A stretch of 64,000 nt of DNA from Seonamhaeicola sp. S2-3 (lineage in GTDB: Bacteria; Bacteroidota; Bacteroidia; Flavobacteriales; Flavobacteriaceae), in the NCBI RefSeq assembly GCF_001971785.1, contig NZ_CP019389.1, forward strand, positions 1,747,001 through 1,811,000, written 5' to 3'. A model generated the notes under the pieces. The model saw nothing but the letters and a program-made list of their open reading frames with translations. It made no database searches and had not been told where the DNA came from. Shown here one piece after another: positions 1 to 64,000 of the stretch (positions are counted from its first letter, which is position 1; each line of letters begins with the position of its first letter). Both the position numbers and the translations under genes were made by a program.

Positions 1-166
1 ATCTGGAACGGATTTAGACTTAAAACCGTTTACAGATAAAGGACAAGATATAACTGAAGCAACATCAAAGAAAGTAGGAGCAGGTTTATACACATTTTAT
101 GTGTTAGCGTTTTTAGCTATAGCTTCAATGGCTTTCTCTGGAGTTAAGAAAATATTTAATAAATAA
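1..166 (+). CDS. C-terminal end of a membrane protein of the ExbB/ExbD operon (partial)
   Basis: Only the last 54 codons are present, in frame from base 2 to the TAA at 164-166. The tail has a polar segment (TDKGQDITEATSKK) and then one hydrophobic stretch (GLYTFYVLAFLAIASMAF) ending in a basic tail, so it is a protein with a C-terminal membrane helix. It lies 4 bp before the first exbD and is surely cotranscribed with it. By position it should be an ExbB/TolQ-type proton channel or the small membrane protein often found between exbB and exbD in flavobacteria. The fragment is too short to decide between these. Confidence 0.6.
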   Translation, partial: SGTDLDLKPFTDKGQDITEATSKKVGAGLYTFYVLAFLAIASMAFSGVKKIFNK

Positions 167-170
167 TATT

Positions 171-761
171 ATGGCAAAAAGAGCAGCACCAGAAGTAAAT
201 GCGGGCTCCATGGCCGATATTGCGTTCTTACTACTAATATTTTTCTTAGTAACAACAACTATCGAGGTTGATTCTGGTATTAACCGTAAATTGCCTCCAA
301 TGGAGGAATCTGATGAGGATGTAGTAATTAAGCAAAAGAACATTTTTACTGTCTTATTAAATGGTAAAGATCAATTGCTTGTAGAGGACGAATTAATGGA
401 GCTTAAGGATTTAAGACAAGCAGCCATTGAGTTTTTAGACAATGGTGGTGATGGAACCTGTACTTATTGTGGAGGAAAAAAAGATCCAAAATCATCTGAT
501 AATCCTGATAAAGCTATTATTTCTTTAAAGAATGAAAGAGAAACAACATACAAAACCTATATAGCGGTTCAAAATGAGCTTGTAGCAGCTTATAATGTAT
601 TGCGTAATAGAAGAGCTATGTCTCTGTATGGAACTTCTTTTACAGAAATGCAAGCCAACTATAAAGATGTTAATTGGCCTGGTAACAAAGAAAAGTTAAA
701 AGAGAAGATAGACAGAATTAAAGCTGAATATCCTCAAAAACTTTCAGAAGTAATAGATTAA
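171..761 (+). CDS. exbD: ExbD/TolR-family biopolymer transport protein, first copy
   Basis: 196 aa. One N-terminal membrane helix (about residues 15-35, MADIAFLLLIFFLVTTTIEV) holds the Asp that in ExbD/TolR carries protons; the rest should be periplasmic. ExbD works with ExbB to turn the proton gradient into force for TonB-dependent outer-membrane uptake. The protein is longer than classic ExbD (about 140 aa) because of an insert around residues 85-125 with a CTYC pair. It is followed after 18 bp by a second exbD; paired ExbD subunits after one ExbB are common in Bacteroidota. The ATG at 171 follows the upstream stop by 4 bp. Confidence 0.9.
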   Translation: MAKRAAPEVNAGSMADIAFLLLIFFLVTTTIEVDSGINRKLPPMEESDEDVVIKQKNIFTVLLNGKDQLLVEDELMELKDLRQAAIEFLDNGGDGTCTYCGGKKDPKSSDNPDKAIISLKNERETTYKTYIAVQNELVAAYNVLRNRRAMSLYGTSFTEMQANYKDVNWPGNKEKLKEKIDRIKAEYPQKLSEVID

Positions 762-779
762 TTTAAAATTATCCAGACT

Positions 780-1256
780 ATGTCTAAATTTAAAAAGAAA
801 AAGAGTGGAGCTTTACCAGCTATATCAACCGCATCTTTACCAGATATTGTATTTATGTTATTGTTCTTTTTTATGGTGGCCACAGTAATGAGGGAAAACA
901 CCTTAATGATTGAAAATAACTTACCTTTTGCAGATCAAGTTGAAAAGCTTGATAAAAAGGATTTGGTAATGTACATATACGCAGGTAAACCAAGTGAAAA
1001 TTTTAAGCAGTACGGTACAGAAGCAAGAATTCAATTAAATGATAAACTTGCAAATGTAAATGAAATTGCTGCTTTTATTGCAGCTGAAAGAGCTTCTAAA
1101 AGAGAAGAATTAGTTCCTTTTTTAACTACAGCTTTAAAAGTTGATAGTGATGCAAACATGGGGTTAATTGGTGATATTAAGCAAGAGTTACGTAAAGTAA
1201 ATGCGCTAAAAATAAATTACACTACCAAAAAGGGAAGTGTATTTGGAAGAAATTAG
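780..1256 (+). CDS. exbD: ExbD/TolR-family biopolymer transport protein, second copy
   Basis: 158 aa. A basic N-terminus (KFKKKKSG) precedes one membrane helix with the conserved Asp (LPDIVFMLLFFFMVATVM, about residues 20-38), then a periplasmic domain. It is shorter than the first copy and lacks the cysteine-bearing insert. Last gene of the operon: a strong hairpin terminator follows 20 bp after the stop. It probably forms a mixed ExbD complex with the preceding gene, powering TonB-type transport; the partner TonB is not in this window. Confidence 0.9.
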   Translation: MSKFKKKKSGALPAISTASLPDIVFMLLFFFMVATVMRENTLMIENNLPFADQVEKLDKKDLVMYIYAGKPSENFKQYGTEARIQLNDKLANVNEIAAFIAAERASKREELVPFLTTALKVDSDANMGLIGDIKQELRKVNALKINYTTKKGSVFGRN

Positions 1257-1274
1257 TTGTACATTCTTAATTTT

Positions 1275-1314
1275 ATAAAAAAGGCGTTTTGATATTTCAA
1301 AACGCCTTTTTTAT
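1275..1314 (+). terminator. Rho-independent terminator of the exbD operon
   Basis: A-rich tract, stem AAGGCGTTTTGA...TCAAAACGCCTT with a short loop, then a T run. It lies just after the second exbD and before the PorT-like gene. Confidence 0.85.
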
Positions 1315-1371
1315 TTTATAGCTGAACAATTTTAATTAAAATTGTGTGTTAGTAAATTAATCAATTATTTA

Positions 1372-2061
1372 ATGAGATTTTTTTTAGTTTTCATATTTCT
1401 TTTATCTGGTTTCTTTAATTGTGTTCTAGCTCAAGAACAAAATATAAAAGAAGTAGATTCACTATATAAGGAGGATCAATTTTATGCTGGTGCAACTTAC
1501 AATGTATTGGGTAAGCAACCCTCAGATGTATCGCAAAGTGGTTTTTCTTTAGGATTTCATTTAGGGTATATTAAAGATATTCCAATTAACAAAAGAAGAA
1601 ATATTGCTTTAGGATTAGGACTTGGCTATTCTGCTAATTCCTTTAATCAAAATATACGTATTAACAAGGTTAATGATGTAGTTACATATACTTTGTTGGA
1701 AGACTCTGATTATACAAAAAATAAATTTTCAAGCCATTTAATTGAGGTGCCTTTTGAGTTTAGATGGCGAACTTCAACACCAACAGAATATAGTTTTTGG
1801 CGTATTTATACAGGCTTTAAAGTAGGTTATATGATAGCACATTCTGTTAAGTATAAAGGCGATTTGGGAAATATAAAATTTACAGATATTGAAGATTTTA
1901 ATGATTTTCAGTATGGTTTAACTTTAAGTGTTGGTTATAATACTTGGAATTTATACATGTACTACGGTTTAAATCCTATTTTTTCTGAAGGCGCCACTAT
2001 GAATGATGAAAATCTAGACATGAATGCCGTAAAAATTGGGTTAATGTTTTACTTTTTATAA
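1372..2061 (+). CDS. PorT-like outer-membrane beta-barrel protein (type IX secretion)
   Basis: 229 aa from the ATG at 1372, which starts a good signal peptide (MRFFLVFIFLLSGFFNCVLAQ). An in-frame TTG at 1342 would only add residues before the signal. The mature part alternates hydrophobic and polar residues and contains a glycine-rich barrel segment (GFHLGYIKDIPINKRRNIALG), typical of the PorT / OMP_b-brl_2 family. PorT (SprT) is needed for the type IX secretion system that exports gliding and adhesion proteins. Two T9SS-type cargo candidates occur later in this window (38608 and 59699). The gene converges on the PAP2-like gene with a 6-bp overlap. Confidence 0.7.
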   Translation: MRFFLVFIFLLSGFFNCVLAQEQNIKEVDSLYKEDQFYAGATYNVLGKQPSDVSQSGFSLGFHLGYIKDIPINKRRNIALGLGLGYSANSFNQNIRINKVNDVVTYTLLEDSDYTKNKFSSHLIEVPFEFRWRTSTPTEYSFWRIYTGFKVGYMIAHSVKYKGDLGNIKFTDIEDFNDFQYGLTLSVGYNTWNLYMYYGLNPIFSEGATMNDENLDMNAVKIGLMFYFL

Positions 2062-2661
2062 CCAATAAGGCACCAGTATTAATTGCGGAACAATGCCTAT
2101 AAAAACACCCATTATTAATTCTTTATAGGTGTGTGCATTCATGTGTAGTCTTGAAGTTGCAATTGCACCCATTATTATAGCCATTAAAGCCAATGTACCG
2201 TTAATATTTATACTAAAATGAATACTTAACGCAATAAAAAACATAAATACACCACAAACGGCCATCATATGTATGCTGGCTTTAAATTTAAAAATAACAA
2301 GTGCTAAACACATTATGGTTGAGATTAAAATTCCTATAAAGAAATAGTACAGTTCAATAATTTGTGTTGGGGTTAAAATTCTTTGAATAACTATTAAAAC
2401 AACAATACAATTAAGTAGTAGCGGAAAAATACGTTCGGTTGTGGTTTCAAGGTAAACAGACTTTACTTTTCCTAAAGTTTTTAGTAAAAAATAAAGCAAT
2501 ATAGGAAGTACAATAGTGAGTATAAAAAGCGATACTAGTTTAGCCCAAATAACTTCTTTAGGAATGAATCTAGGTGACTTAGAGAAGTAAAAAATCACCC
2601 CCAATAATGGCATAAATAATGGGTGAAAAATAAATGAAATACTTCTTAGGATATGATTCAT
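2056..2661 (-). CDS. PAP2-like integral membrane protein
   Basis: 201 aa, almost entirely hydrophobic with five or six predicted membrane helices. Near the C-terminus, SRLHMNAHTYKELIMGVFIG resembles the third motif of PAP2 lipid phosphatases (SR-x5-H-x3-[DE]), but the first KxxxxxxRP motif is not evident. Catalytic activity is therefore doubtful; it may be a degenerate PAP2 relative. Its ATG overlaps the rpoN stop as TAATG on the minus strand, so it is translationally coupled to rpoN. Confidence 0.6.
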   Translation of the reverse strand: MNHILRSISFIFHPLFMPLLGVIFYFSKSPRFIPKEVIWAKLVSLFILTIVLPILLYFLLKTLGKVKSVYLETTTERIFPLLLNCIVVLIVIQRILTPTQIIELYYFFIGILISTIMCLALVIFKFKASIHMMAVCGVFMFFIALSIHFSININGTLALMAIIMGAIATSRLHMNAHTYKELIMGVFIGIVPQLILVPYWL

Positions 2662-4115
2662 TAGATTTTTTTACGTAGTCTAGCAACAGGAATATCTAAT
2701 TGCTCTCTGTATTTAGCAACTGTTCTTCTGGCAATTGGATATCCTTTTTCTTTTAAAATGCCCGCAAGAGTTTCATCAGTTAACGGTTTTTTCTTGTCTT
2801 CTTCCTCAATAACTGTTTCTAGAATTTTCTTTATTTCTCTAGTTGAAACGTCTTCACCTTGGTCATTTTTCATTGATTCAGAAAAGAATTCTTTTATCAA
2901 TTTAGTTCCGTAAGGTGTATCTACATATTTACTATTGGCAACCCTTGAAACTGTAGATACATCCATATCAATTTTGTCTGCTATGTCTTTAAGAATCATG
3001 GGTTTTAAATTACGTTCATCACCTGTTAAGAAATATTCTTTTTGGTAATGCATAATAGCGCTCATAGTTACAAAAAGGGTTTGTTGACGTTGCTTAATAG
3101 CTTCTATAAACCATTTAGCAGCATCTAATTTTTGCTTAATAAATATTACAGCATCTTTTTGAGATTTTGATTTGTCTTTAGAGTCTTTATAGCCTTTTAG
3201 CATGTTATTATATTCTCTAGACACGTGTAACTCTGGCGCATTTCTGCCATTAAGTGTTAGTTCTAATTCACCATCTACAATTTTAATAGCAAAGTCTGGA
3301 ACTATATGTTCTATTATACGATTGTTACCAGAATAAGAGCCACCAGGTTTTGGGTTAAGATGTTCAATTTCAGAAATGGCATCTCTTAATTGGTTTTCAG
3401 TAATATCAAATTTTTGAATTAACTTTTTGTAGTGCTTTTTGGTAAACTGTTCAAAAGCGTTATCAATAATATCAATTGCCAATGCTACCGGTGCAGTTTT
3501 TTCTTTTCGGTGTAATTGTATACTGAGGCATTCTTGTAGGTTTCTGGCCCCCACACCTGCAGGGTCTAATTGATGGACTATTTTTAATATTTCTTCAATT
3601 TTAGATTCTTCAGTGTAAACATTTTGAGTAAACGCTAAATCATCCATTATGTCTGATAACGATCTACGAATGTATCCGCTTTCATCTACACTACCAACTA
3701 AAAATTCAGCAATATCTCGTTCTTCATCAGTTAATCTGTAAGTGTTTAGTTGATTTATAAGGTGTTGAGTAAAAGATGTTCCTGCTGCATAAGGCATGGT
3801 TTTTTCTTCATCGTCATTACTGTAATTGTTGGCGTGGGTACGATAATCTGGGATTTCGTCATCACTTAAATATTCATCAACATTAATATCTTCTGCATTT
3901 ATAGATTCGCTATCGTTATAGTCATCGTTAATTTCAAATTCAGAATCGAAATCATCGTTATCTTCTTTACCTCCTTCTAGAGCAGGATTTTCTTCAAGTT
4001 CTTGTTTTAGTCTTTGCTCAAAAGCTTGTGTAGGCAACTGAATCAATTTCATTAATTGAATTTGTTGCGGCGATAGTTTTTGCGATAATTTAAACTGTAA
4101 ATGTTGTTTGAGCAT
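2661..4115 (-). CDS. rpoN: RNA polymerase sigma-54 factor
   Basis: 484 aa, the usual length for RpoN. The N-terminal Gln/Leu-rich region I (LKQHLQFKLSQKLSPQQIQLMKLIQLPT) binds activators; an acidic linker (about residues 50-95) is followed by the core-binding domain (AQ-type repeats, LDPAGVGARNLQECL) and the DNA-binding domain ending in the RpoN box (ARRTVAKYREQL). Sigma-54 directs transcription from -24/-12 promoters and needs an AAA+ activator, none of which is encoded here. It stands downstream of asnS on the same strand with a 76-bp gap. Confidence 0.97.
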   Translation of the reverse strand: MLKQHLQFKLSQKLSPQQIQLMKLIQLPTQAFEQRLKQELEENPALEGGKEDNDDFDSEFEINDDYNDSESINAEDINVDEYLSDDEIPDYRTHANNYSNDDEEKTMPYAAGTSFTQHLINQLNTYRLTDEERDIAEFLVGSVDESGYIRRSLSDIMDDLAFTQNVYTEESKIEEILKIVHQLDPAGVGARNLQECLSIQLHRKEKTAPVALAIDIIDNAFEQFTKKHYKKLIQKFDITENQLRDAISEIEHLNPKPGGSYSGNNRIIEHIVPDFAIKIVDGELELTLNGRNAPELHVSREYNNMLKGYKDSKDKSKSQKDAVIFIKQKLDAAKWFIEAIKQRQQTLFVTMSAIMHYQKEYFLTGDERNLKPMILKDIADKIDMDVSTVSRVANSKYVDTPYGTKLIKEFFSESMKNDQGEDVSTREIKKILETVIEEEDKKKPLTDETLAGILKEKGYPIARRTVAKYREQLDIPVARLRKKI

Positions 4116-4191
4116 ATTTTGATTTGGTTTAAGATAAAAGTATAAAAATTCTTTTAACTACAATACATACTTATACCATTATCAAAAAACA

Positions 4192-5625
4192 CTAAAATTC
4201 TGCATTTTGTGGCGTTCTTGGGTAAGGAATTACGTCTCTAATGTTGCTCATGCCAGTTACAAACATAACTAAACGCTCAAAACCTAGACCAAAACCAGAG
4301 TGTACTGCGGTACCAAATTTACGTAAATCTAAATACCACCATAGCTCTTCTTCTGGAATATTAATGGCTGCCATTTTTTCTTTTAGTACATCTAGGCGTT
4401 CTTCACGTTGTGCGCCACCAACAATTTCACCAATACCAGGGAATAGAATATCCATGGCTCTTACGGTTTTACCATCGTCATTTAAGCGCATATAAAATGC
4501 CTTGATGTTAGCAGGATAATCAAAAAGAATTACAGGGCATTTAAAGTGTTTTTCAACTAAAAAACGTTCGTGTTCACTTTGTAAATCAGAGCCCCAATCA
4601 TTAATAATATATTTAAATTTCTTTTTCTTATTGGGTTTACAATTACGTAGAATGTCAATAGCTTCGGTATAACTTACGCGTTTAAAATGGTTGTCTGTAA
4701 CAAACTTTAGTTTTTCAGTAAGCGTCATGGTGTTTCTTTCGGCTTGCGGTTTTCTTTTGTCTTCATCTTGCAAACGCTTATCTAAAAACTCTAAATCTTC
4801 GCTGTTGTTTTCTAAAATGTATTTTATAACGTATTTAAGAAAATCTTCGGCTAAATCCATATTGCCAGCTAAATCCATAAAGGCTACTTCGGGTTCAATC
4901 ATCCAAAATTCTGCTAAATGGCGAGATGTATTTGAGTTTTCGGCTCTAAAAGTTGGTCCAAAAGTATATACTTTACCCAAAGACATGGCGTAGGTTTCTG
5001 CTTCTAATTGACCAGAAACTGTTAGGTTGGTTTCTTTTCCAAAGAAATCTTGTGAGTAATCTATTTTACCCTTGTCATTTTTTGGTAAGTTGTTTATATC
5101 TAAACTTGTAACTTTAAACATTTCTCCAGCACCTTCGGCATCACTACCTGTAATAATAGGGGAATGCATATAATAAAACCCTTGCTCATTGAAATATTTA
5201 TGGATAGCAAATGACAGCGAAGAGCGCAAACGCATTACGGCACTAAATGTATTTGTTCTGGTGCGTAAATGGGCGTTTTCTCTTAAAAATTCAAAGGTGT
5301 GCTTTTTGGGCTGAATAGGGTAGGTTTCAGGGTCTGAGTCTCCTAAAATATCAAGTGTTTTTACTTGAATTTCAACCTTTTGACCTTTACCTTGACTCTC
5401 AACTAGTTCTCCGGTTACATGAATGGCAGCACCTGTTGTAACGCGTTTTAAAATTGACTCATCAAATTTTTCAAAATCTACAACACATTGAATGTTGTTT
5501 AATGTTGAGCCATCATTTAAAGCAATAAATCTGTTAGCCCTAAAAGTTCTAACCCAACCTTTTACTTCTACTTCAGGAAAGACAATATCTTGTGATAATA
5601 GTTCTGAAACGGTGTATGACTGCAT
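4192..5625 (-). CDS. asnS: Asparaginyl-tRNA synthetase
   Basis: 477 aa, class II aminoacyl-tRNA synthetase. An N-terminal OB-fold binds the anticodon ([20 protein letters not shown]), followed by the catalytic core with motif 2 ([25 protein letters not shown]) and motif 3 ([15 protein letters not shown]). It charges tRNA-Asn with asparagine in the cytoplasm. A hairpin terminator lies about 30 bp before its start, so transcription either begins just after it or is subject to read-through control. Confidence 0.97.
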
Positions 5626-5652
5626 TTATTATCTAAATTTAGAATGTAAATA

Positions 5653-5674
5653 TAAAAAAAGCCTTTCGGCTTCC
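5653..5674 (-). terminator. Terminator between the RND transporter gene and asnS
   Basis: On the minus strand: GGAAGCC-GAAA-GGCTT followed by seven T. It sits between the transporter stop (5741) and the asnS start (5625). It may end the transporter transcript or act as a leader attenuator of asnS. Confidence 0.7.
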
Positions 5675-5740
5675 AAGTTTAAAATGGCCAAAATTAAAAT
5701 TCTATAACTAAAAATTTAAAAAACATTATTTATTGAAATA

Positions 5741-8139
5741 CTATTCTTCTTCGTCTTCTTCTCCGTCTTCTTCAGGAATAATATTAATGGCAGGCTCTCT
5801 TAGTACTTCTTTATTAGCAATACTACGCTCTAATGATAGTAGTAAAGAAGGAAGCAAGAGTAAATTAGATAACATGGCAAATAATAGGGTTGCAGACACA
5901 AGAGCCCCTAAAGCCACAGTGCCACCAAAACTAGAGATGGTAAATACTGAAAAACCAAAAAATAAAACTATAGATGTGTAAAACATACTTACTCCTGTTT
6001 CGCGTAGGGCGCCATAAACAGAGGTTTTAATTTTCCAGTTGTTGGCTTGTAATTCTTGTCTGTATTTTGCCAGAAAGTGGATGGTATCATCAACCGAAAT
6101 TCCAAAAGCAATACTAAAAACTAAAATGGTTGAGGGTTTTATGGGTACTCCTAAATATCCCATTAAACCAGCAGTTACAAGCAATGGTAATAAATTTGGT
6201 ATTAATGACACTACAATCATTCTACCAGATCTAAACATATAAGCCATAAATATAGAAATCAAAAAGATGGCTAATGATAATGAAATGGCTAGGTTTTTTA
6301 CTAAGTATTTAGTTCCTTTTTGAAAAACAAGAGCCTTACCAGTCATGGTTACATTATAACGTTCTTTTGGAAAAACTTTGTTAATTTTATTTTGAATATT
6401 CTCTTCAATGCGCTCCATTTTATCGGTGCCAATGTCTTTCATAAACGTAGTAATTCTGGCATATTGCCCTGTGCTGTCAACAAAATTATTGAGCAGATCT
6501 ACATTTGAAGATGAGTTTTTAGCGTATGATAAAATAAAACTGTTTTCTTGAGATGTAGGTAACTGATAGTATTTTGGGTTGCCATTGTAGTAGGCTTGTT
6601 TAGAATATTTAACTAAACTTACTACAGATATTGGTTTTGATAGCTCTGGTGTTTCTATAATTAAATCTTCTAACTCATTCATACGTTTGAGTGTAGATAG
6701 TTTCATAACACCTTTTTTACGCTTGGTGTCTATCATAAACTCTAAAGGCATGATACCGTTAAATTCTTCTTCAAAAAACCTAATATCTTTAAAGAATTCA
6801 GTTTCCTTTGGCATGTCTTCAACTAAACTACCAGAAATTTTTATTTGGTAAATGCCAATAATGCTAACTATAAGAAGTGTTACGGCGGTGGTATAAATAG
6901 CAATACGTTTTTGTTTTACCATCCATTCCATCCAATTTACAAAACCACCAATCCAACGTTTATTTAAATGTTCTAAGTGGCGGTCTTTAGGGTGAGGTAA
7001 AAATGTGTAGATAATAGGAATTATTAATAAACACAAAATAAAAATAGCCAAAATACTTAATGAGGCTACTACACCAAATTCTTTTAGTAGTTTACTTTCT
7101 GTAAGTATAAATGTTGCAAACCCCGAAGCTGTAGTAACATTGGTCATTAAAGTAGCATTACCAATTTTAGTGATAACGCGTTGTAACGATTTTACTTTAT
7201 TGCCATGTAACTTTACTTCATGTTGGTATTTATTAATTAAAAAGATACAATTTGGTATACCTATAACGATAATTAATGGGGGATTAAGGCTGTTAAAACA
7301 GTTATTTCGTAGTTAAGAAGCCCAATAATTCCCAAAGTCCACATAACACCAATGCATACAACAATAAGAGAAATAAATGTGGCTCTGAAAGACCTAAAAA
7401 AGAAAAAGAAAATAATAGATGTAACTAATAATGCTGCAATTACAAAGAGATTAATTTCATCAATAATATTTTGAGAATTAAGCGTTCTAATGTATGGCAT
7501 TCCAGAAACTCTAACATCTAGGTCGTTTGCTTCTTCAAAGGTTTTAATTTTATTAGATAGAATATCAATTACAAAATCTTTTCTTGCAGAAGTATTTACA
7601 ATATCTTTTTTAAGATATATAGCAGTTCTAACCGTTTTGGTTTCTTTGTTAAATAAGAAATTATCATAAAATGGGTATTTATGAAATAATTCTTTTTGAA
7701 GTTTCTCAATTTGTGCAATTGATGAAATGGAATCTTTAATAAAAGGTTCTAAATTGAACTTTTCATTTTTAGTGTCTTTAACTAATTTTTGAAGATCTTT
7801 AATAGAAACAACAGTTTCTACTTCATCGTAATTTTTAAATGTTTCAGAGAGTTCATTCCAAGCATTTAGCTTTTCAACAGTAAATAACGAACTGTCTTTT
7901 ACACCAAGAACAATAAGGTTGCCTTCTTCACCAAAGGTTTCTAAAAAATTATTGTAAGTAATGTTTACTTCATGATCATCTGGTAAGAGGTTGGCCTCTG
8001 TGTAGGTAAAACGCATATTATCCCACTGTAGGCTAAAAAAATACGTAGTAATAATAATACCAACAAGAATAATGATTTTGTTGCGTAAAATCAATCTTGC
8101 GGTAACACCCCAAAAGTCTTTGCTAAACAGTTTAAACAT
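5741..8139 (-). pseudogene. RND/MMPL-superfamily exporter, broken by a one-base frameshift
   Basis: Two minus-strand frames (8139-7273 and the frame running through 7147-5741) form one RND/MMPL protein. The first ends TALIPH-stop at a run of five G (7278-7282). Adding one G restores TALIPPLIIVIGIPN and an uninterrupted 799-aa protein, with no other stop until 5741. Layout: N-terminal helix, periplasmic loop, membrane bundle (ITVLTALIPPLIIVIGIPN), second loop, second bundle (IAFGISVDDTIHFLAKY) with the Asp pair typical of proton-driven RND pumps, and an acidic tail. This may be a real frameshift, a phase-variable tract or a homopolymer sequencing error; the conserved remainder favours the last or a very recent mutation. 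Substrate unknown; lipids or hydrophobic compounds are typical of the family. Confidence 0.85.
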
Positions 8140-8186
8140 ACCTTTTTATAAAGCAGCGCAAAGGTAGAAAAAACGCTTATATAACA

Positions 8187-9458
8187 TCATAAAGTCACGT
8201 TAAATGTGAACTTTAAAGCTATATTATCTGTAAATTCGGGCAAATAGTAGGCTCCGTAGCGGTAAGTAAAGCTTAAACCAAAACCAAAGAACAATTTATT
8301 TATTTCAAAACCAGATTCTGTATATCCTTTTTTTAAAGATTTAAACGTAATATTTTCATGTTTTTCTGGTTGTTTCATATCGCCAATGGCATATCTTGAA
8401 ATAAGTACCAGTTGTGGCTTAAACCGTTTTGAAACATGAAAGGGTTTAAAGAAACGTTTTAATTGAATGGTTGTAAACTTATCTGAAAAAAACTCATTAA
8501 AATACATGGTTTCAAAGCTATTTAGTCCTGCAACAGAAAATCGTTGCATTACGGTTTCTTTAGTAATATTGTTAGGGTAGGCGTGGTACATGTGTGTTAA
8601 TGGTGTGTCGCCATTTGCAATTCCAGAGACTAGAGTTATTTCAGTATAATTGTCTTTTTCAACAATAAATTTATGCACCGTTCTAAAATCTATTTTAGAA
8701 AAATTAAAGTTGCTTTTAAACACATTTTTAATACTCTTTGAATATTGTAACGTGAATTTAGGAAAGCCAGATTTAGTTTCTTTAGTTTCGTTTTCTGATG
8801 AGGTAAATTCACTAAACGGACTCCAATGAAAAGCAATTTTAGCCATACTTACATGAAACTTACTAAGAGATACATTATCTGAATTAAACACATAATTATA
8901 AGTTGGATGAATTCTGCTTATTGAAAATTCTGTTTTTGTTGATACCGAGTTTAAAAGCTGATGTTCTATTGAAAAGGCTTTGGTAATGTGTTTGTGAAAC
9001 AAGTCAATATTGAGTAGTCTGGGTTCAAAAAACTGAAAAAATCTGCCATCTGTTAAAAATTTTGTACTGCCGGTTTCTTGTAAATCATCGGTGTAAGAAA
9101 AGTTTAACCACGTATTGGTTTTTTTAGCAATTTTAAAACCAGCACCTACACCAAACTTAAAGCGGTCATCTTTAAACCCGTAAACAGAATAACCGTTAAT
9201 TCTAAACTTTTTAGAAAACGTATCGTTGGTGGTACCACCAATTCCGGTTCTAATGCCTTCGTATTGGTTAAATTTAATTAAATACCTTAAATCAAAATTG
9301 AAATATTTAGTAGGCAGATACCCATTACCAAGATGCTTTACAAAAGCTTTTTTTTTAACAGAATCTTTGGCTACTTCAATAGTGTTTTTTAGTGAAGATT
9401 GTGCATAACATACATTAAAACAAAGAATATAAATTAATAAAGCGCATTGTTTTAACAT
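8187..9458 (-). CDS. Outer-membrane beta-barrel protein resembling the C-terminal part of DUF5686 proteins
   Basis: 423 aa. Signal peptide (MLKQCALLIYILCFNVCYAQ), then a run of amphipathic strands typical of an outer-membrane barrel. The last 90 residues (FFGFGLSFTYRYGAYYLPEF, then a final strand with an aliphatic C-terminus) recall the barrel end of DUF5686 proteins, which are usually about 800 aa with an N-terminal carboxypeptidase-regulatory-like domain; that domain is absent here. It lies 47 bp upstream of the RND exporter, so it could be an outer-membrane partner of it. That link is inference. Confidence 0.55.
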   Translation of the reverse strand: MLKQCALLIYILCFNVCYAQSSLKNTIEVAKDSVKKKAFVKHLGNGYLPTKYFNFDLRYLIKFNQYEGIRTGIGGTTNDTFSKKFRINGYSVYGFKDDRFKFGVGAGFKIAKKTNTWLNFSYTDDLQETGSTKFLTDGRFFQFFEPRLLNIDLFHKHITKAFSIEHQLLNSVSTKTEFSISRIHPTYNYVFNSDNVSLSKFHVSMAKIAFHWSPFSEFTSSENETKETKSGFPKFTLQYSKSIKNVFKSNFNFSKIDFRTVHKFIVEKDNYTEITLVSGIANGDTPLTHMYHAYPNNITKETVMQRFSVAGLNSFETMYFNEFFSDKFTTIQLKRFFKPFHVSKRFKPQLVLISRYAIGDMKQPEKHENITFKSLKKGYTESGFEINKLFFGFGLSFTYRYGAYYLPEFTDNIALKFTFNVTL

Positions 9459-9483
9459 ATAGTTGGTAAAGTGGAAAGGTTTG

Positions 9484-9517
9484 TTAAAAAAAGCGACTTT
9501 AAAGTCGCTTTTTTTAA
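9484..9517. terminator. Bidirectional terminator between frr and the barrel gene
   Basis: AAGCGACTTTAAAGTCGCTT is a perfect 20-bp palindrome, flanked by A7 on the left and T7 on the right. It ends the pyrH-frr transcript (minus strand). Confidence 0.85.
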
Positions 9518-9522
9518 CTTAT

Positions 9523-10080
9523 TTAAACAGTCATGATTTCTTTTTCTTTAACACTTAAAATGTCATCCGTTTTTTTAACGTAAGAATCTGTCATTTGTTG
9601 TATGTCAATTTCAGCATTAGCTTTAAGGTCTTCAGAAGCATCGTCTAATTTTTTAATATCATGCATAGCATCTCTTCTGGCGTTTCTAATACCTATTTTG
9701 GCATCTTCAGCTTCAGATTTTGCTTGTTTTGCTAAATCTCGTCTTCGTTCTTCAGTTAAAGGAGGTACGTTAATAATGATACTTTCGCCATTATTCATAG
9801 GGTTAAAACCTAAATTGGCAATCATTATAGCGCGTTCTATTTCTTGTAGCATGTTTTTTTCCCATGGTTGAACAGTAATGGTTCTTCCATCTGGTGTGTT
9901 TACATTTGCTACTTGGTTTAACGGTGTTTGAGACCCGTAATAATCAACCATAACACTTCCAAGCATTGCAGGAGATGCTTTTCCTGCTCTAATATTTGCT
10001 AATTGTTTTTCTAAATGAGCTATGGCATTATCCATAGATTCTTTAGCAGTGTCTAATATAAATTGTATGTCTTCGTTCAT
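9523..10080 (-). CDS. frr: Ribosome recycling factor
   Basis: 185 aa, the standard RRF length. The three-helix-bundle domain and hinge motifs are clear (LANIRAGKASPAML, DYYGSQTPLNQVANV, PPLTEERRRDLAKQAKSEAEDAKIGIRN split over the family signatures). It frees ribosomes from mRNA after termination together with EF-G. It follows pyrH with a 49-bp gap, the widespread bacterial pyrH-frr order. Confidence 0.97.
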   Translation of the reverse strand: MNEDIQFILDTAKESMDNAIAHLEKQLANIRAGKASPAMLGSVMVDYYGSQTPLNQVANVNTPDGRTITVQPWEKNMLQEIERAIMIANLGFNPMNNGESIIINVPPLTEERRRDLAKQAKSEAEDAKIGIRNARRDAMHDIKKLDDASEDLKANAEIDIQQMTDSYVKKTDDILSVKEKEIMTV

Positions 10081-10129
10081 TATGATATAATTTTTGTTTG
10101 ACAGTAACTATTCAAAAATTACGCCAATT

Positions 10130-10837
10130 TTATACGTTAACTACGGTGCCAATTTTTTCTCCAGACACCACTTTGAGTAAATTTCCTTTCTTATTCATGT
10201 CAAAAACAATAATTGGTAATTCATTTTCCTGACTAAGCGTAAAGGCTGTTGTATCCATAACTTTTAGACCTTTTCGTAAAACTTCATCAAAAGAGATATT
10301 ATTGAATTTAATGGCAGTATCATCTTTTTCTGGATCTACATTATAAATACCGTCTACACGTGTACCTTTTAAAATTACATCTGCTTCAATTTCAATGGCT
10401 CTTAAAACAGCTGCCGAATCTGTTGTGAAATATGGGTTTCCTGTACCACCACCAAAAATAACTACGCGCCCTTTTTCTAGGTGTCTCATGGCTCTTCTTC
10501 TAATAAAAGGTTCTGCTACTTCATTTATTTTTATAGCAGTTTGTAGTCTGGTAGGTATTCCAGCATCTTCTAAAGCACCTTGTAAAGCTAATCCGTTAAT
10601 TACGGTTGCTAGCATTCCCATGTGGTCTCCTTGTACTCTATCCATACCTTTACTGGCTCCGGCAACACCTCTAAAAATGTTACCACCACCTATTACAATG
10701 GCTACTTCTACACCTTTATCGGTAATGGTTTTTATGTCTTGCGCATATTCGGCTAAACGTTCTGGGTCTATACCATACTGGCGATTTCCCATTAAGGCTT
10801 CACCTGATAATTTTAGAAGTATTCTTTTATATTTCAT
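10130..10837 (-). CDS. pyrH: UMP kinase
   Basis: 235 aa, amino-acid-kinase fold. N-terminal ATP-site lysine ([15 protein letters not shown]), glycine loop ([13 protein letters not shown]), and the UMP-binding region with [14 protein letters not shown]. It phosphorylates UMP to UDP as a hexamer in pyrimidine synthesis and is unrelated to eukaryotic UMP/CMP kinase. First gene of pyrH-frr; an intergenic region of 124 bp separates it from the divergent protease gene. Confidence 0.97.
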
Positions 10838-10961
10838 AATGTTTTTTGAGGTTTAGCAAATATACAAATAGATTTAACACATAGATATTCAAAAATTATT
10901 TTAAGTAATTTTAATTTGTTGGTTACGTAGAATTATTATTTTTACAATTAAATAATTAATT

Positions 10962-12368
10962 ATGAGTAGATTATGTAATCCATTTTTCTTGTTTGTATTG
11001 ATGCTTATTTTGGGGTCTTGTGAAAAGCAAAAGTTAGATACCAAATTAATAGCTAATAAATACCAAAAAGGAGTTGTTAAGGTGCTAATTTTTGATCCGG
11101 AATTAGAGAAGAAAAAAGAAGGCTCAGGGTATTTAAGCCGAGGCTCTGGTTTTTTTGTTACAGATGATGGATATTTATTTACAAACAAGCACGTAGTAGA
11201 ATATTGTGTTAAAGGTTACATAGATTATAATTATTATGATAAAAATAAAAAGATAAAACCAACCATTTCTGTTTATTCTGAAGATATAGTTAAGAACAAA
11301 AACCTTGTTAAAGTTTATAATACTGGTCACCCTATACCTGTAATCCAGGTGTTTAATAGTCATCATGAAAATGATTATAAACTTTATAAAGCAGAGGTAG
11401 TTGCTATAGGTTCTGGAAATTATGATGGGGCATTGTTAAAAATTATTAGTGATTTTGAAGGTAATCCAGTAAGAGAAACGTTTACCACCATACCTATTGG
11501 TAACTCTGATGATGTTGCCCAAGGAGAACAATTGTGTGTTTATGGATACCCGCAACAGGTAAGAGGTTCTTCAAATTTAACGCTTAAAGATATGAGTACT
11601 TTAAGCATTGGTATAATGAGTGGACTAGATTTTAATTTTAATTCAGATTATGGTTATTTAAAAACCGATGCAGAAATTCATGGAGGGAACAGTGGTGGGC
11701 CTGTTTTTAGTGAAAAAAATAAGGTTATAGGTATTGCAACTGCAAAAGGAAATATAACTGGCATTGGTTTAGTAAGTGGTATAAATGGTATGTATTATAT
11801 ATCGGCAATAGATAGTAAAACCCATAAAAAGATAATTGATAATGGTTTAACTATGCCAGAACGTTTGGCTTCTATTAACACTATGACAGGTGAAAAACTA
11901 CCAATTAAAACGGTTAAAGAGATAAATGCTATTATTGAAGCTAGAAAGCCAAAGAAAAAAACGTCTTTGTATTCTAATTTTACAAGTAATAAAACAGGGC
12001 TTTATACAAAATCAAAAGTTTATTTTTCTAATGTATCAGTAAAACAAAATGATAATAAAATACCAGGAAAGTCTAAACAGTATACTAGATTTTCAATAGA
12101 TCGAAATAAGGGCGGAAAAATATGGGTGTATGTAGACAATTACCCTAATAAATTGAATACTGAACAATTAAGGGTTTACCTATATAAATATTCTAATTTT
12201 GTTAAAAAATATACTAAAGTTAAAGATTTAGTTTATAACATTAATAAAAGTTATGATTACACTTTTTTTTCTCATGATTTTTATGAGGCTGGTAAATATA
12301 AATTCTATGTATATTCTAAAGAGAATAGTTTTGTAAACTCTGGTGCACTAGAGTTATATTTTAAATGA
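10962..12368 (+). CDS. Trypsin-like serine protease lipoprotein
   Basis: 468 aa. A lipoprotein signal (FLFVLMLILGSC, Cys about residue 20) places it in the cell envelope. The chymotrypsin-fold domain (about residues 55-290) carries the triad: His in LFTNKHVVE, Asp in GNYDGALLK, Ser in HGGNSGGPVFS. There is no PDZ domain as in DegP; instead about 150 C-terminal residues (330-468) form an unrecognised beta-rich domain. The gene stands alone between the divergent pyrH and the convergent tsf, with a shared terminator. The target is unknown; envelope protein processing is likely. Confidence 0.85.
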   Translation: MSRLCNPFFLFVLMLILGSCEKQKLDTKLIANKYQKGVVKVLIFDPELEKKKEGSGYLSRGSGFFVTDDGYLFTNKHVVEYCVKGYIDYNYYDKNKKIKPTISVYSEDIVKNKNLVKVYNTGHPIPVIQVFNSHHENDYKLYKAEVVAIGSGNYDGALLKIISDFEGNPVRETFTTIPIGNSDDVAQGEQLCVYGYPQQVRGSSNLTLKDMSTLSIGIMSGLDFNFNSDYGYLKTDAEIHGGNSGGPVFSEKNKVIGIATAKGNITGIGLVSGINGMYYISAIDSKTHKKIIDNGLTMPERLASINTMTGEKLPIKTVKEINAIIEARKPKKKTSLYSNFTSNKTGLYTKSKVYFSNVSVKQNDNKIPGKSKQYTRFSIDRNKGGKIWVYVDNYPNKLNTEQLRVYLYKYSNFVKKYTKVKDLVYNINKSYDYTFFSHDFYEAGKYKFYVYSKENSFVNSGALELYFK

Positions 12369-12385
12369 TAGTAACATGTAGAGCA

Positions 12386-12423
12386 TAAAAAAGCGGAATC
12401 AAATCTTGATTCCGCTTTTTTTA
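12386..12423. terminator. Bidirectional terminator between the protease gene and tsf
   Basis: Stem AAGCGGAATCAA-ATC-TTGATTCCGCTT with an A run before and a T run after. It serves both convergent genes. Confidence 0.85.
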
Positions 12424-12443
12424 TTTATATAAAGATATTATTA

Positions 12444-13418
12444 CTATCCTAAAGTAACACGTTTAAAACCTGTAATTTCAACTTCACCATAAGAAGAAAC
12501 ATATTTTTCAACCGTAACTTTTTCATCTTTAATAAAGTTTTGGTTTAATAAACATTGTTCTTGGTCTAAAGTTGTATTATCAGAAATAAAACGTTGCATT
12601 TTACCTGGTAAAATTCTATCCCAAATTTGCTCTGGTTTACCTTCAGCTTTTAATTCTGCTTTGGCATCTTCTTCAGCTTGAGCTAAAACTTCAGGAGTTA
12701 ATTGAGACATAGAAATGTATTTTGGCACATTTTTAAGTGTTTTTCCTAAACGCTCTAATTCTTCGTTGTCTTTTTCAATAACTGCAATTCTTGCTTCAGT
12801 TTCAGATGCAACATATGCAGGGTCAAAATCTTTGTATGATAATGTTGTAGCTCCCATTGATGCAATTTGCATTGCAACATCTTTAGCTAAAGTTTCAATG
12901 TTATCTACAACACTAGAAAAACCAACAATAGCAGCAATTTTGTTAATATGAACGTAAGAACCAACATAAGCTGCTTCTATTTTTTCAAAAGCTTTAATAT
13001 CTAATTTCTCACCAATTACACCAGTTTGTTCAACTAATTTTTCGGCAACAGAAATACCTCCAAAATCAGCAGCTAAAAATTCTTCTTTAGTAGCACAGTT
13101 TAAGGCAATTTCTCCTAATTGGTTTGCTAAGGCTAAAAAGTTTTCGTTTTTCCCAACAAAGTCTGTTTCACAACCTAATACAATAGCAACACCAGCAGTA
13201 TTATCTGCATTTACTTTTGCAACAGCTGCACCTTCACTAGATTCACGGTCTGCTCTTTTTGCAGCAACTTTTTGTCCTTTTTTACGTAAAACTTCAATAG
13301 CTTTATCAAAATCTCCTTCGGCTTCAACTAAAGCTTTTTTGCAGTCCATCATTCCTGCGCCAGTTGCTTTTCTTAATTTATTTACTTCAGCCGCTGTAAT
13401 TTTTACTGTAGTACTCAT
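12444..13418 (-). CDS. tsf: Elongation factor Ts
   Basis: 324 aa. The N-terminal UBA-like domain (AEVNKLRKATGAGMMDCKKAL) and the first core motif with TDFVGKN, which contacts EF-Tu, are conserved. It recharges EF-Tu with GTP. It is longer than E. coli EF-Ts (about 280 aa), as usual in Bacteroidota, because of an insert in the core domain. It follows rpsB by 85 bp; the gap holds a hairpin (13438-13480). Confidence 0.97.
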   Translation of the reverse strand: MSTTVKITAAEVNKLRKATGAGMMDCKKALVEAEGDFDKAIEVLRKKGQKVAAKRADRESSEGAAVAKVNADNTAGVAIVLGCETDFVGKNENFLALANQLGEIALNCATKEEFLAADFGGISVAEKLVEQTGVIGEKLDIKAFEKIEAAYVGSYVHINKIAAIVGFSSVVDNIETLAKDVAMQIASMGATTLSYKDFDPAYVASETEARIAVIEKDNEELERLGKTLKNVPKYISMSQLTPEVLAQAEEDAKAELKAEGKPEQIWDRILPGKMQRFISDNTTLDQEQCLLNQNFIKDEKVTVEKYVSSYGEVEITGFKRVTLG

Positions 13419-13437
13419 AGTTATTATTATTTAAAAA

Positions 13438-13480
13438 AGTCGCTTAATCAATTTTCAGCAAAGAAAAGAATTAAACGACT
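13438..13480 (-). promoter_or_regulatory. Hairpin between rpsB and tsf
   Basis: Inverted arms AGTCGCTTAAT and ATTAAACGACT (one G-U pair) enclose a 21-nt loop. There is no T tract, so it is more likely an RNA stability or partial-processing element than a terminator. Confidence 0.35.
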
Positions 13481-13503
13481 TATTTGTGTTGTGTTTATGT
13501 TAT

Positions 13504-14277
13504 TTATTCTTCTTCTTCAGCAACTACTTTTTTAGCTGGGGCAGCTTCTGCTTTAGGAGCTGCTTTTTGAGCAGCAGCAGCTTCTTTTTCTGCTTTACGC
13601 TCTGCTAAACCACTAGCAATTGCATCTGTTACGTATGATAATATTTTATCAATTGATTTAGAAGCATCATCATTTGCTGGAATTACATAATCAACTTGAC
13701 GTGGGTCTGAGTTGGTATCTACCATTGCAAATATTGGAATGTTTAATTTTTGAGCTTCTTTAATAGCAATGTGTTCACGCTTAATATCAACAACAAATAA
13801 TGCTCCTGGTAAACGTGTCATATCACTAATAGAACCTAAGTTTTTTTCTAACTTAGCTCTTAAACGGTCTACTTGTAAACGTTCTTTTTTAGAAAGTGTG
13901 TTAAAAGTTCCGTCTTTCTTCATTCTATCAATTGAAGCCATTTTTTTAACAGCTTTTCTAATAGTAACAAAGTTAGTTAACATACCTCCTGGCCATCTTT
14001 CAGTAATGTAAGGCATGTTAATAGAGCCTGCTTTTTCAGCAACAATATCCTTAGCTTGTTTTTTTGTAGCTACGAATAAAATTTTTCTACCAGAGGCTGC
14101 AATTTTAGATAATGCTGCTCCGGCTTCATCAATTTTAGCTGCTGTTTTGTAAAGGTTAATAATATGGATACCGTTTCGCTCCATATAAACGTAAGGAGCC
14201 ATGTTTGGATCCCACTTACGTGTAAGGTGCCCGAAATGTACACCTGCTTCAAGTAATTCTTTTACTTCTACTGCCAT
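13504..14277 (-). CDS. rpsB: 30S ribosomal protein S2
   Basis: 257 aa. Typical S2 blocks: GVHFGHLTRKWDPNMAPYV at residues 13-31, NMPYITERWPGGMLTNF, and PGALFVVDIKREHIAIKEA. The C-terminal tail is Ala/Lys/Glu-rich and low complexity (about 230-257). S2 joins the small subunit late and is recruited by S1. The rplM-rpsI-rpsB-tsf order is conserved in Bacteroidota. The 226-bp leader before it contains several hairpins that could mediate autoregulation. Confidence 0.97.
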   Translation of the reverse strand: MAVEVKELLEAGVHFGHLTRKWDPNMAPYVYMERNGIHIINLYKTAAKIDEAGAALSKIAASGRKILFVATKKQAKDIVAEKAGSINMPYITERWPGGMLTNFVTIRKAVKKMASIDRMKKDGTFNTLSKKERLQVDRLRAKLEKNLGSISDMTRLPGALFVVDIKREHIAIKEAQKLNIPIFAMVDTNSDPRQVDYVIPANDDASKSIDKILSYVTDAIASGLAERKAEKEAAAAQKAAPKAEAAPAKKVVAEEEE

Positions 14278-14309
14278 TTTTGTAATAGTTTACGTTCTGT
14301 TGAATTAGC

Positions 14310-14353
14310 AATGATTAAGTGGTCTTTATAATTAATAAATCGCCTTAATCATT
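14310..14353 (-). promoter_or_regulatory. Hairpin in the rpsB leader
   Basis: Perfect 10-bp inverted arms AATGATTAAG / CTTAATCATT with a 24-nt loop, about 33 nt upstream of the rpsB ATG on the minus strand. A second imperfect hairpin (14451-14494, arms GTTTCAG/CTGAAAC) lies just after rpsI. These are candidates for an S2-type autoregulatory leader and for processing of the rpsI end. Confidence 0.4.
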
Positions 14354-14503
14354 TAGATGCTAAACTAATTCCTGTCTGTTAAGACTAGGACAACAATAAC
14401 TGGTTTTTGTTTTATTCTGAAATTTTTTCAGAAACTTTTTAATTAAAATTGAACCCGTTTCAGATTTATAGCATATAAATTCTGAAACAAGTTCAAGGTG
14501 GTA

Positions 14504-14890
14504 TTAACGTTTAGAGAACTGGAATTTCTTACGCGCTTTCTTCTGACCGAATTTTTTACGCTCTACCATTCTTGGGTCTCTAGTTAATAAACCTTCTGGT
14601 TTTAAAATTGCTCTGTTCTCAGCATCCACTTCACATAAAGCACGAGATATTGCTAAACGTACAGCTTCGGCTTGACCTGTAATGCCACCTCCATATACAT
14701 TTACTGTAATATCAAAGTTGCCATCATTGTTAGTCAAAGCTAAAGGTTGATTTACTTTATACTGTAATGTTGCAGTAGTAAAGTAATCTGCTAAGTCTTT
14801 TTTGTTCACCGTTATGTTCCCTTTTCCTGGGGCAACATAAACACGAGCAACAGCCGTCTTTCTACGGCCAATTTTGTGAATTACATCCAT
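14504..14890 (-). CDS. rpsI: 30S ribosomal protein S9
   Basis: 128 aa, full length. N-terminal [18 protein letters not shown], central [19 protein letters not shown] and the basic C-terminus ending FQFSKR, which reaches the P-site tRNA. Its ATG overlaps the rplM stop (TAATG), so it is translationally coupled to L13 as in most bacteria. Confidence 0.98.
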
Positions 14891-15345
14891 TATTTGAATT
14901 CGTTTAAGTTAATTGTTTTAGGTTTTTGAGCTTCATGTGCATGCTCTGAACCTACAACAACTGTAAGGTTACGGAATAAAGTTGCTCCTAATTTGTTTTT
15001 AGGCAACATTCCTTTTACTGATTTTTCTACTATTCTTGCAGGATTTTTTCCAAACAATTCAGTAGCAGTTAAACTTCTTTGACCACCTGGGTAACCTGTG
15101 TGACGGATATATGATTTATCTGTCCATTTGTTTCCAGTTAAGTTGATTTTTTCTGCATTAATAACAATCACGTTATCTCCGCAATCAACATGTGGCGTGA
15201 AGTTTGGCTTGTGTTTACCTCTTAAAAGTTTTGCAACTTTAGAAGCTAAACGACCAAGCGTCTGACCTTCAGCATCAACTAAAACCCACTGTTTGTTTGC
15301 AGTAGCTTTGTTGGCTGAAATAGTTTTGTAGCTTAATGTGTCCAA
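14890..15345 (-). CDS. rplM: 50S ribosomal protein L13 (TTG start)
   Basis: 151 aa. L13 signatures: [49 protein letters not shown]13 is an early assembly protein of the large subunit. The start is a TTG at 15345-15343: an in-frame stop lies a few codons upstream and the next in-frame ATG is far inside the conserved core, so TTG is the only start that gives a complete protein. A promoter with TTG-N19-TAAATTTG lies about 50 bp upstream. Confidence 0.95.
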
Positions 15346-15393
15346 ACTAATTTTTTTTATTTATTAAACATTCCTCTCTTAAAAAAGAGTTTG

Positions 15394-15423
15394 CAAATTT
15401 ACGATTAAATATTTGATTACCAA
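15394..15423 (-). promoter_or_regulatory. Promoter of the rplM-rpsI operon
   Basis: On the minus strand, TTG (15423-15421), 19 bp, then TAAATTTG (15401-15394). This matches the Bacteroidota sigma-A consensus TTG-N17-23-TAnnTTTG exactly. Confidence 0.75.
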
Positions 15424-15560
15424 ATAGTGTAAGAGCTTATTTTTGAACTTATTTACTCTTTCTCTTTAGCTTAATTTTAAAGGGACAAAAGAAGGATTAT
15501 TAAAACCAACATCTTTAACTTAATTAATAAGCATTTTAATTTGCCTATTTTTGCACTGCT

Positions 15561-17507
15561 ATGCAAGAGTTAAAACTTTCAAATTGGTTGCCTACCACAA
15601 ACAAAGAGGTGAAAATAAGAGGATGGGATGAACTTGATGTTATCCTGTTTAGTGGAGATGCGTATGTAGACCATCCTACTTTTGGGCATGCTGTAATTGG
15701 GCGTTTGTTAGAAAGTTTAGGGTTACGGGTGGCTATTGTGCCCCAACCTAATGTAAATGATAATCTTCAGGATTTTGTGAAACTTGGTGCACCTAAATTG
15801 TTTTTTGGGGTTACCGGTGGCTGTATGGATCCAATGATTAGCAATTATAACGCTAATAAAAGACGAAGAAAAAAAGATGCTTATACACCAAATGGTGATA
15901 TTGGGTTTAGACCAGACTATGCTACAACGGTATATTCAAATATTTTAAAAGAAAAATGGCCAGACGTACCCGTTTTAATTGGTGGTATAGAAGCATCTTT
16001 AAGACGTGTTACACATTACGACTATTGGAGCGATAAATTAATGCCTACTATTTTAGAGAGCTCTAAAGCCGATATGTTGGTGTATGGTATGGGAGAACAG
16101 CCATTACGAGAAGTAGTTAGGTTATTGCAAAAAGGCGTACCTTTTAGTAGTATAAATACGGTGAAACAAACAGCTATTTTGGTTGATAAAAATGCTAAAA
16201 TACCTAAGAATAGTAATTGGGAGGATGTTGAAATTGCTTCGCATGAAACATGTTTAAAAGATAAAAAGACCTACGCTTCTAACTTTAAAATTATTGAGCA
16301 AGAATCTAACAAACTTTATGCACGACGCATTTTTCAGAAAGTAGGCGATAAAACGTTGATGATTAATCCGCCTTATCCAACCATGACTGAAGACGAAATT
16401 GATGCGTCTTTTGATTTGCCTTACACCAGATTACCACACCCAAAATATAATAAACGAGGTCCTATTCCTGCATTTGAAATGATAAAATTTTCAATTAACG
16501 TGCACCGTGGGTGTTTTGGTGGTTGTAGTTTTTGCACCATTTCTGCTCATCAAGGAAAATTTATTGCATCTAGAAGTCAGGAATCGGTATTGAAAGAAGT
16601 GGATCAAGTGACAAATATGCCCGATTTTAAAGGTTATTTATCTGATATTGGTGGCCCTAGTGCTAATATGTATAAAATGAAAGGCAAGGTGCAATCTATT
16701 TGCGACAAATGCGTTGCTCCAAGTTGTATTTCACCAGTAATATGTAGTAATTTAGATACGTCACATAAACCGTTAACCCAATTATATCAAGCGGTTGATA
16801 GTCATCCTAAAGTAAAAAAGTCTTTTATTGGTTCTGGTATTCGTCATGATATGTTGGTGCCCGAGTTTAATAAAAATGCAGACCCAAAAGAGTTAGATGA
16901 TTATACCGAAGAGGTAATGACCAAACACGTGTCTGGTAGACTTAAAGTGGCTCCTGAACATACTAGCGATCCCGTTTTAAAGTTGATGCGCAAACCATCG
17001 TTTTCTTATTTTCATAAGTTTAAAGAGCGGTTCGATAAAATCAATGTAAAGCATAAATTAAAACTACAGTTAATACCCTATTTCATTTCAAATCATCCTG
17101 CTTGCGAAGCCGAAGATATGGCAAATTTAGCTGCCGAAACTAAAGATATGGGCTTTCAGTTAGAGCAAGTGCAAGGTTTTACTCCAACACCTATGACGGT
17201 GGCTACCGTAATTTATTACAGTGGTTACCATCCGTACACACTTAAAAAGGTGAAAACTCCTAAAACACAAAAAGAAAAAGATGAGCAACATCGATTTTTC
17301 TTTTGGTATAAAGATGAAAACAAAGCGTGGATAAGAAATACCTTAAATAAATTAGGTCGTCAGGATTTACTGGATGTTTTGCTTCCTAAAAAAGAAGAAA
17401 AATGGCGTAAAAATAAACCAAGGAAACCCAAACACACTTTTGATGATGCGGTTCCTTTTAATCAGAGAAAGAAGAAAGTGAAGTATAGGAAGAAGCGTAG
17501 AAAGTAG
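15561..17507 (+). CDS. YgiQ-family radical SAM protein
   Basis: 648 aa. N-terminal UPF0313 domain (YVDHPTFGHAVIGRLLESLG; GGIEASLRRVTHYDYW) followed by a radical SAM core with the cluster motif CFGGCSFCTISAHQG (CxxxCxxC, about residues 319-326). A second Cys group (CDKCVAPSC) lies downstream. The C-terminus is strongly basic (RKKKVKYRKKRRK), hinting at nucleic-acid contact. The family is widespread and its reaction is not established. Single gene divergent from rplM. Confidence 0.9.
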   Translation: MQELKLSNWLPTTNKEVKIRGWDELDVILFSGDAYVDHPTFGHAVIGRLLESLGLRVAIVPQPNVNDNLQDFVKLGAPKLFFGVTGGCMDPMISNYNANKRRRKKDAYTPNGDIGFRPDYATTVYSNILKEKWPDVPVLIGGIEASLRRVTHYDYWSDKLMPTILESSKADMLVYGMGEQPLREVVRLLQKGVPFSSINTVKQTAILVDKNAKIPKNSNWEDVEIASHETCLKDKKTYASNFKIIEQESNKLYARRIFQKVGDKTLMINPPYPTMTEDEIDASFDLPYTRLPHPKYNKRGPIPAFEMIKFSINVHRGCFGGCSFCTISAHQGKFIASRSQESVLKEVDQVTNMPDFKGYLSDIGGPSANMYKMKGKVQSICDKCVAPSCISPVICSNLDTSHKPLTQLYQAVDSHPKVKKSFIGSGIRHDMLVPEFNKNADPKELDDYTEEVMTKHVSGRLKVAPEHTSDPVLKLMRKPSFSYFHKFKERFDKINVKHKLKLQLIPYFISNHPACEAEDMANLAAETKDMGFQLEQVQGFTPTPMTVATVIYYSGYHPYTLKKVKTPKTQKEKDEQHRFFFWYKDENKAWIRNTLNKLGRQDLLDVLLPKKEEKWRKNKPRKPKHTFDDAVPFNQRKKKVKYRKKRRK

Positions 17508-17543
17508 GTTTTTAAAATTATTTTTTTATTTCCATTTCTTTGT

Positions 17544-17575
17544 TAAATTTGTAACCATTGTGTAAGGTTGTGTAA
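17544..17575 (+). promoter_or_regulatory. -7 element and direct-repeat operator candidate before the methyltransferase gene
   Basis: TAAATTTG (17544-17551) fits the -7 box. Two copies of TTGTGTAA (17558-17565 and 17568-17575) follow at an exact 10-bp spacing, ending 1 bp before the ATG, around the expected transcription start. That is a good position for repression by the HTH of the encoded protein. No clear -33 TTG is present. Confidence 0.5.
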
Positions 17576-17576
17576 T

Positions 17577-18809
17577 ATGGTTATAAAAGAATGCTATTCG
17601 CTAGCAGAAGCTGCTAAAATTTTAGGAAAAAGTAAAGAAACTCTTAGAAGATGGGATAATGACGGAAAGTTAAAAGCTTTAAGAGAGCCTGTAAGCGGCT
17701 ATCGTATCTATAAAAAAGAAGATATTAATGACCTTATCAAGCCCTTGTTTGAAAATTTAGATGAAGATGTTGATAATTCCGAAAAACCAATTAAGGAATA
17801 TAAAGTTTTAGAATTATTTGCTGGAGCAGGAGGATTAGCAATAGGCTTAGAAAAAGCAGGAATTAAATGTGTAGCTTTAAATGAAATTGATAAATGGGCT
17901 TGTCAAACACTAAGAAAAAATAGACCTAATTGGAATGTCCTTGAAGGAGATATTAAATCCTTTAGTTTTGAAAATTTTAAAGACGAAGTTGATATTGTTA
18001 CTGGTGGATTTCCTTGCCAAGCATTTAGTTATGCTGGAAAAAAATTAGGGTTAGAAGACGCAAGGGGAACACTTTTCTATGAGTTTGCTAGAGTTGTTAA
18101 AGAAGTTAATCCTTTGATTTGCTTAGGTGAAAATGTGAAAGGATTACTATCTCATGATAAAGGAAAAACCCTTAAAGGGATGATGTCTATTTTAGAAGAA
18201 ATAGGTTATAATGTTGTACCTGTACAAGTTTTAAAAGCAATAAATTATAAAGTGCCTCAAAAAAGAGAACGACTTATTTTAGTTGGTGTTAGAAAAGACA
18301 TAGATGTAAAATATGAGTACCCTAAACCTTATCAGTCTATCTACAATTTAAAAGATGCTTTAAAAAAAGGAAAATTATACGATTCAGATGTTCCTAAATC
18401 TGATGGAGCAAAATATCCCGAGAGCAAAAAAGTTGTATTAGATTTAGTCCCACCTAAAGGGTATTGGAGAGATTTACCTCTTGATATTCAAAAAGAATAC
18501 ATGGGTAAAAGTTTCTATTTAGGAGGAGGAAAAACGGGAATGGCTAGGCGTATAGGTTGGGATGAACCAAGTTTAACTTTAACTTGTAGTCCTGCACAAA
18601 AACAAACTGAAAGATGTCATCCAGATGAAACAAGACCATTTACTGTTCGTGAATATGCGAGAATCCAAACTTTCCCTGATGACTGGGAATTTGCTGGTTC
18701 AATCTCGCAGCAATATAAACAGATTGGTAATGCGGTTCCTTGTAATTTAGGGAAAGAAATAGGTTATTCTTTAGTTAAATTTTTAAACGATTATTATAAA
18801 TCAAAATAA
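17577..18809 (+). CDS. DNA (cytosine-5) methyltransferase with N-terminal MerR-like HTH
   Basis: 410 aa from the ATG at 17577; a TTG at 17568 falls inside the repeat operator and is unlikely. Residues 1-50 are a MerR/excisionase-type winged HTH (CYSLAEAAKILGKSKETLRR, then GYRIYKKEDI). The C5-methyltransferase core follows: motif I ELFAGAGGLAIGLEKAG, IV GGFPCQAFSYAG with the catalytic Cys, VI ENVKGL, VIII QKRERLILVGVR, X QIGNAVP. It marks host DNA against the convergent restriction enzyme, whose stop abuts its own. The HTH is likely to autoregulate its expression. The pair sits between conserved genes and looks like an inserted module. Confidence 0.93.
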   Translation: MVIKECYSLAEAAKILGKSKETLRRWDNDGKLKALREPVSGYRIYKKEDINDLIKPLFENLDEDVDNSEKPIKEYKVLELFAGAGGLAIGLEKAGIKCVALNEIDKWACQTLRKNRPNWNVLEGDIKSFSFENFKDEVDIVTGGFPCQAFSYAGKKLGLEDARGTLFYEFARVVKEVNPLICLGENVKGLLSHDKGKTLKGMMSILEEIGYNVVPVQVLKAINYKVPQKRERLILVGVRKDIDVKYEYPKPYQSIYNLKDALKKGKLYDSDVPKSDGAKYPESKKVVLDLVPPKGYWRDLPLDIQKEYMGKSFYLGGGKTGMARRIGWDEPSLTLTCSPAQKQTERCHPDETRPFTVREYARIQTFPDDWEFAGSISQQYKQIGNAVPCNLGKEIGYSLVKFLNDYYKSK

Positions 18810-19517
18810 TTAATCAAACTTAGCTTTTATTTCTACAGCTAATTTTGAAATTGTATCAGATACAACTTTAGTGGCATTAACTTCTAAAGCTACTTCACCA
18901 ATAGCATCAATTAATTCGAAGTAAAAATTTTCTTGACCAGTTAATCTGTGCCAAAAATCTTGACCAACAATAACAGGGTAGTTTTGCTCTATTTTTTTGT
19001 AATGAGAACTTAAATCTATTGGATCCCCGTATATTACACCTACTATCATGTCATTAATGCCAATATTTAGATTATTAGTTCTTGCTAAATTTCTAACACC
19101 ATTAAAATGATTAACTATTGTCACAACATCATCTTTGTTAATTGTGTTTGGACCAGCCTTTAATTGGCAGTATTTTTTTCTTTTATCAATTTCATCAATA
19201 AATTCAATATCTATTCCTTGTGTTGTAGATCCTAAGCCTTCAAATAGGCTACTAATTAAACTTTGGATTTTCATTCCAAATGAAGTATTTATAGAAGTTC
19301 CTAAAATTCTAGGTAATACCAATGCCTTAGCTATACTTTCTGGCTTATCATTACCCGTTAAAAAGTTAGCTAAATACTTATAAAGAAAAGGATTTATGTT
19401 ATAGGAAGATAGTTTACTAGCTCTTTGACAGGCGTTATTTATATGGTTTTGAACAATTTCAGCACGAAAGAAACTTTTTGCATTTTCAATTATTTTTTGT
19501 TTTTGTTGACTGTTCAT
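18810..19517 (-). CDS. Type II restriction endonuclease, PD-(D/E)XK fold, PmeII/EcoO109I-like
   Basis: 235 aa. The central segment TQGIDIEFIDEIDKRKKYCQLKAGPNT has the Asp and the QxK of a PD-(D/E)XK site with Gln as the middle residue. Downstream GVIYGDP...YPVIVGQDFWHRLTG resembles the PmeII and EcoO109I families from memory; the recognition site cannot be read from the sequence. It is arranged tail-to-tail with the HTH-methyltransferase with no bases between, so the two form a complete R-M system with separate promoters. Confidence 0.8.
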   Translation of the reverse strand: MNSQQKQKIIENAKSFFRAEIVQNHINNACQRASKLSSYNINPFLYKYLANFLTGNDKPESIAKALVLPRILGTSINTSFGMKIQSLISSLFEGLGSTTQGIDIEFIDEIDKRKKYCQLKAGPNTINKDDVVTIVNHFNGVRNLARTNNLNIGINDMIVGVIYGDPIDLSSHYKKIEQNYPVIVGQDFWHRLTGQENFYFELIDAIGEVALEVNATKVVSDTISKLAVEIKAKFD

Positions 19518-19558
19518 TTAAAATTTTGTTTTCTGCCAATTTAAGAATTTATAATCAA

Positions 19559-20512
19559 TTAATATCTTCTACCATGCTTAGCAGCAATTACACTAATAGC
19601 TACAATTTGAAACGCATGAAACATCATGATAGGTAATAAAATAATACCTAAAAATGATGCATTTTGAAACAGTATTTTAGAAAATACAGTACCGTGTACT
19701 AAAGATTTTTTGGTACCGCAAAACTGAGCTGTAATACGGTCTTCAATAGAAAAGTTTAATTTTTTTGCAATAAAGCCAATAAAGAAAAACACAATCCAAA
19801 ATATTAGTATTGCAATAGCTAAAACCACCAATAATTTTAAACCGCTTAAGTTGTTAAATATACCATCTAAAAACGATTTTGAAAAGCTTTTATAGATAAT
19901 CAATAAAATCACGCTTTTATCAAATAGCGTAATTTTTTTACTGTGTTTTAATGCAAAATCTCCTAAAAAGCGTCTTAATAATAAACCTAAAATTACAGGT
20001 GCTAAAATTTCTAAGAGTAATTTTTGATAGATGTTTATTAAGTTATAATCGGTTTCGGTAGATGTTATAAAAAAGCCAATCCATAATGGTGTAAGCATCA
20101 CACCAATTAATCCAGAAATACTAGCATTAAAAATGGCAGCAGGAATATTACCTTTAGCAATAGAAACCATCACTACTGATGATGATACAGTTGAAGGTAA
20201 AGCTGCTAAAAACATAAAAGCCAACCATAATGTTTTAGTGTCTTCTGTTATAAATGGATAATAAGCAAGTACGATTAAAGGGAAAATAATAAAAGTTGTA
20301 GCTTGAATTAATACGTGTAACTTCCAGTTTTTTAAGCCAGTTTTGATTTGTTGTGGACTTAATTTAAGTCCGTAAAAAAAGAAAATAAAAGAAATGCCAA
20401 TGCTACTTAAGGTATTTAAAATCTGTGCACTTTCACCTTTACCTAAATCTGGATAAATGTATGCGGCTATAACTATAATTATAATAGCAATTACAAACTT
20501 ATCTATCTTCAA
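19559..20512 (-). CDS. Bile acid:sodium symporter-like membrane protein (SBF_like)
   Basis: 317 aa, about ten membrane helices. Motifs FFFYGLKLSPQQIKTGLKNW near residue 45 and ALPSTVSSSVVMVSIAKGN match the YfeH/SBF_like branch, which probably moves organic anions with sodium. The start is TTG (20512-20510): an in-frame stop is two codons upstream and MKIDKFV is the usual family start. It follows polA by 21 bp, so the two are probably cotranscribed. Confidence 0.8.
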   Translation of the reverse strand: MKIDKFVIAIIIIVIAAYIYPDLGKGESAQILNTLSSIGISFIFFFYGLKLSPQQIKTGLKNWKLHVLIQATTFIIFPLIVLAYYPFITEDTKTLWLAFMFLAALPSTVSSSVVMVSIAKGNIPAAIFNASISGLIGVMLTPLWIGFFITSTETDYNLINIYQKLLLEILAPVILGLLLRRFLGDFALKHSKKITLFDKSVILLIIYKSFSKSFLDGIFNNLSGLKLLVVLAIAILIFWIVFFFIGFIAKKLNFSIEDRITAQFCGTKKSLVHGTVFSKILFQNASFLGIILLPIMMFHAFQIVAISVIAAKHGRRY

Positions 20513-20533
20513 AACTTATAAAAGAATTTATGT

Positions 20534-23377
20534 TTAATGCGCTTCTAGCCAGTTTTCACCAGTATCTAAATCAACATCTAAAGGCACTTCTAGTTTATAG
20601 GCATTTTCCATTTCGGTTTTTACTAAGGTTTTAATGCTTTCTAGTTCAGGTTTGTAAACATCAAATACCAATTCATCATGTACTTGTAAGAGCATTTTGG
20701 TTTTAAAATTGCCTTCATTTAGTTTTTTATGAATATTAATCATAGCAATTTTAATAATGTCTGCAGCACTACCTTGTATAGGAGCGTTAACGGCATTTCT
20801 TTCGGCAGCACCACGTACTACAGCATTTCTAGAATTAATATCTTTTAAATAACGGCGGCGCCCTAACACGGTTTGTACATAGCCATTGTCTCTAGCAAAT
20901 GCCACTTGGTCACTAATAAAACCTCTAAGTTTTGGGTAGGTTTCGTAGTAGGTGTCTATTAGTTCTTTAGATTCGCTACGTGTTAAATTGGTTTGATTGC
21001 TTAATCCAAAGGCAGACACCCCATAAATAATTCCAAAGTTTACCGTTTTTGCATTACTACGTTGCTCTCGGGTTACCTCATTTAAAGGTACATTAAATAC
21101 TTTTGAAGCGGTAGAGGCATGAATGTCTTCACCATTCTTAAAGGCTTCAATCATATTTTCTTCTTTACTTAAAGCAGCAATTACGCGCAATTCTATTTGG
21201 GAATAATCGGCAGCTAAAAGTGTGTAGTCTTCGCTTCGCGGAATAAAGGCTTTTCTAACCTGTCTTCCTCTTTCGGTTCTAATCGGAATATTTTGAAGGT
21301 TAGGGTTATTACTGCTTAATCGTCCCGTAGCAGCTACGGTTTGCATATAATCGGTATGTACGCGTCCTGTGCTTTCTTCAACCTGATTTGGAAGCGCATC
21401 CACATAGGTGCTTTTTAGTTTTGAAAGTCCTCTAAATTCTAAAATATTCTTAATAATGTCATGGTCTTTTGCTAAATAACTCAATACATCTTCAGAGGTT
21501 GAATATTGGCCAGTTTTGGTTTTTTTAGGTTTATCTACAAGCTTCAACTTTTCAAATAGAATAATGCCCATTTGTTTTGGTGAGGCAATATTGAACTCTT
21601 CGCCAGCGGCATCGTAAATTTTTTGCTCTAACAATTTTATGTCGTTATCTAAGGCTTCAGCTAGTGAATTTAAAAAAGCTTTATCTAAGTTAATACCTTC
21701 TAATTCCATATCGGCTAATACACGAAGTAATGGAATTTCTATCTCATCAAATAGTTTTTGGGTATTGGCTTCACCTAATTCATTTTGAAAATGCTCTTTT
21801 AGTTGCAAGGTAATATCGGCATCTTCAACGGCATATTCGGTTTGTTTTTCTACAGGAACTTCGCGCATTGATAACTGATTCTTACCTTTTTTTCCAATAA
21901 GCGACACAATGGAAATAGGCGTATAGTTTAAATAGGTTTCGGCAAGTACATCCATGTTATGACGCATGTCTGGATTAATGAGGTAATGCGCCAACATAGT
22001 GTCAAATAGTTTGCCTTTTACATTTACATTATATTTTGCTAATACTTTGATGTCATATTTTAAATTCTGACCAATTTTTTCAATGGTTTCACTTTCAAAA
22101 AACGGACGGAGATCTTCAATTAATTCTTGAGCTTCGGTTTTGTTTTCTGGAAATGGTATGTAATAGCCCTTACCAATTTCCCAAGAGAATGCAATGCCTA
22201 CTAATTCGGCAGTTATAGGGTTTATGTCTGTAGTTTCAGTATCAAAACAAACGCTAGTTTGTTGCATTAGCTTTTCAAGAAATAACTTTTTAGCTAAGGG
22301 TGTATTTATAAACTGATATAAATGCGAGGTGTTTTCAGCGGTATTTCTTGTGTGGGTTGCGGTGGTTTCATTGGCTTTTGTTTCGGGATTGCCAAATAAT
22401 GAAAACTGACCAGCACCAGCAGATGGTTTTGGTTTTACAGGTATTTTATCTTCTTTTGAAGATGTTTGATTGCTAACATTAGTGGTAGCATCTCCATCGG
22501 CAAAGGTTTTTAAGAAATTTTCGGTTAGTCTTCTAAATTCTAATTCTTGAAAAATAGATTTAACTTTTTCAACATCAGGATGATCTAATTCAAAATCTTT
22601 GGCGTTAAAAGTTACGGGTACATCTAGCATAATGGTGGCTAGTTTTTTTGATAGCATTCCTAATTCGCCATTAGCTTCTACTTTCTCCTTCATTTTACCT
22701 TTTAGCTGGTCTGTATTGGCCAGCAAGCCTTCCATAGAACCAAATTGGTTAATGAATTTTTTGGCTGTTTTTTCGCCAACACCAGGGAGACCGGGAATAT
22801 TGTCACTAGAGTCTCCCATCATTCCTAAAAAGTCAATAACCTGCAACGGGTCTTCAACTTCAAATTTTTTCTGAACCTCTGGAATGCCCCAAGTTTCATA
22901 ACCCCCGCCAAATACAGGGCGGTACATAAAAATATTTTCAGATACCAATTGCGCAAAATCTTTATCGGGCGTTACCATAAAGGTTTTATAGCCTTCTTTT
23001 TCGGCTTGTTTAGAAAGGGTTCCTATAACATCATCGGCTTCATAACCTTCTTTCACCATAATGGGTATGTGCATTGCTTTTAAAATGTCTTGAATGTACG
23101 GGATTGCTATTTTTATAGCTTCGGGTGTTTCGTCTCTATTAGCTTTATAGGCTTCAAACATTTCAACTCTATCGGCACTTCCACCTTTATCAAAACAAAC
23201 CGCTAAATGGTCTGGACGTTCACGTTTTATAACATCTAGCAATGAATTCATAAAACCCATAATGGCCGAGGTATCTACACCTTTTGAATTGATTCGTGGA
23301 TTCTTTATAAAAGCATAATAACCACGAAAAATTAAAGCGTAAGCATCTACTAAAAAAAGGCGTTTTTGTTCAGACAT
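20534..23377 (-). CDS. polA: DNA polymerase I
   Basis: 947 aa. An N-terminal 5'-3' exonuclease domain (about 1-290; GYEADDVIGTLSKQAEKEG, GDSSDNIPGLPGVGEKTA) is followed by a proofreading 3'-5' exonuclease with its DxE intact (CFDTETTDINP) and a C-terminal polymerase (motif A AADYSQIELRVIAAL, motif B RSNAKTVNFGIIYG, motif C QVHDELVFDV). All three activities look preserved. It removes RNA primers and fills gaps in replication and repair. Confidence 0.97.
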   Translation of the reverse strand: MSEQKRLFLVDAYALIFRGYYAFIKNPRINSKGVDTSAIMGFMNSLLDVIKRERPDHLAVCFDKGGSADRVEMFEAYKANRDETPEAIKIAIPYIQDILKAMHIPIMVKEGYEADDVIGTLSKQAEKEGYKTFMVTPDKDFAQLVSENIFMYRPVFGGGYETWGIPEVQKKFEVEDPLQVIDFLGMMGDSSDNIPGLPGVGEKTAKKFINQFGSMEGLLANTDQLKGKMKEKVEANGELGMLSKKLATIMLDVPVTFNAKDFELDHPDVEKVKSIFQELEFRRLTENFLKTFADGDATTNVSNQTSSKEDKIPVKPKPSAGAGQFSLFGNPETKANETTATHTRNTAENTSHLYQFINTPLAKKLFLEKLMQQTSVCFDTETTDINPITAELVGIAFSWEIGKGYYIPFPENKTEAQELIEDLRPFFESETIEKIGQNLKYDIKVLAKYNVNVKGKLFDTMLAHYLINPDMRHNMDVLAETYLNYTPISIVSLIGKKGKNQLSMREVPVEKQTEYAVEDADITLQLKEHFQNELGEANTQKLFDEIEIPLLRVLADMELEGINLDKAFLNSLAEALDNDIKLLEQKIYDAAGEEFNIASPKQMGIILFEKLKLVDKPKKTKTGQYSTSEDVLSYLAKDHDIIKNILEFRGLSKLKSTYVDALPNQVEESTGRVHTDYMQTVAATGRLSSNNPNLQNIPIRTERGRQVRKAFIPRSEDYTLLAADYSQIELRVIAALSKEENMIEAFKNGEDIHASTASKVFNVPLNEVTREQRSNAKTVNFGIIYGVSAFGLSNQTNLTRSESKELIDTYYETYPKLRGFISDQVAFARDNGYVQTVLGRRRYLKDINSRNAVVRGAAERNAVNAPIQGSAADIIKIAMINIHKKLNEGNFKTKMLLQVHDELVFDVYKPELESIKTLVKTEMENAYKLEVPLDVDLDTGENWLEAH

Positions 23378-23544
23378 TTTTTAAAATTTGATAAGAAATC
23401 AAATCTACAAAAAGTTATGCGGAAACAGAACTGTAACATAGTTACATTTTTTTCGTCTAAATATAAATCTTAACTATTAGTTAAATATAGTTAGGTTTTT
23501 AAGTTATAATTTGTATTACTACTATCTTTGAATAAAAAATAAAC

Positions 23545-24777
23545 ATGCTTCGCTGGATAATTTTTATACTGCTTTTTGGAATTATTGATGTTTACGCATA
23601 CCAAGCGTTTAAAACAATTTCTAAAAATCAATGGTTAAATATTTTGTATTGGGTGTTATCAATACTAGTGCTTGGTAATTTTGTATTTAGGTTATTTAAT
23701 TTAAATAGAAGCGATTTTGGAACACCTCATGCCTATGCGTTTGGTTTTGTAGTGGCTTTAATGGTGCCTAAAATTATTCTTTTAATGAGCATGTTTGCCG
23801 AAGATATTTTTAGAGTACCACATGCTATTTACAGGTATTTTACCGAAGGAGAGGCTGCTAAAGGTAATTACATGCCTTCTAGACGTGCTTTTATTTCTAA
23901 AGTAGCTTTAGGTTTGGCAGCGGTTCCGTTTGCATCTATTCTTTATGGAATATATAAAGGAAAATACAATTTCAAGGTGTTAAAATATACTTTGCATTTT
24001 GAAGATTTACCCACGGCTTTTGATGGTTATAAGATTACCCAAATAAGTGATATCCATTCTGGAAGCTTTGATAATATGGATAAGGTAAAATATGGAGTTG
24101 ATTTAATAAACGAACAACAAAGTGATTTAATATTATTTACAGGCGATATGGTAAATAATAAAGCAGACGAAATGAAACCTTATGTAGATGTATTTAATAA
24201 ACTTAATGCCAAAGATGGGTTGTATTCAGTATTAGGAAATCATGATTACGGCGATTATGTAAAATGGGAATCAAAAGAAGCGAAGCGTAAAAATTTAGAA
24301 GATTTAAAAGCAATTCAAAAAGAAGTTGGGTTCGATTTATTGTTAAATGAACATAGATTTATTGAGAAGAATGGAGAACGTATAGCTTTGATTGGTGTTG
24401 AAAATTGGGGTGCTGGCGGATTTAAAAAAGCAGGCGATTTAAAACAAGCTTCTGCAGCCGTTGATAAAGATGATTTTAAAATATTAATGAGTCATGACCC
24501 ATCACATTGGGAAAAAGAAGTTATTTACGATGACTATCATTACCACTTAACATTAAGTGGCCATACCCACGGTATGCAGTTTGGTATTGAAATACCTGGT
24601 TGGTTTAAATGGAGTCCAGTAAAATGGCGTTATAAATATTGGGCCGGTATTTATGAAGAGCTTGGGCAGTTTATTAATGTTAACCGTGGATTTGGTTATT
24701 TAGCTTTTCCAGGACGTGTTGGTATTTGGCCAGAAATAACAGTAATAGAACTTAAAAAAGGCACAAAAACAGCATAA
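23545..24777 (+). CDS. Membrane-anchored metallophosphoesterase (YaeI-like)
   Basis: 410 aa. Three or four N-terminal helices (about 1-135), then a calcineurin-like phosphoesterase domain with the metal-binding blocks ISDIHSG, FTGDMVNN, LGNHDY, MSHDP and SGHTHGMQFG. The order and spacing match the YaeI/UshA-like envelope branch that can hydrolyse UDP-diacylglucosamine-type lipids; the true substrate is unknown. A -7-like box TATCTTTG lies 15 bp upstream of the ATG. Confidence 0.88.
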   Translation: MLRWIIFILLFGIIDVYAYQAFKTISKNQWLNILYWVLSILVLGNFVFRLFNLNRSDFGTPHAYAFGFVVALMVPKIILLMSMFAEDIFRVPHAIYRYFTEGEAAKGNYMPSRRAFISKVALGLAAVPFASILYGIYKGKYNFKVLKYTLHFEDLPTAFDGYKITQISDIHSGSFDNMDKVKYGVDLINEQQSDLILFTGDMVNNKADEMKPYVDVFNKLNAKDGLYSVLGNHDYGDYVKWESKEAKRKNLEDLKAIQKEVGFDLLLNEHRFIEKNGERIALIGVENWGAGGFKKAGDLKQASAAVDKDDFKILMSHDPSHWEKEVIYDDYHYHLTLSGHTHGMQFGIEIPGWFKWSPVKWRYKYWAGIYEELGQFINVNRGFGYLAFPGRVGIWPEITVIELKKGTKTA

Positions 24778-24928
24778 GCAGTTTAAAATTGTGTTGTTTC
24801 CGTGTTTTTTTAATAAATTAGTCATGAAGATAACCACTATTTTGTAGTTGATTTTTAAGTAATTAACTAAATAAGAAAAAAATATGTAGGTTTGTAATAC
24901 AGCATGATGCCAATTAATACTAAATAGT

Positions 24929-25225
24929 ATGTCGAAATTTGGGGAACTTATAGATGTAGAAATTCCAGTTTTATTAGAATTTTATACCAGTTGGAATGAT
25001 CAATCTGCTGATATGCATCTTGTTTTAAGAGATGTAGCTGCTGCACTTGGAGATAAAGCTAAAGTGATTAAAATTGATGTTGATAAAAATGAAGAATTAG
25101 CCGAAGCTTTAAGAGTAAAAACACTTCCTACATTAATTATTTATAAAGATGGCGAAATGAAATGGCGACAAAGTGGCGATTTAGATGCTACCACTTTAAT
25201 AAATATTATTCAGGAATATGTTTAA
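24929..25225 (+). CDS. Thioredoxin-fold protein lacking both active-site cysteines
   Basis: 98 aa, the length of a single thioredoxin domain. The fold is clear: LLEFYTSW, KVIKIDVDKNEELAEALRVK, the cis-proline loop TLPT, and LIIYKDGEM. Where WCGPC is expected the sequence reads WNDQS, and there is no cysteine anywhere in the protein. It cannot do dithiol exchange; a binding or chaperone role is likely. It overlaps the convergent deacetylase gene by 4 bp. Confidence 0.85.
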   Translation: MSKFGELIDVEIPVLLEFYTSWNDQSADMHLVLRDVAAALGDKAKVIKIDVDKNEELAEALRVKTLPTLIIYKDGEMKWRQSGDLDATTLINIIQEYV

Positions 25226-25875
25226 GATATAGCCTTAAACGTATAATCTAGTTTGCTAAAATAATCTAAAACTTTTGGGAGCGCATACATCATGTTTTTT
25301 GATGCTTTTACACTGTCGTGAAATACAACAATACTTCCAGATTTTGCTTTAGAAATTACGTTGTTAAAGCAAGTTTCTTCACTAACGTTTTTATCCCAGT
25401 CAAAAGATAAAACATCCCACATTATAATTTTATAACCTAACGCTGTTAGTTGTTTTCCTTGTTTTAGTTTAATTTTTCCGTAAGGAGGTCTAAAAAGCTG
25501 TATTGCTGTAGGTTTAGTGTTTTTAGCTTGGAATTTAGAAAGCTGTTTTTTGCAATCTTCAATGTTTTTTAAATAGACGTTAGTTTTTGTGTTCCAACCT
25601 TTCATATGGTTTTGAGTGTGGTTCCCAACGCTATGTCCCTGGTTTATTATGTTTTTAAAAATATTAGGGTGGTTTTTTATATTTTTCCCAATACAGAAAA
25701 AAGTGGCTTTAGCGTTATATTCACTTAAGGTTTTTAAAACCCAATTTGTTATTTCTGGGGTTGGACCGTCATCAAAAGTTAAATATATTGTTTTATTTGA
25801 TGAAGGGATGTCCCAAATGTAATTTGGGAACATCCTTTTTGCTATAACTGGTGTTTTTATTGGGGTTAAGGACAT
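25222..25875 (-). CDS. Polysaccharide deacetylase (NodB domain, CE4)
   Basis: 217 aa. NodB motifs in order: TFDDGP (general base Asp and metal Asp), SVGNHTQNH (metal His pair), FRPPYG, MWDVLSFDW and VVFHDS. No signal peptide is visible. CE4 enzymes remove acetyl groups from peptidoglycan or other N-acetylglucosamine polymers. It lies 6 bp after the DUF2723 gene on the same strand, so the two are cotranscribed, which suggests a surface glycan context. Confidence 0.9.
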   Translation of the reverse strand: MSLTPIKTPVIAKRMFPNYIWDIPSSNKTIYLTFDDGPTPEITNWVLKTLSEYNAKATFFCIGKNIKNHPNIFKNIINQGHSVGNHTQNHMKGWNTKTNVYLKNIEDCKKQLSKFQAKNTKPTAIQLFRPPYGKIKLKQGKQLTALGYKIIMWDVLSFDWDKNVSEETCFNNVISKAKSGSIVVFHDSVKASKNMMYALPKVLDYFSKLDYTFKAIS

Positions 25876-25881
25876 GCCTTA

Positions 25882-28800
25882 TTAATTGCTTTCTGTAATA
25901 CTATCGGGTGTGGTGGGTATGTCTTTATCTATAGGTTGTTCTTCAGGTTCATCATCACCATAAAATAATTTAAACATCCTTAAATAATCATTGAAAATAT
26001 CGCCTTCGGTTTCAGCAAATTCAACATCATATTTAATTAAAACATCAATTAGTGCTTTGTAGCGCTCAATATCTGTAAAAATATCTTCAAACAGTTGTTT
26101 TTGGCTTTCTGGTTTTAAACTGCTGTAGTATTTTAAATTTTCTTGATATTTCTGTGCTACATCTTTGTACAGTTGTTGGGCTTTTTCTTTGTTTCCAACT
26201 TCGTAATAAGCGCTAATGTAAGGTTCTAAAAGAGTATAGTACCCATAGTAATCAACGGGCATATTGGTCATGGCAATATTTGCTATTTCCTCTGCCTTGT
26301 CTAATTTGTTTTCGTTTATTAATTGTTCAATTAATCTGGCTAAATTACCTCTGTAAGTAATTGAGTTTTTTCTAGTTTCAGGATCGTGGTATATGTCTGC
26401 ACCACTATTACCCCAATACCAATTTTTAACTTGTTCATACATAATATCGGTATCAACTCTACCCATATCAAAAGGATTTGCTTTATTAACAGGTGTTTTA
26501 ATGGGCACTAGTTTGTAGCACATGCCGTCAAGTTGTAGGTAGTCTTTCATCCATATGTAATCATCATCGCCAAAGCTACCGCCTGTAAAATAAATAGGGC
26601 GTTTCCATTCATTATTAGCAACAATATCTAGCATTAATAAACGGTTTTTATATAGTGCTCCTTCTTTTACATGTATATCAATGTATGGTACAATTTTATC
26701 GGCATCTTCTTCTTTTACAATACCATATTTTAATGCATTCTCTTTGTTTACAGGAAGTCTTAAATACTCTGTTGGTAAATATCTTGCATTAAGTTCTCTT
26801 GAAGGATATGCATTAACATCGGCATCTGTAAATTGTTGTAAATAGAATTTAAACCTAGTTTTAGGGTTATCGCTTGTAATAAAGTTTAAAGCTTCTTTAA
26901 TTTCAATAGTGTCTTTTGCAATAGGTGCTATTCTTACATAATCATTAGTGCCATATTTATAATCATCATGGGTTAATTGTGATGGTATAGGGTCACTTTC
27001 ATAAGCTTTACGTTTCATTTGGTCTATGTACCAATCAGTTTGAAATAAACTGGTGTTTACAATACGTACATCGGTCCTATAACCTTCAATTTCTTGAGCA
27101 TACCAAAGCGCAAAGGTGTCATTATCGCCAATGGTAAAAAGTATGGCATTTTCTGCACAAGAGTCTAAGTATTTTCTAGCCATAGCTTGTGCTGTGTATT
27201 TTCCAGAGCGGTCATGGTCATCCCAATTATTGGCTGCTAAAATGCCTGGAACTAATATTAAGCAAACAATAGTAATAACTGGTGCCGCTAGCTTTTTGGG
27301 GACATATTTTTTTAGTGCGTCATAAATGGCATAAACCCCAAAACCAATCCATAGTGCAAAAACGTAGAAAGAACCTACTACCGAATAGTCACGCTCTCTA
27401 GGTTCAAAAGGGCGTACGTTTGTGTATACCTGAATGGCAAGTCCTGTAAATAGGAAAAACACTAACATAACCCAAAACAGTTTCTTGTCTTTATTAAATA
27501 AAAAGAAGAAACCAATTAGTCCTAAGATAAGTGGTAACAAATAATAGGTGTTTCTAGCTTTGTTGTTTTTAACATCGCTGGGTAAGTTGTCTTGAGAGTA
27601 ACCTAAATGCATTTCGTCAAGGAATTTAATACCGCTAATCCAATTACCATGATTGTCATATCTTCCTTGAATATCATCTTGTCTACCTGCAAAATTCCAC
27701 ATAAAATAACGCCAATACATGTAGCCTAATTGGTATTCAAACATATAAGCAAGATTGGCACCTAAAGAAGGTTTTTCTATATCAAAATAAGAAGGACCAT
27801 ATTGTTTTAAAAATCTGTGGTAGTCTTCATAATCTACATTTCCTTCGTAGACATCTTTTTTAAAGTTATTAACCAAAGAACGCAACTCATTTTGCATTTG
27901 ATATTCTGGTTTTAGCTTAAAATCTAAAAAACCACTAAACATCATGTAATTTTCGGCATGTTCACCACTCCACATACGTGGTAAAATAGAAGCGTGTTTA
28001 GAGTTGTAGTTTTGCCTTGCGTTTTTATAATCGTTTACAATAATATATTTGCCTTTGTCTTCATCTTTTTCATATTTAGGCTTGTCATCTTTATATGGAT
28101 TGTTTTCATCTAAAGCAGCATATTGATCTGTAAACTGAGGCCCATAAAATAAATGTGTTTCTGGGTATTGTTCTAAATTATAATACGCTAAAAGTTCTCT
28201 AGCACTAGAAGGGTTATTTTCATTAATAACTACATTGGCATTAGCTCTAATGGGTAGCATTAACCAAGTGGAAAACCCTATAATAATGAATGTTAAACAC
28301 AAGATACCGGTGTTTAAATGTGTGTAGTTTTTCTTTCGGGTGTATTTAAGTGCATAAAAGATAATGGCCACTAGCATAATTCCGGCAATAATAGAGCCCG
28401 AGTTAAAAGGTAATCCAATAGAATTTACAAAAAATATTTCTGATGCACTAAATATTTTAAGAATGTTAGGAGCTAATAGTTTAAATACAAATAATAAAAC
28501 CGCCACCGAAACAATATTAGCAATGATAAAGTTTTTAACAGTAATGGTTTTATAGTTTTTAAAGTAGTAAATAAGCCCAATGGCGGGTATGGTTAAAAGT
28601 CCCATAAAGTGAACACCAAAAGAGAGCCCAATAATAAAGGCAATTAAAATAAGCCAACGGTTGCCACGTGGTTTATCCATGTCCTGCTCCCAACGTAACC
28701 CTAACCAAAATAGAATAGACATAATTAAGGTTGCCATGGCATAAACTTCGGTTTCAACAGCGTTAAACCAAAATGAATCTGTAAAGGTAAATGCTAAACT

Positions 28801-29184
28801 ACCAACCAAACCGCTGCCAAGAATGGCTAGTGCTTTTGGTTGGTTATCTTTACTACTACCAACAATTTTTTTAAGTAATAAGGTGATTGTCCAGAACATA
28901 AAAAGAATAGTGAATGCACTGGCTACAGCACTCATCATGTTCATCATCCAACCAATAAGCTCATTGTTACCAAAAGTAAACATTGAGAAAAATGCACCAA
29001 GCATTTGAAATAATGGCGCTCCAGGTGGATGCCCAACTTGTAATTTAGAAGAGGTTAATATATATTCTCCTGCATCCCAAAAACTAACTGTGGGCTCAAC
29101 TGTTAAACTATACGTTATAAGTGCAACTAAAAAAGAGAACCACCCTAACAGCGTATTCCATTTTTTAAAGTTATTATTAGACAT
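25882..29184 (-). CDS. DUF2723 membrane glycosyltransferase-like protein
   Basis: 1100 aa. The N-terminal half has about a dozen membrane helices, with the signature region SFWDAGEYILTSSKLQVGHP at residues 30-50 (DxGE-like acidic pair as in GT-C enzymes). A soluble region of about 400 residues follows, ending in TPR-like helices (about 960-1070) and an acidic tail. DUF2723 proteins are related to protein O-mannosyltransferases and in Bacteroidota have been linked to protein O-glycosylation. The next gene downstream is a NodB deacetylase. Confidence 0.88.
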   Translation of the reverse strand: MSNNNFKKWNTLLGWFSFLVALITYSLTVEPTVSFWDAGEYILTSSKLQVGHPPGAPLFQMLGAFFSMFTFGNNELIGWMMNMMSAVASAFTILFMFWTITLLLKKIVGSSKDNQPKALAILGSGLVGSLAFTFTDSFWFNAVETEVYAMATLIMSILFWLGLRWEQDMDKPRGNRWLILIAFIIGLSFGVHFMGLLTIPAIGLIYYFKNYKTITVKNFIIANIVSVAVLLFVFKLLAPNILKIFSASEIFFVNSIGLPFNSGSIIAGIMLVAIIFYALKYTRKKNYTHLNTGILCLTFIIIGFSTWLMLPIRANANVVINENNPSSARELLAYYNLEQYPETHLFYGPQFTDQYAALDENNPYKDDKPKYEKDEDKGKYIIVNDYKNARQNYNSKHASILPRMWSGEHAENYMMFSGFLDFKLKPEYQMQNELRSLVNNFKKDVYEGNVDYEDYHRFLKQYGPSYFDIEKPSLGANLAYMFEYQLGYMYWRYFMWNFAGRQDDIQGRYDNHGNWISGIKFLDEMHLGYSQDNLPSDVKNNKARNTYYLLPLILGLIGFFFLFNKDKKLFWVMLVFFLFTGLAIQVYTNVRPFEPRERDYSVVGSFYVFALWIGFGVYAIYDALKKYVPKKLAAPVITIVCLILVPGILAANNWDDHDRSGKYTAQAMARKYLDSCAENAILFTIGDNDTFALWYAQEIEGYRTDVRIVNTSLFQTDWYIDQMKRKAYESDPIPSQLTHDDYKYGTNDYVRIAPIAKDTIEIKEALNFITSDNPKTRFKFYLQQFTDADVNAYPSRELNARYLPTEYLRLPVNKENALKYGIVKEEDADKIVPYIDIHVKEGALYKNRLLMLDIVANNEWKRPIYFTGGSFGDDDYIWMKDYLQLDGMCYKLVPIKTPVNKANPFDMGRVDTDIMYEQVKNWYWGNSGADIYHDPETRKNSITYRGNLARLIEQLINENKLDKAEEIANIAMTNMPVDYYGYYTLLEPYISAYYEVGNKEKAQQLYKDVAQKYQENLKYYSSLKPESQKQLFEDIFTDIERYKALIDVLIKYDVEFAETEGDIFNDYLRMFKLFYGDDEPEEQPIDKDIPTTPDSITESN

Positions 29185-29289
29185 AAAATAGATTGTTTAT
29201 TTGCTGTGGCGAATTTAGTAATAAATACGTTATATCAAGATTTTTTAAGTAAACGTTAAGGATTTAGAATTATTTTTTTCAAAAAATGT

Positions 29290-29319
29290 TTGTGCAGAAA
29301 AAACTTTGTATTAAATTTG
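29290..29319 (+). promoter_or_regulatory. Promoter of tRNA-Gln
   Basis: TTG (29290-29292), 19 bp, TAAATTTG (29312-29319): a full match to the Bacteroidota consensus, 17 bp before the tRNA. Confidence 0.75.
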
Positions 29320-29336
29320 CACCCTCAATTACACAA

Positions 29337-29409
29337 TGGCCTATGGTGTAACTGGCAACACGTCTGGTTTTGGTCCAGAAGAGTCTAGGTTCGAGCCCTA
29401 GTAGGCCAA
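29337..29409 (+). tRNA. tRNA-Gln (anticodon UUG)
   Basis: Folded by hand: acceptor TGGCCTA/TAGGCCA (7 bp), D stem GTGT/ACAC, anticodon stem TCTGG/CCAGA with loop TTTTGGT (anticodon TTG), T stem CTAGG/CCTAG with loop TTCGAGC, discriminator A. CCA is not encoded. A strong promoter precedes it and a terminator follows. The accessory region begins just downstream. Confidence 0.95.
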
Positions 29410-29421
29410 CAAGTAATTTAT

Positions 29422-29454
29422 AAGTCCTTGCAGTAAAATGTAAGGACTTTTTTT
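29422..29454 (+). terminator. Terminator of tRNA-Gln
   Basis: AAGTCCTT, a 12-nt loop, AAGGACTT, then a run of seven T. Confidence 0.85.
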
Positions 29455-29482
29455 ATGGGTTTATATTTTGGTAAGAAGTGGA

Positions 29483-29551
29483 ACCGCCTTTAAAAAAGGT
29501 TTCTAATTATAATTTTAGGATACATTATGGGCTTGTGCAACGGTTACCGTT
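29483..29551 (-). repeat. 69-bp boundary repeat, copy 1
   Basis: Matches 30996-31064 at 63 of 69 positions with no gaps, in the same orientation. Read on the minus strand it follows the stop of the EreA/ChaN-like gene and contains the 7-bp stem CAACGGT/ACCGTTG, CCGTTGCACAAGCCC and, at its far end, a second short hairpin. It is a shared 3' element of two adjacent genes. Confidence 0.85.
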
Positions 29552-29566
29552 GTTGTACGCAGTGTT

Positions 29567-30754
29567 TTAATCATTTAAATGTTTATCTCTACTCTCTAAT
29601 AATTTCTCAAATGTCGGATACTTTTTTATTTTCTTGGTATTCAGTTCTTTCACAAAATTTTCTTTAAAATCTTCATCTTCGAGTTTTTCTAAAAATGTGT
29701 TATTCTCAAAATATTCAGATTGTATTTTTAATCTTCTAAACATTTCTTCCTCAAAATCTTTTGAAATCATACCATTGAAATTGTCTATTAATTTGTGCTT
29801 CTCTATTGGTTTATAAAAAACAAAACCATCAAACACATCATTATATTTAACTTCTTCCATTCCATTCCACATATCAAAGTCATCATTTCCGAAAATAGAA
29901 TTATTAAAATCAAATCCAATATCATCTATTTTCTGCTTTTTGAATGATGCATCCCATTTTCCATTTTGGATGAGTTCATATTCCCATTTTTGCTCTTTTC
30001 TTGAAAAAATGGGACAGTTTATTAGAATACTTACTACTCGATTACCGAAATAATCTGAAAGGAATTTACCAGAGTTTTGTTGCAGTTCTCCATTACTTCT
30101 AATTGTGTGAATTTTAAATGCGTGTCGGTAGTTTAATATAACTAGTGCTTTCTTTTTTGCTTTAGGTTCTATACTTTCAAATTGATTGATAATGTTGTAA
30201 GCAATTATGCTATCTCTTGGTTCAATTTCAAAATCTTGCTCTCTTTCGTAATCCTCAACATTATGTACTTTATTCCAGTCAAATTCTGAATCGGAAGGGT
30301 AAAGTGAAATTTGATTTTCGGATGTGTTATTAACATCGTAGATAGTTTTTAAAAGATAATTGAAATTATATCTTTCCCAAATGAACCAAAAGCTTGCATT
30401 CTGTTGAAATTTAGTTATTTTTCTCTCTATGGAAATACTATCTAAATCTTTTGATTTTAAAAACTCTGTAATTTCTGGTTGAAGATTTATAATTCCATTT
30501 TCAATAAAGATATTTTTTACGTTTTTTTTAAAATATTCATCAGTCAAAACATCTTTTATTAATTCGTATTGAGAAAATTCGCTGTGATTTCTTTCACACA
30601 AAATTACAATGTCATGTTTTTTAAACTGCTGTAAGATGTAATCTTTTGCAGATTTCTTTTCTATTTTTTTTAAATAATCAACGTAAGGTTTTATTTCAGA
30701 GTTTTCAGAACAACTAAAAATTGTTAACAGAAATATCAGTAAAATATTTTTCAT
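29567..30754 (-). CDS. Lipoprotein distantly resembling EreA/ChaN-fold proteins
   Basis: 395 aa from the ATG at 30754; a TTG three codons upstream is less likely. A lipobox (LIFLLTIFSC) makes it an envelope lipoprotein. HDIVILCERNHSEFSQYELI and later ALVILNYRHAFK resemble the two conserved blocks of the erythromycin-esterase/ChaN/TraB-like fold (acidic residue plus His), but the usual GE-x-H is CERNH. Enzymatic activity is unproven. It is the first gene unit of the accessory array and is bracketed by the 13-bp inverted near-repeat GTTGTACGCA[GA]TG (29552-29564 and 30783-30795). Confidence 0.5.
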   Translation of the reverse strand: MKNILLIFLLTIFSCSENSEIKPYVDYLKKIEKKSAKDYILQQFKKHDIVILCERNHSEFSQYELIKDVLTDEYFKKNVKNIFIENGIINLQPEITEFLKSKDLDSISIERKITKFQQNASFWFIWERYNFNYLLKTIYDVNNTSENQISLYPSDSEFDWNKVHNVEDYEREQDFEIEPRDSIIAYNIINQFESIEPKAKKKALVILNYRHAFKIHTIRSNGELQQNSGKFLSDYFGNRVVSILINCPIFSRKEQKWEYELIQNGKWDASFKKQKIDDIGFDFNNSIFGNDDFDMWNGMEEVKYNDVFDGFVFYKPIEKHKLIDNFNGMISKDFEEEMFRRLKIQSEYFENNTFLEKLEDEDFKENFVKELNTKKIKKYPTFEKLLESRDKHLND

Positions 30755-30782
30755 AGTTCTCAATTCAGGGTTCTGTTTCCGA

Positions 30783-30901
30783 CATTGCGTACAACGTGTT
30801 TCTTTAGTTTGTATTAAATAACTTTAGATAGAAAATCCGCGAGGACTTTCGTAAATTGGCTAAAACCAAGCAATTAATTATACACGGTGTACCTGTTGCA
30901 C
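30783..30901 (-). repeat. attC-like boundary upstream of the EreA/ChaN-like gene
   Basis: On the minus strand it runs from GTGCAAC (30901-30895) to CGTTGTACGCAATG (30796-30783). The end arms GTGCAAC and GTTGTAC are complementary with one wobble, and inner ACACG/CGTGT arms add to the symmetry. The non-coding gap 30755-31065 (311 bp) consists of this element, an IS remnant and the second 69-bp repeat; I see no gene in it. Confidence 0.5.
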
Positions 30902-30920
30902 AAGATAAGAAAAAGCTATA

Positions 30921-30984
30921 ATGCAATTGTGTAAAAAAGTCAAATTTCTTATCTTTATATATGCAGGGAAAAAAGACAAGTCTA
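30921..30984 (+). mobile_element. Possible 5' remnant of an IS1182-family transposase gene
   Basis: An AT-rich promoter-like stretch ends at ATG CAG GGA AAA AAG (30961, MQGKK), then stops after three more codons. MQGKK is the start of many Bacteroidota IS1182 transposases as I remember them. No further transposase sequence is present. A chance match cannot be excluded. Confidence 0.4.
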
Positions 30985-30995
30985 TAAAAACAGAA

Positions 30996-31064
30996 ACCGC
31001 CTCTAAAGACAGTTTCTAATTATAATTTTAAGATAAATTATGGGCTTGTGCAACGGTTACCGTT
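30996..31064 (-). repeat. 69-bp boundary repeat, copy 2
   Basis: Second copy of 29483-29551 (six mismatches), starting 2 bp after the stop of the unknown 265-aa gene when read on the minus strand. The repeat end nearest the IS remnant has arms GAAAC/GTTTC, where copy 1 has GGAACC/GGTTTC, so the short hairpin is kept despite changes. Confidence 0.85.
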
Positions 31065-31065
31065 T

Positions 31066-31863
31066 TTATTGGTTAATATCATTAAAATCATCTACAAAAC
31101 TTAAAGGATATTCATCAAGCTTATGAAATTCAGCCCTATATTTTTTATCTGTTATAAATTTTGGAATATCTAACATTAAATGAGATGTCTTTTCTAGAAC
31201 AAACTTTTCGAAATGATTCCAATTCATTTCCCATTCAGAACCTTGTCCAACTCCTTCAAGAAAATTACTTTGGTCATCTAGATAATACATTTTATCTCCT
31301 CCGAATTTATATGTATAAAACATTAATGATTTTCTAAAATTGTTTAAGTTTTCAAGGTATTTTTTGTCTTTATAATTTTTTTCTGTAAAAAAACGACAAA
31401 ACGACCACCACCTTGAATAGTAAGGAATATGGTTAGAGTAATGTTCTTTGTTTATAGTTAAATAGTCACAACCATTTTCATTATCAGAATTCAATGAGAA
31501 GTTTGGATGGATTAATTCCTTTTGTTCTTCTAATATTGTTTCTTCATTGGGTAATTTTCCTTCGTAATAAATCCAGTAGTCTGGATTATAGAATAATTCA
31601 TTTCCAAACTTACTATGGAGTTCTTTTAGTTGGAAACTATCGTCAATAAGCCTAAACGTTTTAAAATCTTTGTGCTTTACAATTTTGTCTATGATAACAA
31701 GTTCATCTTCTTTTTCTTTTCCTAATAGTTTAAAATGTTCTTTTTGTCCGAAATATCCATATTCAATATTTATATCAATGCGAGATATAATATCTTCTGC
31801 AAGTTCTTTTACACTTTCAGTATTCAGTTTATGATTTCCTATTGGCGAGATATCCCTTCCCAT
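31066..31863 (-). CDS. Protein of unknown function, 265 aa
   Basis: I do not recognise a family. It starts MGRDISPIGNHKLN, has no signal peptide or membrane helix, and is rich in aromatic and acidic residues (PYYSRWWSFCRFFTEKN; GSEWEMNWNHFEKF). It is probably cytosolic. It forms one unit of the minus-strand accessory array, with an attC-like site directly upstream and a 69-bp repeat directly downstream. Immunity-like or stress roles are common for such cargo but nothing in the sequence proves one. Confidence 0.6.
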   Translation of the reverse strand: MGRDISPIGNHKLNTESVKELAEDIISRIDINIEYGYFGQKEHFKLLGKEKEDELVIIDKIVKHKDFKTFRLIDDSFQLKELHSKFGNELFYNPDYWIYYEGKLPNEETILEEQKELIHPNFSLNSDNENGCDYLTINKEHYSNHIPYYSRWWSFCRFFTEKNYKDKKYLENLNNFRKSLMFYTYKFGGDKMYYLDDQSNFLEGVGQGSEWEMNWNHFEKFVLEKTSHLMLDIPKFITDKKYRAEFHKLDEYPLSFVDDFNDINQ

Positions 31864-31881
31864 TTCAGTTTTTCTAGTTTA

Positions 31882-32014
31882 TGCCCAAAAGTCTTGGTTA
31901 TGCGTAGTGCGGGATTTCAAGGCACTTCACTTTCCGTTTAGCAGTTAGTTTATTTAATGTAATTACTTTCATATTAGTACTTCCGCCCGCATTACGTATG
32001 GCCATTGTTGGGCA
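31882..32014 (-). repeat. attC-like site (nested inverted arms)
   Basis: Outer arms TGCCCAA (31882-31888) and TTGGGCA (32008-32014) are perfect inverted repeats. Inner arms TGCGTAGTGCGGG (31901-31913) and CCCGCATTACGTA (31986-31998) pair with two mismatches. On the minus strand the element begins GCCCAAC, an exact RYYYAAC core, and ends TTTGGGC, one base off GTTRRRY. The total of 133 bp falls in the attC size range. It lies between the R-M operon and the next gene on the same strand. Confidence 0.5.
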
Positions 32015-32042
32015 ATCGTACTTTTTTTTCGTCCGTCTGTCA

Positions 32043-32132
32043 GCGTTGGCAAAGACATACTCTTTGGCAATTTTTGGCTTGTGTGTTGGCTTTAGCAAAT
32101 TACAAATGTGTATGGCTTTTAGCGTTGGCATT
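32043..32132 (+). repeat. Left copy of the direct repeat bracketing the R-M block
   Basis: Contains GCGTTGGCA twice (32043-32051, 32122-32130). The 16-mer TTTTAGCGTTGGCATT (32117-32132) recurs at 35587-35602 in the same orientation, and the stretch after the first GCGTTGGCA (AAA...ACTCTTTGG...TTTTT) resembles 35557-35590. Confidence 0.75.
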
Positions 32133-32138
32133 ATTCAG

Positions 32139-33194
32139 TCAGAATATTAATTCTTTTAACATTTGTTTTATGTCTAAATGTTTTGCTCCTTGAACTGACT
32201 TTGAGTTCATTCCAACCAACTCAACCCAATCCATAATCTTTTTCTTTTCTGTCGTTTTTTCATTCCAATATTCAGACAATTCGATTGCTGAAGTATTAAC
32301 CAAAATTTCCAACACAGAATCTATATTATCAAACAACTTTATAAATACTCTAGGAATGTTTTTATACGTTTTGTTTTTAATAAAATAATCTGCTTTTCCA
32401 CCAGCAGTAAATAAATCTCTTACATTCGGACAAACAATAGCTTCTCGTGTTACAAGCCATATTGCAAGTCGAGCAAATTTATCTCCACGATTACTAAAAA
32501 CCTCTGGAAAATAAACCATTGCTCTGTTTTTAATCTCTTGCTTTTCTTTTAAGCTCAAGTTGTTCCAAACATTTATAACAAGATTACTTGCTTGTTCTGT
32601 GTCTTGAATCCACCACAAATCTTGACCAGGTTTCAACTTACTTTTATAGTAGTCCGTAATTGGCTTAATCGGATTTTTCTTTTGACGCAAAGTATCATAA
32701 GGTGTATTGATTTTGTCAAAAATGGTTTTTCCCTCCTCCAAGTCCATATCGATTAAATACCTTGGCGAATGTGTAACAACAACTTCTGATAAACATTCTT
32801 CATAAGCACGACACCTAAATTCAATTGGTTTTCCAAGTTTACCGAAAAGCATAAAAATTCGCTCGACATCATCTACTCTTGTAGATTCTAATACACTATT
32901 CCCTGTTGTTTTCCAATGGTTTTTAGTTGTTGTTTTGACTTCTATACCATAAAACTTTTTCGCAACAATGTCTGGGAACTTTTGTCCTCCAATTAATTCA
33001 ATTGAATTTTCAAATTGCGAACCTACAGCTAAATCGGTCATTACATCTCTAACATAAGGTTCAAGCTTCGCACCTTTTAATTGTTCAATCTTTTTAGGTG
33101 ATTTCTTTGCGTGAATATTTAATTCTTCAATTGTAGAATGTAATAAAGCGTTGAACTCACTTTTATGTGGTTCTGAATTAACTGATACTACCAT
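32139..33194 (-). CDS. Type II restriction endonuclease of the C.M.R operon
   Basis: 351 aa. FPDIVAKKFYGIEVKTT (about residues 73-89) is a classic PD...ExK nuclease site. I do not recognise the subfamily, so the recognition site is unknown. Its ATG overlaps the methyltransferase stop as TAATG, so it is made by translational coupling after the methyltransferase, a way to delay toxic activity. Third gene of the controller-methyltransferase-endonuclease operon. Confidence 0.78.
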   Translation of the reverse strand: MVVSVNSEPHKSEFNALLHSTIEELNIHAKKSPKKIEQLKGAKLEPYVRDVMTDLAVGSQFENSIELIGGQKFPDIVAKKFYGIEVKTTTKNHWKTTGNSVLESTRVDDVERIFMLFGKLGKPIEFRCRAYEECLSEVVVTHSPRYLIDMDLEEGKTIFDKINTPYDTLRQKKNPIKPITDYYKSKLKPGQDLWWIQDTEQASNLVINVWNNLSLKEKQEIKNRAMVYFPEVFSNRGDKFARLAIWLVTREAIVCPNVRDLFTAGGKADYFIKNKTYKNIPRVFIKLFDNIDSVLEILVNTSAIELSEYWNEKTTEKKKIMDWVELVGMNSKSVQGAKHLDIKQMLKELIF

Positions 33195-34558
33195 TATTTT
33201 TTAAAATATAAATCCCAAACATCTTCTATTCTTTTTGCTAAATTGTAAGCGAGTAGTGGTGGAACCGCATTACCAATTACTTTATAAGCTTTTGATGGAC
33301 TTACTAAATAGGAACCTTTACGACCGTTTTTATTAGGTATTACAAATTCATAATCAGGTGGAAAAGTTTGTATTAGCGCACACTCTCTAGGGGTCAAACG
33401 CCTTTCCTTCAGCCCTTTAGAAAGTTCATCTGTTAAAATTCCACCGTTTTTTTTAGATAATCTTCTAAACTCTATATTTCCGTGATGTTCTGCCCTAATT
33501 GTTGGACTTATTCCATCTAACTTTATCTCTATTTGTCCTTGGCAATGCTTACCCATAAATTTTGCTTTTGAGTAAAATTTTTGAGATAAATCTTTTGAGT
33601 TTTCAGGCTCTTCTAAATTTACGAAAAGTTCTTTTAAATCTACATGACGTTTTAAATCTTCTCCGTCAGTTGTGTAAGCGTGAGTTGGTCTAGGATACGG
33701 ATTGTATTTATCTGAAATGTATTCTCTTTCTAATTGTTCAAGAGCGGATTTTTTTAATGCAGATTTTTTTATACCAATAAAGAAGACTCGTTCCCTTGAT
33801 TGCGGAACACCATAATCTGCTGCGTGTAAAACACGAGGATTTAAAACTAAATATCCATTATCTCCAGCTGAAGAGAAATCATTTTGAATAATGTCTTTGA
33901 CGTTTGAAAGATTTACTAAACCTTTGACATTTTCTGCAATAAAAATTTTAGGTTGAGTTATTTCTATAACTTGTTTCATCCACATATAAAGTTGCCCACG
34001 AGTTTCTTCTGTTGCACAAGTTTCTGTATTTAGTTCTCCTTTATGGTTTTTATGTGAATTAAATCCGTTTCTTTTTCCGGCAATACTAAAATCTTGACAA
34101 GGGAAACCACCAGTTACGATGTCTATATTTTTCGGAAAAACCTTTGTTCCGTTTTGGTGTAATTTTACTAAATCAACAATGCTGTCAGTTTGGTAGAGTT
34201 CTGCGTTGTGTCCTCTTTTTGAAAAATAGTTTACCCAAGCGTTTCGTGCATCTTTTAAAATGTCATTTGCAAAAACTGTTTTAAAACGTGTTTTTGAAAG
34301 TTTAACGAAGTTATTATCAAGTTCTTCACTTATAAAGTCAGGATTTAAAATCTCGTTTACAGATGATTTTAAAACAGAAAAATCTCCTTCAAAACCTAAA
34401 TCCATTCCGCCACAACCAGAAAATAAAGAAAGCATATTTAATGTTGATTTTCTCTTTTGTTCTTTTTTATTGGCTTTTGGTTTAGAGTAAAACTTTACTG
34501 CTAATTGAGGTTCTTCAACTACGCTTAAATTTACTGTTTCAGTTGTTAATGATTGCAT
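33194..34558 (-). CDS. DNA (cytosine-5) methyltransferase of the C.M.R operon
   Basis: 454 aa. C5 motifs in order: I LSLFSGCGGMDLGFEG, IV VTGGFPCQDFSIAGKRNG with catalytic Cys, VI FIAENVKGL, VIII VPQSRERVFFIGIK, IX/X in RRLTPRECALIQTFP and YKVIGNAVPPLLAYNLA. A large target-recognition segment lies between VIII and IX, and there is an insert after motif I. It starts 2 bp after the controller gene. It protects DNA against the downstream endonuclease. It is unlike the 17.6-kb methyltransferase outside the motifs, so the two systems are of independent origin. Confidence 0.94.
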   Translation of the reverse strand: MQSLTTETVNLSVVEEPQLAVKFYSKPKANKKEQKRKSTLNMLSLFSGCGGMDLGFEGDFSVLKSSVNEILNPDFISEELDNNFVKLSKTRFKTVFANDILKDARNAWVNYFSKRGHNAELYQTDSIVDLVKLHQNGTKVFPKNIDIVTGGFPCQDFSIAGKRNGFNSHKNHKGELNTETCATEETRGQLYMWMKQVIEITQPKIFIAENVKGLVNLSNVKDIIQNDFSSAGDNGYLVLNPRVLHAADYGVPQSRERVFFIGIKKSALKKSALEQLEREYISDKYNPYPRPTHAYTTDGEDLKRHVDLKELFVNLEEPENSKDLSQKFYSKAKFMGKHCQGQIEIKLDGISPTIRAEHHGNIEFRRLSKKNGGILTDELSKGLKERRLTPRECALIQTFPPDYEFVIPNKNGRKGSYLVSPSKAYKVIGNAVPPLLAYNLAKRIEDVWDLYFKK

Positions 34559-34560
34559 AG

Positions 34561-34869
34561 TTAGTTTTGTATTGGGTGTGATTTTAAATATTTGATTTTT
34601 TTCTCCGCAACTTTTAGCACTTTACTTGCACAATCTTCGTCTGCTATTTCATAAGCAATTTTATCGCTTATAAATTGTACTAAAAGCTCGTCTTTATCAA
34701 GTTTTAAGATTTCTGCAAGTTTCTCCAACATTTCTTTTGTTGGTTTTCGCTCATTTCTTTCGATTTTACTCAAAATAGCTTGATCGATATCGACATAAGC
34801 AGAAACTTGTCTTAAAAGAAGTCCGAGAGCTTGTCTTTTATTTCGTAAAATTTGTCCGATTGTTTCCAT
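34561..34869 (-). CDS. XRE-family controller (C) protein of the R-M operon
   Basis: 102 aa from the ATG at 34869; the longer reading begins at TTG 34890 inside the operator. A Cro/C1-type HTH fills residues 1-60 (GQILRNKRQALGLLLRQVSAYVDIDQAILSKIERN in two helices plus turn), followed by a helical C-terminal extension. Its position ahead of the methyltransferase and endonuclease, and the 47-bp dyad at its own promoter, identify it as a C protein that times R-M expression. C proteins are usually about 80 aa, so this one is slightly long. Confidence 0.88.
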   Translation of the reverse strand: METIGQILRNKRQALGLLLRQVSAYVDIDQAILSKIERNERKPTKEMLEKLAEILKLDKDELLVQFISDKIAYEIADEDCASKVLKVAEKKIKYLKSHPIQN

Positions 34870-34915
34870 TTGACAATTATTATTTGACAATTATTGTCAA
34901 ATATAGTTTGTCAAA
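34869..34915 (-). promoter_or_regulatory. 47-bp symmetric operator of the C.M.R operon
   Basis: Read on the minus strand: TTTGACAAA, 5 bp, TTTGACAAT, one A, ATTGTCAAA, 5 bp, ATTGTCAAA. The four half-sites are symmetric about base 34892. The last half-site overlaps the ATG of the controller gene; the second contains part of the -7 box. Confidence 0.85.
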
Positions 34916-34928
34916 TTTTGGAAAGCAA
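34898..34928 (-). promoter_or_regulatory. Promoter of the C.M.R operon, inside the operator
   Basis: TTG (34928-34926), 20 bp, TATATTTG (34905-34898) on the minus strand, a full consensus match. Transcription should start near the centre of the dyad, so a bound controller would block it. Confidence 0.75.
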
Positions 34929-34951
34929 GAAATTCAGATTGTATTTTTCTA

Positions 34952-34966
34952 GCTTGTGGCTAACGG
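34952..34966 (-). repeat. Boundary motif upstream of the R-M operon
   Basis: Minus-strand CCGTTAGCCACAAGC, one of a set of GTT-N5-CAA motifs found upstream of genes in this region (also 30783-30796, 37054-37066, 38031-38044; shorter GTT-N3-CAA forms at 35653-35663, 31042-31056 and 29529-29543). Confidence 0.45.
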
Positions 34967-35191
34967 CAGTCTGTCTCAAAACTACCAATTAAAGTTTAAA
35001 AATAGATTAAAAAGTGAATATTGCCAAATAATTATCGTACGGTTTTAATTTGTGCTCAAAAGACGTCCATCATGTCAATGTTTGTATTTTTAATGCTGTG
35101 ATATGCCCTTTGAGCCTTTTGGATATAGGTCTCAGGTCTATTTTTAAGTTGAACTGCCTTCTCAGATTATAAGCAATGGCAATTTTGGTAA
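34967..35191 (-). mobile_element. Probable insertion-sequence end joined to the truncated restriction gene
   Basis: On the minus strand the truncated gene runs into a basic 40-residue tail (IAYNLRRQFNLKIDLRPISKR...) unlike its own family and like a transposase C-terminus. About 100 bp after the stop comes GTTTTGAGACAGACTGC (34983-34967), which looks like an IS terminal repeat. The IS family is not identified and the other end is missing. Confidence 0.35.
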
Positions 35192-35537
35192 TGAATTCGC
35201 CATCTTGGTACAGATGAAAGTTAATGTAGTCCGTAAAAATCAAATTGTTTAGAGAAGCTTTGTAGCGGTCAAATTGCTCTTTGTTTCCTGTTTTCTTTGT
35301 ACCGTCAAGGTCTTTGTCGCCAATGTCTTTAGCTTCAATAAATCCAACAGGAATATCTTTTTTCGTCAAAATGTAGTCAGGTGCTCCGCAACTCTGTCTT
35401 TTCGGTTCGTTGGTCGCTCTAATGGTCGGCACCAAACTTTCTAAAAGTTGCTGCAAGTCGTCACGAAAAGTATGTTCGGTTGCGTTTCCGAGTTTGTATC
35501 TTTTGTCTAAGTTGTCAATGTATTCTTGTAATGTCAT
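35070..35537 (-). pseudogene. Truncated restriction-modification enzyme (N-terminal nuclease domain only)
   Basis: 155 aa. Residues 1-115 match the N-terminus of large single-chain restriction-modification enzymes (type IIG/ISP-like, usually over 900 aa): the PD-(D/E)XK site GAPDYILTKKDIPVGFIEAKD and the following KKTGNKEQFDRYKASLNNLIFTDY block (shown in parts). The methyltransferase, helicase or specificity parts are gone and residues from about 116 on are foreign, probably an IS tail. It is almost certainly non-functional as an R-M enzyme, though the nuclease domain itself may still be translated. Confidence 0.7.
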
Positions 35538-35556
35538 TTATTCAATTTCTTTCAGT

Positions 35557-35602
35557 GCGTTGGCAAAAAATAGCTCTTTTGGTCTTTTTTAGCGTTGGCA
35601 TT
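35557..35602 (+). repeat. Right copy of the direct repeat bracketing the R-M block
   Basis: GCGTTGGCA at 35557-35565 and 35592-35600; the 16-mer TTTTAGCGTTGGCATT at 35587-35602 is identical to 32117-32132. The rest of the 363-bp gap 35538-35900 holds a boundary motif (CCGTTGGACAA on the minus strand, 35653-35663) and AT-rich DNA; no gene is evident. Confidence 0.75.
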
Positions 35603-35900
35603 GCGTGTCGGCAAAACCAAATGTGCTGTTTGTGTAGTGGGCTTTTTGTATGTTGTCCAACGGTTTTGTGTATGATTTCGTTGCGATGAAATTTAAAAAT
35701 AAACTAATAAAAAAACATAAATAATGGAAAAAAGTTGCACAACCATGAATTCCATCAATACGTATTTGTTATGCTATTTTTTGTAAAACATAACTAATTG
35801 ATATATTGGGCTTTTAATTATTTCTAATAATTCAAAAACTATCAATTTATTCCTGATGACGAGTTGCGCAACGCTTACCTTTGTTAGGTACAGTACTTTT

Positions 35901-37010
35901 TTAAAATCCATAAGTCAATCGGTCAACAGTGTAGGTTCTATCTACTGGGTTAAAATTGATAATATTTTTATAAGCAACATCAGTACAAATAAATAATGAA
36001 GGTAATGAGGTATTCAAAACCTCTTCACCTCTCTCCATATTTCTAATTACTAACGTCATATTATCTAAATAAGCTCCTTTAAAATCTTCATTTGGACTAT
36101 CTGGATTAAATTGTCCAAGATGAATTGTTATTTCTAAATTATCCTGAATAGTTATTTCTTGTAATCCTTGAGTGGATGAATGAGGATGACTATAAGATGT
36201 TCCTTCAAATCCTTCTGCTCCTTCAAAAATTGTATCATTATCATCAATATTATAGTTAATTTCATAATAAAAATACTCTGCTTCAACACCACAGCTATTT
36301 GTATGCCCTGTAATATTTAACTCAACTTCATAAATAGATGACTGGGTTGTAAAAGTTTCTTCATTTCCATACGTAATACCATTTTCATTTATAGCGTAAG
36401 CCCTTACATAGTAAGTAGTGTTTTCTTGTAGACCTGTAATCTCTGAATTATAATTATAGTTATTTGTATTATCTTCTATTGAACTATCATCAATTGTGGG
36501 GTTTTGAGAGGTACTCCAGCAAATTCCTTTACTGGTAATTGTTCCGTCTCCATCATCATTGATTATTCCTCCACTCGTTGCACTATTTAATGTAATATTT
36601 TCAATAGTTTTTGTTACAATATCAATTTCTCCTATTGCTGTTGTAAACTCAATTTCGTTTCCGTAATACTCTCCAGTTGGATTTACAAAAAACGTTCTCA
36701 TATAATATGTTGTATTTCTTTCCAAATTAGTAACTTCAGATGAAATGTTTTCTCCATTAATTTCTATAATGTTATCATCAGTTTTTGGAAGTGTTGTTTT
36801 GGCGTAAACAAAACCTTGAGAAGTAACTGAGCTTTCGCAAGTTGGTGCGATTATTTGCCCGCTAAATGTTGCGCTAGTTTCAGTAATATTGGAAGCCTCT
36901 TCGGTAAATAAAGTTGGCGTATATGTACAATCTGGATTATTCTCATCATCAGAGTTTGAGCAGGATGTAAATATGGTTAACAGAATTAAAATTTTAAATG
37001 TAAATTTCAT
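35901..37010 (-). CDS. Lipoprotein with two fibronectin type III-like repeats
   Basis: 369 aa. Lipobox ILLTIFTSC near residue 17, then two tandem Fn3-like domains (about 40-125 and 130-222), each with a NITxTSATxSG-like start and an NTTYYxRxxxxNxxGxxYGNExxFTT end. A unique C-terminal domain (225-369) follows. It is probably exposed on the cell surface or in the periplasm and involved in binding. Single gene in the accessory array with boundary motifs on both sides; similar lipoproteins are common in flavobacteria. Confidence 0.75.
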   Translation of the reverse strand: MKFTFKILILLTIFTSCSNSDDENNPDCTYTPTLFTEEASNITETSATFSGQIIAPTCESSVTSQGFVYAKTTLPKTDDNIIEINGENISSEVTNLERNTTYYMRTFFVNPTGEYYGNEIEFTTAIGEIDIVTKTIENITLNSATSGGIINDDGDGTITSKGICWSTSQNPTIDDSSIEDNTNNYNYNSEITGLQENTTYYVRAYAINENGITYGNEETFTTQSSIYEVELNITGHTNSCGVEAEYFYYEINYNIDDNDTIFEGAEGFEGTSYSHPHSSTQGLQEITIQDNLEITIHLGQFNPDSPNEDFKGAYLDNMTLVIRNMERGEEVLNTSLPSLFICTDVAYKNIINFNPVDRTYTVDRLTYGF

Positions 37011-37053
37011 ATCATAATTTTTTGTTGTTTAATTCAATCTTTTTTTGTTCGTA

Positions 37054-37163
37054 TTGTGCTTAACGGTTAGTATATGAAAAGCAGGCGGTTAAGAAGCACG
37101 GAACTTTCGGTTATGCACAAATTTTGACACGAGCCAATCTCCTCGAATTCAGCACTAAATCGC
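37054..37163 (-). repeat. Boundary element between the SRPBCC gene and the Fn3 lipoprotein gene
   Basis: On the minus strand it begins directly after the SRPBCC stop and ends with CCGTTAAGCACAA (37066-37054), where GTTAAGC matches GTTRRRY exactly. Partly complementary CTTAACCG/CGTTAAG arms are present. I remember similar stretches dispersed in other Flavobacteriaceae genomes, but this needs a search. Confidence 0.45.
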
Positions 37164-37598
37164 CTATTTTTTATATACATTGTTACCTGCTGGCTTTTTT
37201 ATTTCAGTTCCTATTTTGTTCATTATTCCGTTCCAATGTTCTTTCATTTCTGCTCTCTGTTCAGCATTCAATAATTTCTCGTGGTGAATTGCAACTGTTG
37301 TCTTTTCTTGATTTCCAATTACTCTAATTTGAATTGTTGACATATTTTCCCAATTTTTCGGTTTCCAATTCAGTCGAATATGGGAATTTGCTTTAAAAAC
37401 ACGAACAAGTCCTGTTATGCCATTTTCAGTTTCGTATTCTTTTTTAATTACAAGTTCATTTTTCAAATTGCCTAACCAAATTTTTAGTCCATTCTCGGAA
37501 AATAAAAAGTCCCAAACTTTCTCAGTCGAAACAGAAAAGGTTTTCCTTATTCCAAATTGAAATCCTACATCTTTGGTTTTCCCGACTTGATTTTCCAT
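37164..37598 (-). CDS. SRPBCC (AHSA1-like) domain protein
   Basis: 144 aa from the ATG at 37598, 4 bp after the RidA stop; a longer reading would overlap RidA by 38 bp. START/SRPBCC features: a first strand FGIRKTFSVSTEKVWDFLFS, WLGNL, then IRLNWKPKNW and the C-terminal helix AEMKEHWNGIMNKIGTEI. The family binds hydrophobic ligands in a deep cavity; the ligand is unknown. It is cotranscribed with the RidA gene as one unit of the array. Confidence 0.8.
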   Translation of the reverse strand: MENQVGKTKDVGFQFGIRKTFSVSTEKVWDFLFSENGLKIWLGNLKNELVIKKEYETENGITGLVRVFKANSHIRLNWKPKNWENMSTIQIRVIGNQEKTTVAIHHEKLLNAEQRAEMKEHWNGIMNKIGTEIKKPAGNNVYKK

Positions 37599-37602
37599 TT
37601 TC

Positions 37603-38013
37603 TTATTTTTCAGGTTTAAATGCGATAGCATCAATTTCAAGTAAAAATTCGGGATTTATTAGTCCTGCAACATACAAAACTGTAATAATCGGTGGGTTTG
37701 GGTTTTGTCCTAAAAATTTCTGTGAAACTTGAAATGCACCATAAGCATTCTGTCCTTGAACAATGTGAATGTTTAATTTCACTAAACTCTCAAAATTTAC
37801 TCCACAAGATTTAAGAGCAATTTCAAGGTTTTTCATTACTTGCTCGGTTTGTTGTAAAATATCATTTTTCCCTACAATTTCTCCATTTCCGTTTACTGCA
37901 TTTTGTCCACCGATATAAATTGTCTTTCCGTTTCCTTCAGTCGTTATAATTTGAGAAAATGCAGGATTTTTTATTAGTCCATTTGGATTTATATGTTCTA
38001 TTTTATTCTCCAT
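37603..38013 (-). CDS. RidA/YjgF/Rid-family protein
   Basis: 136 aa. Rid-family features: GKTIYIGGQNAVNGNGEIVG, QTEQVMKNLEIALKSCG, and the C-terminal GLINPEFLLEIDAIAF. The catalytic Arg of true RidA (in the block near NPPIITVLYV, usually R-x-[TC]-x-x-V) is not evident, so enamine/imine deaminase activity is uncertain. Forms a two-gene unit with the SRPBCC protein. Confidence 0.82.
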   Translation of the reverse strand: MENKIEHINPNGLIKNPAFSQIITTEGNGKTIYIGGQNAVNGNGEIVGKNDILQQTEQVMKNLEIALKSCGVNFESLVKLNIHIVQGQNAYGAFQVSQKFLGQNPNPPIITVLYVAGLINPEFLLEIDAIAFKPEK

Positions 38014-38030
38014 TGTTCGTTGTTTTCAGC

Positions 38031-38160
38031 TTGCAGGCAACTAGTTTATATAAAGAACTTTCCGCACAATAAACCACCAATTAAGTAGGCTATGCAGAAA
38101 AAGCTTGGTTTTTGTGCGTTGTTATTGTTTTAAATTTTGTAGTACACGGGCTACAAGATA
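38031..38160 (-). repeat. Boundary element at the right edge of the accessory array
   Basis: Minus strand ends in CTAGTTGCCTGCAA (38044-38031), upstream of the RidA start. Its far side carries TTGTAG...CTACAA arms (38138-38157). The whole non-coding stretch 38014-38607 (594 bp) consists of this element, an inverted repeat (38191-38226), two short tandem arrays (38303-38409) and the AT-rich promoter region of the next gene; no gene seen. Confidence 0.4.
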
Positions 38161-38190
38161 TAGCTTTTTTTAAAACTATCAAACAAATAA

Positions 38191-38226
38191 TAATCCTAAA
38201 ATGACTGTACAGGCATTTTAGGATTA
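38191..38226. repeat. 13-bp perfect inverted repeat
   Basis: TAATCCTAAAATG and CATTTTAGGATTA, separated by 10 nt. No long T run follows, so terminator function is uncertain. Confidence 0.7.
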
Positions 38227-38302
38227 AGAAAAAGAGTTGTATAATTATATCAGGATTTATTTATTAACCTGTATAACTATTTTAGGACGGGTCACACTCA
38301 CC

Positions 38303-38330
38303 ATTCACTATTCACTATTCACTATTCACT
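38303..38330 (+). repeat. Tandem repeat, 4 x ATTCACT
   Basis: Four exact head-to-tail copies of a 7-bp unit. Confidence 0.9.
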
Positions 38331-38337
38331 TCTCACT

Positions 38338-38409
38338 CCTATAGCTGCCCTATAGCTGCCCTATAGATGTCCTATGGATGTCCTATGGATGTCCTATGGA
38401 TGTCCTATG
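38338..38409 (+). repeat. Tandem repeat, 11-bp unit, about 6.5 copies
   Basis: Units drift in order: CCTATAGCTGC twice, CCTATAGATGT once, CCTATGGATGT three times, then a partial CCTATG. The unit length is close to one helical turn. Confidence 0.9.
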
Positions 38410-38607
38410 CTTTACCTATGAATAAAATTATTGAATTTTTAATTGGTTTAAAATTTGCGCCTTAATATTAACTTTAATAACGTAACATTTAAGTTACAAT
38501 TTAATAAGGTTAGCTTGCTTGTTTTTACATTATAATAAAGTTGAGGTAATGATTTAAGTATTTGGTATTGTTTTATTTACTAATTAATTAATCCAACTTA
38601 AAATCAA

Positions 38608-41600
38608 ATGAAAAAAATTACACTTTTGGCTAGTTTAACACTAGCTGTTATCACAACATGTTTCAGTCAAGATCCGCTTCAGCATTTAGCAAGTTATTCT
38701 ACAAATACTGAAGGTTCTGCAGAAACCGTAGCTTATGATGCTGCAAACCAACAAGCATTTTTTACCAACTCATCTACCAACTCTTTCACTATTGTAGATA
38801 TTAGTTCGCCTAATTCACCTGTTTTAGTTAAAACGGTTGATTTGTCATCATACGGAGCAGGGCCAAACTCCATTGCAATTCATGGGAGTGTTGTAGCTGT
38901 AGCTGTAGAAGATGCTATAAAACAAAACAACGGAAAAGTTGTGTTTTTCAATTTAAACGGTGTATATCAAAACCAAATAACAGCAGGTGCTTTACCAGAT
39001 ATGCTAACCTTTACGCCAGATGGTACTAAAGTTATTGTAGCTAATGAAGGAGAGCCATCAGACGATTATTTAACAGATCCAGAAGGCTCTATTACTGTAA
39101 TAGACTTAAGTGCAGGGGTTATGTCGGCTACTGCAACTTCAATTAATTTTAATGGTTATGATGACAAAAAAGAATCATTAAAAAACAAAGGCATTCGTAT
39201 TTTTGGTAACAATGGTGCGGCTACAGTATCTCAAGATTTAGAACCAGAATATATCACCGTTTTAGATGATGGTTCTAAAGCCTATGTTAGTTGTCAAGAA
39301 AACAACGCACTTGCGGTGGTAGATTTAACAACAAATACCATTTTAGATATTCTTCCGTTAGGATATAAAAATCATTTATTAGGAACACCAACAGTAACTA
39401 GTTATATTGTAAATGAATTAGAAGAAAACTGGCCAGCATTAGGAACACCAGTTTATGATGGCGGACAGCCAACCGTTATGCTTGGTGGTTTCTCAGGGCT
39501 TTTTTATGATGAAGCAAATTCTACTGCAACAGATTATGTATTTTACGCCATACCAGATAGAGGGCCTAATGATGCTACAACTAGTAAAAATGATGTCACT
39601 CCTGCAGCATCTCAAAATTTACGTCCGTTTAAATTGCCAAATTATCAAGGTAGAATTGCCAAATTCACTTTAAATAAAACAACAGGAGATATAACTTTAA
39701 ACCAACAAATTTTATTAACCAGAAAAGATGGAACCACACCAATTACGGGTAAAGGAAATATCCCTGGAATTGATGAAGTTCCTGTAACTTATACCGATGC
39801 TGCTACGGCTTATACTAACGCCGACTATGTTGGTACAGATTCTGAAGAATATCACGCTTTACCATACGATGAATACGGTGGAGATTTTGAAGGTATTTTA
39901 ATTGATAAAGATGGTTATTTCTGGATGTGTGATGAGTACAGACCTGCAATCTATAAGTTTCAAGCTAACGGAACTTTGGTAGAACGTTATGTGCCATCAG
40001 GAACATCGTTACTTGGAGATACGCCACAACCAGAGGGGACTTACGGTGCCGAAACCCTGCCAGAAGTGTATGCATTACGTCGTGCTAATCGTGGGTTTGA
40101 AGCTATTGCTTATGATGAAGTAAACCACATTATTTATGCGTTTATTCAATCGCCAATCGAAAACCCTTCAAGTGCGGTTAGAAATAATTCTGATGTGATT
40201 AGAATTTTAGGAATCAATGCCAATACAGGGGCTCCTGTTTCAGAATATGTTTATCTTTTAGAAAGAAATAAAGATGCTGGTTATGCGTCTTCTAGAGTTG
40301 ATAAAATTGGTGATGCTGTTTACACAGGTAACGGTAAATTTTTAGTTATTGAAAGAGATTCTGAAGGTCCAGATGCCGAATACGGTAAAAAATACGTTTT
40401 TGAAATTGATATTAACTATGCTACCAACGTTTTAAATTATACGCTTTCTGGTTCTAAAGAATTAGAAGAAATGAGTGCTGATGAAATTTTAGCAGAAGGT
40501 ATTATAGTTTCGCATAAAAATAAAGTGGTAAACTTACCTTCAATTGGTTATAAATCTTCCGATAAAGCCGAAGGTATTGCATTGTTGCCAAACAATGAAA
40601 TTGCCATAATAAATGATAACGATTTTGGTTTAGCTGGTGCAGGAATTACAGACAGCAGTGTGTTAGGTATTATTTCTTTTGCTAACGATTATGGTTTTGA
40701 TGCTTCAAACAAAGACGGAAAAATTGATATTAAATCACATCCAACATTAGGTGTTTATATGCCAGATGCTATTGCGTCATATAATGTAAATGGCTTAAAC
40801 TATATTGTTACAGCAAATGAAGGAGATTCTAGAGATTACGATGGGTATTCTGAAGAAGATCGTGTAAAAGATTTAACTTTAAACACCGCTGCTGGCTATT
40901 ATCCAGATGCTACAACACTTCAAGAAGACGAAAACTTAGGTAGATTAAAAACAACCTATGCCGATGGCGATTATAATAACGATGGAACTTATGAGCAAAT
41001 TTACTCATATGGGGCACGTTCGTTTTCAATTTTTGATCAGTATGGTAATATTGTTTTTGATAGTGCAGATCAATTTGGGCAAACTATTGCTGTAGAAGAG
41101 CCTAGTTTATTTAATCAAGATGAAGAAGAATTTGATGGAAGATCTGATGATAAAGGAGGAGAACCAGAAGCAATAGCAATAGGAACCATTAATGGTAAAA
41201 CATATGCTTTTATTGGTTTAGAAAGACAAAGTTCTATTTTAATGTATGATATTACTAACCCTAAAGATGTAGAGTTTATTACCTATTATAAACACAATAG
41301 TACAATAGGCGATGTTGCGCCAGAAATTATTAAGTTTATTCCAGCTTCACAGAGTCCTAACTCTAAAAATTTACTTTTAGTAGGTTATGAAGTAAGTGGC
41401 TCTTTAGCAATTATTCAGGTAGATGATACCGCATTAAGTGTTAGTGAAGTTGTTACTAAAAACAATTTTAAAATGTATCCTAATCCAGTAATTGATACTA
41501 CTTTAAAGTTTAATAAAACGCTTTCTGGAGCTGTTTATAACTTAAACGGCCAAGAAGTAAAAACCTTTAACAATAAAACAGCTATAAATGTTTCTAAATT

Positions 41601-41664
41601 AGCAGCTGGTGTTTACATTGTAAAAACTAAAACACATGGAGTTAAGCGTTTTTTAAAATTGTAA
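38608..41664 (+). CDS. Secreted choice-of-anchor-I / esterase-like-of-phytase protein with T9SS sorting domain
   Basis: 1018 aa. Signal peptide (MKKITLLASLTLAVITTCFS). Residues 25-250 and 640-930 form a beta-propeller-like choice-of-anchor-I region (DMLTFTPDGTKVIVANEGEP; later IVTANEGDSRDYDG). Inserted between them (about 285-640) is an esterase-like-activity-of-phytase domain (GGFSGLFYD; DFEGILIDKDGYFWMCDEYR). The last 75 residues are a type IX sorting domain (FKMYPNPV...LAAGVYIVKTKT). It should be exported by the T9SS and may hydrolyse phosphate esters; activity is not shown. Confidence 0.85.
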   Translation: MKKITLLASLTLAVITTCFSQDPLQHLASYSTNTEGSAETVAYDAANQQAFFTNSSTNSFTIVDISSPNSPVLVKTVDLSSYGAGPNSIAIHGSVVAVAVEDAIKQNNGKVVFFNLNGVYQNQITAGALPDMLTFTPDGTKVIVANEGEPSDDYLTDPEGSITVIDLSAGVMSATATSINFNGYDDKKESLKNKGIRIFGNNGAATVSQDLEPEYITVLDDGSKAYVSCQENNALAVVDLTTNTILDILPLGYKNHLLGTPTVTSYIVNELEENWPALGTPVYDGGQPTVMLGGFSGLFYDEANSTATDYVFYAIPDRGPNDATTSKNDVTPAASQNLRPFKLPNYQGRIAKFTLNKTTGDITLNQQILLTRKDGTTPITGKGNIPGIDEVPVTYTDAATAYTNADYVGTDSEEYHALPYDEYGGDFEGILIDKDGYFWMCDEYRPAIYKFQANGTLVERYVPSGTSLLGDTPQPEGTYGAETLPEVYALRRANRGFEAIAYDEVNHIIYAFIQSPIENPSSAVRNNSDVIRILGINANTGAPVSEYVYLLERNKDAGYASSRVDKIGDAVYTGNGKFLVIERDSEGPDAEYGKKYVFEIDINYATNVLNYTLSGSKELEEMSADEILAEGIIVSHKNKVVNLPSIGYKSSDKAEGIALLPNNEIAIINDNDFGLAGAGITDSSVLGIISFANDYGFDASNKDGKIDIKSHPTLGVYMPDAIASYNVNGLNYIVTANEGDSRDYDGYSEEDRVKDLTLNTAAGYYPDATTLQEDENLGRLKTTYADGDYNNDGTYEQIYSYGARSFSIFDQYGNIVFDSADQFGQTIAVEEPSLFNQDEEEFDGRSDDKGGEPEAIAIGTINGKTYAFIGLERQSSILMYDITNPKDVEFITYYKHNSTIGDVAPEIIKFIPASQSPNSKNLLLVGYEVSGSLAIIQVDDTALSVSEVVTKNNFKMYPNPVIDTTLKFNKTLSGAVYNLNGQEVKTFNNKTAINVSKLAAGVYIVKTKTHGVKRFLKL

Positions 41665-41684
41665 TGTTTTCTAAAAATGATATA

Positions 41685-41713
41685 AAAACCCAGCCTTTTT
41701 AGGTTGGGTTTTT
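41685..41713. terminator. Terminator after the secreted esterase-like gene
   Basis: AAACCCAGCC-TTTTTA-GGTTGGGTTT (one G-U pair) and T run. Shared with the convergent usp gene. Confidence 0.8.
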
Positions 41714-42536
41714 AAATTTTAAAAGTAATTACAGGTCGTCTTGCATGATTTACCAAATCTTCGCTAATACTACCATTAAAAAAATGCGAAATACCTTGTC
41801 GGCCATGGGTGCTCATGCCAATTAAGTCGGCTTCTATAGATTGCGAAAAATTCATAACACCGCTTTCAATACTAATGTCATTATAAATATGAATAGAGCA
41901 ATAATTAGGGGTTACAGCATCTAAAAATCCTTGAATGCGTTCTTTTGCTTCGGCAGTAGTTACAAATTTATTAGCCGTAACTACCATTAAAAGATGAATT
42001 TCGGTCTCAAAAAGTGCTGCAAATTTTAATGCCTTTAAAAAAGGCACTTTAGATTCTTCTTTAAAGTCTGATGCAAATACAAATTGTTCTACATTAAAAA
42101 CATTGTGTTCTTTTTTAATTACAAGAACAGGTACTTCAGAGGTTCTAACAACTTTTTCGGTATTACTTCCAATTAAAAGTTCCTTAAAACCACTTGCCCC
42201 ATGAGATCCCATTACCACTAAATCAATTTCAAACTTTTTACAAGCTTTATAAACACCTTTAAAAATTTCATGAAAATCTACAGCTTCATGCACAATTAAA
42301 TCTTTTAAATAGTCTTTTTCTAAAAGAGTTTCAAATTTTTGTTGAGCCAATTTCATAAAGTAAACTGCTTCAGGCAAATCGCTATATGAATTTAAAGGAT
42401 CTACTTTTTGTAAGGGCATTTCTAGCATGTGCAGTAAATAAATTTCGCAATTAAATTTTCTTGCCAATTGGGCAGCAACTTTTAAAGCGTTTTCAGACTG
42501 ACTAGAAAAATCTGTTGGAACAAGTATTTTTTTCAT
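41712..42536 (-). CDS. Universal stress protein, two tandem Usp domains
   Basis: 274 aa. Domain 1 (about 1-140) starts KKILVPTDFSSQSENALKVA and ends with the ATP-binding GSHGASGFKELLIGSNTEKV (G-x2-G-x9-G-[ST]); domain 2 (150-274) ends MSTHGRQGISHFFNGSISEDL. Cytosolic nucleotide-binding stress protein; in flavobacteria such tandem forms respond to starvation or low oxygen. Monocistronic. Confidence 0.93.
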   Translation of the reverse strand: MKKILVPTDFSSQSENALKVAAQLARKFNCEIYLLHMLEMPLQKVDPLNSYSDLPEAVYFMKLAQQKFETLLEKDYLKDLIVHEAVDFHEIFKGVYKACKKFEIDLVVMGSHGASGFKELLIGSNTEKVVRTSEVPVLVIKKEHNVFNVEQFVFASDFKEESKVPFLKALKFAALFETEIHLLMVVTANKFVTTAEAKERIQGFLDAVTPNYCSIHIYNDISIESGVMNFSQSIEADLIGMSTHGRQGISHFFNGSISEDLVNHARRPVITFKI

Positions 42537-42602
42537 AATAAACAGAAGGTGAAGGTGTATCTAAATTTATGAATTAATACTTTAAAAATCAATAAAATTG
42601 TA

Positions 42603-42663
42603 TATATTTGCAGCGTTGAAAGGCAAAAAAAGATAATGAGGGGACGGAAAGTCCCCTCTTTTT
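42603..42663 (+). promoter_or_regulatory. Promoter and possible attenuator of rimP-nusA-infB
   Basis: TATATTTG at 42603-42610 fits the -7 box (no good -33 TTG). About 28 bp downstream, GAGGGGAC-GGAAA-GTCCCCTC (42638-42658) and five T form a complete intrinsic terminator ending 9 bp before the rimP ATG. No gene precedes it on this strand, so it can only act on this transcript. Confidence 0.65.
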
Positions 42664-42672
42664 ATACTAAAA

Positions 42673-43134
42673 ATGTTTAAAACTACGGTTGAAAATTTAT
42701 TAGAGGCTGCTTTAAAAGACAGACCAGATTTATTTCTTATAGATTTTTCTATTCAAGGAGATAACCAAATTAAAGTAGTGATAGATGGTGATAATGGAGT
42801 GTTAGTTGAAGACTGCATTTTTATTAGTAGAGCAATAGAACATAACTTAGATAGAGAAGAACAAGATTTTTCTTTAGATGTAATGTCTGCTGGAGCCACA
42901 TCACCTTTAGTAAATAAACGCCAATATAAAAGGCATTTAAATAGAGCGCTTAAAGTAAAAACAGCGTCTGATAAATTTGAAGGAACACTTGTAAACGCAA
43001 CAGACGAAAGTATTACTTTACAGTGGAAAGTTAGAGAACCTAAACCAATAGGTAAAGGCAAAGTAACTGTAATAAAAGAAGCGAATATCGCTTATGAAGA
43101 TATTGTAGAAGCAAAAGTTATGATTAAATTTTAA
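42673..43134 (+). CDS. rimP: Ribosome maturation factor RimP
   Basis: 153 aa. N-terminal domain DLFLIDFSIQGDNQIKVVIDGDNGV and the central LDVMSAGATSPLVNKRQYKRHLNR block where E. coli has the LEVSSPG motif. C-terminal Sm-like domain. It helps assemble the 30S head. First gene of rimP-nusA-infB, 13 bp before nusA. Confidence 0.95.
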   Translation: MFKTTVENLLEAALKDRPDLFLIDFSIQGDNQIKVVIDGDNGVLVEDCIFISRAIEHNLDREEQDFSLDVMSAGATSPLVNKRQYKRHLNRALKVKTASDKFEGTLVNATDESITLQWKVREPKPIGKGKVTVIKEANIAYEDIVEAKVMIKF

Positions 43135-43147
43135 TTCAAAAAGAGTT

Positions 43148-44380
43148 ATGGAAAATGTCGCGTTAATTGAATCTTTTTCAGAATTCAAAGACGATAAGCT
43201 AATTGACAGAGTAACGTTAATGGCCATTTTAGAAGATGTGTTTAGAAGTGCTTTAAAAAAGAAATATGGCAATGATGATAATTTTGATATTATTGTAAAC
43301 CCAGATAAAGGCGATTTAGAAATTTGGAGAAATAGAGTAGTTGTGGCCGATGGTGAGGTTGAAGATGAAAACCAAGAAATTTCATTAACAGAAGCTAGAA
43401 AAATTGAACCCGATTTTGAAGTTGGAGAAGACGTATCAGAAGAAGTTAAATTAGTAGACTTAGGAAGAAGAGCCATTTTAGCATTACGCCAAAACCTTAT
43501 TTCTAAAATTCATGAGCATGACAATACCATCATCTACAAACAATTTAAAGATTTAATAGGAGAAATATATACAGCAGAGGTACACCATATTCGTCACCGT
43601 GCAGTCATTTTATTAGATGATGAAGGTAATGAAATTGTACTACCAAAAGACAAACAAATACCTTCAGATTTCTTTAGAAAAGGAGATAATGTAAGAGGTG
43701 TTATAGATAGTGTTGAGCTTAAAGGAGCTAAACCAACTATATTAATGTCTAGAAGCTCGCCTGTATTTTTAGAAAAATTATTTGAACAAGAAATACCAGA
43801 AGTTTTTGATGGTTTAATTACTATAAAAAATGTAGTTAGAATACCAGGAGAAAAAGCAAAAGTTGCGGTAGATTCTTATGATGATAGAATAGATCCAGTA
43901 GGTGCCTGTGTAGGTATGAAGGGGTCAAGAATTCATGGTATAGTACGTGAATTAGGAAATGAAAATATAGATGTAATTAATTACACAAACAATTTACAAC
44001 TATATATTACCAGAGCTTTAAGTCCGGCAAGAGTTACTTCAATAAAAATTGATGAAGAAAACAAACGTGCCGAGGTTATTTTAAAACCAGAAGAGGTTAG
44101 TAAAGCTATTGGTAGAGGAGGTCACAACATTCGTTTAGCAGGTCAATTAACTGGTTATGAGATTGATGTGTTTAGAGAAGGAGCAGAAGAAGATGTAGAG
44201 TTAAGCGAGTTCTCTGATGAAATAGAAGAGTGGATCATCCTTGAATTTAAGAAAGCCGGTTTAGATACAGCTAAAAGCGTTTTAGAACAAGATGTTAACG
44301 ATTTAGTGAAACGAACCGACCTAGAAGAGGAGACAATTAACGATGTTATTAGAATTCTAAAAGAAGAATTTGAAGAATAA
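43148..44380 (+). CDS. nusA: Transcription termination/antitermination factor NusA
   Basis: 410 aa. N-terminal RNAP-binding domain (ALIESFSEFKDDKLIDRVTL), S1 domain (about 130-200), and KH1/KH2 with DPVGACVGMKGSRIHGIVREL and GRGGHNIRLAGQLTGYEIDV. The C-terminal acidic repeats of enterobacterial NusA are absent, so it is a shorter form with a small helical end. It modulates pausing and termination, which would include the hairpin before its own operon. Confidence 0.96.
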   Translation: MENVALIESFSEFKDDKLIDRVTLMAILEDVFRSALKKKYGNDDNFDIIVNPDKGDLEIWRNRVVVADGEVEDENQEISLTEARKIEPDFEVGEDVSEEVKLVDLGRRAILALRQNLISKIHEHDNTIIYKQFKDLIGEIYTAEVHHIRHRAVILLDDEGNEIVLPKDKQIPSDFFRKGDNVRGVIDSVELKGAKPTILMSRSSPVFLEKLFEQEIPEVFDGLITIKNVVRIPGEKAKVAVDSYDDRIDPVGACVGMKGSRIHGIVRELGNENIDVINYTNNLQLYITRALSPARVTSIKIDEENKRAEVILKPEEVSKAIGRGGHNIRLAGQLTGYEIDVFREGAEEDVELSEFSDEIEEWIILEFKKAGLDTAKSVLEQDVNDLVKRTDLEEETINDVIRILKEEFEE

Positions 44381-44410
44381 CCATATATTTGAGTATTTTA
44401 AAGGCAGTTT

Positions 44411-47167
44411 ATGGCTGAAACAATAAGATTAAATAAAGTATTACGCGAACTTAATATTTCTTTAGATCGTGCGGTAGAATTTTTAGATTCTAAAGGCATA
44501 GAGATAGAGAAGCGTCCAACAACAAAAATATCTGTAGAGGTTTATAAGGTTCTTTCAGATGAGTTTGAAACAGACGCTAATAAAAAAGTTGCGTCCAAAG
44601 AAGTTAGTGAAGCAAAGCAAAAAGAGAAAGACTTGTTGCGTAAACAACGCGAAAAAGAACTTGAAGCAAAGCAAAAAATAGAAGCCAAAAAAGAAGAAAT
44701 TGTTAAGGCTTCTACAACGCTTTCAGGTCCAAAAACTGTTGGAAAAATAGATCTTTCGCCTAAAAAGCCTAAGGTTAAAAAAGAAGAGCCCGTTAAAGAA
44801 GAACCTGTTAAAGAAGAACCCGTTAAAAAAGAACCGGTAAAAGAAGAAAAGCCAAAGGTTGTAGAGCCTGCTCCAAAACCAGAGGTTGAAGAAAAGAAAC
44901 CAGCGCCCAAAAAAGAAGCGCCTAAAAAAGTTGAACCAAAGAAAGAAGAAGCTCCTAAGCAAGAAACAAAACCTGCTGAAGAAGCTATATCAGGTGGTAA
45001 GGTTGAAACCAAATACCAAAAACTTACTGGTCCTAAAATTGCTGGTGATAAAATAGATTTATCGAAATTTAATAAACCAAAGAAAAAGAAAGAGGATAAA
45101 AAACCTGATGCTAAGGCTGGTGATGCTTCAAAGAAAAAGCGTCGAAGAATTAGTAAAGTAGGTGGCCCACAATCTGGAGGAAACAGAGGCGGAAATAATA
45201 GAAACGATCGTTTTAAAGGTAAACAAGGAGGCGGAAGACGCAACATTGTTAAAGAAGAGCCTAGTGAAGAAGATGTAAAAAAACAAGTGCGTGAAACACT
45301 TGAAAAACTTCAAGGAAAATCTTCAAAAGGTAAAGGTGCTAAATATCGTAGAGAAAAAAGAGAACAGCACAGAGACCAAACCGAAAAAGAACTACAAGCA
45401 GAAGCAGCAGAAAGCAAAATACTTAAAGTAACAGAATTTGTTACAGCAAGTGAAGTTGCAACTATGATGGATGTTAGTGTTACTCAAATTATTTCGGCGT
45501 GTATGTCGCTGGGTATGATGGTAACTATGAATCAGCGTTTAGATGCTGAAACCTTAACTATTGTAGCAGAAGAATTTGGTTACCAAGTAGAATTTGTAAC
45601 AGCAGATATAGAAGAAGCTATTGAAGAGGTTGAAGATAAACCTGAAGATTTAGAACCAAGAGCTCCAATTGTTACCGTTATGGGGCATGTAGATCATGGT
45701 AAAACATCGCTTCTAGATTATATTAGAAAAGAAAATGTAATTGCAGGAGAGTCTGGTGGTATAACACAGCATATTGGCGCTTACGGCGTAGAATTAGAGA
45801 ACGGACAAAAAATAGCATTCTTAGATACTCCTGGTCACGAGGCCTTTACAGCAATGCGTGCTCGTGGAGCGCAAGTTACAGATATTGCAATTATTGTTGC
45901 AGCAGCAGATGATGATATCATGCCGCAAACTAAAGAGGCTATTTCTCATGCGCAAGCAGCTGGTGTACCTATTGTATTTGCAATTAATAAAATAGACTTA
46001 CCAAACGCTAACCCTGATAAAATTAAAGAAGGATTAGCCAATATGAATTTATTGGTTGAAGATTGGGGAGGTAAAGTACAGTCTCATGATATTTCTGCAA
46101 AAGTAGGTACTGGAGTAAATGAATTACTTGAGAAAGTATTATTAGAAGCAGAATTACTTGAGCTTAAAGCTAATCCAAATAAACCAGCTTTAGGAACCGT
46201 TGTAGAAGCATTTCTAGACAAAGGTCGTGGGTATGTTTCAACAGTATTAGTACAAGCAGGTACTTTAAGGGTTGGAGATTATGTGCTAGCAGGTCAGCAT
46301 AGCGGTAAAGTAAAAGCTATGCATGATGAAAGAGGTAATAATGTTAAAGAAGCAGGCCCTTCAACACCAGTGTCTATTTTAGGTTTAGATGGTGCTCCGC
46401 AAGCGGGTGATAAGTTTAATGTGTTTGAAGATGAACGCGAAGCGAAATCTATTGCTACTAAACGTTCTCAGTTACAGAGAGAACAATCTGTTAGAACGCA
46501 ACGTCATATTACATTAGATGAAATTGGAAGACGTATAGCATTAGGCGACTTTAAAGAGCTTAACATTATTCTTAAAGGAGATGTTGATGGTTCTGTAGAA
46601 GCTTTAACAGATTCATTCCAGAAATTATCTACTGAAGAAATTCAAGTTAACATTATACATAAAGGTGTTGGTGCCATTACAGAAAGTGATGTGTTATTAG
46701 CATCGGCATCAGATGCCATTATTATTGGCTTTAATGTAAGACCAATGGGTAATGCGAGAGCTATAGCAGACAAAGAAGAAATTGATATCAGAACATATTC
46801 TATTATTTATGATGCTATCAATGATCTTAAGGATGCCATGGAAGGTATGTTATCACCAGAATTCAAGGAAGAAATTACCGGTACAGCAGAAATTAGAGAA
46901 ACATTTAAAATTTCTAAAATTGGAACCATTGCCGGTTGTATGGTAACTAATGGTAAAATTTTCAGAAATTCTGGAGTGCGCCTTATTAGAGAAGGTGTTG
47001 TAATTTTTACAGGAGAATTAGCATCACTTAAACGATTTAAAGATGATGTAAAAGAAGTTTCAAAAGGATACGATTGTGGTATGCAGGTGAAGAACTACAA
47101 CGATATTAAAGAAGGAGATATTATTGAAGCTTTCCAAGAGGTAGCTGTTAAGAAAAAATTGAAGTAA
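44411..47167 (+). CDS. infB: Translation initiation factor IF-2
   Basis: 918 aa. An N-terminal helical domain ([20 protein letters not shown]) is followed by a 300-residue charged linker with an EEPVK-type repeat (about 120-150) and a Gly/Arg/Asn-rich patch (about 250-280). The GTPase has G1 [10 protein letters not shown]3 DTPGHE and G4 NKID; domains III-IV end with the fMet-tRNA-binding region. It brings initiator tRNA to the 30S subunit. An antisense reading frame across the linker reflects base composition and is not a gene. Confidence 0.97.
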
Positions 47168-47232
47168 TAGCTATTCAACTTTCATAAAATCTTTATAGTA
47201 GAATAGACCAAAATAAGTTCAATAAGGATATG

Positions 47233-47263
47233 AAAAAAGCGAACCAATTGGTTCGCTTTTTTT
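47233..47263. terminator. Terminator after infB
   Basis: GCGAACCAATTGGTTCGC is a perfect 18-bp palindrome, with A6 before and T7 after. Confidence 0.85.
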
Positions 47264-47307
47264 ATCACTTCAAGCAAGTTTCTTTTTGCTTATGTAAGTT
47301 TTAAAAC

Positions 47308-47706
47308 TTAATTCTTTTCTTTCTTTGGCTTAAAAATAAAAGCGCTAGGAAATTTTTGTTTAATTCTTTTTAAAGCTCTATCGGCTTCTAAACGTGTTCT
47401 AAAATTACCTGCCCAAATTTTAAAATTTGGAGATTCATATTCTATTCTAGATCTCCAATCTGCAAAAGATTCATGAAATTCTTTTTGAGCTGCCTTAGCT
47501 CCCGTTCTGTTACCATTATAAATTTGAATTTTGTATCTATCAGAACTATTTTCGCTTTTATTAAGTTGTTTTTTTGCCTCTAACAACTTTGTAATATTGT
47601 CATCTTGATTAATAAAAACTTGCCCTTGTTGTGAGAAACTATTTAGTGTAAAACCAAACAAACAAATCACAATCAATGTTTTAAACTTTAAATTCAAATT
47701 TTTCAT
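47308..47706 (-). CDS. Secreted SPOR-domain protein
   Basis: 132 aa. Signal peptide (LKTLIVICLFGFTLNSFSQ region, about 8-25), then a SPOR domain (about 55-128): YKIQIYNGNRTGAKAAQKEF, IEYESPNFKIWAGNFRTRLEADRAL. SPOR domains bind denuded peptidoglycan at division sites. Small single-gene unit between the infB and act operons. Confidence 0.88.
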   Translation of the reverse strand: MKNLNLKFKTLIVICLFGFTLNSFSQQGQVFINQDDNITKLLEAKKQLNKSENSSDRYKIQIYNGNRTGAKAAQKEFHESFADWRSRIEYESPNFKIWAGNFRTRLEADRALKRIKQKFPSAFIFKPKKEKN

Positions 47707-47827
47707 TTTTAATTATTTCTACAAATGTATACGTTATAAACTAAAAAATAGTTTATTTTTTTATTTAGAATCTCTCTAAATTACCAATTAACACTTCTGT
47801 AACATTTCTAAAATCGACTTTTAATAT

Positions 47828-47835
47828 TACTTTTG
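47828..47835 (+). promoter_or_regulatory. -7 element before the act operon
   Basis: TACTTTTG matches TAnnTTTG, about 85 bp upstream of the chosen actA start; the -33 position has TTT rather than TTG. Confidence 0.45.
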
Positions 47836-47919
47836 CCAGAGATTTTAAAAGTATGACATTTGTCATGTTTTTGCATGAAAAAATCATACCAAAGATTAGA
47901 AGTTAATTTAACCAATAAT

Positions 47920-49215
47920 ATGAAACAGGTGATTCACCGTAGATTAGGCGAAAACATTCTTCGTTTTGGCTTAGTAATTTTATTAGCGTTTACAACCTCG
48001 CTTTCCGCTCAAGAAGGAGATCCAGCAAAAGGAAAATCATTGTTTAATACCAATTGTGCAGCTTGTCACCACTTAGATAAGAAAATGACAGGTCCTGCAT
48101 TACGTCATGTAGAACAACGTTTGTCTGATGAACAGGGCTTAGATAGAGATTGGATATATGCATGGATTCGTAACAGTTCAGCAGTAATTAAGTCTGGAGA
48201 TGCTTATGCTAATGAGGTGTTTAATGAATTTGGAGGTGCGGCTATGACTCCGTTCCCTCAGTTGTCTGATGAAGATATAAATAATATACTTGCATATACG
48301 GCTCAAGAAAAGCAAGAGCCAGCTGCGGCTTCTGCAAATGCAACAACGTCAGAAACTACTTCAACTAATTCAGGAGGAATATCAAATGAGTTGATTTTAG
48401 GAGCTCTAGCTATATTATTTGTATTGTTAGCGGCTGGTTTGTATTTGGTAAATAAAACACTACGCAGATTTGCTGAAGTTCAAAATATTGATTTGCCAGA
48501 AGCAACTAGTAGAAAACCGCTTTGGAAGGCTTTTGTTCAAAATCAATTCTTAATGCTAGTAGTAGCTATATTCTTTTTGTTATCTAGTGCTTACTTTGTT
48601 TATGGTTATTTAATGCAAATAGGAGTAGATCAAGGATATCAACCTGTACAACCTATTCATTTCTCACATAAAATACATGCGGGAGATAATGGTATAGATT
48701 GTAAGTATTGTCACTCTTCGGCAAGAGTAAGTAAAACATCAGGAATTCCTTCTTTAAATGTTTGTATGAATTGTCATAAGACAATTTCAGACTACAACGG
48801 AGAGGTTACAGCAGAACATTCAAAAGAATTTTACGATGGTGAAATTCAAAAACTATATGATGCTGTAGGATGGGATGTTTCTGAACAAAAATATACTGGT
48901 GAGTCAAAACCTGTAAAATGGGTAAGAATACATAACCTGCCAGACTTTGTGTATTTTAATCACTCACAACACGTGTCTGTTGGTGGTCAAGAGTGTCAAA
49001 CTTGTCATGGACCAGTAGAAGAAATGGAAGTATTATATCAACATGCACCATTAACAATGGGTTGGTGTGTTGAGTGTCATAGAACTACCAATGTTAAAGT
49101 TGAAGATAACGCTTATTATGAAAAAATTCATGAGGAGTTGTCTAAGAAGTACGGTGTAGAGAAATTAACAGTTGCCGAAATGGGTGGACTGGAATGTGGT
49201 AAGTGTCATTATTAA
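47920..49215 (+). CDS. actA: Alternative Complex III subunit A, multiheme cytochrome c
   Basis: 431 aa from the ATG at 47920, which opens a signal peptide (ILRFGLVILLAFTTSLSAQ). ATG at 47875 and TTG at 47860 are longer alternatives. A mono-heme cytochrome c domain (CAACH, about residue 46; Met ligand in AAMTPFPQLS) precedes a membrane helix or two (about 155-220) and a pentaheme cytochrome region with CKYCH, CMNCH, CQTCH, CVECH and CGKCH. Six CXXCH sites in total. It is the periplasmic electron exit of the quinol:cytochrome c oxidoreductase encoded by actABCDEF. Confidence 0.92.
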   Translation: MKQVIHRRLGENILRFGLVILLAFTTSLSAQEGDPAKGKSLFNTNCAACHHLDKKMTGPALRHVEQRLSDEQGLDRDWIYAWIRNSSAVIKSGDAYANEVFNEFGGAAMTPFPQLSDEDINNILAYTAQEKQEPAAASANATTSETTSTNSGGISNELILGALAILFVLLAAGLYLVNKTLRRFAEVQNIDLPEATSRKPLWKAFVQNQFLMLVVAIFFLLSSAYFVYGYLMQIGVDQGYQPVQPIHFSHKIHAGDNGIDCKYCHSSARVSKTSGIPSLNVCMNCHKTISDYNGEVTAEHSKEFYDGEIQKLYDAVGWDVSEQKYTGESKPVKWVRIHNLPDFVYFNHSQHVSVGGQECQTCHGPVEEMEVLYQHAPLTMGWCVECHRTTNVKVEDNAYYEKIHEELSKKYGVEKLTVAEMGGLECGKCHY

Positions 49216-49243
49216 TTAGTAAGAAGTAATTCAATTATATAAT

Positions 49244-52200
49244 ATGTCATCAAACAAGAAATACTGGAAAAGTGTTGAAGAGCTAAACGAAAATAGCTCT
49301 ATTGTTGAGACGCTAAAACAAAACGAGTTCACTCAAGAGATTCCTGTAGATGAATTTTTAGGAGATAAAGAAACTTTAGAAGAAAGTTCTACTACTCGTC
49401 GCGATTTCTTAAAGTATGTAGGGTTTAGTACTGCTGCTGTTTCATTAGCAGCCTGTGAGGGGCCTGTTAAAAAATCAATTCCTTATGTTGTTCAACCAGA
49501 GGAAATTATCCCTGGTGTTGCAAACTATTATGCAACTACAATTGCAGATGGATTTGATTTCGCAAGTGTTTTAGTAAAAACTCGTGAAGGTCGTCCAATT
49601 AAAATCGAAAATAATGCTTTGGCAACTACACACGGTAGTGCTAATGCTAGAGTAAATGCTTCGGTTTTAGGTTTGTATGACAGTTTAAGAATTCAAAGTC
49701 CTAAAAAAGGAGATAGTTCTGTTTCTTGGGGAGATTTAGATGCAGAAGTAACTGCAGAATTAACAAAAGCAGTTGATACTGGTAAAGATATTGTGTTGTT
49801 AACACAAACCTTTGCAAGTCCTTCAACTAGTAAGTTAATTTCAGAATTTAAAGAAAAATACGGTAATGTTCGTCATGTAGTGTATGATGCTGTTTCAGAA
49901 TCTGCTGCATTAGACGCTTACCAAGCAAAATATGGAGAACGTGGTCTTGCTGATTACGATTTTTCTAAAGCCATGACTATTGTGTCTGTAGGAGCAGACT
50001 TTTTAGGAGATTGGCAAGGAGGTGGATTTGATTCAGGATATGCTAAAAATAGAGTGCCTAAAAATGGTAAAATGTCACGTCATATTCAGTTTGAATCTAA
50101 TATGTCTTTATCTGGTGCTAATGCAGATAAACGTGTGCCATTAACTCCTAGTCAACAAAAGTTAGCTTTAGCTAAATTACATAGCTTAGTTGTAGGAAGT
50201 GGAGTTTCAGTTAGTTTACCTGCTAATATTGAAGATGCTGTACAAAAAGCGGCTAGTCAACTTAAAAAAGCAGGTAGCAATGGTGTTGTTGTTACAGGGA
50301 TTCAAGATGTTAACGCACAAACCGTTGCTCTTGAAATTAATGAAGCTTTAGGTAGTAAAGCGTTTAACCCTAAAACGCCAATTAAAACAAGACAAGGTAA
50401 GGATAAGGATGTAGCAGCTTTAGTTGCAGATATGAAAGCAGGTAAAGTAGGTGTGTTAATTATGAGTGGTGTAAATCCGGTTTACACACTGCCAAATTCT
50501 GCTGATTTTGTTGAAGGATTAAAGAAAACATTCTCTGTAGCCTTCTCAATGAAAGCAGATGAAACATCATCTTTATCAACATATATAGCCGCAGCGCCTC
50601 ACTATTTAGAATCTTGGGGTGATGTTGAAATTAAAAAAGGTCACTACGCTTTAACACAACCAGCCATTCGTCCTTTATTTAATACTAGACAATTTCAGGA
50701 AGCATTATTAAAATGGACTGACAACAATGTTTCTTACTCAGATTATATAAAAGAAACTTGGGGAACAGGAATTTTAAATGGTGGCTCATTTAATAAAGCT
50801 TTACATGATGGTGTATATGTAGGAACCATTGCTACAGAAACTCAAGATACAACAGAGGCTTCTGAAGATACAGATGCTCCTGCAAGTAATGCAGCTAGTG
50901 CTTTAGTATCATCAGTAAAAACTTCAAAAGGTTTAGAGCTAACATTATATACTAAAACAGGTATGGGAGATGGGCAACAAGCCAACAACCCATGGTTGCA
51001 AGAGTTTCCAGATCCAATTACAAGAACCTCTTGGGATAACTATTTAACCGTTTCAAAAGCTGATGCTGATGCGTTGGGCTTAATAAATAAACACGTTGCT
51101 AACGGTGCTTTAAACGGTAGTTATGCTAAAGTAACTGTTAACAATACAACTATTACGGTTCCTGTAATTATTCAGCCAGGTCAAGCTAAAGGTTCTGTTG
51201 GTTTATCATTTGGTTATGGTAGAACAGCGGGATTAAAAGAAGAAATGCAAACAGGTGTTAATGCCTACGCATTATATGAAAATTTCAATAATGTTCAAAA
51301 TGTAACAGTTGAGGTTGCTGCTGGTGAGCATGAGTTTGCTTGTGTTCAGTTGCACAATACCTTAATGGGACGTGGAGATATTCTTAAAGAGACAACATTA
51401 GAAATTTTCAATACTAAAGATAAAAAGCATTGGAATGCCGTTCCTGTGGTGTCTTTAAATCATCAAGAAACTCCAGTAACATCTCCAGAAGTAGATTTAT
51501 GGGATGAATTTGATCGTTCAATAGGGCATCACTTCAACCTATCTATCGATTTAAATGCCTGTACAGGTTGTGGTGCTTGTGTTATTGCATGTCATGCCGA
51601 AAATAATGTGCCAGTTGTAGGTAAAGAAGAAGTACGTAAATCTCGTGATATGCACTGGTTACGTATTGATAGATATTATTCATCTGAAGAATCTTTCGAT
51701 GGAGATAACGATAAAAAAGATAAAATTTCAGGTTTAGGTAGCTCATTAAGTGAGTTTGGAGAAATGGAATCTCCAGCTGATAACCCTCAGGTTGCTTTCC
51801 AACCAGTAATGTGTCAGCACTGTAACCACGCGCCTTGTGAAACGGTTTGTCCTGTAGCAGCAACATCTCATGGTCGTCAAGGTCAAAACCATATGGCTTA
51901 TAACCGTTGTGTTGGTACAAGATATTGTGCAAACAACTGTCCTTACAAAGTACGTCGTTTCAATTGGTTCTTATATAACGGAAATGATGAGTTTGATTAT
52001 CATATGAATGATGATTTAGGGCGCATGGTATTGAATCCTGATGTGGTTGTACGTTCTCGTGGTGTTATGGAAAAATGTTCTATGTGTATTCAAATGACAC
52101 AAAAAACTATTTTAGATGCTAAACGTGATGGACGTGAAATAAAAGATGGAGAACTTCAAACAGCTTGTTCTGCTGCATGTAGTAGTGGCGCTATGACTTT

Positions 52201-52336
52201 TGGAGACATCAATGATAAAGAAAGTAAAGTTGCAAAACTTAAAGAAGATAACCGTATGTATCACTTGTTAGAGCATGTAGGCACAAAGCCAAACGTGATA
52301 TATCAAACAAAAGTGAGAAATACAACAGAAGCATAA
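49244..52336 (+). CDS. actB: Alternative Complex III subunit B, iron-sulfur molybdopterin-like protein
   Basis: 1030 aa. A Tat-like signal (TTRRDFLKYVGFS, about residues 47-60) is followed by CxGP (AACEGP). The large domain resembles molybdopterin oxidoreductases but carries no cofactor in known ACIII. The C-terminal quarter (about 765-960) has four Cys clusters: CTGCGACVIAC, CQHCNHAPCETVC, CVGTRYCANNC and CSMCIQM...CSAAC, for 4Fe-4S and 3Fe-4S centres. It passes electrons from the quinol site to ActA/ActE hemes on the periplasmic side. The 13-mer TCAATTATATAAT precedes its ATG and also that of actC. Confidence 0.94.
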   Translation: MSSNKKYWKSVEELNENSSIVETLKQNEFTQEIPVDEFLGDKETLEESSTTRRDFLKYVGFSTAAVSLAACEGPVKKSIPYVVQPEEIIPGVANYYATTIADGFDFASVLVKTREGRPIKIENNALATTHGSANARVNASVLGLYDSLRIQSPKKGDSSVSWGDLDAEVTAELTKAVDTGKDIVLLTQTFASPSTSKLISEFKEKYGNVRHVVYDAVSESAALDAYQAKYGERGLADYDFSKAMTIVSVGADFLGDWQGGGFDSGYAKNRVPKNGKMSRHIQFESNMSLSGANADKRVPLTPSQQKLALAKLHSLVVGSGVSVSLPANIEDAVQKAASQLKKAGSNGVVVTGIQDVNAQTVALEINEALGSKAFNPKTPIKTRQGKDKDVAALVADMKAGKVGVLIMSGVNPVYTLPNSADFVEGLKKTFSVAFSMKADETSSLSTYIAAAPHYLESWGDVEIKKGHYALTQPAIRPLFNTRQFQEALLKWTDNNVSYSDYIKETWGTGILNGGSFNKALHDGVYVGTIATETQDTTEASEDTDAPASNAASALVSSVKTSKGLELTLYTKTGMGDGQQANNPWLQEFPDPITRTSWDNYLTVSKADADALGLINKHVANGALNGSYAKVTVNNTTITVPVIIQPGQAKGSVGLSFGYGRTAGLKEEMQTGVNAYALYENFNNVQNVTVEVAAGEHEFACVQLHNTLMGRGDILKETTLEIFNTKDKKHWNAVPVVSLNHQETPVTSPEVDLWDEFDRSIGHHFNLSIDLNACTGCGACVIACHAENNVPVVGKEEVRKSRDMHWLRIDRYYSSEESFDGDNDKKDKISGLGSSLSEFGEMESPADNPQVAFQPVMCQHCNHAPCETVCPVAATSHGRQGQNHMAYNRCVGTRYCANNCPYKVRRFNWFLYNGNDEFDYHMNDDLGRMVLNPDVVVRSRGVMEKCSMCIQMTQKTILDAKRDGREIKDGELQTACSAACSSGAMTFGDINDKESKVAKLKEDNRMYHLLEHVGTKPNVIYQTKVRNTTEA

Positions 52337-52364
52337 ATCTAATTAAAGAATCAATTATATAATT

Positions 52365-54086
52365 ATGGCGTCTCATTACGAAGCACCTATTAGAAGACCT
52401 TTAGTTACAGGTGATAAATCATACCACGACGTAACTGTGGATGTAGCAAAACCTGTAGAAGGAAAAGCAAATAAACAATGGTGGATTGTTTTTGGAATCT
52501 CATTGACTGCTTTTCTTTGGGGAATTGGATGTATTATTTATACGATATCTACAGGTATTGGAACTTGGGGTTTAAATAAAACCGTAGGTTGGGCTTGGGA
52601 TATTACAAACTTTGTTTGGTGGGTAGGTATTGGTCACGCAGGAACATTAATTTCTGCAGTACTGTTACTTTTCCGTCAAAAATGGAGAATGGCAATTAAC
52701 CGTTCTGCAGAGGCAATGACTATCTTCTCGGTAGTTCAGGCTGGTTTATTCCCTATTATTCACATGGGTCGTCCATGGTTAGGATACTGGGTATTACCAA
52801 TCCCGAATCAATTTGGTTCACTTTGGGTAAACTTTAACTCACCGCTACTTTGGGACGTATTCGCTATTTCAACCTATTTATCGGTGTCATTAGTGTTCTG
52901 GTGGACTGGTTTGCTTCCTGATTTTGCAATGCTTAGAGATAGAGCTATTAAACCCTTTCAAAAGAAAATATATGCTTTATTAAGTTTTGGATGGTCTGGT
53001 AGAGCTAAAGATTGGCAACGTTTTGAAGAAGTATCATTAGTACTTGCTGGTTTAGCAACACCTTTAGTACTTTCTGTACACACTATTGTATCGTTTGACT
53101 TTGCTACATCGGTAATTCCTGGTTGGCATACCACCATATTTCCTCCTTACTTCGTTGCGGGAGCGGTGTTCTCTGGTTTTGCCATGGTAAATACGCTTCT
53201 TATCATAATGAGAAAAGTAGTCAATCTAGAAGACTATATCACATTACAGCACATAGAGCTAATGAATATTATAATTATGATTACAGGTTCTATAGTTGGT
53301 GTGGCATATATTACAGAGTTATTTATTGCATGGTATTCTGGAGTAGAATATGAGCAATATGCATTCTTAAACAGAGCAACAGGACCTTACTGGTGGGCTT
53401 ATTGGGCTATGATGACTTGTAACGTGTTCTCTCCACAGTTTATGTGGTTTAAGAAATTAAGAACAAGTATCATGTTCTCATTCTTTATCTCTATTGTTGT
53501 AAATATAGGAATGTGGTTTGAACGTTTTGTAATTATAGTAACGTCATTACATAGAGATTATTTACCATCATCATGGACTATGTTCTCACCAACATTTGTA
53601 GACATAGGTATATTTATAGGAACCATTGGATTCTTCTTTGTATTATTCTTATTATACTCAAGAACATTCCCAGTTATTGCACAGGCAGAGGTTAAAACTA
53701 TTTTAAAATCTTCTGGAGAAAAATATAAGAAATTAAGAGAATCAGGAAAAAGTTTAGTTGGTACAGGTGTAGATGAAAGGACATCAATTACAGAAACTAC
53801 AAATGTAGAGCTATCTGAAAGCGATAAATCTGAAATGACCAATTCGTTATTAAGTAGTATTGGTACATTTGATGCCGCTACACAAACGCCAGACGATTTA
53901 AAGAAAATAAGTGGTGTTGGACCTAAAATGGAAGAAGTATTAAATAGCATTGGTATTTATACATTCCTTCAAGTTAGTAAAATGACCAAAAAAGAATACG
54001 ACTTGTTAGACAGTATTACAGGTTCTTTCCCAGGAAGAGCAGAACGTGATGATTGGTCTGGTCAAGCTAAAAATTTAATAAACTAA
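52365..54086 (+). CDS. actC: Alternative Complex III subunit C (NrfD-like), with C-terminal helix-hairpin-helix domain
   Basis: 573 aa. Residues 35-455 hold about ten membrane helices of the NrfD/PsrC type (WWVGIGHAGTLISAVLLLFRQKWR; GLFPIIHMGRPW), the menaquinol-oxidising subunit. After the last helix a charged linker (460-505) leads to an HhH-type domain (DDLKKISGVGPKMEEVLNSI, about 509-573), making the protein about 110 residues longer than usual ActC. The extension is in frame and ends at a normal stop 9 bp before actD. Confidence 0.92.
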   Translation: MASHYEAPIRRPLVTGDKSYHDVTVDVAKPVEGKANKQWWIVFGISLTAFLWGIGCIIYTISTGIGTWGLNKTVGWAWDITNFVWWVGIGHAGTLISAVLLLFRQKWRMAINRSAEAMTIFSVVQAGLFPIIHMGRPWLGYWVLPIPNQFGSLWVNFNSPLLWDVFAISTYLSVSLVFWWTGLLPDFAMLRDRAIKPFQKKIYALLSFGWSGRAKDWQRFEEVSLVLAGLATPLVLSVHTIVSFDFATSVIPGWHTTIFPPYFVAGAVFSGFAMVNTLLIIMRKVVNLEDYITLQHIELMNIIIMITGSIVGVAYITELFIAWYSGVEYEQYAFLNRATGPYWWAYWAMMTCNVFSPQFMWFKKLRTSIMFSFFISIVVNIGMWFERFVIIVTSLHRDYLPSSWTMFSPTFVDIGIFIGTIGFFFVLFLLYSRTFPVIAQAEVKTILKSSGEKYKKLRESGKSLVGTGVDERTSITETTNVELSESDKSEMTNSLLSSIGTFDAATQTPDDLKKISGVGPKMEEVLNSIGIYTFLQVSKMTKKEYDLLDSITGSFPGRAERDDWSGQAKNLIN

Positions 54087-54095
54087 AAGTAGCAT

Positions 54096-54629
54096 ATGGA
54101 AGCTTCAAAAGTAATTCACGCTATTTATAATGATGATGATGTATTAATGTCTGCTGTTAAAAAAGTAAAAGCAGCAAAACATCATATAGAAGAAATATAT
54201 ACACCATTTCCTGTTCATGGACTAGATAAAGCTATGGGATTAGCGCCAACACGTATTGCTATTACGGCATTTATGTATGGTTTAGTTGGTTTATCTGTTG
54301 CCATTACCATGATGAATTTTATCATGATTGAAGACTGGCCACAAAATATTGGAGGTAAACCAAGTTTTAGCTATTTAGAAAACATGCCAGCGTTTGTGCC
54401 AATTATGTTTGAGTTAACAGTGTTTTTTGCGGCTCACTTAATGGTAATTACATTTTATTTACGTAGTAAAATGTGGCCATTTAAAAAAGCTGAGAACCCA
54501 GATCCAAGAACTACAGATGATCATTTTTTAATGGAAATTGCTGTTCATGGCAATGAGAGTGAGTTAGAAAACTTACTTAAAGAAACTGGTGCTGTAGAAA
54601 TTAATTTAGTAGATAAAGAAGCGCATTAA
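54096..54629 (+). CDS. actD: Alternative Complex III subunit D (DUF3341)
   Basis: 177 aa. N-terminal cytoplasmic part (YTPFPVHGLDKAMGLAPTRI), two membrane helices (about 50-75 and 95-125) and a C-terminal segment with FLMEIAVHG. It matches the DUF3341 ActD subunit that clamps the membrane part of ACIII. Tight spacing on both sides. Confidence 0.92.
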   Translation: MEASKVIHAIYNDDDVLMSAVKKVKAAKHHIEEIYTPFPVHGLDKAMGLAPTRIAITAFMYGLVGLSVAITMMNFIMIEDWPQNIGGKPSFSYLENMPAFVPIMFELTVFFAAHLMVITFYLRSKMWPFKKAENPDPRTTDDHFLMEIAVHGNESELENLLKETGAVEINLVDKEAH

Positions 54630-54638
54630 TATAGTAAT

Positions 54639-55193
54639 ATGATGAAAAGCGTAATTAAGATATTAGCAATAGCAATCGTTTTTATAGCGGTATCATGTAA
54701 AAAAGATACAGCTCCAAATTATCAATTCATGCCAAATATGTATGAATCTGTTGGATATGAAACTTATAGTGAAGCAGCTTTCCCTAATGGTGTTGAGGCG
54801 CAACTACCTGCTGAAGGCACTGTAGCTAGAGGACATATTCCTTTCGATATAGAAAACTCTATTGAAGGTTATAATTTGGCTAAAGCTACTTTAAAAAGCC
54901 CTTTAGATTCTACACAAGTAGATTTAAATAGAGGGAAAGAATTATACGATATTTATTGTGGTATTTGCCATGGTAATAAGGGAGATGGTCAAGGTAATTT
55001 AGTAAAGCGTGAAAAAATTCTTGGTATTCCAAGATATGACGATGCAGGAAGAGCCATTAATGAAGGAAGTATTTATCATACCATTTATTATGGTAAAAAT
55101 AGTATGGGGTCTTATGCTAACCAATTAAAAGAAGAAGAGCGTTGGCAAGTAGTAGCATACGTTTTAAAGTTAAAAGCAGATTTAGAAAAGTAA
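54639..55193 (+). CDS. actE: Alternative Complex III subunit E, cytochrome c lipoprotein
   Basis: 184 aa. Lipobox IAIVFIAVSC (Cys about residue 20), the MPNMYES segment typical of ActE, one heme site CGICHGNKGDG (about residue 108) and a likely Met ligand in KNSMGSYANQL. Membrane-anchored periplasmic monoheme cytochrome that hands electrons on, probably to the CuA centre of the oxidase encoded downstream. Confidence 0.92.
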   Translation: MMKSVIKILAIAIVFIAVSCKKDTAPNYQFMPNMYESVGYETYSEAAFPNGVEAQLPAEGTVARGHIPFDIENSIEGYNLAKATLKSPLDSTQVDLNRGKELYDIYCGICHGNKGDGQGNLVKREKILGIPRYDDAGRAINEGSIYHTIYYGKNSMGSYANQLKEEERWQVVAYVLKLKADLEK

Positions 55194-55215
55194 GAAGATA
55201 AGATATTATATAGAT

Positions 55216-56550
55216 ATGTATACATTTTCAAATAAATTAAAGACATTTTCATTCATTCTAATGATTTTAGGATTGTTAGGTGTTGGATATGGTTTTATGA
55301 CATCTCATAAATCTTTTGAAGAAGTTGAACACTTACTTGAAGCGGAAGCTCATCATGGAGGTGGACATGCAGAAGAAGCAACACACAATACTCATGCTGA
55401 AAATACCCATGGTGAAGAAGCACATGCTGCTGATGAACACGCAAAGCATATTGAGCACGTTCAACATCAAATAGCTAACCGTCCTTGGGCAGCTTTATAT
55501 GTAGCGGCATTCTTTTTTATGATGATTGCTCTTGGAGTTTTAGCTTTTTATGCTATCCAAATTGCTTCGCAAGCAGGATGGTCTCCTGTATTATTTAGAG
55601 TTATGGAAGGTATTACAGCATATCTATTACCAGGCGCATTAATAGTTTTAATTATAGCTGTAGCTTCTGGAACTATTGGGCATTACAACTTATTTATTTG
55701 GATGGACCCCGAAGTTGTTGAGCATGATAAACTAATAAAAGGAAAATCAGGATTTTTAAACTTACCTTGGTTTACAATTCGTGGCTTAATATTTATTGCG
55801 GGGTGGAGTTTATACCGTCATTTTTCACGCAAATTCTCTATTGCACAAGATACAGCAGAAGATAATAGTAATTTCAAAAAATCTTTCCGTATTGCAGCAG
55901 GATTTTTAGTGTTCTTTATTTACACAGAATCAATGATGTCTTGGGATTGGATTATGAGTGTAGACCCTCACTGGTTCTCTACTTTATTTGGATGGTATGT
56001 ATTTGCTAGTATGTTTGTAAGTGGTATTACCGTTATTGCTTTAATTTCAATTTATTTAAAATCTAGAGGCTATTTAGAATTTGTTAATGAAAACCACTTA
56101 CATGACGTTGCTAAATACATGTTTGCATTTAGTATTTTCTGGACTTATTTATGGTTCTCACAATTTATGCTTATTTGGTATTCAAACATACCAGAAGAGG
56201 TAACTTATTTTATTTCAAGATTTAACGATTATAAATTACCATTCTTAGGTATGGTAGCTTTAAACTTTGTTTTCCCAATATTAATGTTAATGAATGCAGA
56301 TTACAAACGTATTCCGTGGTTTGTAGTGATGACTGGTTTGGTTATTTTATTCGGACATTATATTGACATCTTTAATATGATCATGCCTGCTACTGTTGGT
56401 GACAGATGGTTTATTGGGATTCCAGAGATAAGCTCAATTTTATTATTCGCTGGCTTATTTATTTTTGTGGTATTTACAGCGTTAACCAAAGCGCCATTAC
56501 TAGTAAAACGATACCCTTTTAGAAAAGAAAGCGAAGAATTTCATTATTAA
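55216..56550 (+). CDS. actF: Alternative Complex III subunit F
   Basis: 444 aa. One N-terminal helix, then a His-rich loop (residues 40-90, with EAHHGGGHAEE-like runs that could bind metal), then about nine helices (RPWAALYVAAFFFMMIALG; MSWDWIMSVDPHWFSTLFGWY). ActF is the second NrfD-like membrane subunit, thought to contribute to proton handling. Followed after 31 bp by the cytochrome oxidase genes. Confidence 0.92.
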   Translation: MYTFSNKLKTFSFILMILGLLGVGYGFMTSHKSFEEVEHLLEAEAHHGGGHAEEATHNTHAENTHGEEAHAADEHAKHIEHVQHQIANRPWAALYVAAFFFMMIALGVLAFYAIQIASQAGWSPVLFRVMEGITAYLLPGALIVLIIAVASGTIGHYNLFIWMDPEVVEHDKLIKGKSGFLNLPWFTIRGLIFIAGWSLYRHFSRKFSIAQDTAEDNSNFKKSFRIAAGFLVFFIYTESMMSWDWIMSVDPHWFSTLFGWYVFASMFVSGITVIALISIYLKSRGYLEFVNENHLHDVAKYMFAFSIFWTYLWFSQFMLIWYSNIPEEVTYFISRFNDYKLPFLGMVALNFVFPILMLMNADYKRIPWFVVMTGLVILFGHYIDIFNMIMPATVGDRWFIGIPEISSILLFAGLFIFVVFTALTKAPLLVKRYPFRKESEEFHY

Positions 56551-56581
56551 TTAAAGAATTAAATAAAGACGAACAATACCA

Positions 56582-57655
56582 ATGACTGCTTTATTAACAA
56601 TTATAGTTTTAGTATTTATTTTAGTTGCCATTTGGCAAATGGTTAAAATATTCGATTTAGCACAAGCTAGAAGCGGAAATGATACACCTGGAGTAGCCAC
56701 AGATAAAGATAATGCCTTAAATGGGCGTTTAATGATGGGATTTTTAGCATTTATTTATGTTATAACCATTGTTTCTTGTGTTAAATGGGGCGATTTACCA
56801 TTATTATCAAATGCTGCCTCTGAACATGGACCAACCATAGATAACTTAATGATTATATCATTAGTAATTATCTTTATTGTACAAATTGTAACACAGTTTT
56901 TATTACACTATTTTGCATTTAAATACAAAGGAGAAAAAGGTAGACAAGCCTTGTTTTTTGCCGATAATAATAAACTAGAAGCTATCTGGACTATTATCCC
57001 AGTAATTGTTTTAGCTGGTTTAATTATTTACGGATTAAACACTTGGATTAACATCATGGGTGTTGATGAAAGCGATGATCCTTTAGTAGTAGAGTTATAC
57101 GCTCAACAGTTTAACTGGAAAGCACGTTATGCTGGAGCAGATAATACTTTAGGTAAGGCTAATGTTCGTTTAATTGATATAGATCGTGCTAATATTTTAG
57201 GTTTAGATGAGTCTGACCCTAATGCACAAGATGATATTATTACAACAGAATTACATTTACCTGTTGGTAAGCCAGTATTATTTAAAATGCGTTCGCAAGA
57301 TGTATTACACTCTGCTTATATGCCTCATTTTAGAGCTCAAATGAACTGTGTTCCTGGTATGATTACTCAGTTTGGTTTTACACCAACTGTAACTACAGAG
57401 GAAATGAGACAGAACCCTGATATGATAGAAAAAGTACAAAATATTAATAATATTAGAGTTGAAAAAAGTAAGGATTTAGTAGCTGAAGGTGAAGATGCTC
57501 TTGAACGTTATGAGTTTGATTATTTATTACTTTGTAATAAAATTTGCGGTAAATCTCATTACAATATGCAAATGAAAATTATTGTTGAAACGCAAGAAGA
57601 ATTTGATGCTTGGATTAAAGAGCAAAAGGAATTTAAAAACTCTCTAATTAACTAA
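56582..57655 (+). CDS. coxB: Cytochrome c oxidase subunit II
   Basis: 357 aa. Three N-terminal helices including an extra one at the start, then the cupredoxin CuA domain: QFNWKARYAG, QDVLHSAYMPHFRAQMNCVPGM and the ligand loop CNKICGKSHYNM (Cys, Cys, His, Met). It takes electrons from cytochrome c or ActE and passes them to subunit I. No fused cytochrome c domain. Confidence 0.95.
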   Translation: MTALLTIIVLVFILVAIWQMVKIFDLAQARSGNDTPGVATDKDNALNGRLMMGFLAFIYVITIVSCVKWGDLPLLSNAASEHGPTIDNLMIISLVIIFIVQIVTQFLLHYFAFKYKGEKGRQALFFADNNKLEAIWTIIPVIVLAGLIIYGLNTWINIMGVDESDDPLVVELYAQQFNWKARYAGADNTLGKANVRLIDIDRANILGLDESDPNAQDDIITTELHLPVGKPVLFKMRSQDVLHSAYMPHFRAQMNCVPGMITQFGFTPTVTTEEMRQNPDMIEKVQNINNIRVEKSKDLVAEGEDALERYEFDYLLLCNKICGKSHYNMQMKIIVETQEEFDAWIKEQKEFKNSLIN

Positions 57656-57682
57656 TTAAAAAAAGAAAAACGATATAAGATT

Positions 57683-59473
57683 ATGTCAGCACACGCAGAT
57701 ATTCACGCTCACGACGACCACGGACATCATCATAAAGAAACGTTTGTAACTAAATATATATTTAGTCAAGACCATAAAATGATTGCCAAACAGTACCTTA
57801 TAACTGGTACCATTATGGGAATTATTGGTGTAATGATGTCATTAATGTTCCGTATGCAAATTGCATGGCCAGAAGAACCTAATGTGATATTTGAAGCACT
57901 TTTAGGTAAATGGGCACCAGACGGTGTAATGGATGCCGATATTTATTTGGCATTAGTTACTATCCATGGTACCATTATGGTATTCTTTGTATTAACGGCT
58001 GGTTTAAGTGGTACCTTTAGTAACTTATTAATACCATTGCAAATTGGGGCACGAGATATGGCTTCTGGATTTTTAAACATGGTATCATACTGGCTGTTCT
58101 TTTTATCTAGTGTTATTATGGTAATCTCTTTATTTGTACAGGCGGGTCCTGCTGCAGCTGGATGGACAATATACCCTCCATTAAGTGCTTTACCTATGGC
58201 ACAAGGAGGTTCTGGTACAGGTATGACTTTATGGTTAGTGGCTATGGCAATTTTTATTGCTTCTTCTTTATTAGGATCGCTTAACTACATTGTTACTGTA
58301 TTAAATTTAAGAACTAAAGGAATGTCTATGACAAGATTGCCTTTAACAATTTGGGCATTCTTTATTACAGCTGTAATTGGTGTTATTTCATTCCCAGTTT
58401 TATTATCTGCAGCTTTATTATTAATAATGGATAGAAGTTTTGGTACATCATTCTTCTTATCAGATATATTTATACAAGGTGAAGTTTTACATTACCAAGG
58501 AGGTTCACCAGTGTTATTTGAACATTTATTCTGGTTCTTAGGTCACCCAGAGGTATATATTGTAATATTACCTGCAATGGGAATAGTGTCTGAAATTATG
58601 GCGGCAAATTCACGTAAACCAATTTTTGGTTATCGTGCTATGATTGCATCAATATTAGCTATCGCGTTTTTATCCACAATTGTTTGGGGTCACCATATGT
58701 TTGTATCAGGAATGAACCCATTCTTAGGATCTGTGTTTACTTTTACAACATTATTAATTGCAATTCCATCTGCCGTTAAAGCTTTCAACTGGATTACCAC
58801 CCTTTGGAAAGGTAATCTACAAATGAACCCTGCTATGTTGTTTTCAATTGGGTTTGTATCAACATTTATAACAGGTGGTTTAACAGGAATTATACTTGGA
58901 GATAGTGCTTTAGATATTAATGTACATGACACCTATTTTGTTGTAGCGCACTTCCACTTAGTTATGGGTATATCTGCATTGTATGGTATGTTTGCTGGTA
59001 TTTATCACTGGTATCCTAAAATGTTTGGTAGAATGTTAAATAAAAACTTAGGATATATTCATTTTTGGTTAACCGCTGTTTGTGCCTATGGGGTTTTCTT
59101 CCCAATGCATTTTATTGGTATGGCAGGTTTACCACGTCGTTATTATACCAATAGTAATTTCCCATTATTTGACGATTTAGCAAATGTAAATGTGGTAATT
59201 ACAATATTTGCATTAATAGGTGGTGTAGTACAATTAGTATATTTATATAATTTCTTTGTTAGTATTTTCTACGGAAAGAAAGCATCTCAAAATCCGTGGC
59301 GTTCTACTACTTTAGAATGGACAACACCTGTTGAACATATTCATGGTAACTGGCCAGGTGAAATACCTCATGTATACCGTTGGGCTTACGATTATAGTAA
59401 ACCAGGTCATGATGAAGACTTTGTTCCTCAAAACATTCCTCTAAAAGAAGGAGAGGAAGAGCTTCAGCACTAG
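57683..59473 (+). CDS. coxA: Cytochrome c oxidase subunit I
   Basis: 596 aa. Heme-copper oxidase with the CuB/cross-linked Tyr helix FWFLGHPEVYIVILPAMG, WGHHMFVSGMNP (CuB His pair) and the heme ligands in HDTYFVVAHFHLVMG. A His-rich N-terminus (HADIHAHDDHGHHHK) precedes the first helix. The YI..P-type HPEVY site indicates an A-type oxidase. It reduces oxygen and pumps protons, completing the menaquinol-to-oxygen route of this operon. Subunits III and IV are not next to it here. Confidence 0.96.
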   Translation: MSAHADIHAHDDHGHHHKETFVTKYIFSQDHKMIAKQYLITGTIMGIIGVMMSLMFRMQIAWPEEPNVIFEALLGKWAPDGVMDADIYLALVTIHGTIMVFFVLTAGLSGTFSNLLIPLQIGARDMASGFLNMVSYWLFFLSSVIMVISLFVQAGPAAAGWTIYPPLSALPMAQGGSGTGMTLWLVAMAIFIASSLLGSLNYIVTVLNLRTKGMSMTRLPLTIWAFFITAVIGVISFPVLLSAALLLIMDRSFGTSFFLSDIFIQGEVLHYQGGSPVLFEHLFWFLGHPEVYIVILPAMGIVSEIMAANSRKPIFGYRAMIASILAIAFLSTIVWGHHMFVSGMNPFLGSVFTFTTLLIAIPSAVKAFNWITTLWKGNLQMNPAMLFSIGFVSTFITGGLTGIILGDSALDINVHDTYFVVAHFHLVMGISALYGMFAGIYHWYPKMFGRMLNKNLGYIHFWLTAVCAYGVFFPMHFIGMAGLPRRYYTNSNFPLFDDLANVNVVITIFALIGGVVQLVYLYNFFVSIFYGKKASQNPWRSTTLEWTTPVEHIHGNWPGEIPHVYRWAYDYSKPGHDEDFVPQNIPLKEGEEELQH

Positions 59474-59498
59474 TTAATATAATTTATCTTATATATTC

Positions 59499-59526
59499 AA
59501 AACCCGTCTATTAATAGACGGGTTTT
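59499..59526. terminator. Terminator of the act-cox operon
   Basis: A perfect 28-bp palindrome (arms AAAACCCGTCTATT/AATAGACGGGTTTT). Confidence 0.85.
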
Positions 59527-59593
59527 GTCGTTTAAAGGCTTTTTTTTCCGATAAAAAGCAAATTTATCACAATAAATCGATGAAATACAAAAA

Positions 59594-59640
59594 AATCAGT
59601 TAAATTGCGAAAGAAATATTTTATTAACGAATAACTGATT
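59594..59640. repeat. Inverted repeat before the giant surface protein gene
   Basis: AATCAGTTA and TAACTGATT, perfect 9-bp arms 29 nt apart, 59 bp upstream of the ATG. Possible regulator site. Confidence 0.4.
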
Positions 59641-59698
59641 ATCAATATCAAGTCATTTAGATATATAAGCTATTAACAACTATTAATTAACCCAATCT

Positions 59699-62600
59699 AT
59701 GAAAACAAAACCTATTTTTAAGGTTTCAACTTCGTTTGTGACCTTTGTAATGGCATTGCTTTGGACCGCTTTTTCTGCTATAGCGCAGTGTCCAACAGTC
59801 ACAAATCCAACGCCTCCACCAATATGTGATGCTTCAGGATATACTTTTGCAGATTTAAGTGCAGATTATGCAACTGATAATGGTAATGGTATTGTTTGGT
59901 ATAACTCACTTACAGGTACTAATCCTTTTATTGACAATGAATTACTTTCAGAAGGAACCTATTATGCTGATGATAGTTCAGGATCTTGTGGTAGCAGACA
60001 GCCCATAACTATTAGTTTTCAAGTATCAGAAAGTGGTCAAAACCTTGATCAGATTTATTGTAGTAATGAAGGTGCTACAATACAAACGTATATTGATGAT
60101 GTTTTGCAAATCAACATTCCAAGTGGAGGTGATATAGAAATTTACTATGACTTAGATTTAACAAATCAAGCAAACAGTACAGATGCTATTCCTAGCGGAG
60201 CAACAAAATATTTTATTGTTTTCACTGATAATGGAGGATGTAGAAGTCAAGTAGAAATTGGTCAAGTAGGTGTTTTTAATGCACCAGCAGATCCAACCCC
60301 TGTAAATCCGCAAGGGTTCTGTTCAGATACTAACCCAACCATTGGAGATTTAGATCCTGGAACTGCAGCAACAAATATTAGTTGGTATAATAGCTTAGAT
60401 GCTTTTGGAGACCCTATTCCGCCAGCATTATCATTATCAACTCCATTAGTTGATGGTAATACCTATTACGTTCAAATAAATGATGTGTTTTGTGTTAGTA
60501 ATCCTGTAGCAGTAAATGTAAATATTGATACACCTGTAGATGCAGGTACTTCTGGAAATTTAGAATATTGTATTGATAATTTACCTACGTTAGATTTCAA
60601 TTTATATGATGAATTAGGCGGAACACCAGAAACAACAGGAAGTTGGTTTGGACCGTTAACTACAACAAATGGTTATCAAGGTACTGTAAATATATCATCT
60701 TTAACCGCAGGAACTCATACATTCGTTTATACAGTATTGAGTGCAGGTGTTTGTCCAGATGAAACTTCAAATGTTATTATTACAGTTAACGAAACCTTAT
60801 CATCTGGGATGCCATCTGCTTTAAATCCTGCTTCGTTTTGCGAGTCCAGTTTACCAGCAGCGTTTGATTTGTTTACTTTATTAGATAATGAAGATGCAGG
60901 AGGACAATGGACACAAGGAACCTCAAGTTCAGACCCTGTAATTATATCTCCAATAGATTTAACCGGATTTACTCCAGGAACGTATGATTTTACGTATACC
61001 CAAAATGTGTCACCTAACCCTTGTCCTGAAGAATCTACCAAAGTTCAAGTAATTGTTTTAGCAGACCCCAATGCGGGAGTAGCTGTAAATCAAACATTTT
61101 GTGAGAATGTTTTAGGCGCTAACACTCCTTTTAATTTGTTTGATGCTTTAGATGGTTCGCAAGATCATGATAATGGAACTTGGACAGATGTTTCTAATGC
61201 CACCATTTCAAATGCTCTGGATATTACAACTCTTACCGTAGCAGGAAGTCCTTATTCTTATAGCTATACCATTGATAACGGTACATGTTCTGATACAGAA
61301 GAAATAACTATTACCATAGAGCCTGCTCCAGAATCAGGTGAACCTGTATTAGCTATTACAGAATTTTGCGAAGGTGCTGCTCCAGCAAGTTTTAATTTAT
61401 TCGATTTGTTAACGGGTGAAGATCAAACTGGAACTTGGATTGATGACGATGCAACAGGAGCACTAACTGGTAATACCGTAGATTTATCAGGATTAGCGGC
61501 TAACACCTATAATTTTACTTATGATGTAGATGCCATTGGAAGTTGTGACGATGTAAATGTAACAGTAAGTGTCATAATAAATCCGTTACCTAACACCGGA
61601 ACACCAACGACAGTCGTGCTTTGTGAGAATGATGTTATACCAAATTCACCTTTAGATTTATTTGGACAATTGTCAGGAGAAGATGCTGGCGGAACTTGGT
61701 CAGATGATAATTCAACAGGCGCTTTATCAGGTAGTAATTTAGATTTAACAGCTTTGGCAGTTGGTTCTTATAATTTTACATACAGTATAACAGACGCCAA
61801 TAGTTGTACTAACAGTAGTACAGTAACAGTTACAATTGAAGATGCCCCAGAATCGGGTACAGTAAATACGCCTCAAGAATTTTGTAAAGGTGCTGCTCCA
61901 GCAAGTTTTAATTTATTCGATTTATTAACGGGTGAAGATCAAACTGGAACTTGGATTGATGACGATGCAACAGGAGCACTAACCGGTAATACCGTAGATT
62001 TATCAGGATTAGCGGCTAACACCTATAATTTTACTTATGATGTAGATGCCATTGGAAGTTGTGACGATGCAAATGTAACGGTTAGTATTATTATAAATCC
62101 GTTACCTAACACCGGAACACCAACGACAGTCGTGCTTTGTGAGAATGATGTTATACCAAATTCACCTTTAGATTTATTTGGACAATTGTCAGGAGAAGAT
62201 GCTGGCGGAACTTGGTCAGATGATAATTCAACAGGCGCTTTATCAGGTAGTAATTTAGATTTAACAGCTTTGGCAGTTGGTTCTTATAATTTTACATACA
62301 GTATAACAGACTCCAATAGTTGTACTAACAGTAGTACAGTAACAGTTACAATTGAAGATGCCCCAGAATCGGGTACAGTAAATACGCCTCAAGAATTTTG
62401 TAAAGGTGCTGCTCCAGCAAGTTTTAATTTATTCGATTTATTAACGGGTGAAGATCAAACTGGAACTTGGATTGATGACGATGCAACAGGAGCACTAACC
62501 GGTAATACCGTAGATTTATCAGGATTAGCAGCTAACACCTATAATTTCACATATGATGTAGATGCCATTGGAAGTTGTGACGATGTAAACGTAACGGTTA

Positions 62601-64000
62601 GTATTATTATAAATGATACGCCGGCACCAGCAGCATCAGCAACTCAAGAATTTTGTGATAGTGCTACGGTTGCAGATTTAGTTGTAACTGGTAATGCTGT
62701 ACAGTGGTATGATGTTGCTACAGAAGGAACACCATTGGCAAATACAACAGTGCTTGCAGATGCTAAAACGTATTATGTAACCCAAACAGATGCTACAACA
62801 GGATGTGAATCTTCAACAAGAACCGCTGTATTAGTAACAATTTATCAATCTCCAAATGCAGGAAATATTAACACGACTCCAATAGTTGCGTGTAATACAG
62901 ATAATAATATAGATTTATTTAATGGTTTAGATGGTACTCAAGATAATGGAGGTATTTGGAATAATAATGATGGTGTAGGTAATTTAACAGGAAACATATT
63001 TGATGCCACAGGAGTTTCAGCAGGAACTTATAGTTTTACTTATACAGTAATAGCTTCGGCTCCATGTGTAGATGATAGCGAAACTATTACCGTAACCATT
63101 GAAGAGCCTTTAGATGCTGGAACAGATGGCGCACCATTAAATTTATGTAGTAATAACGGAACTATAGATTTATTTACTCAATTAGGAGGAACACCAGATT
63201 CTGGTGGAACATGGTCTCCAGTAATGGCAAGTGGTACTGGGGTTTTTAATCCTTTAGTAGATGCTCCTGGAACATATACGTATACTTTATCAAATGGATG
63301 TGGAACGGTGTCAAGCAGTATTGATGTAGCAGTAACCTTAGCACCAAATGCAGGAGCTGATACCTCGGTAGATTTATGTATGATTGATGGCCCCATTGAT
63401 TTATTTGAGCAATTAGGCTCTGGAGCACAAAGCGGAGGAACATGGTCGCCAGCAATGGCTAGTAGTACAGGTGTTTTTGATCCAGCAGTAGATGCAGCTG
63501 TTGTATACACTTATACCGTTGCAGCAGTTTCACCCTGTTCACCAGATGCTACAGCTACTGTTACAGTAACTGTTAATGATACACCAACGCCAACAGTAAC
63601 AGATAACAATCCTGAATTTTGTTTGATTGACAATCCTACAGTTTCAGATTTAGATAGCACTATAAGTTCAACAGGAACTATAAATTGGTATGAAGATGCC
63701 TCCTTAACATTACCGTTAACAGGAACAGAAAGTTTAGTTGATGGTGAAGATTATTACGCAACACAAACCAATAGTTCGGGTTGCGAATCATCTAACGCAG
63801 TTCAAATTGATGTTACTGTTAATGATACGGCAACCCCAACATTGTTAGATGCTTCAGCTGAATATTGTATTAATGATGGGCCTATGATATTAGATTTAAC
63901 CAACAATATTGCAGAGTATGATTCTAATGCAGGAAATGTAGTTTGGTATGATTCTGAAACAGGAGGATCAATAATATCTAGTAGTACAAATTTAACTAAT
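59699..64000 (+). CDS. Giant secreted repeat protein (partial, runs off the window)
   Basis: The frame is open from the ATG at 59699 to the window end (over 1430 codons). Signal peptide TSFVTFVMALLWTAFSAIAQ. The mature part is a string of Ig-like/PKD-like repeats of about 80-90 residues, many starting EFC or YC (two Cys per repeat) and ending in beta strands (TYNFTYDVDA; TYTYTL), acidic and Thr/Ser-rich. It contains near-identical 516-bp tandem repeats (61361-62614). This architecture is typical of T9SS-exported adhesins with a gliding-motility-type C-terminal domain; that end lies outside the window. Reverse-strand readings across it are shadows. Confidence 0.88.
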   Translation, partial: MKTKPIFKVSTSFVTFVMALLWTAFSAIAQCPTVTNPTPPPICDASGYTFADLSADYATDNGNGIVWYNSLTGTNPFIDNELLSEGTYYADDSSGSCGSRQPITISFQVSESGQNLDQIYCSNEGATIQTYIDDVLQINIPSGGDIEIYYDLDLTNQANSTDAIPSGATKYFIVFTDNGGCRSQVEIGQVGVFNAPADPTPVNPQGFCSDTNPTIGDLDPGTAATNISWYNSLDAFGDPIPPALSLSTPLVDGNTYYVQINDVFCVSNPVAVNVNIDTPVDAGTSGNLEYCIDNLPTLDFNLYDELGGTPETTGSWFGPLTTTNGYQGTVNISSLTAGTHTFVYTVLSAGVCPDETSNVIITVNETLSSGMPSALNPASFCESSLPAAFDLFTLLDNEDAGGQWTQGTSSSDPVIISPIDLTGFTPGTYDFTYTQNVSPNPCPEESTKVQVIVLADPNAGVAVNQTFCENVLGANTPFNLFDALDGSQDHDNGTWTDVSNATISNALDITTLTVAGSPYSYSYTIDNGTCSDTEEITITIEPAPESGEPVLAITEFCEGAAPASFNLFDLLTGEDQTGTWIDDDATGALTGNTVDLSGLAANTYNFTYDVDAIGSCDDVNVTVSVIINPLPNTGTPTTVVLCENDVIPNSPLDLFGQLSGEDAGGTWSDDNSTGALSGSNLDLTALAVGSYNFTYSITDANSCTNSSTVTVTIEDAPESGTVNTPQEFCKGAAPASFNLFDLLTGEDQTGTWIDDDATGALTGNTVDLSGLAANTYNFTYDVDAIGSCDDANVTVSIIINPLPNTGTPTTVVLCENDVIPNSPLDLFGQLSGEDAGGTWSDDNSTGALSGSNLDLTALAVGSYNFTYSITDSNSCTNSSTVTVTIEDAPESGTVNTPQEFCKGAAPASFNLFDLLTGEDQTGTWIDDDATGALTGNTVDLSGLAANTYNFTYDVDAIGSCDDVNVTVSIIINDTPAPAASATQEFCDSATVADLVVTGNAVQWYDVATEGTPLANTTVLADAKTYYVTQTDATTGCESSTRTAVLVTIYQSPNAGNINTTPIVACNTDNNIDLFNGLDGTQDNGGIWNNNDGVGNLTGNIFDATGVSAGTYSFTYTVIASAPCVDDSETITVTIEEPLDAGTDGAPLNLCSNNGTIDLFTQLGGTPDSGGTWSPVMASGTGVFNPLVDAPGTYTYTLSNGCGTVSSSIDVAVTLAPNAGADTSVDLCMIDGPIDLFEQLGSGAQSGGTWSPAMASSTGVFDPAVDAAVVYTYTVAAVSPCSPDATATVTVTVNDTPTPTVTDNNPEFCLIDNPTVSDLDSTISSTGTINWYEDASLTLPLTGTESLVDGEDYYATQTNSSGCESSNAVQIDVTVNDTATPTLLDASAEYCINDGPMILDLTNNIAEYDSNAGNVVWYDSETGGSIISSSTNLTN
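61361..62614 (+). repeat. 516-bp in-frame tandem repeats (two full copies and a partial third)
   Basis: Copies start at 61361, 61877 and 62393 with GAATTTTG[CT]. Each full unit is 172 codons and holds two Ig-like modules. They differ by only a few bases, while repeats elsewhere in the protein are clearly diverged. The third copy departs after 62614. Confidence 0.92.

Follow-up and report, generated by a model that had tools for sequence, protein, structure and literature searches.

A partly decayed, recombinase-less cassette array in Seonamhaeicola sp. S2-3 that very probably belongs to an integron-like system widespread in Flavobacteriaceae

A block of genes in the chromosome of Seonamhaeicola sp. 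S2-3 is very probably a cassette array that has partly decayed and lacks a recombinase, and that belongs to an integron-like system widespread in Flavobacteriaceae. It lies within the 64,000-nucleotide stretch analysed here (the window; NZ_CP019389.1, positions 1,747,001 to 1,811,000), where, as an earlier note made from the sequence alone had described, every gene from 29.57 to 38.01 kb is on the minus strand and the spacers between units are non-coding. That note had proposed an attC cluster lacking an integrase or a cassette system specific to Bacteroidota, and the evidence fits both. The recombinase of the system is likely to be other than the known integron integrase. The features read in the window are as follows:

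37182..38041, minus strand: cassette 1, a RidA-family gene and an SRPBCC/AHSA1 gene (Pfam); start GTTGCCTGCAAGCT, end AAAAGCCAGCAGGT-AAC
37054..37192, minus strand: intact attC-like site, R''-L''...L'-R' (model R1 of sequence and structure, 110.7 bits, E 2e-23; the site is itself in training alignment A1 of this model)
35883..37064, minus strand: cassette 2, a lipoprotein-like 369-aa protein; start GTTAAGCACAATAC, end box AAAGTACTGTACCT-AAC partly decayed
35070..35661, minus strand: cassette 3 (decayed), type IIG restriction-modification enzyme of which an N-terminal fragment is present; start GTTGGACAACATAC, end box not found
32020..34964, minus strand: cassette 4 (decayed), controller, C5 methylase and type II restriction enzyme; start GTTAGCCACAAGCT, own end box not found
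31879..32017, minus strand: degenerate attC-like site, its crossover GTT reading TTT (R1, 37.6 bits, E 5.7e-6)
31066..31890, minus strand: cassette 5 (decayed), a 265-aa protein with no Pfam match; end box not found
30895..31054, minus strand: IS1182-family remnant inside an attC-like site, with both terminal repeats and no transposase (borders read by eye)
30785..30896, minus strand: right-hand remainder of that attC-like site beyond the IS remnant, a B-type repeat (R1, 22.1 bits, E 0.03, weak)
29552..30795, minus strand: cassette 6, a 398-aa protein; start GTTGTACGCAATGT, end AAAACACTGCGTAC-AAC
29472..29541, minus strand: IS1182-family end remnant adjoining cassette 6 at its end box (approximate borders)
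29337..29410, plus strand: tRNA-Gln, bordering the extra DNA

Three of the six window cassettes still close on themselves and three do not. The start box pairs with the cassette's own end box at 6/7 positions (wobble allowed) plus A.C plus 3/3 in cassette 1, at 5/7 plus A.C plus 3/3 in cassette 2 and at 7/7 plus A.C plus 3/3 in cassette 6. A copy of cassette 1 is present in the main array of the genome (3034921-3035752, 91.7% over 832 nt), which, together with closure, supports the cassette-array reading. Two of the three R1 matches in the window are weak or degenerate; by this model, which is not the published attC model, the sites at 31879-32017 and 30785-30896 (the weak one) are ~1 kb apart and that at 37054-37192 is ~5 kb off. 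Regarding the cargo, the C-M-R operon named in the earlier note was confirmed as a C5 methylase and an HTH controller (both by Pfam) with a type II restriction enzyme, its truncated restriction-modification gene is the truncated IIG enzyme, and the RidA-SRPBCC unit was recovered by Pfam. The Fn3-like lipoprotein of cassette 2 does have fibronectin-like Pfam matches, but these are sub-threshold. The label 'EreA/ChaN-like' was not confirmed, the protein showing no Pfam family at E ≤ 0.001 and just two DUF matches at E ≤ 1, both sub-threshold; EreA homology between the window protein and a main-array erythromycin-esterase cassette was rejected (E 0.2). An Rfam search matched the tRNA alone.

Self-closure and uniform orientation extend to related arrays. 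Across 238 cassettes, pairing between the end box and the cassette's own start reaches 5.80 of 6 bases, compared to 2.47 with the next cassette and 2.27 ± 0.09 in shuffles; in this genome (n = 22) the values are 5.27 of 6, 2.86 at the same junction and 2.61 ± 0.33. Such pairing with the own start is what circular cassettes require, and the cassettes, judged from these boxes, would be able to circularize. In 20 large regions next to recombinase homologues, 12 of them selected for a site already shown near, every one of the 262 sites analysed is on the strand of the recombinase (two further matches, cut off at the locus end, were dropped from 264). Seven of the eight regions picked by the recombinase alone contain sites; L177 has none. 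Of the eight protein-only loci that reach 2 kb or more downstream, seven have sites, every match being on the recombinase strand, and L243 (archaeal bin, 39% identity) shows no site in 10 kb. The longest open reading frame per cassette runs forward in 204 cassettes and in reverse in 13, with none of 50 aa in 22 (n = 239). For the cassette proteins, 70 were drawn at random from 203 and 50 were scanned, two long ones being among those omitted.

The boundary sites form one family, and its members adjoin unrelated genes both in this genome and in at least 221 of the 249 sampled Flavobacteriaceae genomes, so that the recurrence expected of cassette boundaries is borne out. At least 45 matches at E ≤ 1e-3 occur in this genome, at least 27 of which fall in a single ~61-kb array, and the sites stand in same-strand clusters; both this count (150 of 5060 candidates scored) and that of the family survey (at most 13 sites per genome, stricter filters) are lower bounds. 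A simple motif scan gave 30 matches against 2 in the reversed sequence. A generic scan for AAC/GTT inverted repeats without the consensus was too noisy (167 matches against 124 in the reversed sequence), and the structure model was used in its place.

The R''-L''-L'-R' architecture of attC with intramolecular pairing is found in these sites, as judged from covariation and 264 matches in 337 kb. For a structure that we drew from the same sequences, inner-stem covariation is 0.391 against 0.143 ± 0.019 in shuffles, with 0 of 500 shuffles reaching it and slid versions at or below 0.083; on a second measure, the number of further pair types, the sites do not exceed shuffles (19 vs 18.0, reached by 192/500). 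The inner stem carries near-invariant A.C mismatches. As a single strand, the window site does not fold better than its dinucleotide shuffles (z 0.80 and -0.29), six other sites reach z -1.34 to -4.78, and on the top strand real sites fold far better than mononucleotide shuffles (-18.9 compared to -9.6 kcal/mol). Of 257 unequal pairs, 238 have the more stable fold on the bottom strand; a bottom-strand preference was nevertheless rejected, because mononucleotide shuffles lean the same way (191/260) and the bias thus partly reflects base composition.

The earlier note saw no integrase, and none lies in the block (0/7 of the genome's Pfam integrase matches fall there), but a whole-genome search for tyrosine recombinases found a 388-aa candidate on the same chromosome (3088440-3089603), ~1.3 Mb from the window and beside the start of the ~61-kb array. 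The complete platform (~3.024-3.090 Mb) consists of a divergent small zinc-finger-like gene, the recombinase gene, an attI-like site and co-directional cassettes, mostly with one ORF and one attC-like site each. The zinc-finger-like gene adjoins the recombinase in 38 of 48 loci, which contain at least one double, as L122 and L235 are apparently one locus; recombinase relatives, remote ones included, occur in 128 of the 249 sampled family genomes. In both compared pairs of related platforms, homology runs through the attI-like site and ends at GTT, with turnover at this main insertion point. Uninterrupted palindrome arms of at least 7 are present at the attI-like sites of 6/17 loci (control 5%), and a perfect attI palindrome was rejected as a universal feature.

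The recombinase comes close to XerA, XerC and XerD (PDB 4a8e, 5hxy, 1a0p), its best sequence matches being XerA-type, and residues that we take to be catalytic-type are invariant in an alignment of eight of 13 loci (L233 and L241, with stops, L237, L242 and L243 were left out). Unlike those proteins, it has tens of folded cassette sites linked to it, not one dif-type site. Foldseek ranks XerA first and IntI4 next by E-value, with low TM-scores (0.37-0.54), for a model built from eight sequences (mean pLDDT 73.7) and read for family resemblance only. The N-terminal ~115 aa have no Pfam match.

An integron is defined by an integrase with an IntI-specific additional domain, and a CALIN by two or more attC sites spaced under 4 kb with no integrase (PMC9668308); Bacteroidota are counted among the phyla with integrons (PMC8618304, PMC9668308). 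An improbable alternative is that the block is a CALIN of the canonical kind, with ordinary attC sites and an IntI integrase elsewhere or lost. The AAC/GTT boxes, the cassettes and the attI-like site follow the same logic, true IntI occurs elsewhere in the phylum (over the cut-off in 84 of 296 sampled genomes), and TIGR02249 matches the recombinase at 204.3 bits (E 2.8e-60). That score, however, is below the cut-off of 265, and no match at E ≤ 1e-60 exists in this genome, the recombinase falling just short. The stretch between two motifs measures 59-60 residues in 46/46 homologues and 6/6 plasmid relatives, as opposed to 101 in 30/30 IntI; judged by its sequence, the recombinase lacks the IntI-specific insert, being ~40 residues shorter there, and the additional domain with it. 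In a FastTree phylogeny (280 columns), the IntI clade has support 1.0 and excludes the array recombinases, which group as one clade at 0.37. Moreover, 30 IntI loci and six IntI neighbourhoods of 17-18 kb, which may or may not hold canonical attC sites, gave 0 sites with the site model.

The integron-like system that we favour thus works like an integron, yet falls outside integrons as these are delimited. With sedentary chromosomal integrons and CALINs it shares a tyrosine recombinase beside an attI-like site, one-direction arrays of mostly one-gene cassettes, folding sites with AAC...GTT boxes, end boxes that complement the cassette's own start, repeated identical cassettes, recombinase-less arrays and site-following insertion sequences. 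It differs in its recombinase, in the near-invariant A.C mismatches and in the core. IntI integrons usually have an integrase gene divergent from the cassettes; here the recombinase is co-directional with the array, and the divergent gene is the adjoining zinc-finger-like one. The IntI attC core consensus is RYYYAAC / GTTRRRY, whereas in 239 cassettes AAC and GTT are kept and the base at +2 after GTT varies among T, G and C and is in no case A, so that this consensus does not describe the sites.

All seven boundary motifs listed in the earlier note are real, but they are of two kinds. Five (30783-30796, 34952-34966, 37054-37066, 38031-38044 and 35653-35663) are cassette-start (R') boxes of the form GTT-N7-A, like sites genome-wide, and two (29529-29543 and 31042-31056) are the terminal repeat GTTGCACAAG of IS1182-family remnants without transposase. 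A query of 29.44-29.57 kb has 22 genome matches at E < 1e-10, itself included, mainly to the IS end; full copies elsewhere carry a transposase frame (NF033551, 323.7 bits against a cut-off of 270, for one in L065). Since IS1182-family elements or remnants stand at many boundaries, two of them in the window, the boundaries might be mere insertion-sequence repeats between which units move by homologous recombination. We consider this scarcely credible, because among the matches listed 31 of 45 sites have no IS end beside them, and IS ends explain neither own-start closure nor inner-stem covariation. In addition, the transposase is antisense to the array in the 12 full-length copies examined, 11 of which lie beside an R1 site with an almost constant offset, suggesting that the element follows the sites. 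IS1111-attC and group IIC-attC elements enter cassette sites; the element here enters the same place of the site, but is a DDE element of the IS1182 family.

The block as a whole is absent in 6/6 congeners, and the gain or loss of single units anticipated by the earlier note was not seen at the window locus. That the extra DNA adjoins tRNA-Gln and carries restriction-modification cargo could suggest a tRNA-associated genomic island or a plain defence island that is one-directional by chance, but the tRNA 3' part has no exact 12-mer repeat up to 45 kb, the block lacks Pfam integrase matches and it contains cassette boxes and sites, making this explanation very unlikely.

In the mechanism proposed for the cassette system, the recombinase would join the double-stranded attI-like site and an attC-like site folded from a single strand, with crossover at the conserved GTT, and circular cassettes would thereby be inserted beside the recombinase; two attC-like sites recombining with each other would release cassettes as circles. 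We infer the recombination, and the 388-aa protein as its agent, from the arrangement described above. The single-stranded substrate and the choice of strand are presumptive, and so are the mode of cassette expression and any role of the zinc-finger-like protein.

On balance, we lean towards a second, IntI-independent kind of integron, with a XerA-like recombinase that lacks the IntI insert and has a zinc-finger-like partner and an N-terminal part of its own, capturing cassettes via folded sites with strand choice set by conserved A.C (top) or G.T (bottom), and serving as a main system of gene capture in Flavobacteriaceae, from which tet(X) and other genes may have come. If this is true, most sampled Flavobacteriaceae genomes contain sites of an unrecognised cassette system, and about half contain relatives of its recombinase; the system could account for much strain-specific gene content, folded-site cassette recombination would be possible without the IntI insert, and the site model could serve cassette finding in Bacteroidota. 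No description of the system was found in the searched literature, which left preprints outside and covered subscription papers thinly, and earlier publication is possible.

As a side observation, tet(X3) occupies a cassette-like position behind a recombinase relative, which, if the above holds, would tie a watched resistance gene to the cassette system.

The cassette system of the array appears, judged from its sequence, to work like an integron; we do not count it among the integrons because four features were tested and found lacking: the IntI insert, a place within the clade of IntI proteins, a strict match to the core consensus, and the usual orientation of the integrase gene. As the earlier note described, all genes between 29.57 and 38.01 kb of the window lie on the minus strand. 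The cassette-like boundaries that it listed recur genome-wide, but they mix an IS1182-family element with an attC-like site. The boundary at 29.44–29.57 kb gave 22 matches (E<1e-10, itself included) in the single 3.75-Mb contig of the genome, of which the window spans 1747001–1811000, in clusters each on the same strand, and a second boundary returned an interleaved repeat family; taken jointly, the two queries told the element apart from the site that it enters. One full copy exceeds the NF033551 (IS1182 family) cut-off. The transposase frame is antisense to the array in 12 of 12 full-length units examined, 11 of which adjoin a site at a nearly constant offset.

Sites (R1, our sequence-and-structure model) and remnants in the window
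37054–37192, strong R1 site, also in the training alignment A1
31879–32017, degenerate R1 site
30785–30896, weak half site
30895–31054, IS1182-family remnant
~29472–29541, IS1182-family remnant

Cassette closure, in which the end box before AAC pairs with the start after GTT of the same cassette, is seen in three of the six window cassettes (scores 15, 14 and 13, versus at most 10 for other candidates), and the RidA-SRPBCC cassette has a copy in the main array (91.7% over 832 nt). The distance from tRNA-Gln to Usp is 12.3 kb in the window; from tRNA-Gln to RimP or Usp it is 0.14–0.55 kb in all six congeners, at whose six tRNA-Gln loci cassette genes and R1 sites are absent. In one congener, G003, 549 bp separate Usp and tRNA-Gln (L230, 15428–15977), and in the other five the gene next to tRNA-Gln is 141–227 bp away. 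The array's neighbour (38608–41664) encodes a 1018-aa choice-of-anchor I/T9SS-tail protein, with no match at E≤1e-50 in five of the six congeners and a partial 46% match in one. Compared by eye, two stretches resemble each other in an 11-bp tandem repeat of TCCTATGGATG type and in the sequence next to it: one bounds the window array on its right (38240–38424), and the other is upstream of the main recombinase (~17090–17272 of its locus, L071).

Across the genome, R1 gave at least 52 matches at E≤10 and at least 45 at E≤1e-3, lower bounds since 150 of 5060 candidates were scored. At least 27 (E≤1e-3) fall in the large array (3.026–3.088 Mb), all on the minus strand; at least six at 505–517 kb and five at 180–187 kb are all on the plus strand, and at least seven, the window's included, are scattered. 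Closure in this genome reaches 5.27 of 6, versus 2.86 at the same junction and 2.61 ± 0.33 with shuffled partners (n=22). Three 929-bp cassettes with identical ends lie near its recombinase.

The site anatomy is based on A1, 16 sites all from this genome, in the order R'' (..AAC), a spacer of ~3 nt, L'' (GTATA..), an inner part of variable length, L' (..TATAC), a 5–6-nt spacer and R' (GTT..). Among the base pairs that we named, 88.7% are paired, and covariation is 0.391, a value that none of 500 shuffles attains (0.143 ± 0.019), versus at most 0.083 in slid versions of the structure; further pair types were not above shuffles (192 of 500 reach the count). Pairing is 97.3% in the inner stem, where 9 of 14 pairs have changed on both sides, and just 71.4% in the outer stem. 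In 239 cassettes from the recombinase-linked regions described below, the end box pairs with its own cassette start through +7, not at +8 (0 of 239), and again at +9 to +11; at +8, A stands against C in 211 of 239, against G in 21, with seven others. Among the best 150 matches, one L-stem position has A against C in all 150, and at a second one A is present in 149 and C in 146. Read on the bottom strand, the A·C positions would be G·T.

A search for a tyrosine recombinase elsewhere in the genome, as the earlier note advised, was productive: one of seven Pfam integrase matches (3088440–3089603) lies immediately ahead of the large array's first cassette, in the same direction. It scores 231.6 bits with the NCBIfam XerA/'integron integrase' model (cut-off 220) and 204.3 with the integron integrase subfamily, below the cut-off of 265. 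Its alignment to IntI4 (2a3v) falls into two pieces, with a gap of 20 residues in the recombinase and 63 in IntI4. Two fixed motifs are 59–60 residues apart in all 46 homologues and all six plasmid relatives, 65 and 67 apart in two other recombinases of the source genome, and 101 apart in 30 of 30 phylum IntI. The IntI clade has a support of 1.0, and the recombinase group lies outside it with a support of 0.37. Foldseek ranked XerA and IntI4 at the top, with low TM-scores; the first ~120 residues have no Pfam match.

Twenty regions beside recombinase homologues, 12 chosen for a nearby site already seen and eight for the recombinase alone, yielded 264 R1 matches over 337 kb, in 19 of the 20 and in seven of those eight; L177 has no R1 site. 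Two of the matches were truncated by the end of a locus and set aside; the other 262 all share the strand of the recombinase. Within one cassette, the six bases preceding AAC are complementary to the six that follow GTT at 5.80 of 6 positions (n=238), versus 2.47 at the same junction and 2.27 ± 0.09 with shuffled partners. Cassettes have a median length of 653 bp; in 204 of 239 the longest ORF points forward and in 13 it is reversed, and the remaining 22 have none or one shorter than 50 aa. Nineteen near full-length related pairs occur among the 239, five of them between genomes. Fifty of 203 cassette proteins, from other genomes, were scanned and matched 28 Pfam families, 24 of the 25 listed by one protein each; some of the 50 matched defence models.

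Thirteen further loci were found by recombinase protein alone in genome contigs (Hyunsoonleella, Winogradskyella, Psychroserpens, Tenacibaculum and others). Sites occur in seven of the eight with at least 2 kb downstream, every R1 match there being on the recombinase strand; in L239, three matches on that strand lie upstream of the recombinase. Within each of two pairs of related platforms, homology covers sequence upstream of the recombinase, the recombinase itself and the attI-like palindrome, then ends at GTT. R1 gave zero matches on 30 IntI loci (110 kb) and on six IntI neighbourhoods (107 kb).

In 38 of 48 loci the recombinase gene is preceded, at a distance of 56–188 bp, by a divergent 126-aa gene whose product has a CxxC...CxxxC pattern; recombinases at 36–39% identity account for four of the ten loci without it. 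Its Pfam Prok-RING_1 match is below the cut-off, and the protein is a candidate accessory factor. Beside the main recombinase it is:
L071 14660–15040, divergent gene for a small zinc-finger-like protein

R1 sites (E≤1e-4) occur in at least 221 of 249 sampled family genomes, single matches counted, and in 79 of 296 sampled phylum genomes. Recombinase matches (E≤1e-60) are found in 128 of the 249, remote relatives included. True IntI above the NCBIfam cut-off is present in 84 of the 296 (loci L193–L222); of the 85 genomes listed with an IntI-model match, a single one belongs to the window's class and the others are given as same phylum.

On an Acinetobacter indicus plasmid (NZ_CP041297.1, 7052–9110; L187), a truncated recombinase relative (54.9% over residues 155–388), named xerD in a passage of PMC7530245, lies directly before tet(X3). 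By eye, an attI-like palindrome and GTTATGTGCC-A-TTT stand between the two, and downstream of tet(X3) there is an end box that matches in part, which together with the recombinase relative places tet(X3) in first-cassette position; R1 found no site at this locus. Relatives also occur on Bacteroidota plasmids of Rufibacter, Pontibacter, Chryseobacterium and Persicobacter (L188, L189, L191 and L192), and in the three annotated plasmids co-directional genes come after the relative. R1 matches on these plasmids are scarce and mostly weak, and L189 has none. DNA similar to one site is present on two Tenacibaculum finnmarkense plasmids.
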